A stretch of DNA of 45,514 nucleotides. It comes from Lachnospiraceae bacterium (lineage in GTDB: Bacteria > Bacillota > Clostridia > Lachnospirales > Lachnospiraceae). Below, one piece after another: positions 1-45,514 of the stretch. The notes under the pieces are model-generated. The model saw only the letters and a program-made list of their open reading frames with translations. It searched no databases and was not told where the DNA came from. The position numbers were made by a program, and so were the translations under genes. Location: positions 1 through 45,514 of the forward strand of contig JAFUFL010000005.1 of NCBI GenBank assembly GCA_017469935.1, written 5' to 3'. How positions within the stretch are numbered: the first letter of the stretch is position 1; every line of letters begins with the position of its first letter.

Positions 1-57
1 ATGCTGCCATTCGGGCAGCCCGCACGCGGCGCGGCGGCTCGCTCAGCGAGCCTTGAA
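1..57 (+). repeat. Double-hairpin intergenic repeat, copy A
   Basis: This GC-rich element has two hairpins: GCTGCC (3-8) pairs with GGCAGC (14-19), and GGCTCGC (36-42) pairs with GCGAGCC (46-52). It is nearly identical to 3153-3208: outside the first loop only two bases differ. Both copies sit in the same orientation upstream of a lipoprotein gene. The window begins inside or at the edge of the element, so its left boundary is unknown. Confidence 0.75.
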
Positions 58-164
58 TGCAGGCGGGATTCTCACCTGCCACTATAGATGGTGGAAATTT
101 CGATTTTTCGGTGGTAGGATATGAGTCATAGCGGAGACCGGAGCCCCGGACGTGGAGAGATCAT

Positions 165-809
165 ATGCACAGGCTTAGAGTAACCGCAGTGACGGCGGCA
201 TTTTGCCTCGCGGTGATGCTGTCAGGCTGCGGCAGGGACAAAAAAGAAAATAATGCGGAGGCCGCCTCTTCCTCCGATCAGGTAGCCGAACAGGCCCCCA
301 AGGACGAGCTCGGGACCGACTCGGAGAAGGAAGAATCGGAAGAGGAAGAGGCCAGGGCTTCGACCGACCTGTTCTTTGAAGACGGAGACGTCTGCACACA
401 GTTCTTTCGCCTGACGCCTCCCGAGGAGTGGGGCGACGGCGTGAGCTATCACTATTTTCAGGAGCCGGAGACGGGCAGATACCTGCTGGCCATAGTGGAG
501 AACAGCAGCATGCACGCCACGGAAGGGATCGGCGGCCTGATCTATTCGATCGTGGTCAATGAAACATACCCGGAAGAGCGGGGAATGGAGAATTCCGGCT
601 ACGTCGGGATGCTCAGCAGCGAGGAAAACGGATTCTGCTACGTGTTCCTGGAGTTCCCGGAGGGGACGCAGTACACGGAAGCTACAGAAGAGACTTATAA
701 AGCGGCGGCTGATACCGGCAGCGGGATCGCCGCGAACATAGAAGGAAGGAACGGATACAGTTTTGAAGCAGGAAAGGAACCTGAGACTTCACAGGAGAAG
801 GAGGAATAG
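165..809 (+). CDS. Lipoprotein of unknown function
   Basis: A 214-residue protein with a lipoprotein signal peptide: basic start, hydrophobic core and lipobox LSGC with the lipidated Cys at residue 22. The mature part starts with a Glu/Ser/Asp-rich linker of about 40 residues that probably spans the cell wall, followed by a roughly 130-residue globular part that I do not recognise. The ATG at 165 follows GGAGAG with suitable spacing. The next gene starts 4 bases after the stop and also encodes a lipoprotein, so the two are probably co-transcribed. Expected location is the outer face of the membrane. Function unknown. Confidence 0.8.
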   Translation: MHRLRVTAVTAAFCLAVMLSGCGRDKKENNAEAASSSDQVAEQAPKDELGTDSEKEESEEEEARASTDLFFEDGDVCTQFFRLTPPEEWGDGVSYHYFQEPETGRYLLAIVENSSMHATEGIGGLIYSIVVNETYPEERGMENSGYVGMLSSEENGFCYVFLEFPEGTQYTEATEETYKAAADTGSGIAANIEGRNGYSFEAGKEPETSQEKEE

Positions 810-813
810 CGGC

Positions 814-1545
814 GTGTTCCGCGATATTTTGACAGATAACGGTATGCGGCTTAAAAGGGCGCTGGTCTGGATCGCCGCGGCGGTGGTACTGACAGGATGC
901 GCGGCATCCCCCCAGGCGGAGGAAGGATCGACGGCGGCTGTCTCCGAGGCGGGCGCACAGGCCGGAAGCGAAGAGGGGACGCAGGCGGCTTCGGAAGGAA
1001 AGACCGTCGGGCAGGCCGGGAGTCAGGATGTGGCGGTGAGTGCGGAAGGGAGCAGCACGCAGCCCGAGGCGGCCCATACGCAGGAAGAAGAAACCGTCAC
1101 AGTGGTGATTCCCACTGTTTACGAGGAAGTAAAGACGCAGGAGGAGGCCGACGGGATCCGGGAAAAGAACGGCTACAAGAGTGTGGTCCTCGAAGAAAAC
1201 GGGAGCCTCACGATCGTAATGACGAAGAGTCAGCACGACGAACTGATCAGGAACTTCAGGACTTCCGTGGATAAGGGTATTTCCGAGATCATCGGCGCCG
1301 GCGGAGGTTCCGCTATTGAGAAAATAGAGTATAATGAAGACTACAGTATCTTTACCGTGACGGTGACGGAGGAGGAAATCGGCATTGTGGAGAGGCAGGC
1401 CGCGGATGAACTGATCATGTACGGCGCGCTGTATCACGTCTATACCGGAAACGATGCGGAGCGGATCCGCGTCGATTATGTGAACGCACAGTCGGGCGAA
1501 GTCATCGAGACCGCCGATTCGGGGAGCCTCGAGAGCGCCTACTGA
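814..1545 (+). CDS. Lipoprotein of unknown function, GTG start
   Basis: I place the start at GTG 814 because AAGGAGG (798-804) lies 9 bases upstream; ATG 844 in the same frame has no good ribosome binding site, and a TTG at 763 would overlap the previous gene. From GTG the product is 243 residues with lipobox LTGC (Cys 29). A long Ala/Glu/Gly/Ser-rich linker follows, then a globular C-terminal domain with alternating charged and hydrophobic strands. No known catalytic motif is visible. The ribosome binding site lies inside the end of the preceding lipoprotein gene, which indicates translational coupling. Function unknown. Confidence 0.75.
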   Translation: MFRDILTDNGMRLKRALVWIAAAVVLTGCAASPQAEEGSTAAVSEAGAQAGSEEGTQAASEGKTVGQAGSQDVAVSAEGSSTQPEAAHTQEEETVTVVIPTVYEEVKTQEEADGIREKNGYKSVVLEENGSLTIVMTKSQHDELIRNFRTSVDKGISEIIGAGGGSAIEKIEYNEDYSIFTVTVTEEEIGIVERQAADELIMYGALYHVYTGNDAERIRVDYVNAQSGEVIETADSGSLESAY

Positions 1546-1583
1546 GACTACTGAGATCTGAAGCGCTGCGAAGGGAGGTTTTT

Positions 1584-2384
1584 ATGAAGCACTTGGGAAA
1601 ATTTTCCGACAGAAGGAGAGAAGCCGCATATCTTCGTTCCCTGAAAGGGGAAGAAAAATATGAAGCTCTCTCGGAGATCATCGAGAGTTCACGTCATATC
1701 GCCTTTTTCGGAGGTGCCGGCGTATCCACGGAGAGCGGCATTCCCGATTTCAGGAGCAAGGACGGGCTGTACAACCAGCATGATGTGCGGTTTGACAGGT
1801 ATGAGCCCGAGTACCTTCTGAGCAGCAGCTGTCTCTATCACGAGCCCAAGGTCTTCTTCGAGTTCTACAGGCAGAAGATGGACGCAAGGCACTGCAAGCC
1901 CAACAGAGCGCATATAAAGCTGGCGCAGATGGAGGAGAAGGGCAAACTCGACGGCATCATCACACAGAATATCGACGGGCTTCATCAGAAGGCGGGCAGC
2001 AAGATCGTGTATGAGATCCACGGCTCAACCCTGAGAAACTACTGCGACCGCTGCGGGAAGAAGTATCCGGAGGACTATATTTATGACAGCGAGGAAGCGG
2101 TACCGCACTGCGCATGCGGCGGGATGATCCGTCCCGATGTGACTCTGTACGGAGAATCCCTTCCCGTACAGGCGTGGGAAGGATCGGAGCGGCTGATCCA
2201 GAAAGCGGACTGCCTGATCGTCGGAGGGACGTCCCTCACGGTGTATCCGGCCGCTTCGCTTGTGCGCTATTACACAGGCGGCTATCTGATCATTGTAAAC
2301 CGCGACGCGACAGGGCAGGAGGAATGGGCGGATCTCACCTTCCATGAGAGTATCGGGGAAGTGTTTTCCCATATTAACGTTTGA
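1584..2384 (+). CDS. Sir2-family NAD-dependent protein deacylase (sirtuin)
   Basis: A 266-residue sirtuin, a normal length for a bacterial single-domain member. The NAD-binding motif GAGVSTESGIPDFRS lies at about residues 44-58, TQNIDG at 126-131, and the catalytic His in the EIHG motif is residue 145. Four zinc cysteines are visible: CDRC (153, 156) and CAC (175, 177). The RPDV and YGE motifs that close the active site follow at 182-190. The family removes acetyl or longer acyl groups from lysines, using NAD and releasing nicotinamide and O-acyl-ADP-ribose in the cytoplasm. AGGGAGG lies 7-8 bases before ATG 1584. The neighbours give no clue to its substrate. Confidence 0.95.
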   Translation: MKHLGKFSDRRREAAYLRSLKGEEKYEALSEIIESSRHIAFFGGAGVSTESGIPDFRSKDGLYNQHDVRFDRYEPEYLLSSSCLYHEPKVFFEFYRQKMDARHCKPNRAHIKLAQMEEKGKLDGIITQNIDGLHQKAGSKIVYEIHGSTLRNYCDRCGKKYPEDYIYDSEEAVPHCACGGMIRPDVTLYGESLPVQAWEGSERLIQKADCLIVGGTSLTVYPAASLVRYYTGGYLIIVNRDATGQEEWADLTFHESIGEVFSHINV

Positions 2385-2419
2385 GAGGGACAATTCCCCT
2401 TAAAGAAACAGGTAACACT

Positions 2420-3094
2420 ATGTCAGAAAGAGAAATTCAGAGAATAAAGTGCCCGAAATGCGGCGCTGAGCACGATTTTGAGATCTGGCCCAGAGTCAAC
2501 ACGGATCTGGATCCGATCCTGAAGGACAAGGTAAAGAGCGGGGAGCTCTTCAGAACGGTATGCCCCTCCTGCGGGCAGCCGATCGACGTCGTCTATCCCT
2601 GCCTCTATCATGAGATGGAAAACAGGATCATGATCTACTACGCCCCGGGCGAGAAAGCCATGCAGGACGCCTTGGCTGCCTTTGACGAAGGCCTGGGAGC
2701 GACAGAGAAGGAGCGAGGGCTCGATGCCGCGAAAAAGGGGTATCGGAACCGGGTAGTCGGAAGCCTTTACGATCTTCAGGAGAAAATAGCGATCTTCGAG
2801 GCGGGTCTCGATGACCGGATCGTGGAGATCTGCAAAGTCATGATAGGAAGCGAACTGCAGGAGTCGCGGCCGGACGCCGTGTTTGACGATCTGCTCTTTT
2901 ATCAGGACAAAGGCGGAGAAGGACGGCTCGCCCTGATGAGGGAAGGAAACGCATTCGCGTCGATCTCTCTTCCCGGGGATATCTATAAAGAAGTCGGAGA
3001 AAGGTTTAAAGCACTGATCGACCGGTACGGCGATGCAAAGGTCATCGATATGCAGTGGGTACTGACCAGTGTGAATCGCGCAGGCAATGAATAA
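2420..3094 (+). CDS. CpXC domain protein
   Basis: A 224-residue protein starting with a zinc-ribbon-like pair, CPKC (residues 9-12) and CPSC (about 48-51), which is the signature of the CpXC domain family. The rest is a mixed alpha/beta region without catalytic motifs that I can name. The start at ATG 2420 is preferred because the Cys motif follows shortly, as usual in the family; the reading frame is open upstream to 2381 but that would overlap the sirtuin stop. The ribosome binding site is weak (CAGGTAA). Family function is unknown; metal binding is inferred from the cysteines. No signal peptide, so cytoplasmic. Confidence 0.85.
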   Translation: MSEREIQRIKCPKCGAEHDFEIWPRVNTDLDPILKDKVKSGELFRTVCPSCGQPIDVVYPCLYHEMENRIMIYYAPGEKAMQDALAAFDEGLGATEKERGLDAAKKGYRNRVVGSLYDLQEKIAIFEAGLDDRIVEICKVMIGSELQESRPDAVFDDLLFYQDKGGEGRLALMREGNAFASISLPGDIYKEVGERFKALIDRYGDAKVIDMQWVLTSVNRAGNE

Positions 3095-3152
3095 CTCGGG
3101 GGGGGGAATTTTCCCACAGAGTTATAGGATGCACACGCGTGCGGAGAGGAAG

Positions 3153-3208
3153 ATGCTGCCCGAAGGCAGCCCGCACGCGGCGCAGCGGCTCGCTCTGCGA
3201 GCCTTGAA
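3153..3208 (+). repeat. Double-hairpin intergenic repeat, copy B
   Basis: Second copy of the element at 1-57. GCTGCC (3155-3160) pairs with GGCAGC (3165-3170) around the loop CGAA, where copy A has ATTCG; GGCTCGC (3187-3193) pairs with GCGAGCC (3197-3203) around TCT, where copy A has TCA. The stems are unchanged while the loops differ, which suggests that RNA or DNA structure is conserved. It ends 32 bases before the next lipoprotein gene. Confidence 0.75.
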
Positions 3209-3240
3209 CGATCGGCCTGCAGTACTGAAAGGAGGTACAT

Positions 3241-4362
3241 ATGAGAAAGTTTGGAGTTTTCGCAGCAGTGATGGCGGCAATCGCGGTGTCCGTGACCGGA
3301 TGCGGTTCGAAACCTGCCGCAGCCGAGCCGGCAGCGGAGCCGGCGCAGGAGCAGGAGGCGCCTGCGGCAGAGACGGCCGCCCCGGCGGCGGAAGAGGTGC
3401 CTGAGGCAGAGGACACACAGAATCCGGTCATGAATTTTGTCGGCGCCTATACCGATAAGGACAGCGGGTTTTCGCTTTTCATCGAGCCGACGGACGGCGT
3501 GGACGGCGCACGCGTCGCGGTGGGACATGTATCCGAAGACGGCAATGAATACACGGCCTGGGAAATGACGGGCAGGTTCAAGGACAATGTGATCCCCTAC
3601 ACGAATGCGGTCTGCTTTAAGCAGACATATAATCCCGAAGCCGAAGATCCTCAGAACAGCGTTACCGTTGAAGATATCTATTCCGACGGATCCGGATCCT
3701 TTGAGATCTCGGCGGACAGCAAGATCACCTGGAAGGATGACAAGGAGAACGCGGGAGAGGGAATGGTATTTGAATGGGATCAGGAACGCACCGAACAAGT
3801 GCAGCAGCTGATGTCGCAAAACCAGGATGAAGACACAACTTCCGACGGGATGATGGCTATGGACTGGGCCGGTCCTTATAAGGACCGGAATGATGAGAGC
3901 CTGACCATGGAGATCAAAGTCGGAGAGGACGGGTCGCTCTGCGAGATCACCGTCACGAAGAAGGGTGAGGGATCACAGGCGCAGAGATGGCAGATGAGCG
4001 CGCCTTACCAGAACGATAAAAAGATCGTCGAGTATGAAGGCGGTAAAAAGATGGACGTCGAGCTCGACGAGTTTGGCGAAGTCGTGTCGAGCAGCGCGAT
4101 CTATGAAGACGGAACCGGCACATTTACCTTTGATCCGGAGTCAATGACCGTTACATGGAAGGATGATAAGGAAGACGCCGGCAAGGACGTCGTGTTTGCG
4201 ATGGATTACAACGCCAGCGGAACTCAGGAGGAATCCGGAGAAGGCTATGAGCCCATGGAGGGCGAGGTCATCGGAGATCCCGGAGACCAGGAGATCCCGG
4301 AAGAGGATGTCTCCATGCCGGAAGAATCCGAACCTGATCAGTCCGAAGACACGAACTACTGA
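3241..4362 (+). CDS. Lipoprotein with tandem duplicated beta-rich domain
   Basis: A 373-residue protein with lipobox VTGC (Cys 21) and an Ala/Pro/Glu-rich linker to about residue 58. Two related domains follow. Each opens with a GAYTDKD or GPYKDRN type strand and closes with a strand containing WKDDKE, then NAG or DAGK, about residues 62-183 and 204-328. The 45-residue tail is acidic and Pro/Glu-rich. AAAGGAGG lies directly upstream of ATG 3241. The repeated short beta strands suggest a beta-barrel-like fold exposed at the cell surface. I do not recognise the family. Domain duplication within a lipoprotein is the main structural feature. Confidence 0.8.
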   Translation: MRKFGVFAAVMAAIAVSVTGCGSKPAAAEPAAEPAQEQEAPAAETAAPAAEEVPEAEDTQNPVMNFVGAYTDKDSGFSLFIEPTDGVDGARVAVGHVSEDGNEYTAWEMTGRFKDNVIPYTNAVCFKQTYNPEAEDPQNSVTVEDIYSDGSGSFEISADSKITWKDDKENAGEGMVFEWDQERTEQVQQLMSQNQDEDTTSDGMMAMDWAGPYKDRNDESLTMEIKVGEDGSLCEITVTKKGEGSQAQRWQMSAPYQNDKKIVEYEGGKKMDVELDEFGEVVSSSAIYEDGTGTFTFDPESMTVTWKDDKEDAGKDVVFAMDYNASGTQEESGEGYEPMEGEVIGDPGDQEIPEEDVSMPEESEPDQSEDTNY

Positions 4363-4432
4363 TAACCGGGAAGAAACATGCGACTGATCAGAAGCGGAAT
4401 AAAGCTGTACACTTATCAAAAAAGAGGGATAT

Positions 4433-4828
4433 ATGTGGATCAAAGACTGGTGGGACCGCATGCGAAGAATGTTTAAGAAGGAAGACACCGTTCATGAGAC
4501 GGAAACGGTAATGGAATTGAAATCCGATCAGGCGCCGGAGCCGGTGCCCGATCGAAAGACATCCGATGAGATGATCGAGGAGATGGCGGAGTCCACGCTG
4601 CAGCGTGAAAGGAGAACGGCGGAGGAGACGGATGATGCGGCCGGACAGGATGCGCAGCGCATACCGCCTGCAATGCCGGAACCGGAGGAGCAGCCGGAAG
4701 CCCCAAAAGGGGAGGAGACGGATCTTCCCTATGAAGTTGGGGAGCCGGATGAACGGGATCCTTCCGAAGAAGTGACCTGGTGTGAGGCAGAGGAAGAGGA
4801 TGAAAATAAAGACTGCGATCAGGAATAA
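4433..4828 (+). CDS. Small acidic protein of unknown function
   Basis: A 131-residue protein. A short basic, Trp-rich N-terminus (MWIKDWWDRMRR) is followed by an almost entirely Glu/Asp/Pro-rich, probably disordered chain. AGAGGG precedes ATG 4433. The Trp/Lys/Arg start could lie on the membrane surface as an amphipathic helix, but there is no signal peptide or membrane span. It overlaps the next small gene by 29 bases. Low complexity makes function assignment impossible; codon pattern and ribosome binding site support a real gene. Confidence 0.6.
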   Translation: MWIKDWWDRMRRMFKKEDTVHETETVMELKSDQAPEPVPDRKTSDEMIEEMAESTLQRERRTAEETDDAAGQDAQRIPPAMPEPEEQPEAPKGEETDLPYEVGEPDERDPSEEVTWCEAEEEDENKDCDQE

Positions 4829-5060
4829 TAAAACCACGCGTCGGATGCTGGCCGCCTACTGGGTATACAAAATGCTGAGCGGCGGAAATCCCTCAAAAAC
4901 CACGCTGCAGGTCCTTGCGCTTGAAAAAGAGCGCATGAGCAGGGAACTGCAGAAGCAGGAGGAGGAGCAGAAACCGGTTCCCAGGCGCTCGCCGCTTGCC
5001 GCCGGCGCCCTGTGCCGCAGCATGATCGGTAAGATCCTTAAGGCACAGAAGGTGTATTGA
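4800..5060 (+). CDS. Small basic protein of unknown function
   Basis: An 86-residue, basic protein. It has a short hydrophobic helix (RRMLAAYWVYKMLSGG, about residues 14-29), a charged helical middle likely to form a coiled coil, and a basic tail ending in KAQKVY. I choose ATG 4800 over an in-frame GTG at 4782; purine-rich AGAGGAAGAGG lies immediately upstream, closer than usual. It overlaps the preceding acidic protein's gene and is probably translated by coupling with it. The opposite charges of the two products might let them bind each other, but this is speculation. Confidence 0.5.
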   Translation: MKIKTAIRNNKTTRRMLAAYWVYKMLSGGNPSKTTLQVLALEKERMSRELQKQEEEQKPVPRRSPLAAGALCRSMIGKILKAQKVY

Positions 5061-5103
5061 CCCCCGCCGTTGTGGGCGGACTATTAAAAAAACGGAGATA
5101 AAT

Positions 5104-6270
5104 ATGAGTAGAGTGCGCAATTCTGATATCAGATCAGAGCTGAGGCCTTCCGCGCAGCTGTTGAAACTCACTTATACGGCTGCGAGCGAGACCGCATTTG
5201 AGAAATTTGACCGCTCGTGCATCAGAAAGTACCGCGGAAAATGGAAGAGCAGGAATACGATCGCGGAAGAAAAGGCGATCGTACGCGAGGACGGCAGTAT
5301 CCTGAGAGTCCTGGTAGTACGCTGTGAGGACGAGAGGGAAGATGAGGAAGTAACGGGGCTCCTCTGGCTCCATGACGGCGGGTACGCATACGGCGTCCCC
5401 GAACAGGAGAGCATGCTGGTGGACATGTTCTGCGGAGACGGAAGCTGTATCGCGGTGCTCCCGGATTATACCAAGTCCATAGAAGCACCCTATCCCGCGG
5501 CCCTCGAAGACTGCTACCGGGTCCTTCTGTGGATGAAGGATAACGCCGCCGAGCTGGGAATCAACCGTGACCAGATCTTCGTCGGCGGATGCGGATCCGG
5601 CGGAGGACTCACTGCCGCGCTCTGCCTTCGGGCAAGGGATATGAGGGACGTCCGCATCGCTTTCCAGATGCCGATCTCTCCCATGCTTGACGACAGGATG
5701 GAGAGCGAGTCTGCCAGGGACAACAACGCGCCCGTATGGGACGGCCGCAAGAACAGAGCGGCATGGGACCTGTATCTGAGAGATATGAAGGAAGGGATCC
5801 CCGTGTACGCCGCGCCCGGAAGGGAGACGGACCTCAGAGGAATGCCGCCGGCCTGCAGCATCGTCGGCGATCTTGAGCCGGTCAAGGATGAGACGGTCCT
5901 GTATTTCACCAGAATGAAGAAAGTGGACGTGCCGGTATCGCTCCGGGTTTATCACGGATGCTTCCATAGTTTTGAAACGACTGCGGTCAACACCGATGTG
6001 GCACTCAACGCGCAGCGCTATCTTTTGGACAGCTTCCGCTATGCGCAGAAGAAATATTACGCACACAATGAAGAACCTGTTTCCGAGCCGGAAGAGGCGG
6101 CCGGGGATGAAGAAGGAAACGTCGGGGAGAACCTGACCGAGGAGAAACTTATTGCAGAAAACCTTCCTGAAGAAAGCAATGCTGAAGGAAAATTTGCTGA
6201 GGAAAACCTGGCGGAGGAAAACCCGACTGAAGAGAATCCTGCCGGGGAGAAGGCAGAGGAAGATCATTGA
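5104..6270 (+). CDS. Alpha/beta hydrolase-fold protein lacking the nucleophile serine
   Basis: A 388-residue protein resembling the hormone-sensitive-lipase type esterases. The oxyanion motif HDGGY is at residues 90-94 and the His of the triad is in HGCFHSF (His 288). The nucleophile elbow, normally GDSAGG or GESAGG, reads GCGSGG at 162-167: the serine position (164) is Gly and a Ser occurs one residue later. The acid region reads VGDLEPVKDE (254-263). The last 50 residues are a Glu/Asn/Pro-rich tail with repeated EEN units. CGGAGAT precedes ATG 5104. The fold is clear; activity is doubtful, and it could be a binding protein rather than an esterase. Confidence 0.8.
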   Translation: MSRVRNSDIRSELRPSAQLLKLTYTAASETAFEKFDRSCIRKYRGKWKSRNTIAEEKAIVREDGSILRVLVVRCEDEREDEEVTGLLWLHDGGYAYGVPEQESMLVDMFCGDGSCIAVLPDYTKSIEAPYPAALEDCYRVLLWMKDNAAELGINRDQIFVGGCGSGGGLTAALCLRARDMRDVRIAFQMPISPMLDDRMESESARDNNAPVWDGRKNRAAWDLYLRDMKEGIPVYAAPGRETDLRGMPPACSIVGDLEPVKDETVLYFTRMKKVDVPVSLRVYHGCFHSFETTAVNTDVALNAQRYLLDSFRYAQKKYYAHNEEPVSEPEEAAGDEEGNVGENLTEEKLIAENLPEESNAEGKFAEENLAEENPTEENPAGEKAEEDH

Positions 6271-6278
6271 GTTTATGC

Positions 6279-6306
6279 TTGACAGGTAAAACTTTTGTGC
6301 TATAAT
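6279..6306 (+). promoter_or_regulatory. Sigma-A promoter of rpsU
   Basis: Consensus TTGACA (6279-6284), a 16-base spacer ending in an extended -10 TGC, and consensus TATAAT (6301-6306). Transcription would start near 6313, giving a leader of about 70 bases before rpsU. This is the best-matching promoter in the window. Confidence 0.85.
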
Positions 6307-6382
6307 TTCACTGTATGTTTAGCCAAACATAATAAAAAACCCAATCAGTCAAACTGAAGGGACTGAAGGGAGGGTAGAACGA

Positions 6383-6559
6383 ATGTCAAGTGTAATCTTA
6401 AAAGAGAATGAGACTTTGGACAGCGCACTGCGCCGCTTCAAGAGAAGCTGTGCAAAGGCGGGCATCCAGCAGGAAATTCGTAAGAGAGAACATTACGAAA
6501 AGCCTAGCGTAAAGCGCAAGAAAAAGTCCGAGGCAGCCAGAAAGAGAAAATATAACTGA
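6383..6559 (+). CDS. rpsU: 30S ribosomal protein S21
   Basis: A 58-residue, very basic protein that matches S21 over its whole length: it begins [19 protein letters not shown] and ends in the typical Lys/Arg tail ([15 protein letters not shown]). S21 sits on the platform of the small ribosomal subunit near the anti-Shine-Dalgarno end of 16S rRNA and helps initiation. GAAGGGAGGG lies about 10 bases before ATG 6383. The gene is monocistronic, framed by its own consensus promoter and an intrinsic terminator. Confidence 0.97.
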
Positions 6560-6584
6560 TCTGGCGGCTGATCTGCAAACAGAG

Positions 6585-6616
6585 AGTTCCCTGATTTCGA
6601 TCAGGGAACTTTTTTT
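6585..6616 (+). terminator. Intrinsic terminator after rpsU
   Basis: An 11-bp perfect stem (6585-6595 with 6600-6610) closed by a TTCG tetraloop and followed by seven T residues. It ends the rpsU transcript. Confidence 0.93.
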
Positions 6617-6660
6617 GCAGGACCGGCAGGAGGTGACAGCAGAATCATTGTGGTGAGCGT

Positions 6661-7683
6661 ATGGCAGCATTGATCATTAAATTATTCGCAGTATTGATCC
6701 CGGTGGTGGCCGCATCCCTGATTATCGACAACCTTCGCTTTGTCGTGCGTAAGTACAGGCTTCGCTCGGACAAGATCATGTACCCGGTAAAAATCGTCTT
6801 TATAGCGGATCTCCACGAAAAAGCATATCGGAATGACAGCGAAAAGCTTGTGGAAAAAATCAGGCAGTGCGCCCCGGACGCGATCCTTGTGGGCGGAGAC
6901 CTGATCGTATCCGGCAAGGTGTTCAAAGACGATGAGAAGAGGAAAAACGGCCCGGATCCCGAAAAAGAACCCGATACGGAGTGGATGAAGAACAGTCTTT
7001 CTCTTATGAGGAGGCTGACACAGATCTGTCCGGTGTGGTTCGTGCAGGGGAATCATGAGCTTCGGCTGGAGTATTACGAAGAACTCGGCGATTATAATAA
7101 GAAGTTTATCGATGAGATGACCGCAGCCGGCGTTCGGTTTCTCCATAACGGGGCCGTCGACCTGACAAAAGAGAGCAGGACGGGGGAAAAAAGCGGAGTC
7201 GTTCTTCAGGGGCTTGAACTTCCGATGAAGTTCTATGAGAAGTTCCGCAGGACACCGCTGTCCGGGGAGGAACTGACAGCCCTGATCGGCGAGGCTGACA
7301 GAAGCGTCTACACGGTGCTCTTATCCCACATTCCCGTATACTTTCCGCAGTATGCGAAGTGGGGGAGCGACCTGTGCCTGTGCGGCCACGTTCACGGAGG
7401 ACTGATGCGCCTGCCCTTTATCGGCGGCGTGATGGGGACCAGGCCTTCGCTCTTTCCCAAGTACAGCGGCGGGCAGTATTTTTGCAAGGCCGTGACAGAC
7501 CGAAAGGAGCACCTGAGCTCTATGGTCCTGACCTGCGGCCTCGGCATGCATACGCTGCCGATCAGGATTTTTAATCCCGGAGAAGTCTCGGTTGTAGAAC
7601 TCCTTCCGGCAAGGCAGAGCATCTGCCGGGATTTGAAACAGGAGGAACAGGATGGAAATAAACAAGACAGCAGCGGCCATTGA
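6661..7683 (+). CDS. Membrane-anchored metallophosphoesterase
   Basis: A 340-residue calcineurin-like phosphoesterase. An N-terminal hydrophobic helix (about residues 2-22) probably anchors it to the membrane. All metal-binding blocks are present: FIADLHE, VGGDLI, QGNHE, LLSHIP and CGHVHGG. This order matches the YkuE/YaeI group, some of which act on lipid-linked phosphates; the substrate here is unknown. The gene overlaps scpB by 32 bases. An AGGAGGTGA at 6628-6636 is too far from ATG 6661 to be its binding site; GGTGAG at 6652 is nearer but close, so initiation may be weak. No alternative in-frame start was found. Confidence 0.9.
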   Translation: MAALIIKLFAVLIPVVAASLIIDNLRFVVRKYRLRSDKIMYPVKIVFIADLHEKAYRNDSEKLVEKIRQCAPDAILVGGDLIVSGKVFKDDEKRKNGPDPEKEPDTEWMKNSLSLMRRLTQICPVWFVQGNHELRLEYYEELGDYNKKFIDEMTAAGVRFLHNGAVDLTKESRTGEKSGVVLQGLELPMKFYEKFRRTPLSGEELTALIGEADRSVYTVLLSHIPVYFPQYAKWGSDLCLCGHVHGGLMRLPFIGGVMGTRPSLFPKYSGGQYFCKAVTDRKEHLSSMVLTCGLGMHTLPIRIFNPGEVSVVELLPARQSICRDLKQEEQDGNKQDSSGH

Positions 7684-8221
7684 GACGATCCTGTTCGCCA
7701 TGGGTGACTCGGTGGAGATCTCTGTTTTGGCCGGGGCTCTGGAAACTTCGGAAGAGGAAGTGGAAGAAGCCGTGAGAGCACTGCAGGAACGCTACGAATC
7801 GCAGCAGAGCGGCCTGATGATCAACCGGTTTGAGAACGCCGTCCAGCTGTCCAGCCGGCCGGAGTACTACGAGTATCTGGTCAAAATAGCGAAGGCACCC
7901 AAGAAACAGGTCCTGACCGATACGCTCATGGAGACGCTGTCGATCATAGCTTTCAAGCAGCCTGTCACGCGGGCGGAAGTGGAGAGCATTCGCGGCGTCA
8001 ACAGCGACTTCGCCATCAGCAAACTGGTCGGGTTCGGACTGGTGGAAGAGGCCGGCAGAAAGGAAGCGCCGGGAAGGCCCCTCCTTTTCGGGACAACGGA
8101 GCAGTTCCTGCGCTCCTTCGGGATCAGCTCTCTCTCCGATCTTCCGGATCTCGGGACCGAGCAGATGGAAGAATTCCGGGAGGAGGCGGAGAAGGAGGTG
8201 GACAGCAGGCTGGACATTTAG
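7652..8221 (+). CDS. scpB: Segregation and condensation protein B
   Basis: A 189-residue ScpB: two winged-helix domains, with the conserved TLSIIAFKQPVTRAEVESIR segment (about residues 92-111) and KEAPGRPLLFGTTEQFL (about 138-154). ScpB works with ScpA and SMC in the condensin-like complex that compacts and segregates chromosomes. GGAGGAACAGG precedes ATG 7652. The start lies inside the end of the metallophosphoesterase gene, so the two are probably coupled. scpA, often next to scpB, is not in this window. Confidence 0.96.
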   Translation: MEINKTAAAIETILFAMGDSVEISVLAGALETSEEEVEEAVRALQERYESQQSGLMINRFENAVQLSSRPEYYEYLVKIAKAPKKQVLTDTLMETLSIIAFKQPVTRAEVESIRGVNSDFAISKLVGFGLVEEAGRKEAPGRPLLFGTTEQFLRSFGISSLSDLPDLGTEQMEEFREEAEKEVDSRLDI

Positions 8222-8306
8222 CCCGCCGTTTGTGCAAGGAAAATAAAGATTGCCCAAAACAGGCAAAAAATCGATATAAATTTACATATAGTTTTTATTT
8301 TAACTA

Positions 8307-8315
8307 TGTTATACT
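8307..8315 (+). promoter_or_regulatory. Probable extended -10 promoter of the carboxyltransferase operon
   Basis: TGT followed by TATACT (8310-8315) forms an extended -10 element in an AT-rich stretch. No good -35 hexamer is at the usual distance, which such promoters tolerate. Start of transcription would be about 8322, close before the first gene. Confidence 0.5.
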
Positions 8316-8358
8316 TTTAGTGTTTTTGAATTGGATTAATTAAATGGAGGTCGAAAAA

Positions 8359-9777
8359 ATGAGCAGTTCTTCAAAAGCGAGACAGAGGATAACCGCCCTG
8401 CTCGATGAAAACAGTTTCGTTGAAATCGGTGCCAAGGTGACCGCCAGAGCTACCGATTTTAACCTGAAACCTGAGCAGACGCCTTCCGACGGTGTGATCA
8501 CCGGTTACGGCGTAATCGACGGGAATCTGGTCTATGTCTACAGCCAGGACGCATCAGTTCTGGGCGGAAGTGTCGGTGAGATGCACGCGAAAAAGATCGC
8601 GTCCATCTACGATCTGGCGATCCGCACAGGCGCGCCGGTCGTAGGCCTCGTTGAGTCCGCCGGACTCCGTCTTCAGGAGGGAATGGACGCACTCAACGCA
8701 TTCGGAACAATTTACGCAAGACAGGTCAAGGCTTCGGGTCTGGTTCCTCAGATCACAGCGATTTTCGGCAGCTGCGGAGGAGGCCTTGCGCTGATCCCCG
8801 CACTCACTGATTTCGCTTTTATGGCTAATGACGCTAAGCTGTTTGTAAACGCTCCGAATACTCTCGCAGGAAACAGAGAGGATAAGAATGATACGGCAGC
8901 AGCTTCCGTCAAGGCAGCCTGCGGCAGCGTAGATGCGGCAGGAACAGAGGAAGAGATCATCGATCAGATCAGGACACTGGTTTCGATGCTGCCTTCCAAC
9001 AACGAAGATGAAGCTGTTTCCGAGTGCACGGATGACCTGAACCGTGCAAGTGAAAATGTCGCCGCAGGCATCGCGGATCCCGCGATCGTCCTTAGCGATA
9101 TTGCGGACAACGGTCTCTTCTTTGAGACAAAGAGAGAATGCGCTCCCGAGATGGCTACCGGCTTTATCAGACTTAACGGTGCCACCGTCGGCGCAGTTGC
9201 CAACAGAAGTGTCTCTTATGATGAAAACGGCGAGGAGAAGGCCTCTTATGAGACTGTTCTCACTGCTTCCGGCTGCTACAAAGCAGCTGATTTCGTGCGC
9301 TTCTGCGACGCCTTCGAGATTCCGGTCATCACGCTGACAAACGTGACGGGATTTGCCGCGACCGAGAGCGAAGAGAAGAAGGTGGCTGACGCCGCCGGCA
9401 AGCTCACTGCGGCTTTCGCGGGCGCCAACGTGCCCAAGGTCAATGTGATCACGGGCAAAGCCATCGGCAGCGCTTATGCCGTAATGAACAGCAAGGCGTC
9501 CGGCGCAGACTTCACGATCGCATTCCCTGATGCGACGATCGGCATGATGGATGCGAAGCTTGCCGCTCACGTTCTCTGCACCGGTTCCGCACAGGAAGTC
9601 GCTGAGACTGCCGCTAAATATGACGCGCTGCAGAACAGCATCGACAGCGCCGCCGCAAGAGGATATGTGGACCAGATCATCGAGCCCGAGGATCTTCGCA
9701 AGTATCTGATCGGCGCAATGGAAGTGCTTTATACAAAGAGAGAGGAATTCCCCGCGAAGAAGCACAGCGCGAAGTAA
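8359..9777 (+). CDS. Acyl-CoA carboxyltransferase subunit (12S/MmdA-like)
   Basis: A 472-residue carboxyltransferase of the crotonase-related type found in methylmalonyl-CoA decarboxylase, propionyl-CoA carboxylase beta and the 12S subunit of transcarboxylase. SQDASVLGGSVGEMHAKKI and VGLVESAGLRLQEGMDAL in the N-half and NVTGFAATESEEKKVADAAG in the C-half match the two crotonase-like domains; GSCGGGLALIPALTDFAFM is the acyl-CoA oxyanion loop. It moves CO2 between a carboxylated acyl-CoA and biotin. I set the start at ATG 8359 because TGGAGGT (8345-8351) is 7 bases upstream; the in-frame ATG 8344 overlaps that site. First gene of a five-gene operon. Confidence 0.88.
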   Translation: MSSSSKARQRITALLDENSFVEIGAKVTARATDFNLKPEQTPSDGVITGYGVIDGNLVYVYSQDASVLGGSVGEMHAKKIASIYDLAIRTGAPVVGLVESAGLRLQEGMDALNAFGTIYARQVKASGLVPQITAIFGSCGGGLALIPALTDFAFMANDAKLFVNAPNTLAGNREDKNDTAAASVKAACGSVDAAGTEEEIIDQIRTLVSMLPSNNEDEAVSECTDDLNRASENVAAGIADPAIVLSDIADNGLFFETKRECAPEMATGFIRLNGATVGAVANRSVSYDENGEEKASYETVLTASGCYKAADFVRFCDAFEIPVITLTNVTGFAATESEEKKVADAAGKLTAAFAGANVPKVNVITGKAIGSAYAVMNSKASGADFTIAFPDATIGMMDAKLAAHVLCTGSAQEVAETAAKYDALQNSIDSAAARGYVDQIIEPEDLRKYLIGAMEVLYTKREEFPAKKHSAK

Positions 9778-9792
9778 AAGGAGACACGTAAT

Positions 9793-10548
9793 ATGAAAAA
9801 ATGGTTAATAACAACACTTCTTGTTATCGCCTGTGTTTTCAATCTTGTGGCCTGCGGCTCTTCTGACAATAATTCTACAGCTTCTTCAGAGATAGAAGTC
9901 ACAGAGGAACAGAAGCAGCAGTGGTATGACGCAGCCAGCCAGGCTGTTATCGGTTTGAACGAAGCAGTAATGGCCGGACAGGCTGAGGCATATATGGATG
10001 ATCCGGTATACGGCCCCGCTTATTCCAGCTGGGAAAATGCACTTACCGATATCGGGGAAATACAGGGGATTGAAGGAAATTCCTGTTCCTTCACAAAGAA
10101 GGACGGAAGGGTTACGGTTACCGTTAAGGGCTCCAAGCATGACGCCGAAGTCGTCTTTACCATGGAGAGCTCGGACCAGGGGTATACCGTGACCGGCATC
10201 ACGACTAACGTCGTGTACAGCATGAGTGAAAAGATCCAGCAGGCGGCCCTCAATACCTTGCTGGGTATGGGAACTACATTTGCAGTGCTGATCCTTCTGG
10301 CACTGGTGATCGCTCTGTTCGGCAAGATTGTCGGCGGCGCTTCGAAGAAGCCCGCAAAGAGCAAAGCGCCGGTTAAGTCCGCGCCCGCAGCTCCCGTTGC
10401 AGCTGCACCCGCAGCGGCGGCAGAGGAAGAGCTGGCTGACGATATGGAGCTTGTTGCAGTGATCGCAGCGGCCGTTGCCGCATTTGAAGGAAAACAGAGT
10501 ACAGACGGATTTGTAGTCCGTTCGATCCGCAAGGCCAGAAGAAAATAA
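9793..10548 (+). CDS. Na+-pump decarboxylase gamma-type subunit with lipoprotein signal and extra outer domain
   Basis: A 251-residue OadG-type protein. The C-terminal part is typical: one membrane helix (about residues 155-178), an Ala/Pro/Lys-rich linker and the cytoplasmic tail DDMELVAVIAAAVAAFEG. Unusually, the N-terminus is a lipoprotein signal with LVAC (Cys 21) followed by roughly 130 residues predicted to lie outside the cell, resembling small beta-rich lipoprotein domains. Gamma subunits hold the carboxyltransferase on the membrane beta subunit. The gene lies 15 bases after the carboxyltransferase gene. The outer domain has no clear role; it could anchor or sense. Confidence 0.82.
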   Translation: MKKWLITTLLVIACVFNLVACGSSDNNSTASSEIEVTEEQKQQWYDAASQAVIGLNEAVMAGQAEAYMDDPVYGPAYSSWENALTDIGEIQGIEGNSCSFTKKDGRVTVTVKGSKHDAEVVFTMESSDQGYTVTGITTNVVYSMSEKIQQAALNTLLGMGTTFAVLILLALVIALFGKIVGGASKKPAKSKAPVKSAPAAPVAAAPAAAAEEELADDMELVAVIAAAVAAFEGKQSTDGFVVRSIRKARRK

Positions 10549-10566
10549 TCTCAGGAGGAAATAAAA

Positions 10567-10941
10567 ATGAAGAACTATATCATTACTGTCAACGGTACAG
10601 CTTATGAAGTTACAGTAGAAGAGAACGAGAACGGCGCAGCAGCTCCCGCAGCTCCCAAGGCAGCCCCTAAGGCGGCTCCCAAGGCAGCTCCCGCACCCAA
10701 GGCGGCAGCTCCCGCAGGCGGCGCAGGCAAGTACAGAGTCGAAGCAGGCGCGGCAGGCAAGGTATTCAAGGTTGAGGCATCTGTAGGCCAGGCGGTGAAG
10801 AAGGGCGATGCGATCGTGATCGTCGAGGCCATGAAGATGGAGATCCCTATGGTAGCTCCCGAAGACGGCACTGTCGTTTCCATCGACTGCCATGTCGGTG
10901 ATCCCGTTGAGGCAGGCACACTGCTGGCTACGATCGACTGA
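10567..10941 (+). CDS. Biotin carboxyl carrier protein
   Basis: A 124-residue biotin carrier. An N-terminal strand region of about 22 residues is joined by a flexible Ala/Pro/Lys linker (about 23-53) to a biotinyl domain with the attachment motif VEAMKME; the biotinylated Lys is residue 90. It carries CO2 between the two carboxyltransferases and the membrane pump. AGGAGG is upstream of ATG 10567. The linker resembles that in the preceding gamma-type subunit, consistent with a swinging arm. Confidence 0.95.
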   Translation: MKNYIITVNGTAYEVTVEENENGAAAPAAPKAAPKAAPKAAPAPKAAAPAGGAGKYRVEAGAAGKVFKVEASVGQAVKKGDAIVIVEAMKMEIPMVAPEDGTVVSIDCHVGDPVEAGTLLATID

Positions 10942-10970
10942 TCGGCTGACTTCAAGGAGGTCTAAGTTAT

Positions 10971-12116
10971 ATGGAATATATTGCACGTACTCTTGATAAC
11001 TTAGTACATCAGACCGCATTCTTTAACCTGACACCGGGCAACTACCTCATGATTGTTGTTGCTCTCGTGTTCATGTACCTGGCGATTGCCAAGGAATTTG
11101 AACCCCTTTTGCTTGTCCCGATTTCCTTCGGCATGCTGCTGGTCAATATCTATCCGGATATCATGGCAGCTCCTACGGAGACGGCAAGCGGCGGCCTTTT
11201 GTACTATTTCTTCCAGCTCGACGAGTGGGCGATCCTGCCTTCCCTGATCTTCATGGGCGTCGGTGCCATGACGGATTTCGGTCCCCTGATCGCAAGTCCT
11301 TCGAGCTTCCTTATGGGAGCGGCCGCTCAGTTCGGTATCTTTTCCGCTTACTTCGGCGCGATCGCGCTGGGATTCAACGGAAAAGCGGCTGCAGCTATTT
11401 CCATCATCGGAGGCGCGGACGGCCCGACATCCATCTTCCTGTGCTCCAAGCTGGGACAGACAGAACTGCTGGGTCCGATCGCGGTCGCGGCGTATTCCTA
11501 TATGTCGCTGGTTCCGATCATCCAGCCCCCGATCATGAAGCTCTTTACTTCTGAGAAGGATAAAAAGATCAGGATGAGCCAGCTTCGTCCTGTCTCCAAA
11601 CTTGAGAAGATCCTGTTCCCGATCGTCGTAACGATCGTCGTCTGCATGATCCTTCCCACTACGGCACCTCTGGTAGGTATGCTGATGCTGGGCAACCTCT
11701 TCCGCGAGAGCGGCGTTGTCAGACAGCTGACGGAGACAGCCAGCAACGCGATGATGTACATCGTTGTCATTCTTCTGGGTACTTCTGTCGGCGCGACTAC
11801 CAGCGCAGAAGCTTTCCTGAATGTCACCACCCTCAAGATCGTGGCACTGGGCCTGATCGCGTTCTCGTTCGGAACATTTGCGGGCGTCATGTTCGGCCAG
11901 CTGATGAAGATCGCTACCGGCGGCAAGGTCAATCCGCTGATCGGCTCTGCCGGTGTCTCGGCTGTTCCTATGGCAGCGCGTGTATCCCAGAAAGTCGGAT
12001 CGGAGTATGATCCTTCCAACTTCCTTCTGATGCACGCCATGGGACCTAATGTTGCGGGCGTCATCGGTACTGCAGTCGTTGCAGGTGTATTCATGGCCGT
12101 ATTCGGAATTGTCTAA
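10971..12116 (+). CDS. oadB: Na+-translocating decarboxylase beta subunit
   Basis: A 381-residue integral membrane protein of the OadB/MmdB/GcdB family, with about nine or more hydrophobic segments and the family signature GGADGPTSIFL (about residues 146-156). The beta subunit decarboxylates carboxybiotin and uses the energy to export Na+. AAGGAGG lies before ATG 10971. Its stop overlaps an ATG of the next reading frame, and the genes are tightly spaced. The family match is clear; which of the three substrates the complex uses is decided by the carboxyltransferase subunits, not by this one. Confidence 0.94.
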   Translation: MEYIARTLDNLVHQTAFFNLTPGNYLMIVVALVFMYLAIAKEFEPLLLVPISFGMLLVNIYPDIMAAPTETASGGLLYYFFQLDEWAILPSLIFMGVGAMTDFGPLIASPSSFLMGAAAQFGIFSAYFGAIALGFNGKAAAAISIIGGADGPTSIFLCSKLGQTELLGPIAVAAYSYMSLVPIIQPPIMKLFTSEKDKKIRMSQLRPVSKLEKILFPIVVTIVVCMILPTTAPLVGMLMLGNLFRESGVVRQLTETASNAMMYIVVILLGTSVGATTSAEAFLNVTTLKIVALGLIAFSFGTFAGVMFGQLMKIATGGKVNPLIGSAGVSAVPMAARVSQKVGSEYDPSNFLLMHAMGPNVAGVIGTAVVAGVFMAVFGIV

Positions 12117-12127
12117 TGGAGGTAAAT

Positions 12128-13540
12128 ATGTCAGAACAGGTTAAAAAACCGGTAAGAATTACGGAGACCGTCCTTCGCGACGCGCATCAGTCCCTGATCG
12201 CGACCAGAATGCCCACCGAAGTGATGCTCCCCATCGCAGATAAAATGGACCAGGTAGGCTACGAAGCCGTTGAGATGTGGGGCGGAGCTACATTTGACTC
12301 CTGCCTGCGCTTCCTCAAGGAAGATCCCTGGGAGAGACTCAGAAAGCTCAAAGAGAAATTTAAGAAGACTCCGATGCAGATGCTTCTTCGCGGACAGAAC
12401 CTTCTCGGCTACAGCCACTACAGTGACGACGTAGTTGAACATTTTGTCCAGAAGTCCATCGCAAACGGAATCGACAGAATCCGTATCTTCGACTGCCTTA
12501 ACGACCTCAGAAACCTTGAGACATCCGTCAAGGCAACCAAGAAAGAGGGCGGCCACGCACAGATCGCGCTGTCTTATACGCTCGGTGATGCCTATACAGA
12601 AGATTACTGGATGAACATCGCCCGCGAGATCGAGGAGATGGGCGCGGATTCCCTCTGCATCAAGGATATGGCGGGACTGCTCCTTCCTTACGACGCCGAG
12701 AAGCTTGTCAAGGCTCTTAAGAAAGGTACGGATATCCCGATCGAACTGCACACACACTACACTTCCGGCTGCGGCAGCATGACCTACCTCAAGGCCATCG
12801 AAGCAGGCGTCGATATCATCGACTGCGCGATCAGCCCTCTGGCGCTGGGAACCTCCCAGCCCGCGACCGAAGTTATGGTCGGCGCTCTCAAGGGCACCGA
12901 GAGAGACACAGGTCTCGATCAGGCTCTGCTTAAGGAGATCGCGGACTACTTCACACCTTATCGCGAGGAGTGCCTCGAGAGCGGCCTTATGAGCACCAAG
13001 GTCCTCGGCGTAAATATCAGAACTCTGATCTATCAGGTTCCCGGCGGCATGCTTTCCAACATGGTGAGCCAGCTGGCAGAGCAGGGCGCTTCCGACAAGC
13101 TCACCGCCGTTCTGGAAGAAGTTCCGAGAGTCCGTAAGGACCTGGGCGAGCCCCCGCTGGTTACTCCTTCTTCCCAGATCGTCGGCACACAGGCTGTCAT
13201 GAACGTACTTATGGGCGAGCGCTACAAGATGGCTACCGAGCAGACCAAGGACCTGATCCGCGGCAAGTACGGCCAGACCATCAAGCCCATGAACGAGGAA
13301 GTCGTCAAGAAGGTCATCGGCGACGAAGAGAGAATCACCTGCAGACCTGCAGACCTGATTCCTCCGCAGCTGCCTCAGTTCGAGAAAGAATGCGCACAGT
13401 GGAAGCAGCAGGATGAGGACGTTCTGTCCTATGCTCTGTTCCCTCAGGTCGCGGTAGACTTCTTCAAATACCGCCTCGCGCAGCAGGAGAAAGTGGATCT
13501 GACCAAGGCCGACACGGCGAACGGCGCGTATCCCGCATAA
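12128..13540 (+). CDS. oadA: Oxaloacetate/pyruvate carboxyltransferase subunit (OadA/5S-like)
   Basis: A 470-residue carboxyltransferase with a TIM-barrel HMGL-like domain: TVLRDAHQSLIATRM near the N-terminus, CIKDMAGLL and LHTHYTSG (Lys and His metal-site motifs) in the barrel. It ends without a biotinyl domain; the separate carrier two genes upstream supplies it. This is the 5S-type organisation. It moves CO2 between biotin and pyruvate/oxaloacetate. I choose ATG 12128 because GGAGG (12118-12122) is 5 bases upstream; ATG 12116 in frame overlaps the beta-subunit stop and has no free binding site. Last gene before a terminator. Confidence 0.9.
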   Translation: MSEQVKKPVRITETVLRDAHQSLIATRMPTEVMLPIADKMDQVGYEAVEMWGGATFDSCLRFLKEDPWERLRKLKEKFKKTPMQMLLRGQNLLGYSHYSDDVVEHFVQKSIANGIDRIRIFDCLNDLRNLETSVKATKKEGGHAQIALSYTLGDAYTEDYWMNIAREIEEMGADSLCIKDMAGLLLPYDAEKLVKALKKGTDIPIELHTHYTSGCGSMTYLKAIEAGVDIIDCAISPLALGTSQPATEVMVGALKGTERDTGLDQALLKEIADYFTPYREECLESGLMSTKVLGVNIRTLIYQVPGGMLSNMVSQLAEQGASDKLTAVLEEVPRVRKDLGEPPLVTPSSQIVGTQAVMNVLMGERYKMATEQTKDLIRGKYGQTIKPMNEEVVKKVIGDEERITCRPADLIPPQLPQFEKECAQWKQQDEDVLSYALFPQVAVDFFKYRLAQQEKVDLTKADTANGAYPA

Positions 13541-13578
13541 GTGCTCAGATTACACGGAAATAATAGTAACGAATCAGA

Positions 13579-13615
13579 ACCCGGGAGAGTTTTTCCGCTC
13601 TTCCGGGTATTTTTA
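13579..13615 (+). terminator. Intrinsic terminator of the carboxyltransferase operon
   Basis: ACCCGGGAGAG (13579-13589) pairs with CTCTTCCGGGT (13598-13608), with one G-T wobble, followed by ATTTTT. Confidence 0.88.
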
Positions 13616-13650
13616 ACTGATTATGATCATTTATGGCGCATACTCGTGTC

Positions 13651-13679
13651 TTTCCATTCGGTCTTTAATCTGTTAAAAT
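13651..13679 (+). promoter_or_regulatory. Possible promoter of glgX
   Basis: TTTCCA (13651-13656), 17 bases, then TAAAAT (13674-13679) preceded by TGT. Four of six bases match at -35 and five of six at -10. Confidence 0.4.
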
Positions 13680-13726
13680 ATTAATTTAGAGTAGTCAAGT
13701 ATGAAGTGAGGCAGCTGTAATCAATC

Positions 13727-15904
13727 ATGAGGCGTTTCGATGTAGTCCGGAGGCTTTTAGAAGGACCGGCCGGCAAGGTAACCGAGAAAAACAGCATAAC
13801 CGTAAAGGCCCATATGACTGTCAGGGAGCAGAAAAAAGAGAAACTGGACATGATCTCCGGTTTCTATGTCAGACCGGGCAATTATCGGCTTAACGGCGCC
13901 AGGGCCCTGCGCGGCGGTGTGAACTTTACGATCGCATCCGTGGGAGCCACTTCCTGTGACCTGCTTCTTTTCAGAAGGAAGCAGTCTACTCCTTACGCCA
14001 TCATCCGGATCCCGGAATCCTACAGAGTGGGAAGCGTGTATTCCATCTTTGTCTCAGGGCTTGACGTCGAGGAATTTGAGTACGCCTATAAGATGGACGG
14101 GCCTTATGATCCCCAGAAAGGGCTCTATTTTGACCGGAACAAGCTCATATTGGATCCCTACTCCAGGGCTGTCACGGGACAGAGAGCCTGGGGCGTGGCC
14201 AAGACACAGACGGATTATCATTCCAGGGTCGTAAAGGAGAATTTCCGCTGGACCAGCAACGACTTCCCCTACACGCCGATGGAAGATACGATCATCTACG
14301 AGATGCATGTCCGGGGATTTACCAGGCACAAGACATCGGATGTGCAGTATCCGGGCACGTTTGCGGGAATCATTGAGAAGATTCCTTATTTCAAGGAACT
14401 GGGCATCACGGCTGTGGAGCTGATGCCGATCTTCGAATTTGACGAGACGATCAACTCCAGAAGCTACAACGGCAAGACGCTGCTGGAATACTGGGGGTAC
14501 AATACGGTCGCGTTCTTCGCGCCCAATACGGCTTACACCGCCTCGATCGAGTACAACGAAGAGGGGACGGAGCTCAAACAGATGATCCGGCTTCTCAAGA
14601 AGGCGGGGATCGAGGTCATCCTGGACGTGGTGTTCAATCACACCGCGGAAGGCAACCGAAACGGCCCCTACTTCTCCTTCAAGGGAGTCGACAACAATAT
14701 TTTCTATACAAAGACGCCCGGAGGTGACTATTACAATTTCTCCGGCTGCGGCAATACGTTCAACTGCAATCACCCGCAGGTCAGCCGCTTTATCGTGGAC
14801 TGTCTGCGCTACTGGGTGACGGAGTTTCATGTGGACGGGTTCCGTTTTGACCTGGCTTCGATCCTCACGAGGGACCAGGACGGCGCGCCCATGAGCGATC
14901 CGCCGCTCCTTCGAATGATCAGCACGGATCCGGTCCTTATGAAGACGAAGATGATCGCGGAGCCGTGGGACGCGGGCGGCCTGTATCAGGTGGGAAGTTT
15001 CCCGGCCTACAGCAGGTGGTCGGAGTGGAACGGAAGATACAGGGACTCGATTCGCGACTTCCTCAAGGGAAGCTACTGGCATGCCCCGGAGACGGCGGCC
15101 AGGATCACCGGGTCGATGGATATGTACGGAAAGGCCCCCTATATGGGGTACAATTCCTCGGTGAATTTTGTCACCTGTCACGACGGATTTACCATGCATG
15201 ACCTGTTTTCCTACGACCACAAGCACAACGAGGCCAACGGGTGGAACAACACGGACGGCGCCGACGACAACCGCAGCTGGAACTGCGGCGCGGAAGGCCA
15301 CACGGAGGATCCGGTCATCAAATCCCTGCGGCAGAAGATGATGCGCAACGCCATGACGGTGCTGATGTGCAGCAGAGGAACGCCCATGATCCTGTCGGGC
15401 GACGAGTTTGGCAATACCCAGTACGGCAACAACAACGGATACTGTCAGGACAGCGAGATCTCCTGGCTCAACTGGGATTACCTGCGAGTGAACAGAGATT
15501 ATTTTAACTTTGTCAAAAATGTGATCGCTTTCAGAAAGAAGCATCCGGTCATCTCCCGAACGCTGGGACCCGCAAAGTGCGGACTTCCTCCCATCACCTG
15601 CTGCGGAGCGGATCCGGACAACCACTCGATCGGAATGGGAAACAAGGTGCTCGGCGTTCTGTACGCGGGCAGGCTTCCCGACGATTCGGAAGACGATGTC
15701 GTCTACATGGCGATCAATGCATATTGGGAGAGACAGGAGATCAGACTTCCGGCACTTTCCGGAGGCCTGGCCTGGGGCGTCAATATCTATACGGATGCGG
15801 ATGACGATGAGTATTTCCATGAGGAGAGCCGGTTTGTGCACAGCCCGATCTTCACTTTGAAGGAAAGAAGTGTCGCGGTGTTTACACTCTATCATCCCGT
15901 ATGA
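13727..15904 (+). CDS. glgX: Glycogen debranching enzyme, GlgX/isoamylase type
   Basis: Up to 725 residues. An N-terminal beta domain of the CBM48 kind (from GFYVRPGNYRLNGARAL) precedes a GH13 catalytic barrel. Catalytic residues in this numbering: nucleophile Asp 375 in GFRFDLAS, acid Glu 412 in AEPWDAGG, and the transition-state HD in VTCHDGFTMHDL. It hydrolyses alpha-1,6 branches of glycogen or limit dextrins in the cytoplasm. Start uncertain: ATG 13727 has only a distant GTGAGG; in-frame ATGs at 13814 (after AAAGG) and 13850 (just before the conserved part) are also possible. No other glycogen gene is in the window. Confidence 0.9.
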   Translation: MRRFDVVRRLLEGPAGKVTEKNSITVKAHMTVREQKKEKLDMISGFYVRPGNYRLNGARALRGGVNFTIASVGATSCDLLLFRRKQSTPYAIIRIPESYRVGSVYSIFVSGLDVEEFEYAYKMDGPYDPQKGLYFDRNKLILDPYSRAVTGQRAWGVAKTQTDYHSRVVKENFRWTSNDFPYTPMEDTIIYEMHVRGFTRHKTSDVQYPGTFAGIIEKIPYFKELGITAVELMPIFEFDETINSRSYNGKTLLEYWGYNTVAFFAPNTAYTASIEYNEEGTELKQMIRLLKKAGIEVILDVVFNHTAEGNRNGPYFSFKGVDNNIFYTKTPGGDYYNFSGCGNTFNCNHPQVSRFIVDCLRYWVTEFHVDGFRFDLASILTRDQDGAPMSDPPLLRMISTDPVLMKTKMIAEPWDAGGLYQVGSFPAYSRWSEWNGRYRDSIRDFLKGSYWHAPETAARITGSMDMYGKAPYMGYNSSVNFVTCHDGFTMHDLFSYDHKHNEANGWNNTDGADDNRSWNCGAEGHTEDPVIKSLRQKMMRNAMTVLMCSRGTPMILSGDEFGNTQYGNNNGYCQDSEISWLNWDYLRVNRDYFNFVKNVIAFRKKHPVISRTLGPAKCGLPPITCCGADPDNHSIGMGNKVLGVLYAGRLPDDSEDDVVYMAINAYWERQEIRLPALSGGLAWGVNIYTDADDDEYFHEESRFVHSPIFTLKERSVAVFTLYHPV

Positions 15905-15934
15905 GGATGAGCCGCTTAGGATTACTGTTAAGAT

Positions 15935-15977
15935 GCACCCCACGTCCCGAATGCGAAGCATTTGGGCCGTGGGGTGC
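15935..15977 (+). other. Long hairpin between glgX and the response regulator
   Basis: GCACCCCACG (15935-15944) pairs with CGTGGGGTGC (15968-15977); after one T/C mismatch, CCCGAATGC (15946-15954) pairs with GCATTTGGG (15958-15966), with one wobble, around a GAA loop. This makes a 19-bp stem. No T-run follows on the plus strand, so it is not a classical terminator; it may stop, stabilise or process the transcript. Confidence 0.6.
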
Positions 15978-16020
15978 TGAATAGTTACCTGTTTCTGAGG
16001 AAAAGGAAAGGATATTACAA

Positions 16021-16695
16021 ATGGCAGCACAGAAGATTCTTGTGGTGGATGATGAGGCGAGGATGCGCAAACTGGTCGCGGATTTCCTGGTCCGGGAGGG
16101 ATACGAAGTCCTCGAGGCGGGGGACGGTGAGAAGGCTATGGACCTGTTTTACGCCCATAAGGACATCGCCCTCATCATTCTTGATGTCATGATGCCGAAG
16201 ATGGACGGCTGGCAGGTACTGCGCGAGGTGCGCGAATCCTCTCAGGTTCCCGTGATCATGCTGACGGCCCGTTCCGACGAGAAGGACGAACTGCGCGGAT
16301 TTGACCTGGGCGTCGATGAATATGTAACCAAACCTTTCAGCCCGCGCACGCTTGTGGCGAGAGTCGGCGCCATCCTCAGGAGAACGTCCGGCAAGGAGGA
16401 GAATGACAGGCTCGAGCTGAGCGGCATTGTCCTGGACAAATCGGCGCACCAGGTGACGATCGACGGACAGCCCATCGAACTGAGCTTTAAGGAATTCGAG
16501 CTTCTCGAATATTTTATGGAGAACAACGGGATCGCCCTCTCGCGGGAAAAGATCCTCAATCATGTGTGGAATTATGATTACTACGGCGACGCCAGGACCA
16601 TCGACACCCATGTCAAGAAGCTCAGGAGCAAGCTCGGCTCCAAGGGAGAGCTGATCAGGACGATCTGGGGAATGGGGTATAAACTGGAGGCGTAA
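16021..16695 (+). CDS. OmpR/PhoB-type response regulator
   Basis: A 224-residue two-domain regulator. The receiver has the acidic pair VVDDE (residues 8-12), phosphorylation site Asp 55 in LIILDVMMP, LTAR around 80 and Lys in TKPFSPR near 103. The C-terminal winged-helix DNA-binding domain includes LSFKEFELLEYF and ends GMGYKLEA. It is controlled by the sensor kinase encoded 5 bases downstream. Phosphorylation would promote dimerisation and DNA binding at tandem sites. The target genes cannot be read from the sequence. Confidence 0.95.
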   Translation: MAAQKILVVDDEARMRKLVADFLVREGYEVLEAGDGEKAMDLFYAHKDIALIILDVMMPKMDGWQVLREVRESSQVPVIMLTARSDEKDELRGFDLGVDEYVTKPFSPRTLVARVGAILRRTSGKEENDRLELSGIVLDKSAHQVTIDGQPIELSFKEFELLEYFMENNGIALSREKILNHVWNYDYYGDARTIDTHVKKLRSKLGSKGELIRTIWGMGYKLEA

Positions 16696-16700
16696 GGCAG

Positions 16701-18302
16701 ATGCCGCTTTTTGCGGCGGAGGTGGACATGGCGGATCAGACGCGGCGCGGGTCCGGAAGACAGCAGTATTCCATTAAGATCCAGTTTACGATCATCTTCT
16801 TTTTTCTCATGCTGGGAGCCATCGGAGCCTGCTGGATCATCAACAGCACCTTTCTGGAGCGCTATTATATCAGGGAGAAGAGGATCGCCCTGACGCAGAT
16901 GTACTATGCTGTGAACGAGGCGGTCAATAATAATTCCATCGACTCGGACGAATTCGACGAGGAGGTAATGCGAAACGCGGGAGCGGAAAACGTGAGTCTC
17001 ATTGTCATGGACGAGGGGAGCACGACCATAAAACTGCATGCCTCGGACGGTCCTGCCATGGTCCGGCGAATGTGGGACAATATGTTCGGCAAGACGCCGT
17101 CCATGGAGGAAGAAGACAGCGTACAGTACCGCTATTACCTGTATCGGGTCCTGAAAGAGGAGGAACATTACCGGATTTCCATCATCTATGACAAGCGCAT
17201 GGGACAGCAGATCATGGAACTCTACGGCGTTTTGGACGACGGGAGCTTCTGCCTGCTCAGCACCTTCCTTGAGAGCATCCACAACAGCACCAGGATCGCC
17301 AACCGGTTCATGGGCTATATCGGCATCGCGATCTCCCTGCTCGGCGCGCTTTTTGCGCTCTTCCTTGCCGGAAAACTCACGCAGCCCATCAGGGAACTGA
17401 CGGAAATCTCCGAGCGGATGAAGAAACTGGATTTCAGTGCCAAATATAAAGGAAACAGCCGGACGGAGATCGCACAGCTGGGCCAAAATATCAACGAGCT
17501 CTCGGAAATCCTGGAGAGAACGATCTCCGAGCTCAAGACGGCCAACAATGAGCTTCGGGAAGATATCGAGAGGAAAGAAAAGGCCGAAGAGATGCGGCAG
17601 GAATTCCTTTCCGGTGTCACCCATGAGCTCAAGACGCCGCTGGCCCTGATCAAGGGGTATGCGGAGGGGCTCTCGGAAGGAATTGCGGACGACCCCGAGA
17701 GCATGAAGTTCTATACCGATGTGATCGCGGATGAAGCGGACAAGATGAACAGGCTTGTCGCCAGGCTCCTGTCCCTCAACCAGCTCGAATTCGGAGACGC
17801 GCAGTTTACGATGGTGCGCTTTGATATCGTGGGCTTTGTGAGGGGATGCCTGCACAATGCGGAAATGCTGGCGCAGCAGAAAGGAATCCGCGTAAATCTT
17901 CAGAATCGCCCGCCTCTCTATGTCTGGGCCGACGAGTTCTGGACGGAAGAGGTGTTCATCAATTACTTCTCCAATGCAGTGAATCACTGCGAAGGAGAAA
18001 AAGTGATTGACATTCATTTTGAAGAGAATCAGAATTGTGTTCGAGTCGTTGTGTTCAATACGGGGAAGCCGATCCCCGAGGAGGCGGTGCCCCATATCTG
18101 GGAGAAATTCTATAAGGTCGACAAGGCCAGGACCAGAGAATACGGCGGTTCGGGCGTAGGCCTTTCCGTCGTCAAGGCGATAATGGAACAGATGCACCAG
18201 AAATACGGCGTGATCAACTATGACAACGGCGTATCCTTCTGGTTTGAGCTGGAGGCCGACGGCGCTCAAAGGAGCGTCCCGGCAGGAAGGAATAAGGAAT
18301 AA
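16701..18302 (+). CDS. Membrane sensor histidine kinase
   Basis: A 533-residue kinase in this numbering (524 if it starts at ATG 16728, which follows GGAGG at 16718-16722; both starts have usable binding sites). Membrane helices at about residues 28-48 and 203-224 enclose an extracytoplasmic sensor domain of about 150 residues. A HAMP linker, a helical segment, and the HisKA box VTHELKTPLA (phosphorylated His 308) follow. The ATP-binding domain has NYFSNAVNH, FNTGKPI and GGSGVGLSVVKAI. It phosphorylates the upstream response regulator. The sensor domain matches no family that I recognise. Its stop overlaps the hisH start by one base. Confidence 0.94.
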   Translation: MPLFAAEVDMADQTRRGSGRQQYSIKIQFTIIFFFLMLGAIGACWIINSTFLERYYIREKRIALTQMYYAVNEAVNNNSIDSDEFDEEVMRNAGAENVSLIVMDEGSTTIKLHASDGPAMVRRMWDNMFGKTPSMEEEDSVQYRYYLYRVLKEEEHYRISIIYDKRMGQQIMELYGVLDDGSFCLLSTFLESIHNSTRIANRFMGYIGIAISLLGALFALFLAGKLTQPIRELTEISERMKKLDFSAKYKGNSRTEIAQLGQNINELSEILERTISELKTANNELREDIERKEKAEEMRQEFLSGVTHELKTPLALIKGYAEGLSEGIADDPESMKFYTDVIADEADKMNRLVARLLSLNQLEFGDAQFTMVRFDIVGFVRGCLHNAEMLAQQKGIRVNLQNRPPLYVWADEFWTEEVFINYFSNAVNHCEGEKVIDIHFEENQNCVRVVVFNTGKPIPEEAVPHIWEKFYKVDKARTREYGGSGVGLSVVKAIMEQMHQKYGVINYDNGVSFWFELEADGAQRSVPAGRNKE

Positions 18303-18907
18303 TGGTAGCGATCATCGATTATGGCGCCGGCAATATAAAGAGCGTGGAAAATGCGGTCCGATATCTGGGACACGAGGCTCTCCTGACCAGGGACCGGGAG
18401 CGGATTCTGTCCGCCGACCATGTAATCCTGCCGGGAGTGGGCGCTTTCGGAGACGCCATGGGGAGGCTTAAGAAATACGGTCTGGACGAGACGCTCCGAG
18501 AGGTCGTCGAAAGACAGATTCCTCTGCTCGGCATCTGCCTGGGGCTGCAGCTCTTATTTGAGAGCAGTGAGGAGAGCCCCGGCGTGGAGGGACTCGGGAT
18601 CCTCGGCGGACATATTCTGAGAATCCCGGACGGAGAGGGCAGAAAAGTGCCGCAGATCGGTTGGAACGACCTGGCATTCCCGAATCCGGGGAGACTCTTT
18701 AAGGGAATTTCCGAAGGGGCGTTTGTCTATTTTGTCCACTCCTACTACCTGCGGGCGGAGGATCCCTCCATTGTGACCGCAGCTGCGCAGTACGGCGTAA
18801 AGATCGACGCGTCGGTGGAGAGCGGCAATGTCTTCGCGTGCCAGTTCCACCCGGAGAAGAGCGAAGCGGTCGGCATGAAGATCCTGGGGAACTTCCTGGA
18901 GGTCTGA
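18302..18907 (+). CDS. hisH: Imidazole glycerol phosphate synthase, glutamine amidotransferase subunit
   Basis: A 201-residue class I glutamine amidotransferase. The nucleophile Cys 79 is in GICLGLQLLFE, and the His 183 and Glu 185 of the triad are in QFHPEKSE. It releases ammonia from glutamine and channels it to HisF for histidine and purine-intermediate (AICAR) synthesis. The start overlaps the kinase stop as TAATG, so translation is coupled to the two-component system; hisF follows. The last codons are repeated as a 12-base tandem duplication across the stop. Confidence 0.96.
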   Translation: MVAIIDYGAGNIKSVENAVRYLGHEALLTRDRERILSADHVILPGVGAFGDAMGRLKKYGLDETLREVVERQIPLLGICLGLQLLFESSEESPGVEGLGILGGHILRIPDGEGRKVPQIGWNDLAFPNPGRLFKGISEGAFVYFVHSYYLRAEDPSIVTAAAQYGVKIDASVESGNVFACQFHPEKSEAVGMKILGNFLEV

Positions 18908-18920
18908 GTGGAGGTCTGAG
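18897..18920 (+). repeat. 12-base tandem duplication at the hisH stop
   Basis: TGGAGGTCTGAG occurs twice in exact succession (18897-18908 and 18909-18920). The first copy encodes the end of HisH with its stop codon, the second repeats it downstream. Confidence 0.85.
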
Positions 18921-18963
18921 GGAGAGAAAAAGGCGCGCGGGCGCCTGACAGAAAGGAGTGTAA

Positions 18964-19725
18964 ATGCTCACTAAGAGAATCATTCCCTGCCTGGACGTCA
19001 AGGACGGGCGCGTTGTGAAAGGAATTAATTTTGTGCAGCTCCGGGACGCGGGAGATCCCGTGGAGACCGGAGAGGCTTACTCCAGACTGGGAGCCGATGA
19101 GCTGGTGTTTTTGGATATCACGGCGACCAGCGATGCCAGAAAGACCGTCGCGGACATGGTGCGCCGCGTGGCGGAGAGGGTGTTCATCCCCTTTACGGTC
19201 GGCGGTGGGATCCGGACGGTGGAGGATATGAAGGCCATCCTGAGAGAGGGGGCCGACAAGGTCTCGATCAACTCGGCGGCACTGCTTCGCCCCGAACTGA
19301 TTTCGGAAGGAGCGGAGCGCTTCGGCAGCCAGTGTGTGGTCGTCGCCATTGACGCCAGAAGAAGGAAAGAAGGGAGCGGCTGGACCGTATACCGGAGCGG
19401 CGGCAGGATCGACACGGGAATCGACGCCGTGGAGTGGGCGCTCAAGGCCCAGGAGCTGGGCGCCGGGGAGATCCTTCTGACCAGCATGGACTGTGACGGC
19501 ACAAAAGCCGGTTATGACCTAGAACTGACCAGGGCAATCTCGCAGCGCCTTTCGATCCCCGTGATCGCGTCCGGCGGAGCGGGAAAGCTGGAGCACTTTT
19601 ACGATGCTTTGACGCAGGGCGGCGCAGAGGCGGCTCTCGCGGCTTCCCTTTTCCACTACAAGGAGCTGGAGATCCGGGAAGTGAAGGAATATCTTGCAGG
19701 CAGAGGAATACCCGTAAGAATTTAA
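18964..19725 (+). CDS. hisF: Imidazole glycerol phosphate synthase, cyclase subunit
   Basis: A 253-residue TIM-barrel protein with the family start [16 protein letters not shown]; catalytic Asp 11 and Asp 130 (VVAIDARR) are both present. It uses ammonia from HisH and PRFAR to make imidazole glycerol phosphate and AICAR. AAAGGAG lies 5-6 bases upstream of ATG 18964. Full length and intact. The remaining his genes are not in the window, so this pair is detached from the main histidine operon. Confidence 0.97.
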
Positions 19726-19747
19726 CCTGGTCAATAGGAGGATAACA

Positions 19748-21436
19748 ATGGGGTTATACCGAAACAAAAACAAAAAGAACACGGGAAAAACGATTAGAAA
19801 AGACCGCCGCGGCGTGCGAAAGCCGGGTACTGTGAACAAGAAAGCCGCTGCCGTGCAGACGGCGGCAGAGCAGGGGCCTGTCAGTGAAAGCCAGGCACCC
19901 GAGGCGGGAGCGAAAAATGTTATGACAGCGGATCCTTCCCGCGTATTTCACTATTTCAGACAGATTTCAGCAATACCGCACGGTTCTCATCACACTAAGG
20001 CGATCAGCGACTATCTGGCAGCTTTCGCACGGGAGAGAGGGCTCTCATACGTGCAGGACGAGGCCAACAACGTGATCATCGCCAAGGAGGCTTCGGAAGG
20101 CTGCGAGAGCGCGCAGCCGATCGCGCTGCAGGGACATATTGATATGGTTTTGGCCAGTGAGCCGGACAAGGAGATCGACCTTTTGCAGGAGCCGATCACC
20201 ATCGTCGAAGACGGAGACTGGATGCGCGCCGACGGCACCACGCTGGGCGCGGACAACGGGATCGCCGTGGCGATCATGCTGGCGATTCTCGAAGACGAAA
20301 CGGCTGCGCACCCCTATCTGGAATGCATTTTTACCTCCGACGAGGAAGTCGGCCTGATCGGCGCGACGGCAATCGATCTCTCCGGGCTCAAGAGCCGCAG
20401 GCTTCTCAACCTGGATTCCGAGGAGGAGGGCGTTTTCTGCGCCGGCTGTGCCGGCGGGGCGGAAGTTGTATGCAGGATGCCCCTTAAGTGGAAGACCAGA
20501 AGAGGAAAGATCCTTCACATAATGGTCTCCGGCCTTCGCGGCGGTCATTCCGGCTCCGAGATCCACATCGGGAGCGCCAACGCGAACGTGCTCCTTGCGA
20601 GAATCCTGTACGGCCTCTTTGAAGAATATCCCATGCGGCTGGTACGGATCGGCGGCGGAGACGCGGACAACGCGATCCCCACAAACGCGGCGGCGTCCGT
20701 ACTTTTCCCTCATGCAGCGGACGCGGAGAGAGTGGAAGCGCTCTTCCGAGGCATGGCAGAGGAGATGGAGCAGGAATACAAAGTCACGGATCCGGACATG
20801 AGATGGAAGGCCGAGTGGGAAGAGACGGACGGCGTGAGAGCGGCGTCAAAGAAACTCACGGAGAATCTGCTGGGCTATCTGATGGCTGTTCCGAACGGCG
20901 TGACGCATATGAGCCCCGTGATCCGGCAGATGCCGCAGACTTCCCTGAACCTGGGAATCCTTCGCACGGACAAAGAGGGAGTGAAGCTTGAGTTTATGGT
21001 GAGAAGCGGCGTGAATTCCCAGACGACCTATCTGTGCGACCGCCTTGTGTGCCTCACGAAGGGATTCGGAGGCGAAGCGGTGGTGCGAAGCTCCTATCCG
21101 GCCTGGGAATACAGACAGGACTCTCCCTTCCGGGATCTGTGCGTCAGCACCTACAGGGAACTCACAGGGAAAGAGCCGGGTGTGGAGGTCATCCACGCAG
21201 GTCTCGAATGCGGGATCCTGGCCGGAAAACTGGAGGGGCTCGACTGCATTTCCGCCGGTCCCGACCTGGAGAATGTTCACACCGTGAAGGAGAGGATGAA
21301 GATCTCCTCGGTGGAAGCCGTGTGGACCTTTGTCCGCAGACTTCTGGAGGCGGCTGCAGCAGGTGAGCAGCCGGAGAAAACAGTTTCCGAAGAAGAGCAG
21401 CCGGAGGAAACGGTTCCCGACGAAGATCTTGACTGA
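19748..21436 (+). CDS. pepD: Aminoacyl-histidine (PepD-type) dipeptidase with N-terminal extension
   Basis: A 562-residue M20C metallopeptidase. Metal and catalytic motifs are present: LQGHIDMV, DGTTLGADNGIA, TSDEEVGLIGA and NLDSEEEGVFCAGCAGG. The usual enzyme begins near residue 59 (MTADPSRVFHYF); the 58 residues before it are basic, then Ala/Gln-rich, and atypical. The extension seems to be translated, because AGGAGG lies at the right distance before ATG 19748. The C-terminus adds a short Glu-rich repeat (EEQPEETV type). The family cleaves dipeptides, including carnosine-like ones, in the cytoplasm. The neighbours hisHF may be coincidental. Confidence 0.9.
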   Translation: MGLYRNKNKKNTGKTIRKDRRGVRKPGTVNKKAAAVQTAAEQGPVSESQAPEAGAKNVMTADPSRVFHYFRQISAIPHGSHHTKAISDYLAAFARERGLSYVQDEANNVIIAKEASEGCESAQPIALQGHIDMVLASEPDKEIDLLQEPITIVEDGDWMRADGTTLGADNGIAVAIMLAILEDETAAHPYLECIFTSDEEVGLIGATAIDLSGLKSRRLLNLDSEEEGVFCAGCAGGAEVVCRMPLKWKTRRGKILHIMVSGLRGGHSGSEIHIGSANANVLLARILYGLFEEYPMRLVRIGGGDADNAIPTNAAASVLFPHAADAERVEALFRGMAEEMEQEYKVTDPDMRWKAEWEETDGVRAASKKLTENLLGYLMAVPNGVTHMSPVIRQMPQTSLNLGILRTDKEGVKLEFMVRSGVNSQTTYLCDRLVCLTKGFGGEAVVRSSYPAWEYRQDSPFRDLCVSTYRELTGKEPGVEVIHAGLECGILAGKLEGLDCISAGPDLENVHTVKERMKISSVEAVWTFVRRLLEAAAAGEQPEKTVSEEEQPEETVPDEDLD

Positions 21437-21450
21437 GAGGAAACAGTAAA

Positions 21451-22119
21451 ATGGCGCAGATCTCAGGAGACTGGCTTCCTGCCGTGAAGGCGGAATTCGC
21501 CAAACCCTATTACAGGGATTTATATCAATTCGTACAGAAAGAATACCGGAGCGGAACGGTCTTCCCGCCCGCGGACCAGATCTTCAACGCACTGCATCTT
21601 ACGCCGCTGAAAAAGGTCAAAGTAGTGATCCTCGGGCAGGATCCCTATCACAATTATCACCAGGCCCACGGGCTGTGCTTTTCGGTGCCGGAGGACCAGA
21701 AGGAGATCCCGCCGTCCCTGATCAATATTTTCAGGGAACTGCATGACGACGTGGGATGCAGGATGCCGCAGACCGGGTGCCTGACAAAGTGGGCGGAGCA
21801 GGGCGTACTGCTCCTCAACACCGTGCTGACGGTGCGCGCCCATCAGGCAAACTCCCACAAGGGACACGGCTGGGAGCAGTTCACGGATGCGATCATCCGG
21901 GCGGTGGAAGAGCAGGACAGGCCCATTGTCTATATGCTGTGGGGGACGCCGGCGCAGAGCAAGGCCGTCATGGTGACCAATCCGGCCCACCTGGTTCTGA
22001 AGGCCCCGCATCCCAGTCCGCTTTCGGCTTACAGAGGATTTTTCGGCTGCAGACATTTCAGCGAGTGCAATGAGTTTTTAACTGCGCACGGAGAGACGCC
22101 CATCGACTGGCAGCTCTGA
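21451..22119 (+). CDS. ung: Uracil-DNA glycosylase, family 1
   Basis: A 222-residue Ung. The water-activating Asp 64 is in ILGQDPYH, uracil-binding residues in LLLNTVLTVRAHQANSH, and the DNA-intercalating loop is HPSPLSAYRGFFG. It removes uracil from DNA as the first step of base excision repair. GAGGAAAC precedes ATG 21451, 14 bases after the dipeptidase stop. Complete. Confidence 0.97.
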   Translation: MAQISGDWLPAVKAEFAKPYYRDLYQFVQKEYRSGTVFPPADQIFNALHLTPLKKVKVVILGQDPYHNYHQAHGLCFSVPEDQKEIPPSLINIFRELHDDVGCRMPQTGCLTKWAEQGVLLLNTVLTVRAHQANSHKGHGWEQFTDAIIRAVEEQDRPIVYMLWGTPAQSKAVMVTNPAHLVLKAPHPSPLSAYRGFFGCRHFSECNEFLTAHGETPIDWQL

Positions 22120-22164
22120 CTAAAAGGCAATCAGGGGCCGCTCGGCGAGTCCTGAAAAATAAAA

Positions 22165-22183
22165 GGAGATCGCGAAGATCTCC
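22165..22183 (+). other. Hairpin in the lysA leader
   Basis: GGAGATC (22165-22171) and GATCTCC (22177-22183) form a 7-bp stem around GCGAA, ending 6 bases before the ribosome binding site of the next gene. It is not followed by T residues; a role in translation or RNA stability is possible. Confidence 0.5.
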
Positions 22184-22197
22184 GGAAATGAGGAAAC

Positions 22198-23493
22198 ATG
22201 AAAAAAACACCCTACATCACCAGAGAAAAGGCAGAAGAGATAGCGAGAACATGGCCAACCCCTTTCTATCTGTATGACGAAAAGGGCATCCGTGAAAACT
22301 CGGAAGCGGTCAGGGAGGCGTTCTCCTGGAACCCCGGATTCCGCGAATATTTTGCCGTAAAAGCAACCCCGAACCCGTATATCATGCAGATCTTCAAGGA
22401 TTACGATTTCGGATTTGACTGCTCCTCCCTTGCGGAGCTCATGCTGGCAAAAGCAGTCGGAGCGGACGGAAAACACATCATGTTTTCCTCAAATGATACG
22501 CCGGAAGAAGAGTACGCCTACGCGGCTAAGCTCGGCGCCATCATCAATCTCGATGACATCACGCACATTCCTTTCCTGGAGAAGATCCTCGGCGGAAAGT
22601 TCCCGGAGACCATGAGTCTTCGCTACAATCCGGGCGGCGTCTTCCGGATGTCCAACGGCATTATGGACAACCCCGGAGATTCCAAGTACGGCTTCACGAA
22701 GCAGCAGCTCTTCGAGGGCGTCAGGATCCTGAAAGAGAAGGGCGTCAAGCACTTCGGCATTCACGCCTTCCTGGCAAGTAATACCGTGACCAATGAGTAT
22801 TATCCAATGCTGGCGGCCCAGCTCTTCGAGCTGGTGGCGGAGATCCACCGCACATTCGACGTGCACATCGCATTTGTCAATCTGTCCGGCGGCGTAGGCG
22901 TTGCGTACTCCCCTTACGATACTCCCAATGATATCCGTGTCATCGGCGAGGGCGTCAAGGAGGTCTATGACGCGGTCCTGCGCGACAAGGGAATGGGCGA
23001 CGTGGCGATCTACTGCGAGATGGGCCGCTTTATGCTGGCTCCTTACGGCGCGCTGATCACCAAGGCAATCCATGAGAAGCACATCTACAAAGAGTACATC
23101 GGCGTGGACGCCTGCGCGGCCAACCTGATGAGGCCCGCCATGTACGGCGCCTATCACCACATCACGGTCCTGGGCAAGGAAGACGCCCTCAGGGACCACA
23201 TGTACGATGTGACCGGGTCCCTGTGCGAGAACAACGACAAGTTCGCCGTCGACCGTCTGCTCCCCAAGATCGACATGGGCGATTATCTCTTCATCCACGA
23301 CGCGGGCGCGCACGGTTTTGCCATGGGCTACAACTACAACGGAAGACTGCGCAGCGCGGAGCTCCTTCTGAAAGAGGACGGAAGCGTCAAGGAGATCCGC
23401 AGAGCGGAGACCGAGATGGACTATTTCGCGACCTTCAGCGGCACGGACTTCTACGGCAGTCTTCAGGAGCAGTACAGTGAATTGAGAGGCTGA
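22198..23493 (+). CDS. lysA: Diaminopimelate decarboxylase-family enzyme
   Basis: A 431-residue fold-type III PLP decarboxylase. PLP Lys 55 is in FAVKATPNP; the C-terminal half has EMGRFMLAP and the cysteine motif GSLCENND, then DAGAHGFAMGYNYNGR. It most likely converts meso-diaminopimelate to lysine. The HIGSQ segment of standard LysA is replaced by HAFLASNTV, a variant form, so the substrate is not completely certain. GAGGAAA lies just before ATG 22198. The HAD phosphatase gene starts 5 bases downstream. Confidence 0.85.
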   Translation: MKKTPYITREKAEEIARTWPTPFYLYDEKGIRENSEAVREAFSWNPGFREYFAVKATPNPYIMQIFKDYDFGFDCSSLAELMLAKAVGADGKHIMFSSNDTPEEEYAYAAKLGAIINLDDITHIPFLEKILGGKFPETMSLRYNPGGVFRMSNGIMDNPGDSKYGFTKQQLFEGVRILKEKGVKHFGIHAFLASNTVTNEYYPMLAAQLFELVAEIHRTFDVHIAFVNLSGGVGVAYSPYDTPNDIRVIGEGVKEVYDAVLRDKGMGDVAIYCEMGRFMLAPYGALITKAIHEKHIYKEYIGVDACAANLMRPAMYGAYHHITVLGKEDALRDHMYDVTGSLCENNDKFAVDRLLPKIDMGDYLFIHDAGAHGFAMGYNYNGRLRSAELLLKEDGSVKEIRRAETEMDYFATFSGTDFYGSLQEQYSELRG

Positions 23494-23497
23494 AGCG

Positions 23498-24283
23498 GTG
23501 AAGAAAAAGTATTTTTTCTTTGATATAGACGGCACGCTGACGGACAGGGCCACGGGCAAAATAGTGCCGTCAGCCATTCTTGCCGTGCAAAAGCTCAAAG
23601 AGGCCGGGCACTTTGTGGCCATCAATACAGGAAGAGCCCACTACAAAGCGAGAAAGTTCTTCGACGAGAACGGCTTCGACAATATGGTCTGCAACGGCGG
23701 CAAGGCGATCGTCGTGGACCGGGAGCTGGTGGAGAACAGTCCGCTGGTCTTTGAAGACGCCATAAAGCTCTACCACGAGGCGATCGACAAGGGATACGGC
23801 GTTCTCGTCGCGGATGAGGACTCGGATCTGGTAAGGACCAGGGACTTTCGCTTCTATGAGCAGGCCGGGATCCGGAAAGAGCCGACGACTTACGTGATCG
23901 ACGGAAATTACGAGCCGGAGAAAAAGGGCATCATCTACAAGATGTACATCTCCGTTCCGCAGAGCGAGGAGAGCCGTCTTCTGAATATTTTGCCCTCCGC
24001 GGAGCCTCTGGGGTGCCTGTGGTTTGAGCCGGAATACCTGCTGATCCAGCAGGACGCCAAAAAAGAGGGGATTCTGAGAATGCTGGAGCTGGTCGGCGGA
24101 GAGTGCGAAGATGTGGTCGTGTTCGGTGACGACACGAACGATCTCGACATGTTTGCGGAAGAGTTTTACAAGGTCGCCATGGGCAACGGACATCCGCTGC
24201 TGAAAGCGGCGGCGGACGAGGTGGCGGCCGCCAATGTGGACGACGGCATCTATAAAGTGTGTGAAAAAAACGGGTGGTTTTAA
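23498..24283 (+). CDS. HAD-family phosphatase (Cof type), GTG start
   Basis: A 261-residue HAD hydrolase. Motif I FDIDGTLTD gives the nucleophile Asp 9 and acid Asp 11; GDDTNDLDMF near the C-terminus is motif IV. The cap is of the Cof/C2 type, whose members usually dephosphorylate sugar phosphates or cofactors. The start is GTG 23498, with GAGAGG upstream inside the previous gene's end. The stop codon lies within the stem of the terminator that closes this operon. Confidence 0.92.
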   Translation: MKKKYFFFDIDGTLTDRATGKIVPSAILAVQKLKEAGHFVAINTGRAHYKARKFFDENGFDNMVCNGGKAIVVDRELVENSPLVFEDAIKLYHEAIDKGYGVLVADEDSDLVRTRDFRFYEQAGIRKEPTTYVIDGNYEPEKKGIIYKMYISVPQSEESRLLNILPSAEPLGCLWFEPEYLLIQQDAKKEGILRMLELVGGECEDVVVFGDDTNDLDMFAEEFYKVAMGNGHPLLKAAADEVAAANVDDGIYKVCEKNGWF

Positions 24284-24299
24284 ACCGCCCGTTTCTTTT
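24268..24299 (+). terminator. Intrinsic terminator overlapping the HAD gene stop
   Basis: AAACGGGTGGTTT (24268-24280) pairs with AAACCGCCCGTTT (24282-24294), one wobble, followed by CTTTTT. The stop codon TAA (24281-24283) is in the loop. The A-rich left flank means that it could also stop transcripts from the opposing gene ending at 24375. Confidence 0.85.
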
Positions 24300-24374
24300 T
24301 ATCCTGCGCGCCCTCCGGCGCACCCGGATCGATATATGGATCTCTGTGCAAGGCCCGCGGTGCGAGCTGTTTTG

Positions 24375-25445
24375 TCAGTCGTAGATCTCGTCGCCTTCGA
24401 GCATGTAGTAGCTCATGCCTTCCATCTTGAGCATGGTATCGAGGTAAGCGGAATACTTGGTATCCCAGCTGCTGTAGGCTTTATCGCCCCGGTGGTCGGT
24501 CAGATCATAGTTCTTTCTGAGATACTCGCCCATGTATTTGGTGACCTTGGCGACGCCGTACTCGTTGAGGTGGTCGCCCTCATCGCGGGTGTCGTGGCTC
24601 CAGTCGATGCCGATCTCTCTCCAGTTCTGATTGAGGTCGATATAGGTGAGCCCGCGGGACCCGGCGTAATCGCCGATCGAATTGATCCGCGCCGTGTCGT
24701 AGCACTTGGGAGAGCAGAGGCTGTAGAATATGACCTCGATGTCATTCTCTTCACACAGTTTGAGGATTTTGTCCATATAGTAAGTGGAAAGATATTCGAA
24801 CTTCTTCCTCTCCTGTGTAGGCCCCAGATAGTCGGTGTCTCCCGTATAAGGCATAATGTGTTCGCTGATCAGATATCCCATGTAGTACTCGCGGATACTG
24901 GGCTTGGAGCCGATGGCCTGCCATAGGTTATGATACCGGCAGAAAGGAAAATGGTACTGGAAAAACTCCGACAGCGCGGTCTGCAGATCCGTGAGCGGGT
25001 CATCGGAGCGCAGCATCATGTTGGATTCGATCATGATCAGGTCGGGATGCTGATAGCTGAGCCCGTGCTTGAGAAGATAATAGGCTTCCGAGGTCTTGGA
25101 CGCTCCCTTGCACAGATTGAAGGAAGTGTATCCTTCCTCGTGCCACAGGTCCATGGGGGAGATGCCTACCATGGCCAGGCTGTTGCCGATGTTATAGATG
25201 TCGATTGTATCCCGTGGGATCGTGGTGATCTCCGCGTACCGGGCGTTTCGGTCCTTGATCAGGCCGGCCGTAAACCACTTGCCGGGATTAAGAAGGATCC
25301 CCGCGGCCGCGAGCATTAATGCCAGAAGAAGACCGAAGGCGAGGACCTTAAGGAGCTGCCTGGCGGTTATGGAATCCGATGAAGTTTGTAAAGATTTATT
25401 TAATGATTTATTTAATGGTTCATTCACAGATTTATTCTGCTGCAT
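24375..25445 (-). CDS. DltD-like SGNH-family membrane protein, paralog 1
   Basis: A 356-residue protein with a cytoplasmic N-terminus carrying Asn/Lys/Ser/Leu repeats (NKSLNKSLQ), one membrane helix (about residues 31-52) and an outer SGNH-hydrolase-like domain. The nucleophile block is YNIGNSLAM (Ser 89) and the C-terminal block DEGDHLN supplies Asp and His. FCRYHNLW and DHRGDKAYSSWD are shared with the two plus-strand paralogs. DltD proteins complete transfer of D-alanine to teichoic acids. This copy is divergent from the dlt-like operon and has its own promoter. AAAGGAA precedes the ATG at 25445. Confidence 0.85.
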   Translation of the reverse strand: MQQNKSVNEPLNKSLNKSLQTSSDSITARQLLKVLAFGLLLALMLAAAGILLNPGKWFTAGLIKDRNARYAEITTIPRDTIDIYNIGNSLAMVGISPMDLWHEEGYTSFNLCKGASKTSEAYYLLKHGLSYQHPDLIMIESNMMLRSDDPLTDLQTALSEFFQYHFPFCRYHNLWQAIGSKPSIREYYMGYLISEHIMPYTGDTDYLGPTQERKKFEYLSTYYMDKILKLCEENDIEVIFYSLCSPKCYDTARINSIGDYAGSRGLTYIDLNQNWREIGIDWSHDTRDEGDHLNEYGVAKVTKYMGEYLRKNYDLTDHRGDKAYSSWDTKYSAYLDTMLKMEGMSYYMLEGDEIYD

Positions 25446-25464
25446 ATGGTAATTCCTTTTTTGC

Positions 25465-25491
25465 TGGACAATTCTGATTTTTCAGTATAAT
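25465..25491 (+). promoter_or_regulatory. Promoter toward the dlt-like operon
   Basis: TGGACA (25465-25470) and consensus TATAAT (25486-25491) with a short 15-base spacer. A start near 25498 would leave a leader of about 210 bases before the adenylation gene. The -10 overlaps the -10 of the divergent promoter on the minus strand. Confidence 0.5.
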
Positions 25492-25512
25492 GCAGACGGC
25501 GCAATTTGTCGA
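25484..25512 (-). promoter_or_regulatory. Sigma-A promoter of DltD-like paralog 1
   Basis: Reading on the minus strand: TCGACA (25512-25507), a 17-base spacer, TATACT (25489-25484). Transcription would begin near 25477, about 32 bases before the start codon. Confidence 0.75.
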
Positions 25513-25709
25513 GTTACAGGAAAACATTTGTATAAGACGTTTTCTTCAGGAGGAAGGTTTTTGAGAAGGTTTTGAGAAGATTTGGCGGGAGAGTATTGCA
25601 AAAAAGGCATTTTAAGCTTAAGGTAGATTAGATGTGGTTTCGTCAGGTATTCTCGATTGTAACCTTTAACATAGATGTCTTTGAAAAAGATGAAAGGAGT
25701 GAACAGCTT

Positions 25710-27227
25710 TTGGAAACAATTCTTGACAGACTTGAACTTACAGAAAAGGAATACGGGAGCCGTCCCGCCGTAGATGACGGATCGGTATGCCTTACATATA
25801 AAGAGCTCGCTTCGAAGGCCAGAGGAATCGGAGGTGCCCTGAGCACGCAGATCAGCAAGGGAGAGCCGGTGGCGATTCTGGCCGAGAAGAGCACGGCGAC
25901 GCTGTGCTGCATGTACGGCGTTGTTTACGCCGGCGGCTTCTACGTGAGCGTCAACCCCGAGCAGCCCCCGGAGAGAATCCGGAAGATCCTGGATGTGCTT
26001 GAATCCAAGATCGTTGTCGTGGACCAGGCCAGAAGAGAGCAGCTGACGGCTTCCGGGTACACGGGAAAAGTGCTGTATCTCGAGGACCTCTACAGCGGTG
26101 CCGACGAGATGAGCGAGGAGGCGGCCGCAAGGCTTGCCGCGATCCGCCCGCAGATCAAGGGCGAGGATCCGCTTTACGGCGTATTCACTTCCGGTTCCAC
26201 CGGAAATCCCAAGGGCATTATTGTCGGGCACAAGTCCGTGCTTGACTTCATCGGTCATTTCACACAGATCTTCGGGATCACCTGCGAGGACATCATGGGC
26301 AACCAGGCGCCCTTCGACTTCGACGTGTCGGTCAAGGACCTCTACTCCTGCATGTTCACGGGCGCGGAAGTGGTCCTCATTCCAAGAGAGTTCTTCAGCA
26401 CGCCGCCCAGGCTCCTGGATTACCTCTGCGATAAGAACGTGACCGTCCTTGTATGGGCGGTATCGGCCCTGTGCATCGTCTCCGGCCTCAAGGGCCTGCG
26501 CTACAGGGTCCCCGAGAAGGTCAGGATCATCATGTTCAGCGGCGAAGTGATGCCGATCAAGCACCTGCAGATCTGGCAGGACGCGCTTCCGAACGCGGAA
26601 TATGTAAACCTTTACGGTCCCTCCGAGATCACCTGCAACTGCACCTATTACAGGATCGAGAGGAAGTTTGAGAAGACCGAGAAGCTCCCGATCGGCGGCG
26701 CTTTCCCCGGCAGGACCGTGTTCCTCATGGATGACGAGGGCAAAATAGTGACGGAGCCCGGCGTCTCCGGCGAGATCTGCTGCGCGGGCGAGTCCCTGGC
26801 GATCTGCTACTACAACAATCCCGAGCAGACGGCAAAACAGTTCATCATGTACGACCTGGACGGCCGCGAGCAGCGCGTCTACAAGACAGGCGACCTGGCT
26901 GCCTACGGAACGGACGGCGAGCTCTATTTTGCCGGAAGAGGAGACTTCCAGATCAAGCACATGGGCCACAGGATCGAACTCGAAGAGATCGAGACCAACT
27001 TCATGGCGCTGGACGGCGTGGCGAGAGCGGTCTGCCTCTTCGACGAGAAGAAGAACCGGATCGTCTGCTGGTATATGGGCGACATCGAGCCCAGGGAAGT
27101 GCGGATCCGCCTCAAGGAGAAGGTCCCGGCCTACATGGTGCCCGGCAGGATCAACCAGGTAGAAGACATGCCTTACAACAAGAACGGCAAGATCGACAGA
27201 GCGTATTTCCGCTCCCTTCTCGCCTGA
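25710..27227 (+). CDS. DltA-like amino acid adenylating ligase
   Basis: An AMP-forming ligase of about 505 residues. Core motifs: FTSGSTGNPKG (ATP phosphate loop), FDFDVSVKDLY (the Asp that binds a substrate amino group in DltA/NRPS domains), NLYGPSEITCN, YKTGDLA, GRGDFQIKHMGHRIELEEIE and the catalytic Lys in NKNGKID. It should activate an amino acid and load it on the carrier encoded at 28559. I prefer TTG 25710: AAAGGAG (25693-25699) lies 10 bases upstream and the family-like sequence begins there; the frame is open to ATG 25632, adding 26 atypical residues. The amino acid used is unknown. Confidence 0.88.
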   Translation: METILDRLELTEKEYGSRPAVDDGSVCLTYKELASKARGIGGALSTQISKGEPVAILAEKSTATLCCMYGVVYAGGFYVSVNPEQPPERIRKILDVLESKIVVVDQARREQLTASGYTGKVLYLEDLYSGADEMSEEAAARLAAIRPQIKGEDPLYGVFTSGSTGNPKGIIVGHKSVLDFIGHFTQIFGITCEDIMGNQAPFDFDVSVKDLYSCMFTGAEVVLIPREFFSTPPRLLDYLCDKNVTVLVWAVSALCIVSGLKGLRYRVPEKVRIIMFSGEVMPIKHLQIWQDALPNAEYVNLYGPSEITCNCTYYRIERKFEKTEKLPIGGAFPGRTVFLMDDEGKIVTEPGVSGEICCAGESLAICYYNNPEQTAKQFIMYDLDGREQRVYKTGDLAAYGTDGELYFAGRGDFQIKHMGHRIELEEIETNFMALDGVARAVCLFDEKKNRIVCWYMGDIEPREVRIRLKEKVPAYMVPGRINQVEDMPYNKNGKIDRAYFRSLLA

Positions 27228-27271
27228 ACATCAGAGAAAACAGTAACAGCAAAGAGTAATTAGGAGTAATT

Positions 27272-28468
27272 ATGGAACTGAGCAAGATTAAAGAAGCGGC
27301 GGACCGGTTCGGCACGCCCCTTTACCTGTTCGACCTCGACTGCATAAGGGACCGCGTGCAGCGCTTCCGCGATGCCTTTAAAGGCGAGATCGGGCTCACT
27401 TATTCTATGAAGACCAATCCCTTCCTGACTCTGGAGATGTCCCGGCAGGTAGAGCGCATCGAAGTCTGCTCCATGGGCGAATTCCGGATCTGCAGGGACC
27501 TGAAGATCCCGGCGGAGAAGCTTTACATCTCCGGCGTCCTCAAGATCCGCGAGGATCTGATGGAGATCCTTGACTACGGACAGGACACGGCCAGATATAC
27601 GGCGGAGTCGCCGCTGCAGCTGCAGATGCTCTCGGACTGGGCGGACGCCCATGACAAGACTCTCAGGGTTTATCCCAGGCTCACCAACGGAAGCCAGTTC
27701 GGTATGGACGAAGATACCATCTGCGGGCTGATTAAGGACCGCGGCAGGTTCCCGCACATTGAATTCGCGGGCATCCATTTCTTCTCCGGAACCCAGAAGA
27801 AGAAGCTGAGCAAGCACGAAAAAGAACTGGCTATGCTGGACGCCTTCTTCGAGAGACTTCTCACCGAGGCGGGCTACAAGGTCCCCGAGCTGGAGTACGG
27901 GACCGGCTTTGCCGTGTCCTATTTTGAGGACCAGAAGAAGAAAGAAGAAGATCTGCGCGATCCCGAGCATCTGGAAATGTTCCGCAAGATGGTGCAGGAC
28001 ATGAAGTGGAAGGGCATTGTGACCATCGAGATGGGCAGGGCTTACGCGGCCGAGTGCGGCTGCTACGTGACCACCGCCCTGGACATTAAGGAAAACGACG
28101 GCAACGCGATCTGCCTTGTGGACGGCGGCATCCATCAGCTCAACTATGACGGCCAGATCAAGGGCATGTACCGGCCGCAGATGGCGGTGATTCCCGCGGA
28201 GCCGGCCGGCGACAGGCAGGAGAAAGACTGGAGTATCTACGGATCCCTGTGCACGATGAACGATCTTCTGTGCAGAAGTTTTCCCGCAGAGATCGGACTG
28301 GGCGACCGCGTCGTGTTCTTCAAGACCGGTGCCTACAGCTTCTACGAGGGAATGAGCCTGTTCCTGAGCCATGAGCTTCCCGCGGTCGTACTGTACGGCG
28401 AGAAGGACGGATTCATTCCGGCGAGGGGACAGATCCAGTCCTATACGCTCAATATGGCAAAATACTGA
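27272..28468 (+). CDS. Fold-type III PLP-dependent decarboxylase in a dlt-like operon
   Basis: A 398-residue enzyme of the ornithine/diaminopimelate decarboxylase family. PLP Lys 47 is in YSMKTNP, GSQFGMDED binds near the cofactor, EMGRAYAAECG corresponds to the EPGR block, and GSLCTMND supplies the catalytic Cys 327. The HIGSQ motif of LysA is HFFSGTQ (from His 169), as in relatives associated with carrier proteins. It lies between ligase and carrier genes. By analogy with BtrK, which decarboxylates gamma-glutamyl on a carrier, it may modify the carrier-bound or free amino acid. Racemisation is an alternative. AGGAG precedes ATG 27272. Confidence 0.85.
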   Translation: MELSKIKEAADRFGTPLYLFDLDCIRDRVQRFRDAFKGEIGLTYSMKTNPFLTLEMSRQVERIEVCSMGEFRICRDLKIPAEKLYISGVLKIREDLMEILDYGQDTARYTAESPLQLQMLSDWADAHDKTLRVYPRLTNGSQFGMDEDTICGLIKDRGRFPHIEFAGIHFFSGTQKKKLSKHEKELAMLDAFFERLLTEAGYKVPELEYGTGFAVSYFEDQKKKEEDLRDPEHLEMFRKMVQDMKWKGIVTIEMGRAYAAECGCYVTTALDIKENDGNAICLVDGGIHQLNYDGQIKGMYRPQMAVIPAEPAGDRQEKDWSIYGSLCTMNDLLCRSFPAEIGLGDRVVFFKTGAYSFYEGMSLFLSHELPAVVLYGEKDGFIPARGQIQSYTLNMAKY

Positions 28469-28558
28469 ATAAACAAATCGATCGTATATATGGCGGTTTT
28501 GAATCAAATAAGTTATTATAGTCATGACACATTAAGTTTTTAACGATTAGGAGGAATT

Positions 28559-28786
28559 ATGGAAGAATTACTTGAGATCCTGCGGGACATTGACGACTCT
28601 GTAGATTACGAGAAAGAGACAGCACTTATTGACGATCATATCCTTGACTCATTCGGTATCATTACTCTGATCTCCGAGATCGAGGAACACTTTGACATCG
28701 AAGTGGACGCTGCGGAGATGACCCCTGAGAACTTCAATTCTGCGCAGGCAATGTGGAAGATGATTCAGAGGCTTCAGGAGAACTGA
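28559..28786 (+). CDS. DltC-like acyl carrier protein
   Basis: A 75-residue, acidic carrier protein. The phosphopantetheine Ser 31 is in ILDSFGII, the form typical of DltC rather than of fatty-acid ACP (DSL). Four-helix pattern and length fit. It would carry the activated aminoacyl group as a thioester to the MBOAT protein. AGGAGG is 5 bases before ATG 28559 and the next gene starts 4 bases after the stop. Confidence 0.93.
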   Translation: MEELLEILRDIDDSVDYEKETALIDDHILDSFGIITLISEIEEHFDIEVDAAEMTPENFNSAQAMWKMIQRLQEN

Positions 28787-28790
28787 TTAA

Positions 28791-30371
28791 ATGGCTATAC
28801 ATACAAACTTGTACCTGCTGGTATTTCTGCCTGCGGTGCTGATCATTTACCAGCTGGTACCACGCAAAGCAAGGTGGGGAGTACTGCTCGCCGCCAGCTA
28901 TGCATTGTATATTTCATTCAGCAAGTATCTGGTGCTGCTCCTCATGGCGACGGCCGCGTTCACCTATGCGATCGGCAGATGGATGGATAAGATCGGTAAT
29001 GATTGCGAAGAGAAGCAGAAAGAATGTACGGACCGCAAACAGAAAAGTGAAGTAAAGAAAGCTTTCCAGAAAAAGAGAGTGACGGCGCTTCGAGTAGGCG
29101 TGCTCGTCCTGCTCGGCATTCTGTTCTACGTAAATTACTACAACTTTGTGGCGCAGAACTGCAATATCTTCCTCGGAAAGATCGGCGCGCAGCTTCCCAT
29201 GGCGAAGGTGATGTTCCCGATGGGAATCTCCTTCTATACGCTGGAAGCAGTGGGCTATATGGCGGATGTGTACTGGGAGAGATATCCGGCTGAAAAGAAC
29301 CTCGGGAAGCTTGCTCTTTTCCTGAGCTTTTTCCCTCAGATCATGGAAGGCCCGATCGCGCGATATCCGGACACGTCGGACGCGCTCTTTGCGGGCGAGC
29401 CGCTGAGGATGGAGAACCTCAATGAGGGCTTTCTCAGGATCATCTGGGGTCTGTTCAAGAAGATGGTGGTGTCAGACCGTCTGACGCTTCTGACCAACCA
29501 CATTTTTGATAACTACAAAGAATACCACGGTAGTTTTATCGTTCTTGCGGCAATTGCCTATACAGTGCAGCTGTATCTCGAATTTTCCGGCAGTATTGAT
29601 ATCGTCATAGGCAGCGGCAAGTTCTTCGGCGTGACGATTCCGGAGAACTTCAACCAGCCGTTTTCGGCACAGAGTGCGGCGGAATTCTGGCGGCGCTGGC
29701 ATATGAGCCTCGGAAACTGGTTCAAGAACTATGTGTTCTATCCGATCACCGTATCGCCGATGGTCAAGAACTGGAACAAGATGGCGAGAAAGAAATACGG
29801 CAAGTATTGGGCGATGGTAGGTACGTCGGCGATGGCGCTGTTCCCGGTATGGGTGGCGACGGGCGTCTGGCACGGAGCAGGTTGGAAATACCTGTTCTAC
29901 GGTATGTACTATTTTGTGATCCTTTTGCTGGGAGTGGCACTGGAGCCGCTCAAGGAGAAGAGGAACAAAATGCTCGGAATCGATCCGAACGCCTGGTGGT
30001 TCAAGACACTCAGGATCCTCAAGACCTGGGTGATCATATTTACCGGCGAGCTGTTCTTCAACGCGAAGAACCTGACGGCGGGCTTTCACATGTTCTTCAG
30101 CATCTTCGGCAATTTCCACATCAGTTCGATCTGGAAGTACTTCCCGGATGTGATCACGGCGGGAGACGTATGGGCAATCTGCGTGGGAAGTGTGATCGTC
30201 TGGATCGTGGGCTTCTTAAAGGAGAACGGAGTGGACGTGAGAGGAAGGATCCTCGGCGCGCGCACGCGGTACAAATGGGGCATTTACTACCTCATTATTT
30301 TCGCGATCCTGACGTTTGGAGCGTACGGAACAGGTTATCAGCCTGTTGACCTGATCTACGCCGGATTCTGA
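28791..30371 (+). CDS. DltB-like MBOAT acyltransferase
   Basis: A 526-residue polytopic membrane protein of the MBOAT family. MFPMGISFYTLEAVGY, FFPQIMEGPIARY and FWRRWHMSLGNWF (His 304) are conserved, as is VWHGAGWKY with the catalytic His 361. In DltB this channel passes the aminoacyl group from the carrier to the outside. The protein is longer than classical DltB (about 400 residues), closer to AlgI/PatA-type members. Its last residues, DLIYAGF, resemble the C-terminal Tyr motif attributed to DltX and to some MBOAT proteins. No separate dltX gene was found. Confidence 0.93.
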   Translation: MAIHTNLYLLVFLPAVLIIYQLVPRKARWGVLLAASYALYISFSKYLVLLLMATAAFTYAIGRWMDKIGNDCEEKQKECTDRKQKSEVKKAFQKKRVTALRVGVLVLLGILFYVNYYNFVAQNCNIFLGKIGAQLPMAKVMFPMGISFYTLEAVGYMADVYWERYPAEKNLGKLALFLSFFPQIMEGPIARYPDTSDALFAGEPLRMENLNEGFLRIIWGLFKKMVVSDRLTLLTNHIFDNYKEYHGSFIVLAAIAYTVQLYLEFSGSIDIVIGSGKFFGVTIPENFNQPFSAQSAAEFWRRWHMSLGNWFKNYVFYPITVSPMVKNWNKMARKKYGKYWAMVGTSAMALFPVWVATGVWHGAGWKYLFYGMYYFVILLLGVALEPLKEKRNKMLGIDPNAWWFKTLRILKTWVIIFTGELFFNAKNLTAGFHMFFSIFGNFHISSIWKYFPDVITAGDVWAICVGSVIVWIVGFLKENGVDVRGRILGARTRYKWGIYYLIIFAILTFGAYGTGYQPVDLIYAGF

Positions 30372-30389
30372 TCATATTGCTGCCTGTTG

Positions 30390-30417
30390 CTATAGAGCTC
30401 TTCGCGGAGCTCTATAG
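30390..30417 (+). other. Hairpin between MBOAT and DltD-like genes
   Basis: CTATAGAGCTC (30390-30400) pairs perfectly with GAGCTCTATAG (30407-30417) around TTCGCG, followed by TTTTC. The T-run is short, so it would be a partial terminator or processing site that lowers expression of the downstream genes. Confidence 0.7.
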
Positions 30418-30435
30418 TTTTCAGAGGGTTTAGAG

Positions 30436-31479
30436 ATGACAAAAAAGAAACACATTTTGAAAATAGCCCTGTTCGGTGTCCTGCTCCTGCTGCTGTTGAC
30501 AGTCGCTTCGGCTATGATGAATCCGACCAAATGGTTTGATGAAAAGCTGATCCAGGACAGGAACGCGCGCACGGTGCAGATGATGGAGCAGCCCGCGCAC
30601 ACGATCGATGTCATGAATATCGGAGACAGCCTCAGCACAGCGGGATTTACGCCCATGGAGCTGTGGAGGCAGCAGGGAATTACTTCGTTCAATATCGGCG
30701 CGGACGGACTGCGGATGGCGGAGGCCTATTATGCGGTCATGGAAGACTGCAGAGAGCAGGAGCCCAAATATCTGTTGATGGAGTCGCTGCTGCTGTTCCG
30801 CTATGCGACCGGCCAGGACCTGCAAATGGTGCTGTCACAGCCTTTGTATCACACATTTCCGTTTCTTAAATACCACAATATCTGGAAAGCCCCCATCGAA
30901 GGCCCCGGGATCATGATTTATCACAGGGGATACACGGTGAATGAAAATGTCGGTGAATATGAGGGGGAAGATGAATACATGGACCTTGACCTCAAAGAAG
31001 GCAGGGTTGATATCTCTTTTTTAAACAGACTGTATTTTGACAGAATCAAGAAATTCTGTGACGAGAGAGGAATTAAGATCATACTCTACAGCATGCCGTC
31101 AGCTTCCAACTATAACTGGGATAGGGTAAATGCACTCAAAGAGTTTGCGAAGGAAAAGGGCGTGACGTATATTGATCTCAACCAGAAAACAGAGGAAATC
31201 GGGATCGACTGGGAGTGGGACACCAATGACGGCGGAGACCACATGAATTTGAACGGAGCCGTCAAAGTAGTGACGTTCTTCGGCAAATACTTCCGGGCGA
31301 ATACCGATCTTGCGGATCATCGAAATGACCCGAATTACAGTGACTGGGACGAGGAACTGATCGAGTACGACAAGCTGGTCAAAGAGATGGACGGCAAGAG
31401 CTTTTCCGACATCTGGCAGGAGATGAAGGATAAAGAGTGGGACGAGAAATACGGTAATAAACAAAACAAACAAAAATAG
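30436..31479 (+). CDS. DltD-like SGNH-family membrane protein, paralog 2
   Basis: A 347-residue protein with one N-terminal membrane helix (about residues 9-28) and an outer SGNH-like domain: MNIGDSLSTAG carries Ser 65, and NDGGDHMNLNG carries the Asp/His pair. The segments NPTKWF, KYHNIWKA and DHRNDPNYSDWD are shared with paralogs 1 and 3. It should act with the MBOAT protein in transferring the aminoacyl group to an extracellular acceptor. The C-terminus is charged and ends in Asn/Lys/Gln repeats. AGAGGGTTTAGAG is the likely binding site region before ATG 30436. Confidence 0.85.
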   Translation: MTKKKHILKIALFGVLLLLLLTVASAMMNPTKWFDEKLIQDRNARTVQMMEQPAHTIDVMNIGDSLSTAGFTPMELWRQQGITSFNIGADGLRMAEAYYAVMEDCREQEPKYLLMESLLLFRYATGQDLQMVLSQPLYHTFPFLKYHNIWKAPIEGPGIMIYHRGYTVNENVGEYEGEDEYMDLDLKEGRVDISFLNRLYFDRIKKFCDERGIKIILYSMPSASNYNWDRVNALKEFAKEKGVTYIDLNQKTEEIGIDWEWDTNDGGDHMNLNGAVKVVTFFGKYFRANTDLADHRNDPNYSDWDEELIEYDKLVKEMDGKSFSDIWQEMKDKEWDEKYGNKQNKQK

Positions 31480-31523
31480 TTTGAGAGTCCTGAGAGTTTT
31501 CGGACCAAGACTATGAACTTTCG

Positions 31524-31561
31524 GACTCCGGGGCTGCGCCTTATTACGCGGACCCGGAGTC
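31524..31561 (+). other. Hairpin between the two DltD-like genes
   Basis: GACTCCGGG (31524-31532) pairs with CCCGGAGTC (31553-31561) around a 20-base loop that contains a further GCG/CGC pairing. Only TTC follows, so termination would be weak. Confidence 0.6.
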
Positions 31562-31586
31562 TTCATGAACGGAACAAAAGGGTAAA

Positions 31587-32609
31587 ATGAAAAGTTTACT
31601 TAAGATCACGGGCTTTGCGAGCATACTGCTGATTACTATAGTGATCCTGGGCCTTTTATTCGACGGAGGAATCTGGTATAAAAGAGGCTTCATCTCTGAA
31701 AGAGATGCGAGGCTGGCCGGATTCGAAGCGGAAGAGAAGGGACAAATCGACGTGATCTGTGTGGGAAACAGTCTGGGAATCTGCGGCGTAGATCCCATGT
31801 ATTTGTACAAGAATTACGGATACACGTCTTACAACATCGGCTGCGAGATGCAGATGCCTGTCGAGACCTACTACACGATCAAGAGGACCATTAAGGACCA
31901 GCCGGTAAAAGTAATTCTCTGGGAAGCCAACAACATCTCCAAGCACCACAAGAACCTGGATGCGTATATCTCGCGTCTCGCGGAGGCGATCCGATTCAGG
32001 TCCTTTTACATAAAATATCATTACATCTGGAGAAATATCGCCGACGGCTATATACAGAGAAAATACTTCAAGGGTTTCTCCGTAAATGAAATTGTAAGGC
32101 CTTACACGGGCGGAGACTATTATGACGAGAGCGATCCCCACGTCGATGTATTTGCCAGCGAACAGTATTACTATTTCAGAAAGATCAAGGAGCTCTGTGA
32201 CGCTAACGGCATAGAACTGATCCTGTACGGTGTCCCGTCTCCCGTCAGTTATAATATCAGGATGCACAGGGGAATCGCAAAACTTGCCGAGGAAAACGGG
32301 GTAGCTTTCCTGGACGGCAACAGCGATCCGGAGCTTCTGCATATTGACTGGGAAAAGGATACCTTTGACGAGGGAGACCACCTGAATCTGTTCGGTTCCG
32401 CCAAGATGACGGAATATCTGGCGCAGTACATGGCAAAAAACTGCAGTCTTCAGGATCATCGCGGCGACCCGGCTTACCGCTCCTGGGATGAGCTGATCCC
32501 GGCCTATGAGCAGGAGATCAAAGACATGGAGGGAACCGGATATCCCGAAATTGAGAAGAAGCGCAAAGAAGAAAAGAAAAACCGGTACAGTACAGAAGAA
32601 AAGCAGTAA
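31587..32609 (+). CDS. DltD-like SGNH-family membrane protein, paralog 3
   Basis: A 340-residue protein with a membrane helix at about residues 5-26 and an outer SGNH-like domain: CVGNSLGICG holds Ser 62 and FDEGDHLNLFG the Asp and His. It shares IKYHYIWRN and DHRGDPAYRSWDELI with the other two paralogs but is the most divergent (LFDGGIWYKRG where they have NPGKWF or NPTKWF). The C-terminal 25 residues are Lys/Glu-rich. It probably belongs to the same transcript as the MBOAT gene, separated by two hairpins. A different acceptor from that of paralog 2 is possible. Confidence 0.85.
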   Translation: MKSLLKITGFASILLITIVILGLLFDGGIWYKRGFISERDARLAGFEAEEKGQIDVICVGNSLGICGVDPMYLYKNYGYTSYNIGCEMQMPVETYYTIKRTIKDQPVKVILWEANNISKHHKNLDAYISRLAEAIRFRSFYIKYHYIWRNIADGYIQRKYFKGFSVNEIVRPYTGGDYYDESDPHVDVFASEQYYYFRKIKELCDANGIELILYGVPSPVSYNIRMHRGIAKLAEENGVAFLDGNSDPELLHIDWEKDTFDEGDHLNLFGSAKMTEYLAQYMAKNCSLQDHRGDPAYRSWDELIPAYEQEIKDMEGTGYPEIEKKRKEEKKNRYSTEEKQ

Positions 32610-32646
32610 CTGACAGAAGAATGGTGAACGATCCGAATTTTTAGTG

Positions 32647-32652
32647 TATACT
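32647..32652 (+). promoter_or_regulatory. Possible -10 element of the ATPase gene
   Basis: TATACT in an AT-rich stretch 86 bases before the next gene; the -35 region at the usual distance (GTGAAC) is poor. Confidence 0.3.
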
Positions 32653-32737
32653 TTGTTTATGGGATGCGAAGACGATATTTGCGGATCAATGAAATTTCAG
32701 AAACTGTAGGTTTTATTTATACGACGGGGGTGACAAA

Positions 32738-34336
32738 GTGTATAAAGATGGCAAGGTTTGGATGGGACTTAACGACACGAATGAGGAGATCTGCCTCCTT
32801 CCCGGAAAGGCGAACAGGCACGGTCTGATCGCCGGCGCTACCGGAACCGGTAAGACCGTGACACTCAGAGTCATGGCGGAGGCCTTCAGCGACATGGGCG
32901 TACCGGTCTTTATGGCGGATGTCAAGGGAGACCTGGCGGGAATGATGGCTCCGGGCACGGATACCGAAGATATGCGCGCCAGGATCGAGAGATTCGGGCT
33001 CAATCAGCACGGCTTCTCCTATCAGGGATATCCGGTGACCTTCTGGGATATCTACGGAGAGAAGGGCATTCCGCTCAGAACGACAGTATCTGAGATCGGA
33101 CCGCTCCTCATGGCCCGTATTCTCAAGCTCAACGAGCTTCAGTCCAATATTCTTGCGATTGTCTATAAGATCGCCGATGACAACGGACTTCTGCTGATCG
33201 ATCTCAAGGACCTCAAGTCCATGCTCAACTATGTGAACGACAACCGCAAGGAGTTTGAGGCGGAGTACGGCAAGATGAGCCCGGCCTCCATGGCGGCTAT
33301 CCTTCGCGCGGTGGTCGCGCTCGAGATCGAGGGCGGCGAAGTGTTCTTCGGCGAGCCCGGCCTCAATATCCGCGACTGGATCGCGCAGGAAGGCGGCAAG
33401 GGCATGATCAATATCCTGGACAGCGAGAGCCTGATCAACAACGGAAGACTGTATTCCACCTTCCTTCTGTGGATGCTCTCCGAGCTCTTCGAGCTCCTTC
33501 CCGAGGTGGGTGACCTGTCCAAGCCCAAGATGGTCTTCTTCTTCGACGAAGCTCATCTGCTCTTTAACGATGCGCCCAAGCCTCTTCTTGAGAAAATAGA
33601 GCAGGTCGTAAAACTCATCCGCTCCAAGGGCGTCGGCGTCTATTTCTGCACGCAGAACCCCAGAGATATTCCGGATGACGTTCTGGCCCAGCTGAGCAAC
33701 AGGATCCAGCACGCGCTGCACGCCTATACGCCGGCAGACCAGAAAGCGGTCCGCGCCGCGGCAGATTCCTTCCGCATAAATCCCGCCTTCAATACCTTCG
33801 ACACTATTCTGGGACTCGGGACCGGCGAGGCAGTGGTCTCCTTCCTTCAGGAAGACGGCACGCCCGGCATCGCCCAGAAGACCAGGATCCTTCCTCCGCA
33901 GAGCCGCATGGGCGCCGTCAGTGACTTTGAGAGAGAGCAGAAGATCAAAGAGAGCATCCTGTACGGCAAGTACGCCGACAGCGTAGATCCGGAATCCGCA
34001 TACGAGCTTCTTTTAAGGATCGGCCTGGAGAAGGAAGCAGCTGAGGCAAAGGCCAAACAGGAGCTGGAAGCTGCCAAGCAGAAAGCAAAGGAAGAGGCGG
34101 AACTGGCGAAACAGCAGGCGAAAGAAGCCAGGGAAGCAGCCAGAAAAGCTGAGAAGAACGCCAACGCCAAAAAGCGCGCCGCCAAGAGCATTGGGAGTAC
34201 GGTGGCAGGAACGGTCGGCCGCGAAGTCGGCAAGACGGTAGGCGGAACGATCGGAGGAAAGTTCGGCAAGACGATCGGCGGTAATCTGGGGTCCTCGCTC
34301 GGAAGAGGCATCCTCAATACTCTGTTCGGGGGCTGA
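32738..34336 (+). CDS. HerA-like/DUF853 ATPase, GTG start
   Basis: A 532-residue ATPase. Walker A is GATGTGKT (residues 33-40) and Walker B MVFFFDEAH; IRSKGVGVYFCTQNPRDIPDDVLAQL is the region after it that marks the HerA/YjgR group. The last 120 residues are a Lys/Glu/Ala-rich coiled coil followed by a Gly-rich, zipper-like tail (TVGGTIGGKFGKTIGG type), usual in this family. GGGGGTGA lies 5 bases before GTG 32738. Family members are hexameric ATPases of unknown cellular role, sometimes linked to DNA. It is closed downstream by a strong terminator. Confidence 0.93.
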   Translation: MYKDGKVWMGLNDTNEEICLLPGKANRHGLIAGATGTGKTVTLRVMAEAFSDMGVPVFMADVKGDLAGMMAPGTDTEDMRARIERFGLNQHGFSYQGYPVTFWDIYGEKGIPLRTTVSEIGPLLMARILKLNELQSNILAIVYKIADDNGLLLIDLKDLKSMLNYVNDNRKEFEAEYGKMSPASMAAILRAVVALEIEGGEVFFGEPGLNIRDWIAQEGGKGMINILDSESLINNGRLYSTFLLWMLSELFELLPEVGDLSKPKMVFFFDEAHLLFNDAPKPLLEKIEQVVKLIRSKGVGVYFCTQNPRDIPDDVLAQLSNRIQHALHAYTPADQKAVRAAADSFRINPAFNTFDTILGLGTGEAVVSFLQEDGTPGIAQKTRILPPQSRMGAVSDFEREQKIKESILYGKYADSVDPESAYELLLRIGLEKEAAEAKAKQELEAAKQKAKEEAELAKQQAKEAREAARKAEKNANAKKRAAKSIGSTVAGTVGREVGKTVGGTIGGKFGKTIGGNLGSSLGRGILNTLFGG

Positions 34337-34395
34337 TACCCGTTTCGGTGGAAATTCCACCGAAAATAGTTGAGAGATTTCACGAAAGACAAACG

Positions 34396-34432
34396 AAAAC
34401 ACAGCGCATCGCAGGATGTGCTGTGTTTTTTT
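34396..34432 (+). terminator. Intrinsic terminator after the HerA-like ATPase
   Basis: AAAACACAGC (34396-34405) pairs with GCTGTGTTTT (34420-34429), extended inward by GCATC/GATGT around GCAG, and followed by a run of T residues. Confidence 0.92.
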
Positions 34433-34453
34433 GCATTTTATCGGGCAAAAAAA

Positions 34454-34483
34454 TTGAAGCTAAGTCTCCCGGCGAACTATAAT
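34454..34483 (+). promoter_or_regulatory. Sigma-A promoter of the VaFE surface protein
   Basis: TTGAAG (34454-34459), an 18-base spacer and consensus TATAAT (34478-34483). A start near 34490 gives a leader of about 240 bases. Confidence 0.65.
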
Positions 34484-34732
34484 CATCGTATCGATTCCGG
34501 ATCGGGCAACACTCTTTTGCCGCCGGAGCATCTGAGGTCTGAATCTGAAAAGACCGCAAATCCGCGCATTTTCTGCGCAATATTTCCAATGTGTCACTTT
34601 TTTTATTCTCGGGTAAGGCCGGCGCTGTGAGGATCCCGCAGAGAAGGCCGCTCTCATTATCCGTTTAGCATACAGGCACCTGTAAAACCGTTACATACCA
34701 TTACAACTTAAAAGAACAGGAGTGAAGAGAAG

Positions 34733-37700
34733 ATGAGCTTGAGAAGCAGAATGCTGGCTGTCCTTCTGGCAGCGGCGACGGCGTTTAGCGCGGCATTTTC
34801 GGGGACGGCAAATGCTGCCGAACCCGGGACACCGGATTCCTCCGTACTGGAAGAGGCACAGGATGAGACGCGGGCGAAAAATTCCGCAGAGGAGACGAAA
34901 AAAGAGACGGAGCAGGAAAAAGGACCGGAACGGGAAACAGAACCGGAACGGGAATCAGAATCCGGGCGGGATCAGGAACCCGGGCAGGAGGAAGAAGAGA
35001 CGGCAGGGACTGCAAGCAGTGAGAACGCCGGGAGCGGCGCTTCCGAGGCCGCCTCTGAGGCGGAAGAATCGGATTATGCATCGACTTCCGAAGCATCCGC
35101 AGAGGACGGCTTGGCCCCCGGAACGACGCGGGAGAACGCGCAGGGCGAAGAAGAGATGCAGGAGGATTCCGGCCTGTGGGCGACGGACCGGGAAACGGCG
35201 GCAGAGATCGAGCCGGGACTTCCGAAAGCGGGGAGCAAAGAGGAGCAAAAGATGACGGCCGATAAAATGCCGGCATTTAAGGCGGAAATAAATACCGGCA
35301 GATATGTGGTCAGGATCAAGGCCGGGGAAGGAGTATTTCCGGAGGGAACAAAAGCGGAAGTGAAAGAACTCTCCGGAGACGACGCGCGTTCCTACGCGGA
35401 GCAGGCAGAGGAGATGGCGGACAGCGGAGTGGCGACGGCCGTCATTGATATCCGGTTTACGGACCGGAGCGGCAAGGAGATCCAGCCGAAGGGCATGGTG
35501 GATGTCGTATTCGACAACGCGGCGCAGGAGGACGCGCAGATGTCGGTCTACCACGCGGAAAACGGAAGCGCCTCCGATATGAAGAGCGTTCCCTGCAGCG
35601 TCGAAGGGGACAGCGTGCAGATCCGAAATGACAGTTTTTCCCCGTATGTGCTGCTGGCGGCCGCAAGTGAACCCGACTGGACAAAAGGCGGCAGGGGAAC
35701 CGGAAGGAATATTTCGGAGAAGATCACTCTCGTCTACAGGAACAAGAGAGAATATAAGTATGCGGACAAAGGGTATGACGGGGCCGGCAACGACTGGTGC
35801 ACGCTCGGCTACGACCTGTACCTGGACGGCAAAAAAGTCGGGACGGGAGTGTGTCTGGACCCGCTTCACAGCGGCTACGGAATGGAAGGAAAGGAAGCGG
35901 GAACGATCTATGAGATCGACGCCCCGATGATGGTGAAAGCGCTCTATTACGGGGCGGACGGCCCCGGCAGAAGCGTCATCGAGAAGGCCGTCGGCACCAC
36001 AGATACGAGCGCACTGCGCATAGTCACACATGTGGCGGCTTCGGAGCTCTACGTGCGCCTGGGCTATGCGAGACATTCCGCCAGCGGAGAAGGATTCCGG
36101 GACGCCTCAAACAAGCTCAAGGACCATGTCTACAAATTCGTGAGGGCAATCGAAGACCTTCCGGTGCCCGACAAGTACTACGCGTATGTGACGGCGGATA
36201 ACGGCTATGCGCCGGACGGTGTGACAAAGCAGGACTTCGGATTCGGCTCCTACGCGCTGATCGAGCATCCCGGATTTCTTAAGATAAAGAAGTCGACGGA
36301 AAACAAATCCATCTCGGACGGAAACAGCTGTTACTCCTATAAGGGGGCTCTCTACCAGGTCTACACCTCCGAGGCGGCCGCCCTGGCAAGGGGGACGGAA
36401 GGCATTGTCGAGGGGCTCCTCTTTGTGATTGAAGAAAACGGAGAATCCAATACCAAAAGACTGAAACCGGGTAAGTATTACCTGATCGAGACGAGGCCCG
36501 CGAAAGGGTATCTTCTCTCCGACAAGGTCTATCCCTTTACCGTTGTCGACAGCGAGATCGTTGAAGTCTCCGTTACGGATATGCCGGCCAATGACCCTGC
36601 GGGAATCGTGATTAATAAGACCTGCGGGAATGCGGAGGGCAAAGACGTTCGGAGCCTTGAGGGAACGGAATTCACAGTCCGCTTTTACAGCGGCTTTTAT
36701 GACGCTTCCTCACTTCCCGATGCGCCGGACAGAGAATGGGTGATTCAGGCATTGAAGACGGAAAACGGGCTGTATAAGGCGGCGCTCGACGAGAAGCATT
36801 TTGTGAGCGGCGATGATTTCTACAGGGTGGACGGCCTGATCACACTGCCTCTTGGAACGGTGACGATCAGGGAGACGAAGCCGGCCGAAGGATACAGGAA
36901 TGACGGCACATTCGGCGATCAGGAGCTGTACATAGGACAGATCCGGAGGACGGACCCCGGCCGGGCGCAGCTTCTCGATGTACAGGGGGAGAGAGCGACT
37001 TCCAACACGTTTGAGGTCGCGGACACGCTCTATCAGCCCGCGATCCTGACGGAGGCAAAAGACCAGGATACAGGAGATCACCAGCTCGCTCAAGCGGAAA
37101 AAGTGAGGGTTACGGACAAAGTCACTTATAAGGATCTCATTCCCGGCCGGGAGTATACGCTCAAAGGCGTCCTCGTCAGGAAAGCGGACGGCAAAGCGCT
37201 TACCGTGAACGGCAAAGAAGTGACTGCGGAAAAGATCTTTACTCCGGACAAAACGGACGGACAGACGGAAATGACGTTTGAATTTGACGCACAGGGTCTT
37301 GACGGAGGCGGACTCGTTGCCTTTGAAGAACTGTATGCATCGGGCGAAGAAAAACCGATCGCAGTTCATAAGGATTTGAGTGACCCCAATCAGACCGTTT
37401 TTCTCCCCGGAGTGACGACAGACGCCGCAGATAAGGACACCGGGGACAAGAACGCACGGGCGGACAAAGACCGCGTGATCGTGGACAGGATCAGCTATAA
37501 AGGACTGATCGCGGGAAAGACCTACGAGATCTCGGGAGAAGTCAAAATAAAGAGTGAAGAGGCGGATTTTGACGAGGCGAAAACCGCTGCGTCGACAATC
37601 ACTGCCGCAGAGGGAAAAGGCAATATCCGCTTTGACGATCACAAAGTGACATTCGTGCCGGAAGGCAAAGAAGGAGAAGAGGCGAGCGGAGAGATCTTTG

Positions 37701-39211
37701 TCAGCTTCCTCGTGGATGCTTCCGAACTGGCGGGAGAGGACCTGGTCGTAGGCGAGACGATCCGCTATAAGGGAATCGACATCGCCGTTCACCGCGACCT
37801 GCGCGACGAGGGGCAGACCGTGTATATACCGGACGGCGGCACAACGGCAGCCGATTCGGAGACCGGAGACCGGATCGCGGAGCCGGACGCGGAAGTAAAG
37901 ATTCTCGATACGCTGGCATACAAAAATCTGATTCCCGGTAAGACGTATACCGTCTCCGGACGCGTGGTAAAGAAGAGCACCGGAGAGGAGATTCCTTCTT
38001 CTCTGATCGACGCTTTTATGGGGAGTACGGGGAGTACAGGAAATCCGGAAAGCGATGCGGCTCAATCCGCGGAAAAAACAGCAGGAAATGTGTCTGTCGC
38101 GGACAATATCGTTACCTTTACGCCCGGGAGCAGGGACGGCGCGATCCTTCTCACTTTCAGATACGACGGGAGTGCTCTCGCCGGGGAAGACGCCGTCGTG
38201 TTTGAGAGGGTGTGCCTTGACGGCGCGGATGTGATCGTCCATGAGAACTTGGACGATGAAGCCCAGACGATCCATCATCCCGACGGCTATACAGAGGCAG
38301 TGAACGCCGCCTCCGGAGGGCATATGGCGCCTGCCGGAAGCCGCTTAACCGTAAGGGACCGGTTCTATTACAAAAACCTCCTTCCCGGTAAAGAGTATGT
38401 GATCAGCGGAAAAGTGATGCGAAAGCCCGCGGAAGGCGAAAGTGCCCGCGAGATCGAGGCGGTCATGGTCGACGGGGAAGGCAATGAAGTGACGGAGCGG
38501 AAGTTTACTCCGGCCGCTGCGGACGGTTATGAGGATCTGTATTTTGTCATCGATTCCGAGGACCTGGCAGGCAGCAGCGCCGTCGTCTTCGAGACCCTGC
38601 AGCTGATTGATCCCGATCAGCAGACAAGAGTGGTCGTCGTGCGGCACGAGAACATAGAAGATGAAGACCAGACGATCCATTTCCCGCGCGTATGGACAAC
38701 GGCCGTCGACAAAAAGGACAATGACCACCAGATCAGCCACAAGGGGACCGTCAGCGTTGTGGACAAGGTCGAGTATGAGAACCTCACGGCAGGGGCAAAA
38801 TATCGCGTGAAAGGCGTCCTGATGAACAAATCCACGGGCAAACCGGCCCTTGCGGGAGGAAAGGAGATCACGGCCGAGGCCGTGTTCACGGCGAAGGCGC
38901 CTTCCGGATCCGTGGAAATCACATTCCGTTTTGACAGCGCAAAGCTCAGCGACGGAGATTATGTGGCCTTCGAGACGCTCTATGAGTGCGGGAGCGATGA
39001 GGAAGAGGAGACCGAGATCGGCTCGCACAGGGACCTGCAGGACAAGGCGCAGACGGTGACGCGGCGCACGCCCGATACTCCTCACACTCCGCACGGAAGT
39101 CCCGGGACCGGAGACGGCGGTCATGCGGCGGCGTGGCTGCTGCTTCTGGGATTTGCGGTGGCTGGGATGGCAGCTGTCCTGGTCTTGAAAAAGAGAAAGA
39201 AATCGGAGTGA
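34733..39211 (+). CDS. VaFE-repeat, SpaA-like wall-anchored surface protein
   Basis: A 1492-residue protein. Signal peptide (about 1-28); Glu/Ser-rich stalk to about 180; a beta domain (about 180-310); a further globular part to about 510; two SpaA/prealbumin-like domains (about 513-620 and 623-760); five VaFE repeats from about 768, 892, 1033, 1182 and 1319. Each repeat opens with a Thr near TDAAD/TEAKD and ends with QTV or QTI, as in Thr-Gln ester-bonded domains; VAFE, VVGE or VVFE keeps the Glu. The C-terminus has the sorting motif SPGTGD, a hydrophobic helix and KKRKK. A sortase should anchor it to peptidoglycan or a pilus; no sortase gene is in the window. Confidence 0.92.
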   Translation: MSLRSRMLAVLLAAATAFSAAFSGTANAAEPGTPDSSVLEEAQDETRAKNSAEETKKETEQEKGPERETEPERESESGRDQEPGQEEEETAGTASSENAGSGASEAASEAEESDYASTSEASAEDGLAPGTTRENAQGEEEMQEDSGLWATDRETAAEIEPGLPKAGSKEEQKMTADKMPAFKAEINTGRYVVRIKAGEGVFPEGTKAEVKELSGDDARSYAEQAEEMADSGVATAVIDIRFTDRSGKEIQPKGMVDVVFDNAAQEDAQMSVYHAENGSASDMKSVPCSVEGDSVQIRNDSFSPYVLLAAASEPDWTKGGRGTGRNISEKITLVYRNKREYKYADKGYDGAGNDWCTLGYDLYLDGKKVGTGVCLDPLHSGYGMEGKEAGTIYEIDAPMMVKALYYGADGPGRSVIEKAVGTTDTSALRIVTHVAASELYVRLGYARHSASGEGFRDASNKLKDHVYKFVRAIEDLPVPDKYYAYVTADNGYAPDGVTKQDFGFGSYALIEHPGFLKIKKSTENKSISDGNSCYSYKGALYQVYTSEAAALARGTEGIVEGLLFVIEENGESNTKRLKPGKYYLIETRPAKGYLLSDKVYPFTVVDSEIVEVSVTDMPANDPAGIVINKTCGNAEGKDVRSLEGTEFTVRFYSGFYDASSLPDAPDREWVIQALKTENGLYKAALDEKHFVSGDDFYRVDGLITLPLGTVTIRETKPAEGYRNDGTFGDQELYIGQIRRTDPGRAQLLDVQGERATSNTFEVADTLYQPAILTEAKDQDTGDHQLAQAEKVRVTDKVTYKDLIPGREYTLKGVLVRKADGKALTVNGKEVTAEKIFTPDKTDGQTEMTFEFDAQGLDGGGLVAFEELYASGEEKPIAVHKDLSDPNQTVFLPGVTTDAADKDTGDKNARADKDRVIVDRISYKGLIAGKTYEISGEVKIKSEEADFDEAKTAASTITAAEGKGNIRFDDHKVTFVPEGKEGEEASGEIFVSFLVDASELAGEDLVVGETIRYKGIDIAVHRDLRDEGQTVYIPDGGTTAADSETGDRIAEPDAEVKILDTLAYKNLIPGKTYTVSGRVVKKSTGEEIPSSLIDAFMGSTGSTGNPESDAAQSAEKTAGNVSVADNIVTFTPGSRDGAILLTFRYDGSALAGEDAVVFERVCLDGADVIVHENLDDEAQTIHHPDGYTEAVNAASGGHMAPAGSRLTVRDRFYYKNLLPGKEYVISGKVMRKPAEGESAREIEAVMVDGEGNEVTERKFTPAAADGYEDLYFVIDSEDLAGSSAVVFETLQLIDPDQQTRVVVVRHENIEDEDQTIHFPRVWTTAVDKKDNDHQISHKGTVSVVDKVEYENLTAGAKYRVKGVLMNKSTGKPALAGGKEITAEAVFTAKAPSGSVEITFRFDSAKLSDGDYVAFETLYECGSDEEEETEIGSHRDLQDKAQTVTRRTPDTPHTPHGSPGTGDGGHAAAWLLLLGFAVAGMAAVLVLKKRKKSE

Positions 39212-39227
39212 TGATCGGAGGAACGTC

Positions 39228-40106
39228 ATGAAAAAAAGAGTATACACGGCGCTCCTGGCCATGATCCTGCCGCTTGCTGTCTTACCTGCCTGCGCTGACA
39301 GAGAAGCTGCGGAGAATGGAACGACTGCTGCGTCTGCGCATGCGCCCGCGTCCGAAACAGGAGTGCAGAAGCAGGCTGTAGACCATGCAGAAAATGGCCG
39401 CGAGAGATCAAAAGAGAGCGGGAAGAAAAAAGACGAGGCGCCGGCGACAGCAGAAAAGTCTGCCGAGGACGAAGAAAACGGAAGGAAATCGGCAGACAGT
39501 GAAGTGACAGGTGAAAAGAGCGGAGCAGACGAGGGTGAAGAGCAGAAAGATAAGGAGGAGAAGTCCGTTTCGGACGATCCTCTGGAGAGGGAGACGGATT
39601 CACAGGAACAGGTATGGGAACCTGAAATCCGCGAGGAGGATCGCGAGGAAAGAGAGAAGGAAAATGCTGATGAAGAGCAGGGAGAGCGCACGCACGAGGA
39701 GAAAACTGAAAGCGCTCATGAACATACCTGGGTGGAACAGACGAAAACAGTCCGCCACGATGAGACCGGTCACTATGAAGAGGTTGAAGTCGGCACGCGG
39801 ACAGTGATCGACGAGGAAGCCTATGAGGAACCCGTCTATCAGGCAAAATGCATCTGCAGCGCCTGCGGCTGTGAGACGGACTCCGCGGAGGAGATGAATG
39901 ATCATCTGGACAGCCATTATGACCCTGATCTGGGGTATATAGACGCCGGCTACAGTGTGCAGCAGGTCGTCATCGACACAGTTTATCATCCGGAGGTGTC
40001 CCACGAGGAGCCTGTGTATGAACAGCAGTGGGTGGTGGACAGCGAAGCGTACGAGGAGACGGTAGTCACAGGGTACAAGTGCAGCACATGCGGAGCTGTG
40101 AGATAG
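39228..40106 (+). CDS. Lipoprotein with zinc-finger-like domain
   Basis: A 292-residue protein with a signal peptide and probable lipobox LPAC (Cys 22, unusual Pro). A highly charged Glu/Lys linker of about 140 residues leads to a C-terminal domain starting HEHTWVEQTKTV, with repeated Tyr/His/Glu strands of the kind EEPVYQ and EEPVYEQQWVVD. CSACG, with His residues 12 and 16 positions further on, has the spacing C-x2-C-x12-H-x3-H, and a second CSTC ends the protein. Metal binding outside the cell is therefore likely. GGAGGAACGTC precedes ATG 39228, 16 bases after the surface protein, so they are probably co-expressed. Confidence 0.75.
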   Translation: MKKRVYTALLAMILPLAVLPACADREAAENGTTAASAHAPASETGVQKQAVDHAENGRERSKESGKKKDEAPATAEKSAEDEENGRKSADSEVTGEKSGADEGEEQKDKEEKSVSDDPLERETDSQEQVWEPEIREEDREEREKENADEEQGERTHEEKTESAHEHTWVEQTKTVRHDETGHYEEVEVGTRTVIDEEAYEEPVYQAKCICSACGCETDSAEEMNDHLDSHYDPDLGYIDAGYSVQQVVIDTVYHPEVSHEEPVYEQQWVVDSEAYEETVVTGYKCSTCGAVR

Positions 40107-40141
40107 ACTTGAGCATCATTTCATCTGAACTTATCTTATAC

Positions 40142-40194
40142 TGACGGCCAAGTGGTTGTGGAACAAGCTCCACAACCACATGAGCGTCATTTTT
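40142..40194 (+). terminator. Intrinsic terminator after the lipoprotein gene
   Basis: GTGGTTGTGGA (40152-40162) pairs with TCCACAACCAC (40169-40179); an outer TGACG/CGTCA pairing extends it, and five T residues follow. Confidence 0.85.
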
Positions 40195-40227
40195 GCCAAT
40201 TCAGTCACACAAGCCGGCGCAATTTAA

Positions 40228-40285
40228 AAGAGGCTTGCCGCACCCACTCAAGAGCATTGATTCTGAGCGGGTGTGACAGCCTCTT
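40228..40285 (-). terminator. Terminator of the tyrA-aroA operon
   Basis: On the minus strand, AAGAGGCT and AGCCTCTT form the base of a stem with an inner ACCCGCTCA/TGAGTGGGT pairing, followed by TTTAAATT. It lies 24 bases past the aroA stop. Confidence 0.75.
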
Positions 40286-40309
40286 CCGTTTTAATTGTGA
40301 ATCCCGATG

Positions 40310-41617
40310 TCAAAGGGAATCCAGATCCCTGTAAAAGCCCGGATAGCTGACATCGACGCAGTGCTCGTCATCGATCACGGTCTCGCCCCGGGCGGCGAGA
40401 GCCGCTACGGAGAAGGCCATGGCAATCCGATGGTCGCCGTAAGTCTTTATGGCAGAGCCGGTGAGCGGGGAACCGCTGTTTCCTTCGATGATCATTCCGT
40501 CGTTTTGGGGGACCACGGAGCAGCCCATGGCAGAGAGCCCCTTGGTGATCGTGGCGATCCGGTCGGTCTCCTTGACTTTGAGCTCGGAGGCGTCTTTGAT
40601 ATAGGTCGTCCCATCCGCGGAAGCTGCCATGACGGCGAGAACGGGAATCTCATCGATCAGCGCGGGGATGACGGATCCCCCGATCGTGACGCCGTGAAGC
40701 GGCGCGTATCGGACGAGCAGGTCGGCGACAGGTTCGGCCGTATCCTGGCGGATCCCCAGTATGCTGATATCGGCGCCCATGGACTGGGCGACCTCGATCA
40801 TGCCCGCCCTGGTCGGGTTGATCCCGACGCCGCGGATCAGGACCTCGGAACCGGGGATCAGGGAAGCGGCGGCAATGAAATAGGCCGCGGAGGAGACGTC
40901 CCCTGGGACATGGATCCTGCGGGCTTCCAGCTCCCGGCAGGTTTGCGTGCGCGCGTGCCACCCGTCTTTCTCTTCGAAGGAGTCGATTTCCGCTCCGAAG
41001 GCGCGCAGCATCCGCTCGGTGTGATCTCTCGAGAGAGAAGGCTCGACGACTTCCGTGACGCCTTCCGCGTAGAGGCCGGCGCAGAGAATGGAAGATTTCA
41101 CCTGCGCGGAGGCCACGGGACTGTGATAGGTGATCCCGTGAAGGTCTCTGCCTTCGATCCGGAGGGGAGCGCAGTCGTTTCCGTTTACGCTCTCAATGTG
41201 AGCGCCCATTTGAGAGAGGGGCTGCATGATCCGGCGCATGGGTCTTGTGGCGATGGACGCGTCGCCGCTGATCACGGAAGTGAAAGGCTGGGGAGCCAGG
41301 ATCCCGGAGATGATCCGGGTGGTCGTCCCGCTGTTTCCGGTATAAAGGCTGACAGGGTCAGAAACAGGGCGCAGCCCTCGCAGGCCCTTGCCGCAGACTT
41401 TAACCTTTCCTTCTTTTTCATTAACCGAGATCTCCACGCCCAGCCGGCGGAAACAGTCTACCGTAGAGAGGCAGTCCGCGCCGGAGAGAAATCCAGTGAT
41501 CTCCGTAGTTCCTTTGGCGATGGAGCCCAGCATGACGGCCCGGTGGGAGATGGATTTGTCCCCGGGCACGGTGATCTCGCCGCGCAGCGGGGCAGATCGG
41601 CTTAGTATTGTTCTCAT
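40310..41617 (-). CDS. aroA: 3-phosphoshikimate 1-carboxyvinyltransferase (EPSP synthase)
   Basis: A 435-residue EPSP synthase. GDKSISHRAVMLGSIAKG near the N-terminus, LYTGNSGTTTRIISG, GDASIATRPM and DEIPVLAVMAA are all conserved, and the C-terminal DHRIAMAF motif is present. It joins PEP to shikimate-3-phosphate in the chorismate pathway. It begins at the ATG at 41617 with AGGAGG upstream; that initiation region is the last of three 56-bp tandem copies. tyrA is encoded just upstream, forming an aromatic amino acid operon. The product is intact. Confidence 0.97.
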   Translation of the reverse strand: MRTILSRSAPLRGEITVPGDKSISHRAVMLGSIAKGTTEITGFLSGADCLSTVDCFRRLGVEISVNEKEGKVKVCGKGLRGLRPVSDPVSLYTGNSGTTTRIISGILAPQPFTSVISGDASIATRPMRRIMQPLSQMGAHIESVNGNDCAPLRIEGRDLHGITYHSPVASAQVKSSILCAGLYAEGVTEVVEPSLSRDHTERMLRAFGAEIDSFEEKDGWHARTQTCRELEARRIHVPGDVSSAAYFIAAASLIPGSEVLIRGVGINPTRAGMIEVAQSMGADISILGIRQDTAEPVADLLVRYAPLHGVTIGGSVIPALIDEIPVLAVMAASADGTTYIKDASELKVKETDRIATITKGLSAMGCSVVPQNDGMIIEGNSGSPLTGSAIKTYGDHRIAMAFSVAALAARGETVIDDEHCVDVSYPGFYRDLDSL

Positions 41618-41673
41618 ATGTCTTGAAACCTCCTGATGCGCAGCGGGGCGGATCGGCTTAGTATTGTTCTCAT
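41614..41673 (-). CDS. Possible 19-residue leader peptide, inner copy
   Basis: ATG 41673 with AGGAGG upstream opens MRTILSRSAPLR, the same as the start of AroA, then continues as IRRFQDI because the 56-base unit is out of frame with itself. Its TGA overlaps the aroA start as ATGA, ideal for translational coupling. It arises from the duplication; whether the peptide has a role is unknown. Confidence 0.4.
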   Translation of the reverse strand: MRTILSRSAPLRIRRFQDI

Positions 41674-41729
41674 ATGTCTTGAAACCTCCTGATGCGCAGC
41701 GGGGCGGATCGGCTTAGTATTGTTCTCAT
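41670..41729 (-). CDS. Possible 19-residue leader peptide, outer copy
   Basis: The same 19-residue product as the inner copy, starting at ATG 41729 behind AGGAGG, with its TGA overlapping the start of the inner copy as ATGA. Confidence 0.4.
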   Translation of the reverse strand: MRTILSRSAPLRIRRFQDI

Positions 41730-41770
41730 ATGTCTTGTAACCTCCTGGTGTACAGGCGGTCGGATGAGGA

Positions 41771-41821
41771 GATGCCGTCTTCCGGCAGTCCCCGCGCCGT
41801 GCGGCGGCCTCAGCCCGAGCC
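41771..41821 (+). repeat. Diverged copy C of the double-hairpin repeat
   Basis: Starts GATGCCG, contains TGCCG/CGGCA pairing (41773-41787) and ends GAGCC, in the same order as copies A and B (1-57, 3153-3208), but many bases differ. It directly follows the tyrA stop. Relationship to A and B is probable, not certain. Confidence 0.4.
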
Positions 41822-41822
41822 G

Positions 41823-42935
41823 TCAGTATACGGAATAATTGCGGTTTTTCAGCAGCTCGCGCGCTTTTTCGAGTCCGTCGGAAGAGTGGCACTCGACCCG
41901 CAGAACACCCTGCTGGTATTCGCGGTTGTGGGTGATCCCGATGTTCTTGATATTGATGCCCGCGATCGCCAGATACATGACGACCTCGGCCAGGACGCCG
42001 GGGCGGTCCTCGATGTCCACGTGCAGGATATGCACTTTTTTGATCGGGCCGCTGGAGACGTCCGCAAAGCCTTCGCGGTATTGTCTCGCGCTGTCAAAAA
42101 ATTGATTGATCGACCGGCTGTCCCTCTCGTCCAGCGTCTTTCGGAAGTGGAGGAGATCGTCGATGTAGCGGTCCAGGAGCTCCCGGATATTGTCCGTGTT
42201 GGTCATGCAGATCTGCTCCCACATGACAGGGGAGGAAGAGGAGATCCTCGTGATGTCCTTGAAGCCGCCCGCGGCGATGGTCTTCATGAAATGGCTCTCG
42301 TCGTCGCTCTCCTTCACGAGATTGACCAGGCTCGCCGAGATGACGTGCGGGACATGGCTGATGGCCGCCACCGCGTAATCGTGGCGGTCACAGGAGACTA
42401 TGATCGGAAGAGCCTTTATGGTCTCTGTGAACTGGAACATCCACTCCACATCCTCCGCACCGACCTCGGGCTCGGGAGTGAGGATATAGTAGGCGTTTTC
42501 CAATAGGCCTGACTTGGAGTTTCTGTATCCGATGCGCTCGCTTCCCGCCATGGGATGCCCGCCGATGAAACCGCTTTCCAGCCCGGCTTCCCGCACTGCC
42601 CTGTGAATATCCGACTTGGTGCTGCCCACATCGGTGAGGATCATCCCGGGTTTGATAAAAGGCTTCAGGAGCCGGAGGTTTTCGGCGTTTCGCTCTACGG
42701 GCGCGCAGAGGAAGATGACATCGCATCCGGCAAAGCCCTCTCCGACGGCGGGAACGTATTCATTGACAACGCCGTCGTCGATGGCTTCCTGAACCGTTTC
42801 CTGATGCGGCGCAAAGGCCAGGATGCGGGCCTGCGGCATGTATTTGCGGATGGCCCTGGCGATGGAGCCGCCGATGAGGCCGAGTCCCACAAATCCGAAT
42901 GTATCTCTGTCTGAAGAGGCTATTGTTTCTTTCAT
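41823..42935 (-). CDS. tyrA: Prephenate dehydrogenase with ACT domain
   Basis: A 370-residue enzyme. The NAD(P)-binding motif GFVGLGLIGGSIARAI is at about residues 14-29, TDVGSTKSDIH and GGHPMAGSERIGY follow, and HVPHVISA carries the catalytic-region His. The C-terminal ACT domain (about 295-365; DIEDRPGVLAEV) suggests feedback control by tyrosine. It oxidises prephenate to 4-hydroxyphenylpyruvate. I start at the ATG at 42935, preceded by AAAGGACA; an in-frame extension to 43016 is less likely. aroA follows on the same strand. Confidence 0.94.
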   Translation of the reverse strand: MKETIASSDRDTFGFVGLGLIGGSIARAIRKYMPQARILAFAPHQETVQEAIDDGVVNEYVPAVGEGFAGCDVIFLCAPVERNAENLRLLKPFIKPGMILTDVGSTKSDIHRAVREAGLESGFIGGHPMAGSERIGYRNSKSGLLENAYYILTPEPEVGAEDVEWMFQFTETIKALPIIVSCDRHDYAVAAISHVPHVISASLVNLVKESDDESHFMKTIAAGGFKDITRISSSSPVMWEQICMTNTDNIRELLDRYIDDLLHFRKTLDERDSRSINQFFDSARQYREGFADVSSGPIKKVHILHVDIEDRPGVLAEVVMYLAIAGINIKNIGITHNREYQQGVLRVECHSSDGLEKARELLKNRNYSVY

Positions 42936-43034
42936 ATTGTACTGTCCTTTTACTGTGATTGATGTACGGCCGGGGAGTCCGGCGGCCTGATCGGGAAGTG
43001 AGATTTTTACCTTCACCGATCCGTACTGCTCTAT

Positions 43035-43063
43035 ACTATATTACTTTAACGCGATAAAGTCAA
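43035..43063 (-). promoter_or_regulatory. Sigma-A promoter of tyrA-aroA
   Basis: On the minus strand: TTGACT (43063-43058), a 17-base spacer, TATAGT (43040-43035). The leader would be about 90 bases. Confidence 0.8.
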
Positions 43064-43174
43064 CATGATTTCGGCGGAGGACCATGCGGGGCGCCGAATA
43101 AGTAAAATTCGGCAAAAAATACCGAAAAAAGGGCGTTTTCGGGCCAATCACTGCACAAACTTCCCATATACTTC

Positions 43175-43203
43175 TTGTAAACAGAGGGATAAATTGCTAA
43201 AAT
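43175..43203 (+). promoter_or_regulatory. Sigma-A promoter of the EF-G paralog
   Basis: TTGTAA (43175-43180), a 17-base spacer ending in TGC, and TAAAAT (43198-43203), an extended -10. Confidence 0.65.
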
Positions 43204-43277
43204 ATACAGGACTGTTTGTAGCCTTCATCGGTACGGGCTGCAAATAATCTAAAAATTGGTATAGTGGAGGTCTGGAA

Positions 43278-45368
43278 ATGAAAGTTTATACAACCGATAA
43301 GATCAGAAATATCGTTCTTCTGGGACACGGTGGTGCAGGAAAGACAACACTTGCTGAGGCTATGTGCTATCTCGCAGGTGTTACTTCAAGAGTCGGAAGA
43401 GTCGAAGACGGAAACACGGTCAGCGACTTTACCAAGGAAGAGCAGAAGAGAGGATTCTCTATCAAGACTTCTCTCATTCCCATCGAGTGGCAGGACTGCA
43501 AGATCAATATTCTGGACACTCCCGGATACTTTGACTTCGTAGGTGAGGTCGAGGAAGCAATCAGCGTTGCCGATGCAGCCATCATCGTTATTTCCGGTAA
43601 GGCCGGTGTCGAGGTAGGCACGGAGAGAGCATGGGAACTTTGCGAGAAGTACAACATTCCCAGAATGTTCTTCGTTACGGATATGGATATCGACAATGTC
43701 TCCTATCGCTCAGTGGTAGAGCAGCTTTCCAATCTGTACGGAAAGAAGATCGCTCCCTTCAACTTCCCCTTCCGTGTGAACGAGAAGTTTGCGGGATATG
43801 TCAATGTCATCGCCGAGAAGGCGTTTGAGTGGAAAGGCAAAGAGGCTGTAGAGTGCGCAGTGCCGGATTACAGCCAGGAATACCTTGAGAACTATCGCGA
43901 CACTCTGATGGAGACAGTCGCGGAGACAAGTGAAGAGTTTATGGAGCGCTATTTTGAAGGCGACGTATTCTCCGAGGCAGAGATCCGGTCCGCAGTCAGG
44001 TCCCAGGTTCTTGACGGTTCCATCGTTCCCGTAGAGATGGGCGCAAGCACCATCTGCCGCGGCGTCTACACGCTGCTGGATGATGTCGTCAAGTATATGC
44101 CCAGCGCCGAGCACCGCAAGATGAACGGCATCAACCTCAAGACAAATGAGATCTTCGAGGCCAACTTCGATTTCTCCAAGCCGAAGAGCGCATATATCTT
44201 CAAGACGATCGTGGATCCTTTCATCGGAAGATATTCCCTGATCAAGATCCGTTCCGGCGTCTTCAAGACGGACGATACGATTTATGACACTGATCTTGAG
44301 ACCGAGATGAGAATCGGCAAGCTCTACATCATGCAGGGCAACAAGACCTCCGAAGTTCCGGAGCTCCACGCAGGTGACCTGGGCGCGGTTGCCAAGCTCG
44401 GCGAAGCGAAGACCGGCGATTCCCTTTCTACGAAGGCAACACCGATCCAGTACGGCAAGACGGAGATTTCCACACCTTATACCTACATCAGATATAAGGC
44501 CAAGAATAAGAACGACGTCGACAAGATCGCTCAGGCTATGGCCAAGATTTCCTCTGAGGATCCCACCTTCAAGATGGTGAACGACGCGGACAACAAGCAG
44601 ACTCTTATGTACGGTATCGGCGACATGCAGCTTGAGGTTGTCAAGAGCATGCTCAAGAACGAGTACAAGGTCGAGATCGACACAATGGCTCCGAAGGTAG
44701 CATACAGAGAGACCATCCGCAAGACCTCCGATGTAGAGTACAAGTACAAGAAGCAGTCCGGCGGACACGGTCAGTACGGACATGTCAAGATGAGATACAG
44801 CCCTCTCGGCGACCAGACCAAGGCCTACGAGTTCAGCGACGAAGTTGTCGGCGGAAGCGTTCCGAAGAACTACTTCCCCGCAGTCGAAAAGGGTATCATC
44901 GAATCCGTACAGAGAGGACCTCTTGCGGGTTACCCCGTTGTCGGCGTCAAGTGCGTGCTGTACGATGGATCCTACCACCCGGTAGACTCTTCGGAAATGG
45001 CATTCAAGACAGCTTCGATCCAGGCTTTCAAGAAGGGATTCATGGAAGCGAGCCCCGTTCTGCTTGAGCCCATCGTAAGCCTGAAGGTCACCATCCCGGA
45101 TGCATACACCGGTGATGTCATGGGCGACCTCAACAAGAGACGCGGCAGAGTTCTGGGCATGAACCCCATCGGCGGCGGCAAGCAGGTCGTTGAGGCGGAA
45201 GTTCCTCAGTCCGAGCTGTTTGACTACTGCACGGTTCTTCGTTCCATGACCGGCGGACGCGGCGACTACGCTTATGAGTTCGCAAGATATGAGCAGGCTC
45301 CTGCCGAGATCCAGACCAAGGAAGTCGAGGCGAGAGCAAAACAGCTCGAAGAGGGCGTGGAGGACTGA
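43278..45368 (+). CDS. EF-G paralog (translational GTPase)
   Basis: A 696-residue protein with all EF-G domains. G1 is GHGGAGKTT (16-24). G3 is DTPGYFDF, with Tyr where canonical EF-G has the catalytic His. G4 is TDMD instead of NKMD. Domain IV (SGGHGQYGHVKMRY, then VVGGSVPKNYFPAVEKG) and the C-terminal domain (VTIPDAYTGDVMGDLNKRRG) are intact. These features mark the EF-G2-like paralog group common in Clostridia, not the housekeeping fusA encoded with rpsL/rpsG. Role possibly ribosome-associated but different from normal translocation. AGTGGAGG lies before ATG 43278. Confidence 0.9.
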   Translation: MKVYTTDKIRNIVLLGHGGAGKTTLAEAMCYLAGVTSRVGRVEDGNTVSDFTKEEQKRGFSIKTSLIPIEWQDCKINILDTPGYFDFVGEVEEAISVADAAIIVISGKAGVEVGTERAWELCEKYNIPRMFFVTDMDIDNVSYRSVVEQLSNLYGKKIAPFNFPFRVNEKFAGYVNVIAEKAFEWKGKEAVECAVPDYSQEYLENYRDTLMETVAETSEEFMERYFEGDVFSEAEIRSAVRSQVLDGSIVPVEMGASTICRGVYTLLDDVVKYMPSAEHRKMNGINLKTNEIFEANFDFSKPKSAYIFKTIVDPFIGRYSLIKIRSGVFKTDDTIYDTDLETEMRIGKLYIMQGNKTSEVPELHAGDLGAVAKLGEAKTGDSLSTKATPIQYGKTEISTPYTYIRYKAKNKNDVDKIAQAMAKISSEDPTFKMVNDADNKQTLMYGIGDMQLEVVKSMLKNEYKVEIDTMAPKVAYRETIRKTSDVEYKYKKQSGGHGQYGHVKMRYSPLGDQTKAYEFSDEVVGGSVPKNYFPAVEKGIIESVQRGPLAGYPVVGVKCVLYDGSYHPVDSSEMAFKTASIQAFKKGFMEASPVLLEPIVSLKVTIPDAYTGDVMGDLNKRRGRVLGMNPIGGGKQVVEAEVPQSELFDYCTVLRSMTGGRGDYAYEFARYEQAPAEIQTKEVEARAKQLEEGVED

Positions 45369-45420
45369 TCTGTCTGATTTGTCTGATCTGTCCAATCATA
45401 CCGATTCGGGAAAGAATGAT

Positions 45421-45450
45421 GAGGCTGCCACTTATGTGGCAGCCTCTTTT
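45421..45450 (+). terminator. Intrinsic terminator after the EF-G paralog
   Basis: GAGGCTGCCAC (45421-45431) pairs perfectly with GTGGCAGCCTC (45436-45446) around TTAT, followed by TTTT. Confidence 0.92.
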
Positions 45451-45456
45451 AAATGA

Positions 45457-45513
45457 GTCAGGGGGACCTATCAGGTGACACATAAAATGTGTCACCTGAT
45501 ACGTCCCCCTGAC
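45457..45513. repeat. 57-bp near-perfect palindrome
   Basis: Arms 45457-45483 and 45487-45513 are reverse complements over 27 bases with one mismatch, around AAA. It includes TCAGGTGACACAT and its complement, with outer GTCAGGGGGAC. No T-run follows. It resembles mobile palindromic (REP- or MITE-like) units; the right edge coincides with the window end. Confidence 0.85.
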
Positions 45514-45514
45514 A

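Follow-up and report, generated by a model that had tools for sequence, protein, structure and literature searches.

Two modes of surface acylation by MBOAT and SGNH proteins are established: D-alanylation, which is fed by a carrier and passes through DltX, and acetylation, which is fed by acyl-CoA. The Dlt pathway of teichoic acid D-alanylation (DltA, DltB, DltC, DltD and DltX) comprises an adenylating ligase, a carrier, an MBOAT protein, an SGNH protein and a shuttle tyrosine motif. In PatA-PatB and other MBOAT-SGNH O-acetylation pairs, the MBOAT protein has an FXYXXF-type motif at its C-terminus and the SGNH protein is separate; PatA uses acetyl-CoA as donor and has no carrier. The FXYXXF acyl-shuttle motif has been described for both DltX and PatA (PMC12148441, in excerpt). 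Decarboxylation of carrier-bound amino acids is known from antibiotic pathways. In butirosin biosynthesis, BtrK decarboxylates glutamyl-BtrI on the carrier, yielding a GABA thioester (PMC7857480, in excerpt), and in formation of the vicenistatin starter unit VinO decarboxylates 3-methylaspartyl-VinL after the adenylating enzyme VinN has loaded this carrier (PMC11284099, in excerpt). The exosortase-A-associated set of polysaccharide regions likewise includes a ligase (TIGR03098), a decarboxylase (TIGR03099) and a carrier. Among the open-access abstracts and excerpts covered here, none describes a PLP decarboxylase in a Dlt-like operon.

A Dlt-like operon with a PLP decarboxylase gene

The window, a stretch of 45,514 nucleotides from a Lachnospiraceae bacterium (contig JAFUFL010000005.1), contains an operon at 25632-32609 in which genes for a ligase (A), a PLP-dependent decarboxylase (P), a carrier (C), an MBOAT protein (M) and two SGNH proteins (S) lie on one strand (Table 1). 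This confirms the preliminary description, which had reported dlt-type ligase, carrier, MBOAT and SGNH genes with a decarboxylase gene between ligase and carrier. The adenylating ligase, the carrier, the MBOAT protein, the SGNH protein and the shuttle tyrosine motif are shared with Dlt, but the present system differs from it in the extra decarboxylase, the gene order, the ligase pocket (Val-Lys-Ser in place of the Leu-Met-Cys of DltA) and the fusion of the shuttle motif to the MBOAT protein. The ligase, carrier and MBOAT protein all fall below the cut-offs of the Dlt equivalogs: A scores 271.7 bits with TIGR01734 (DltA; cut-off 559.85), C scores 28.4 bits with TIGR01688 and 40.7 bits with NF003464 (DltC; cut-offs 52.35 and 68), and M scores 143.5 bits with TIGR04091 (DltB; cut-off 375). 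Given these missed cut-offs and the changed pocket, assignment as a classical dlt operon was rejected. No ORF of at least 20 amino acids ending in FXYXXF was found just before or after the operon, whose inner gaps do not exceed 107 bases; since the same kind of scan showed DltX in only one of six DltA-type loci, the apparent absence of DltX is weak evidence.

Table 1. Features of the operon and its upstream flank, in window coordinates.
Feature	Position	Strand	Remarks
S0, third SGNH paralogue, divergent, upstream of the operon	24375..25445	-	39% identity to S1
Divergent intergenic region, probable promoter region	25446..25631	.	no ORF of at least 20 aa ending in FXYXXF
A, stand-alone amino-acid adenylating ligase	25632..27227	+	pocket D231, V232, K235 (26334-26336), S303; TTG at 25710 may be the true start
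P, fold-type III PLP decarboxylase	27272..28468	+	PLP lysine K47 (27410-27412), catalytic cysteine C327 (28250-28252)
C, phosphopantetheine carrier protein	28559..28786	+	attachment serine S31 (28649-28651)
M, MBOAT acyltransferase	28791..30371	+	conserved His361
LIYAGF at the C-terminus of M	30351..30368	+	like the FXYXXF acyl-shuttle motif; first Phe is Leu here
S1, membrane-anchored SGNH protein	30436..31479	+	GDS motif, Asp and His near the C-terminus
S2, second SGNH paralogue	31587..32609	+	32% identity to S1

The divergent gene S0 likely belongs to the gene set; its position is the same in the near relatives L103-L105. Promoter and terminator scans were not used as evidence, with 12 promoter sites against 6.4 (sd 2.3) in shuffled sequences and seven terminator sites against 7.0.

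The operon resembles PatA-PatB in its MBOAT protein with a C-terminal motif and its separate SGNH protein; unlike acetyl-CoA-fed PatA, it encodes a dedicated ligase and carrier that presumably supply the acyl group. The exosortase-A-associated set has the same three kinds of carrier-related proteins, with a ligase pocket that differs from that of A. The expectation that ligase, carrier and decarboxylase genes occur together in exosortase-type loci proved right: on pSymB of Sinorhizobium meliloti they stand in the same order as here (ligase, decarboxylase, carrier) near glycosyltransferase genes. In a polysaccharide region of Aureimonas the ligase and decarboxylase genes are side by side, while the carrier is encoded on the opposite strand some 2 kb ahead of the ligase gene, and in the polysaccharide region of locus L181 the same pair is followed by the carrier. 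Unlike in the present operon, no MBOAT or SGNH gene is annotated in the two exosortase-type regions that were read, although their gene tables are incomplete.

Conservation and distribution of the gene set

Neighborhoods of P homologs, whose comparison the preliminary description had called for, were examined in 131 distinct loci, obtained from 141 after removal of nine duplicates and of L143, where P is unreadable. Among them, L093 groups with LysA and has its Cys-Glu motif, so 130 of the 131 are regarded as true members. The ligase gene lies directly upstream of P in 120/131 loci; 107 loci have S within four genes, and 90 have all of A, C, M and S within that distance. The exact order A-P-C-M-S occurs in 71 loci and M-S-A-P-C in 13. 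In 11 loci A does not immediately precede P: one lies at a contig edge (L045), six have the carrier gene in that place (L073, L085, L087, L088, L091 and L092), and the others are L078, L083, L093 and L102. Four loci combine the order A-C-P with a deviant ligase pocket, IARGCSQASK. Some loci, e.g., L056, L057, L070, L072, L086 and L181, have A-P-C without adjoining M-S. MBOAT matches (E <= 1e-15) were detected in each of eight genomes with loci lacking M-S or otherwise irregular, which helps little because MBOAT proteins are common.

Divergence of P tracks that of its partners, with Mantel r of 0.805 for A (121 loci), 0.776 for M (107 loci), 0.637 for C (108 loci) and 0.63 for S (104 loci), whereas permutation maxima stayed below 0.1 in every case. 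By these comparisons P belongs to the conserved core of the gene set, and its interpretation as a chance neighbor was rejected on the gene linkage. A response regulator and a histidine kinase are encoded within eight genes in 41/131 loci; regulation may thus resemble that of stress-induced envelope operons, and we count these nearby two-component genes as support for an acylation function.

The neighbor families, each judged by one representative, include two-component regulators, transporters, a tRNA synthetase, adenylosuccinate synthase, LysR, MatE and SpoU proteins, a VTT protein, phosphatidylserine decarboxylase, a Gfo/Idh oxidoreductase and a class I/II aminotransferase. At this resolution, no obvious substrate-making gene was seen among them. 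The aminotransferase, found two to eight genes from P in 12 loci and often on the opposite strand, is taken as unrelated to the system, though it might be relevant to the substrate. In the window, the operon has no linked polymer-synthesis gene; a genome-wide search for PF04464 gave no match, and one sulfatase-fold protein was found.

Within a sample of 299 genomes of the bacterial family, P is present in 59, a count that excludes seven of 66 genomes with only a weak match (E between 1e-30 and 1e-20), versus at least 13 genomes with classical DltA at E <= 1e-110, a number that may be low because no more than four candidates were scored in many genomes. The gene set is commoner than classical DltA in the family sampled. 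In a comparison by hand, classical DltA was present in at least 3 of the 59 genomes with P and at least 10 of the 240 without it; the two systems thus seem neither coupled nor mutually exclusive. A phylum-wide sample gave four positive genomes out of 398, among them the genome of the window and another from its family. One locus labelled Streptococcus suis (L175) was not counted as streptococcal because its GC content is 32.5%, compared with about 41% for this species.

Catalytic residues and the ligase pocket

The PLP lysine and the catalytic cysteine are present in all 125 P sequences that passed the length filters. The residue after this cysteine is Thr in 114, Ser in 10 and Glu in one (L093). 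Both the Cys-Thr pair and a Gly-Thr-Gln stretch are common to P and BtrK. In an alignment with 2p3e, the solved diaminopimelate decarboxylase has Cys-Glu instead, as do two annotated LysA proteins and the window's own LysA-like protein. The latter, encoded separately at 22198-23493, has TIGR01048 (the LysA equivalog) as its best family, at 271.3 bits against a cut-off of 297.9, and contains an Arg-Pro-x-x-Tyr stretch that P lacks. P itself reaches 134.7 bits with TIGR01048 and 156.1 bits with TIGR03099, far from the cut-off of 478.45 for the latter; its closest solved relatives, the BtrK entries 2j66 and 7ru7, score about 94 bits. In the tree, 34 P sequences form one clade (100/100) apart from the LysA sequences, with which L093 falls. 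Identification of P as LysA was rejected on the separate LysA-like gene, the Cys-Thr motif and the tree. By its residues P is of BtrK type, since the PLP lysine and catalytic cysteine are kept and the glutamate of diaminopimelate decarboxylase is replaced. The proposal of a carrier-type, BtrK-like decarboxylase is supported by the features shared with BtrK and exosortase-type enzymes, the separate clade and the LysA-like gene elsewhere in the window. Gene linkage suggests that P may act on an acylated carrier.

The methyl pocket of DltA for D-alanine is formed by Leu, Met and Cys (PMC8972799, in excerpt). Six DltA-like proteins of the same bacterial family retain Leu and Cys in 6/6 cases and Met in 5/6, and alignment with DltA-type proteins places the Val, Lys and Ser of A at these positions. 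The basic residue is found in all 120 readable ligases (Lys in 116, Arg in four), and the pocket Ser also in 120/120. Judged from these residues, the pocket is not the D-alanine pocket of DltA. The positions were picked by GrsA numbering and checked by this alignment; by the same numbering and the specificity code, the pocket has an Asp where the amino group binds and a Lys at GrsA position 239. Such pairing of Asp with Lys-239 also occurs in NRPS modules that activate glutamate via its alpha-carboxyl. The pocket by itself does not decide among glutamate, aspartate and diaminopimelate.

The attachment serine is present in all 108 carrier relatives. Among 107 MBOAT relatives, the His is found in 104 (three gaps) and the C-terminal shuttle tyrosine in 103 (four gaps), and 108/109 MBOAT sequences have an IYxxF-type C-terminal end; by sequence, the acyl-shuttle motif sits on the MBOAT C-terminus, as in PatA. 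In 27 S proteins, S65 is nearly invariant and D265 and H269 are invariant. Lipase_GDSL_2 matches nine of the 27 and Pfam DltD none (E 0.01). An SGNH fold is assigned to S, and no DltD is among the 50 matches listed for it, which excludes nothing. The hallmarks of MBOAT-SGNH acylation in the broad sense, namely an invariant MBOAT His, a shuttle Tyr and a linked SGNH Ser-Asp-His, are thus all found here.

Proposed pathway and alternatives

The extra enzyme and the altered activating enzyme suggest attachment of a different, decarboxylated amino acid. We consider it probable that the operon encodes an envelope acylation system of MBOAT-SGNH type, complete in itself, whose acyl group is supplied by a carrier and decarboxylated while bound there. 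In this scheme the ligase would adenylate an amino acid bearing a second carboxylate, with glutamate or aspartate (via the side-chain carboxyl) the likeliest, and load it onto the carrier. P would then release the free alpha-carboxyl as CO2, so that an omega-amino acyl thioester (4-aminobutyryl or beta-alanyl) remains. The MBOAT protein would move this group through the membrane and onto the tyrosine in its own IYxxF motif, from which the SGNH serine could take it to esterify a polymer of the surface; like D-alanylation, this would add positive charge. In VinN-VinL-VinO, too, an acidic amino acid is loaded on a carrier that stands alone and is decarboxylated there; unlike here, the product enters a polyketide antibiotic. 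BtrK-BtrI, with the same Cys-Thr motif as P, also differs in serving an antibiotic pathway and in its limited similarity. The earlier idea that a decarboxylated or otherwise modified amino acid replaces D-alanine gains support from the A-P linkage, the co-divergence of P with A and M, and the basic pocket.

Evidence against the on-carrier pathway comes from the pocket, since a glutamyl thioester formed at the alpha-carboxyl would leave nothing for P to decarboxylate. The loci with A-P-C but no adjoining M-S, the four A-C-P loci with a deviant pocket and the lack of a linked polymer-synthesis gene in the window also count against it. The problem of alpha-activation is removed if the ligase activates meso-diaminopimelate at one alpha-carboxyl, its Asp holding the adjacent amine and its Lys the carboxylate at the far end; P would then decarboxylate that far end on the carrier, and a lysyl-carrier and a lysylated polymer would result. 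The relation of P to LysA, a diaminopimelate decarboxylase, and the presence in the pocket of both a basic residue and an Asp that binds the amine in the conventional way fit this route; we nevertheless regard it as unlikely, as P has neither the Cys-Glu nor the Arg-Pro-x-x-Tyr stretch seen in the LysA-like protein of the window, activation of free lysine would be simpler, and we know of no precedent. The same final product as in the on-carrier pathway would arise if P merely supplied a free substrate, e.g., GABA or beta-alanine, for direct loading. IdnL3, the PLP decarboxylase of incednine biosynthesis, does act on free beta-glutamate (PMC11284099, in excerpt), but a basic pocket residue in every readable ligase is odd for a substrate already lacking the carboxylate, and the two motifs of P are those of carrier-acting BtrK, which makes free-substrate supply quite improbable.

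Two further readings are weaker. P could be an aminoacyl-carrier racemase or epimerase, since it has the alanine-racemase fold (PF01168, 20.6 bits, below its cut-off of 24.1); however, decarboxylase Pfam models score higher (57.1 and 38.2 bits), and the invariant decarboxylase cysteine leaves this very unlikely. The least probable reading, already disfavored, is an ordinary D-alanylation operon with an unrelated decarboxylase inserted: its Dlt-like ligase, carrier and MBOAT protein are outweighed by retention of P beside A across loci, loss of the D-alanine pocket and scores far below the Dlt equivalog cut-offs, together with the weak DltX scan.

More tentatively, and with less assurance than for the on-carrier pathway itself, we propose a third mode of MBOAT-SGNH envelope acylation, in which the MBOAT protein is fed by a carrier, contains its own tyrosine shuttle and exports an omega-amino acyl group, either 4-aminobutyryl or beta-alanyl, formed by decarboxylation on the carrier. 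It may replace D-alanylation in surface charge and peptide resistance in Lachnospiraceae and their neighbors, and GABA or beta-alanine could be set free in the gut from its labile esters. If this is true, the ligase-decarboxylase-carrier triads of exopolysaccharide loci would gain a testable meaning, and a sizeable group of gut commensals would decorate their surface with some amino acyl group that is not D-alanine, by means of a recognizable operon that can be knocked out. Genome-based readings of surface charge and resistance to host peptides would then change, as a missing dltA would not mean a missing function.

The operon and its conservation

The window is a single contig from a genome of 3.55 Mb and 111 contigs. 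The gene order read in the window, A-P-C-M-S1-S2 (adenylating ligase, PLP enzyme, carrier, MBOAT and two SGNH proteins), bears out the preliminary description of a Dlt-like order with the PLP enzyme gene between those of the ligase and carrier. The nearby 1492-residue surface protein contains five T-Q ester-bond domains and one SpaA domain; its C-terminus, a hydrophobic segment with a basic tail, is like that of wall-anchored proteins.

Genes of the operon and its surroundings
Feature	Position	Strand	Remark
lysA-like gene	22198-23493		
Putative HAD-type gene	23498-24283		class is our own reading
S0, SGNH	24375-25445	minus	divergent
A, ligase	25632-27227	plus	
P, PLP enzyme	27272-28468	plus	
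C, carrier	28559-28786	plus	
M, MBOAT	28791-30371	plus	
S1, SGNH	30436-31479	plus	
S2, SGNH	31587-32609	plus	
HerA-like ATPase	32738-34336		after S2
Surface protein	34733-39211	plus	after HerA-like ATPase

Among the 299 Lachnospiraceae genomes of the family sample, 66 matched P at E <= 1e-20, and exclusion of seven with weak matches only left 59, the window's own included. We then compared 141 loci picked by similarity of P, namely 60 fetched regions, 80 named loci (the best 80 of 573 confirmed relatives) and the window; 131 remained once nine duplicates and a locus whose P could not be read had been removed. The closest P proteins among the named matches listed belong to uncultured Lachnospiraceae UBA4260 (97% identity) and RUG14002 (92%). 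Since several fetched regions stop inside the set, all linkage counts are minima. The comparison of homologous neighbourhoods suggested in the preliminary description placed A immediately upstream of P in at least 120 of the 131 loci. On the same strand and no more than four genes from P, at least 126 loci have A, 111 C, 110 M and 107 S, and at least 90 have all four; the exact order is A-P-C-M-S in at least 71 and M-S-A-P-C in at least 13. The flanking genes vary from locus to locus, so the set looks self-contained. The divergence of P runs parallel to that of its partners: pairwise distances correlate at r 0.805 with A, 0.776 with M, 0.637 with C and 0.63 with S, against permutation maxima below 0.1. 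At 41 of the 131 loci, genes for a histidine kinase and for a response regulator with an OmpR-type (Trans_reg_C) domain are no more than eight genes away, their families identified by Pfam on one representative of each.

In six loci (L040, L041, L125 and L127-L129) a gene for a VTT-domain membrane protein comes after the set; five of the six also have a phosphatidylserine decarboxylase gene there, a hint that the set may be co-regulated with lipid modification. A full A-P-C-M-S set is also present in L175, a contig of 32.5% GC labelled Streptococcus suis SSHP-D, a label that looks doubtful.

The PLP enzyme

P is a predicted decarboxylase other than LysA. Its best solved relatives are structures of BtrK, in agreement with the kinship proposed earlier, followed by diaminopimelate decarboxylases. 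All 125 aligned P sequences keep the PLP lysine, the catalytic cysteine and, four residues further on, an aspartate. The residue after the cysteine is Thr in 114, Ser in 10 and Glu in one, the last being that of L093, one of the 131 loci, which groups with LysA. Thr occupies this position in BtrK, and Glu in a solved diaminopimelate decarboxylase, in the window's LysA-like protein and in the annotated LysA of Enterococcus gilvus and Azospirillum. The Cys-Thr pair is found in the exosortase-associated enzymes of S. meliloti and Aureimonas, and in a Streptomyces homologue encoded near a carrier gene. In a tree of 48 sequences (34 P sequences as a subset), rooted at the midpoint only and with long branches flagged, P forms one clade (support 100/100); LysA, the exosortase enzymes and the other carrier-linked enzymes fall outside it. 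A published analysis places BtrK and diaminopimelate decarboxylases in one clade (PMC7857480).

Ligase pocket and candidate substrate

In DltA, the methyl group of D-alanine sits in a Leu/Met/Cys cavity, where Cys selects the D form (PMC8972799). The six DltA-type proteins fetched for comparison, out of 13 family-sample genomes having one, all retain Leu and Cys, and five retain Met. In the window ligase these three positions read Val, Lys and Ser. Among 121 ligases of the system, the Met position is occupied by Lys (116) or Arg (four) and the Cys position by Ser (120), with one unreadable residue at each. Judged by its pocket, A would be no D-alanine ligase. The fixed basic residue suits a substrate that carries an extra carboxylate, in which case loading would precede decarboxylation. 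Asp followed by Lys at these pocket positions also occurs in modules that activate glutamate via the alpha-carboxyl, and such activation would leave no alpha-carboxylate for P. A rival reading, in which the ligase activates diaminopimelate, avoids the loss of the carboxylate needed by P.

Four loci (L073, L085, L087 and L088) have the order A-C-P, with M next in three. Their ligase pocket reads IARGCSQASK, the amine-binding Asp being replaced by Ile and the Lys by Arg, and this variant may load another substrate.

Membrane half, acceptor and relation to Dlt

The window MBOAT ends in LIYAGF, and 108 of 109 distinct MBOAT sequences from the fetched loci, a few fragments or second copies among them, end in Ile/Met/Val/Leu, Tyr, two residues and Phe/Tyr; the lone exception, from L147, has a quite different C-terminus. 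This end resembles the acyl-shuttle motif FXYXXF, whose tyrosine is the acylated residue and which, according to PMC12148441, lies on DltX in the Dlt pathway and is fused to MBOAT in PatA and others. The same paper describes MBOAT-SGNH pathways other than Dlt as having no carrier, evidently because acyl-CoA is used, whereas carrier and fused shuttle motif occur together in the present system. The membrane half is PatA-like more than DltB-DltX-like. No DltX-like ORF was found just beside the operon; since a separate one (ending FIYNEF) was seen in only one of six DltA-type loci of the family, this absence alone proves little. S1 is predicted to fold into an N-terminal helix and an SGNH domain, and it aligns with SGNH enzymes, PatB among them.

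A search of the genome with the sulfatase-fold family gave a single hit, a protein of 809 residues whose sequence reads as putatively LtaS-like, and PF04464 gave none; a lipoteichoic-type acceptor is therefore possible, and wall teichoic acid of the TagF type is less likely. In another locus (L181:2907-18230), A-P-C lies inside an exopolysaccharide cluster with a UDP-sugar dehydrogenase gene, directly between genes for a hexapeptide-repeat transferase (before the ligase) and a DegT aminotransferase (after the carrier), and neither MBOAT nor SGNH was recognised within this interval. The preliminary description mentions similar sets at exosortase loci, and S. meliloti pSymB (L188:6316-9445) indeed has an exosortase-type ligase-decarboxylase-carrier triad near glycosyltransferase genes; its ligase pocket has Ser in place of the window Lys, yet Arg further on. 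The L181 cluster and the S. meliloti glycosyltransferase neighbourhood suggest that the same acyl group can also be placed on sugars by other means. On a plasmid of Streptomyces sp. S501 (L189:5965-10877), a P homologue accompanies genes for holo-ACP synthase, a hotdog protein, an AMP-binding protein, a carrier, ectoine synthase and EctA, which looks like an ectoine-related small-molecule pathway.

In the pathway proposed here, an acidic amino acid would be loaded onto the carrier and decarboxylated while bound to it; the acyl group would then pass to the MBOAT tyrosine, to the SGNH serine and finally to the polymer. VinN-VinL-VinO (PMC11284099) and BtrK-BtrI (PMC7857480) are precedents for loading and on-carrier decarboxylation, and Dlt and PatAB (PMC12148441) for the last three steps. 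Such steps combined in one conserved operon were not found in the open-access literature searched.

The window genome has no DltA above the curated cut-off, the best match being A itself. DltA-type matches at E <= 1e-110 occur in 13 of the 299 family genomes (eight exceed the cut-off), three of which are among the 59 with P. Within the limits of this sampling, the system is thus commoner than DltA in the family. A separate phylum-wide sample has it in four of 398 genomes, two of them being that of the window and another from its family. Because several defining Dlt features were tested for and found absent, we class it as a new form of MBOAT-SGNH envelope acylation that lies outside Dlt.
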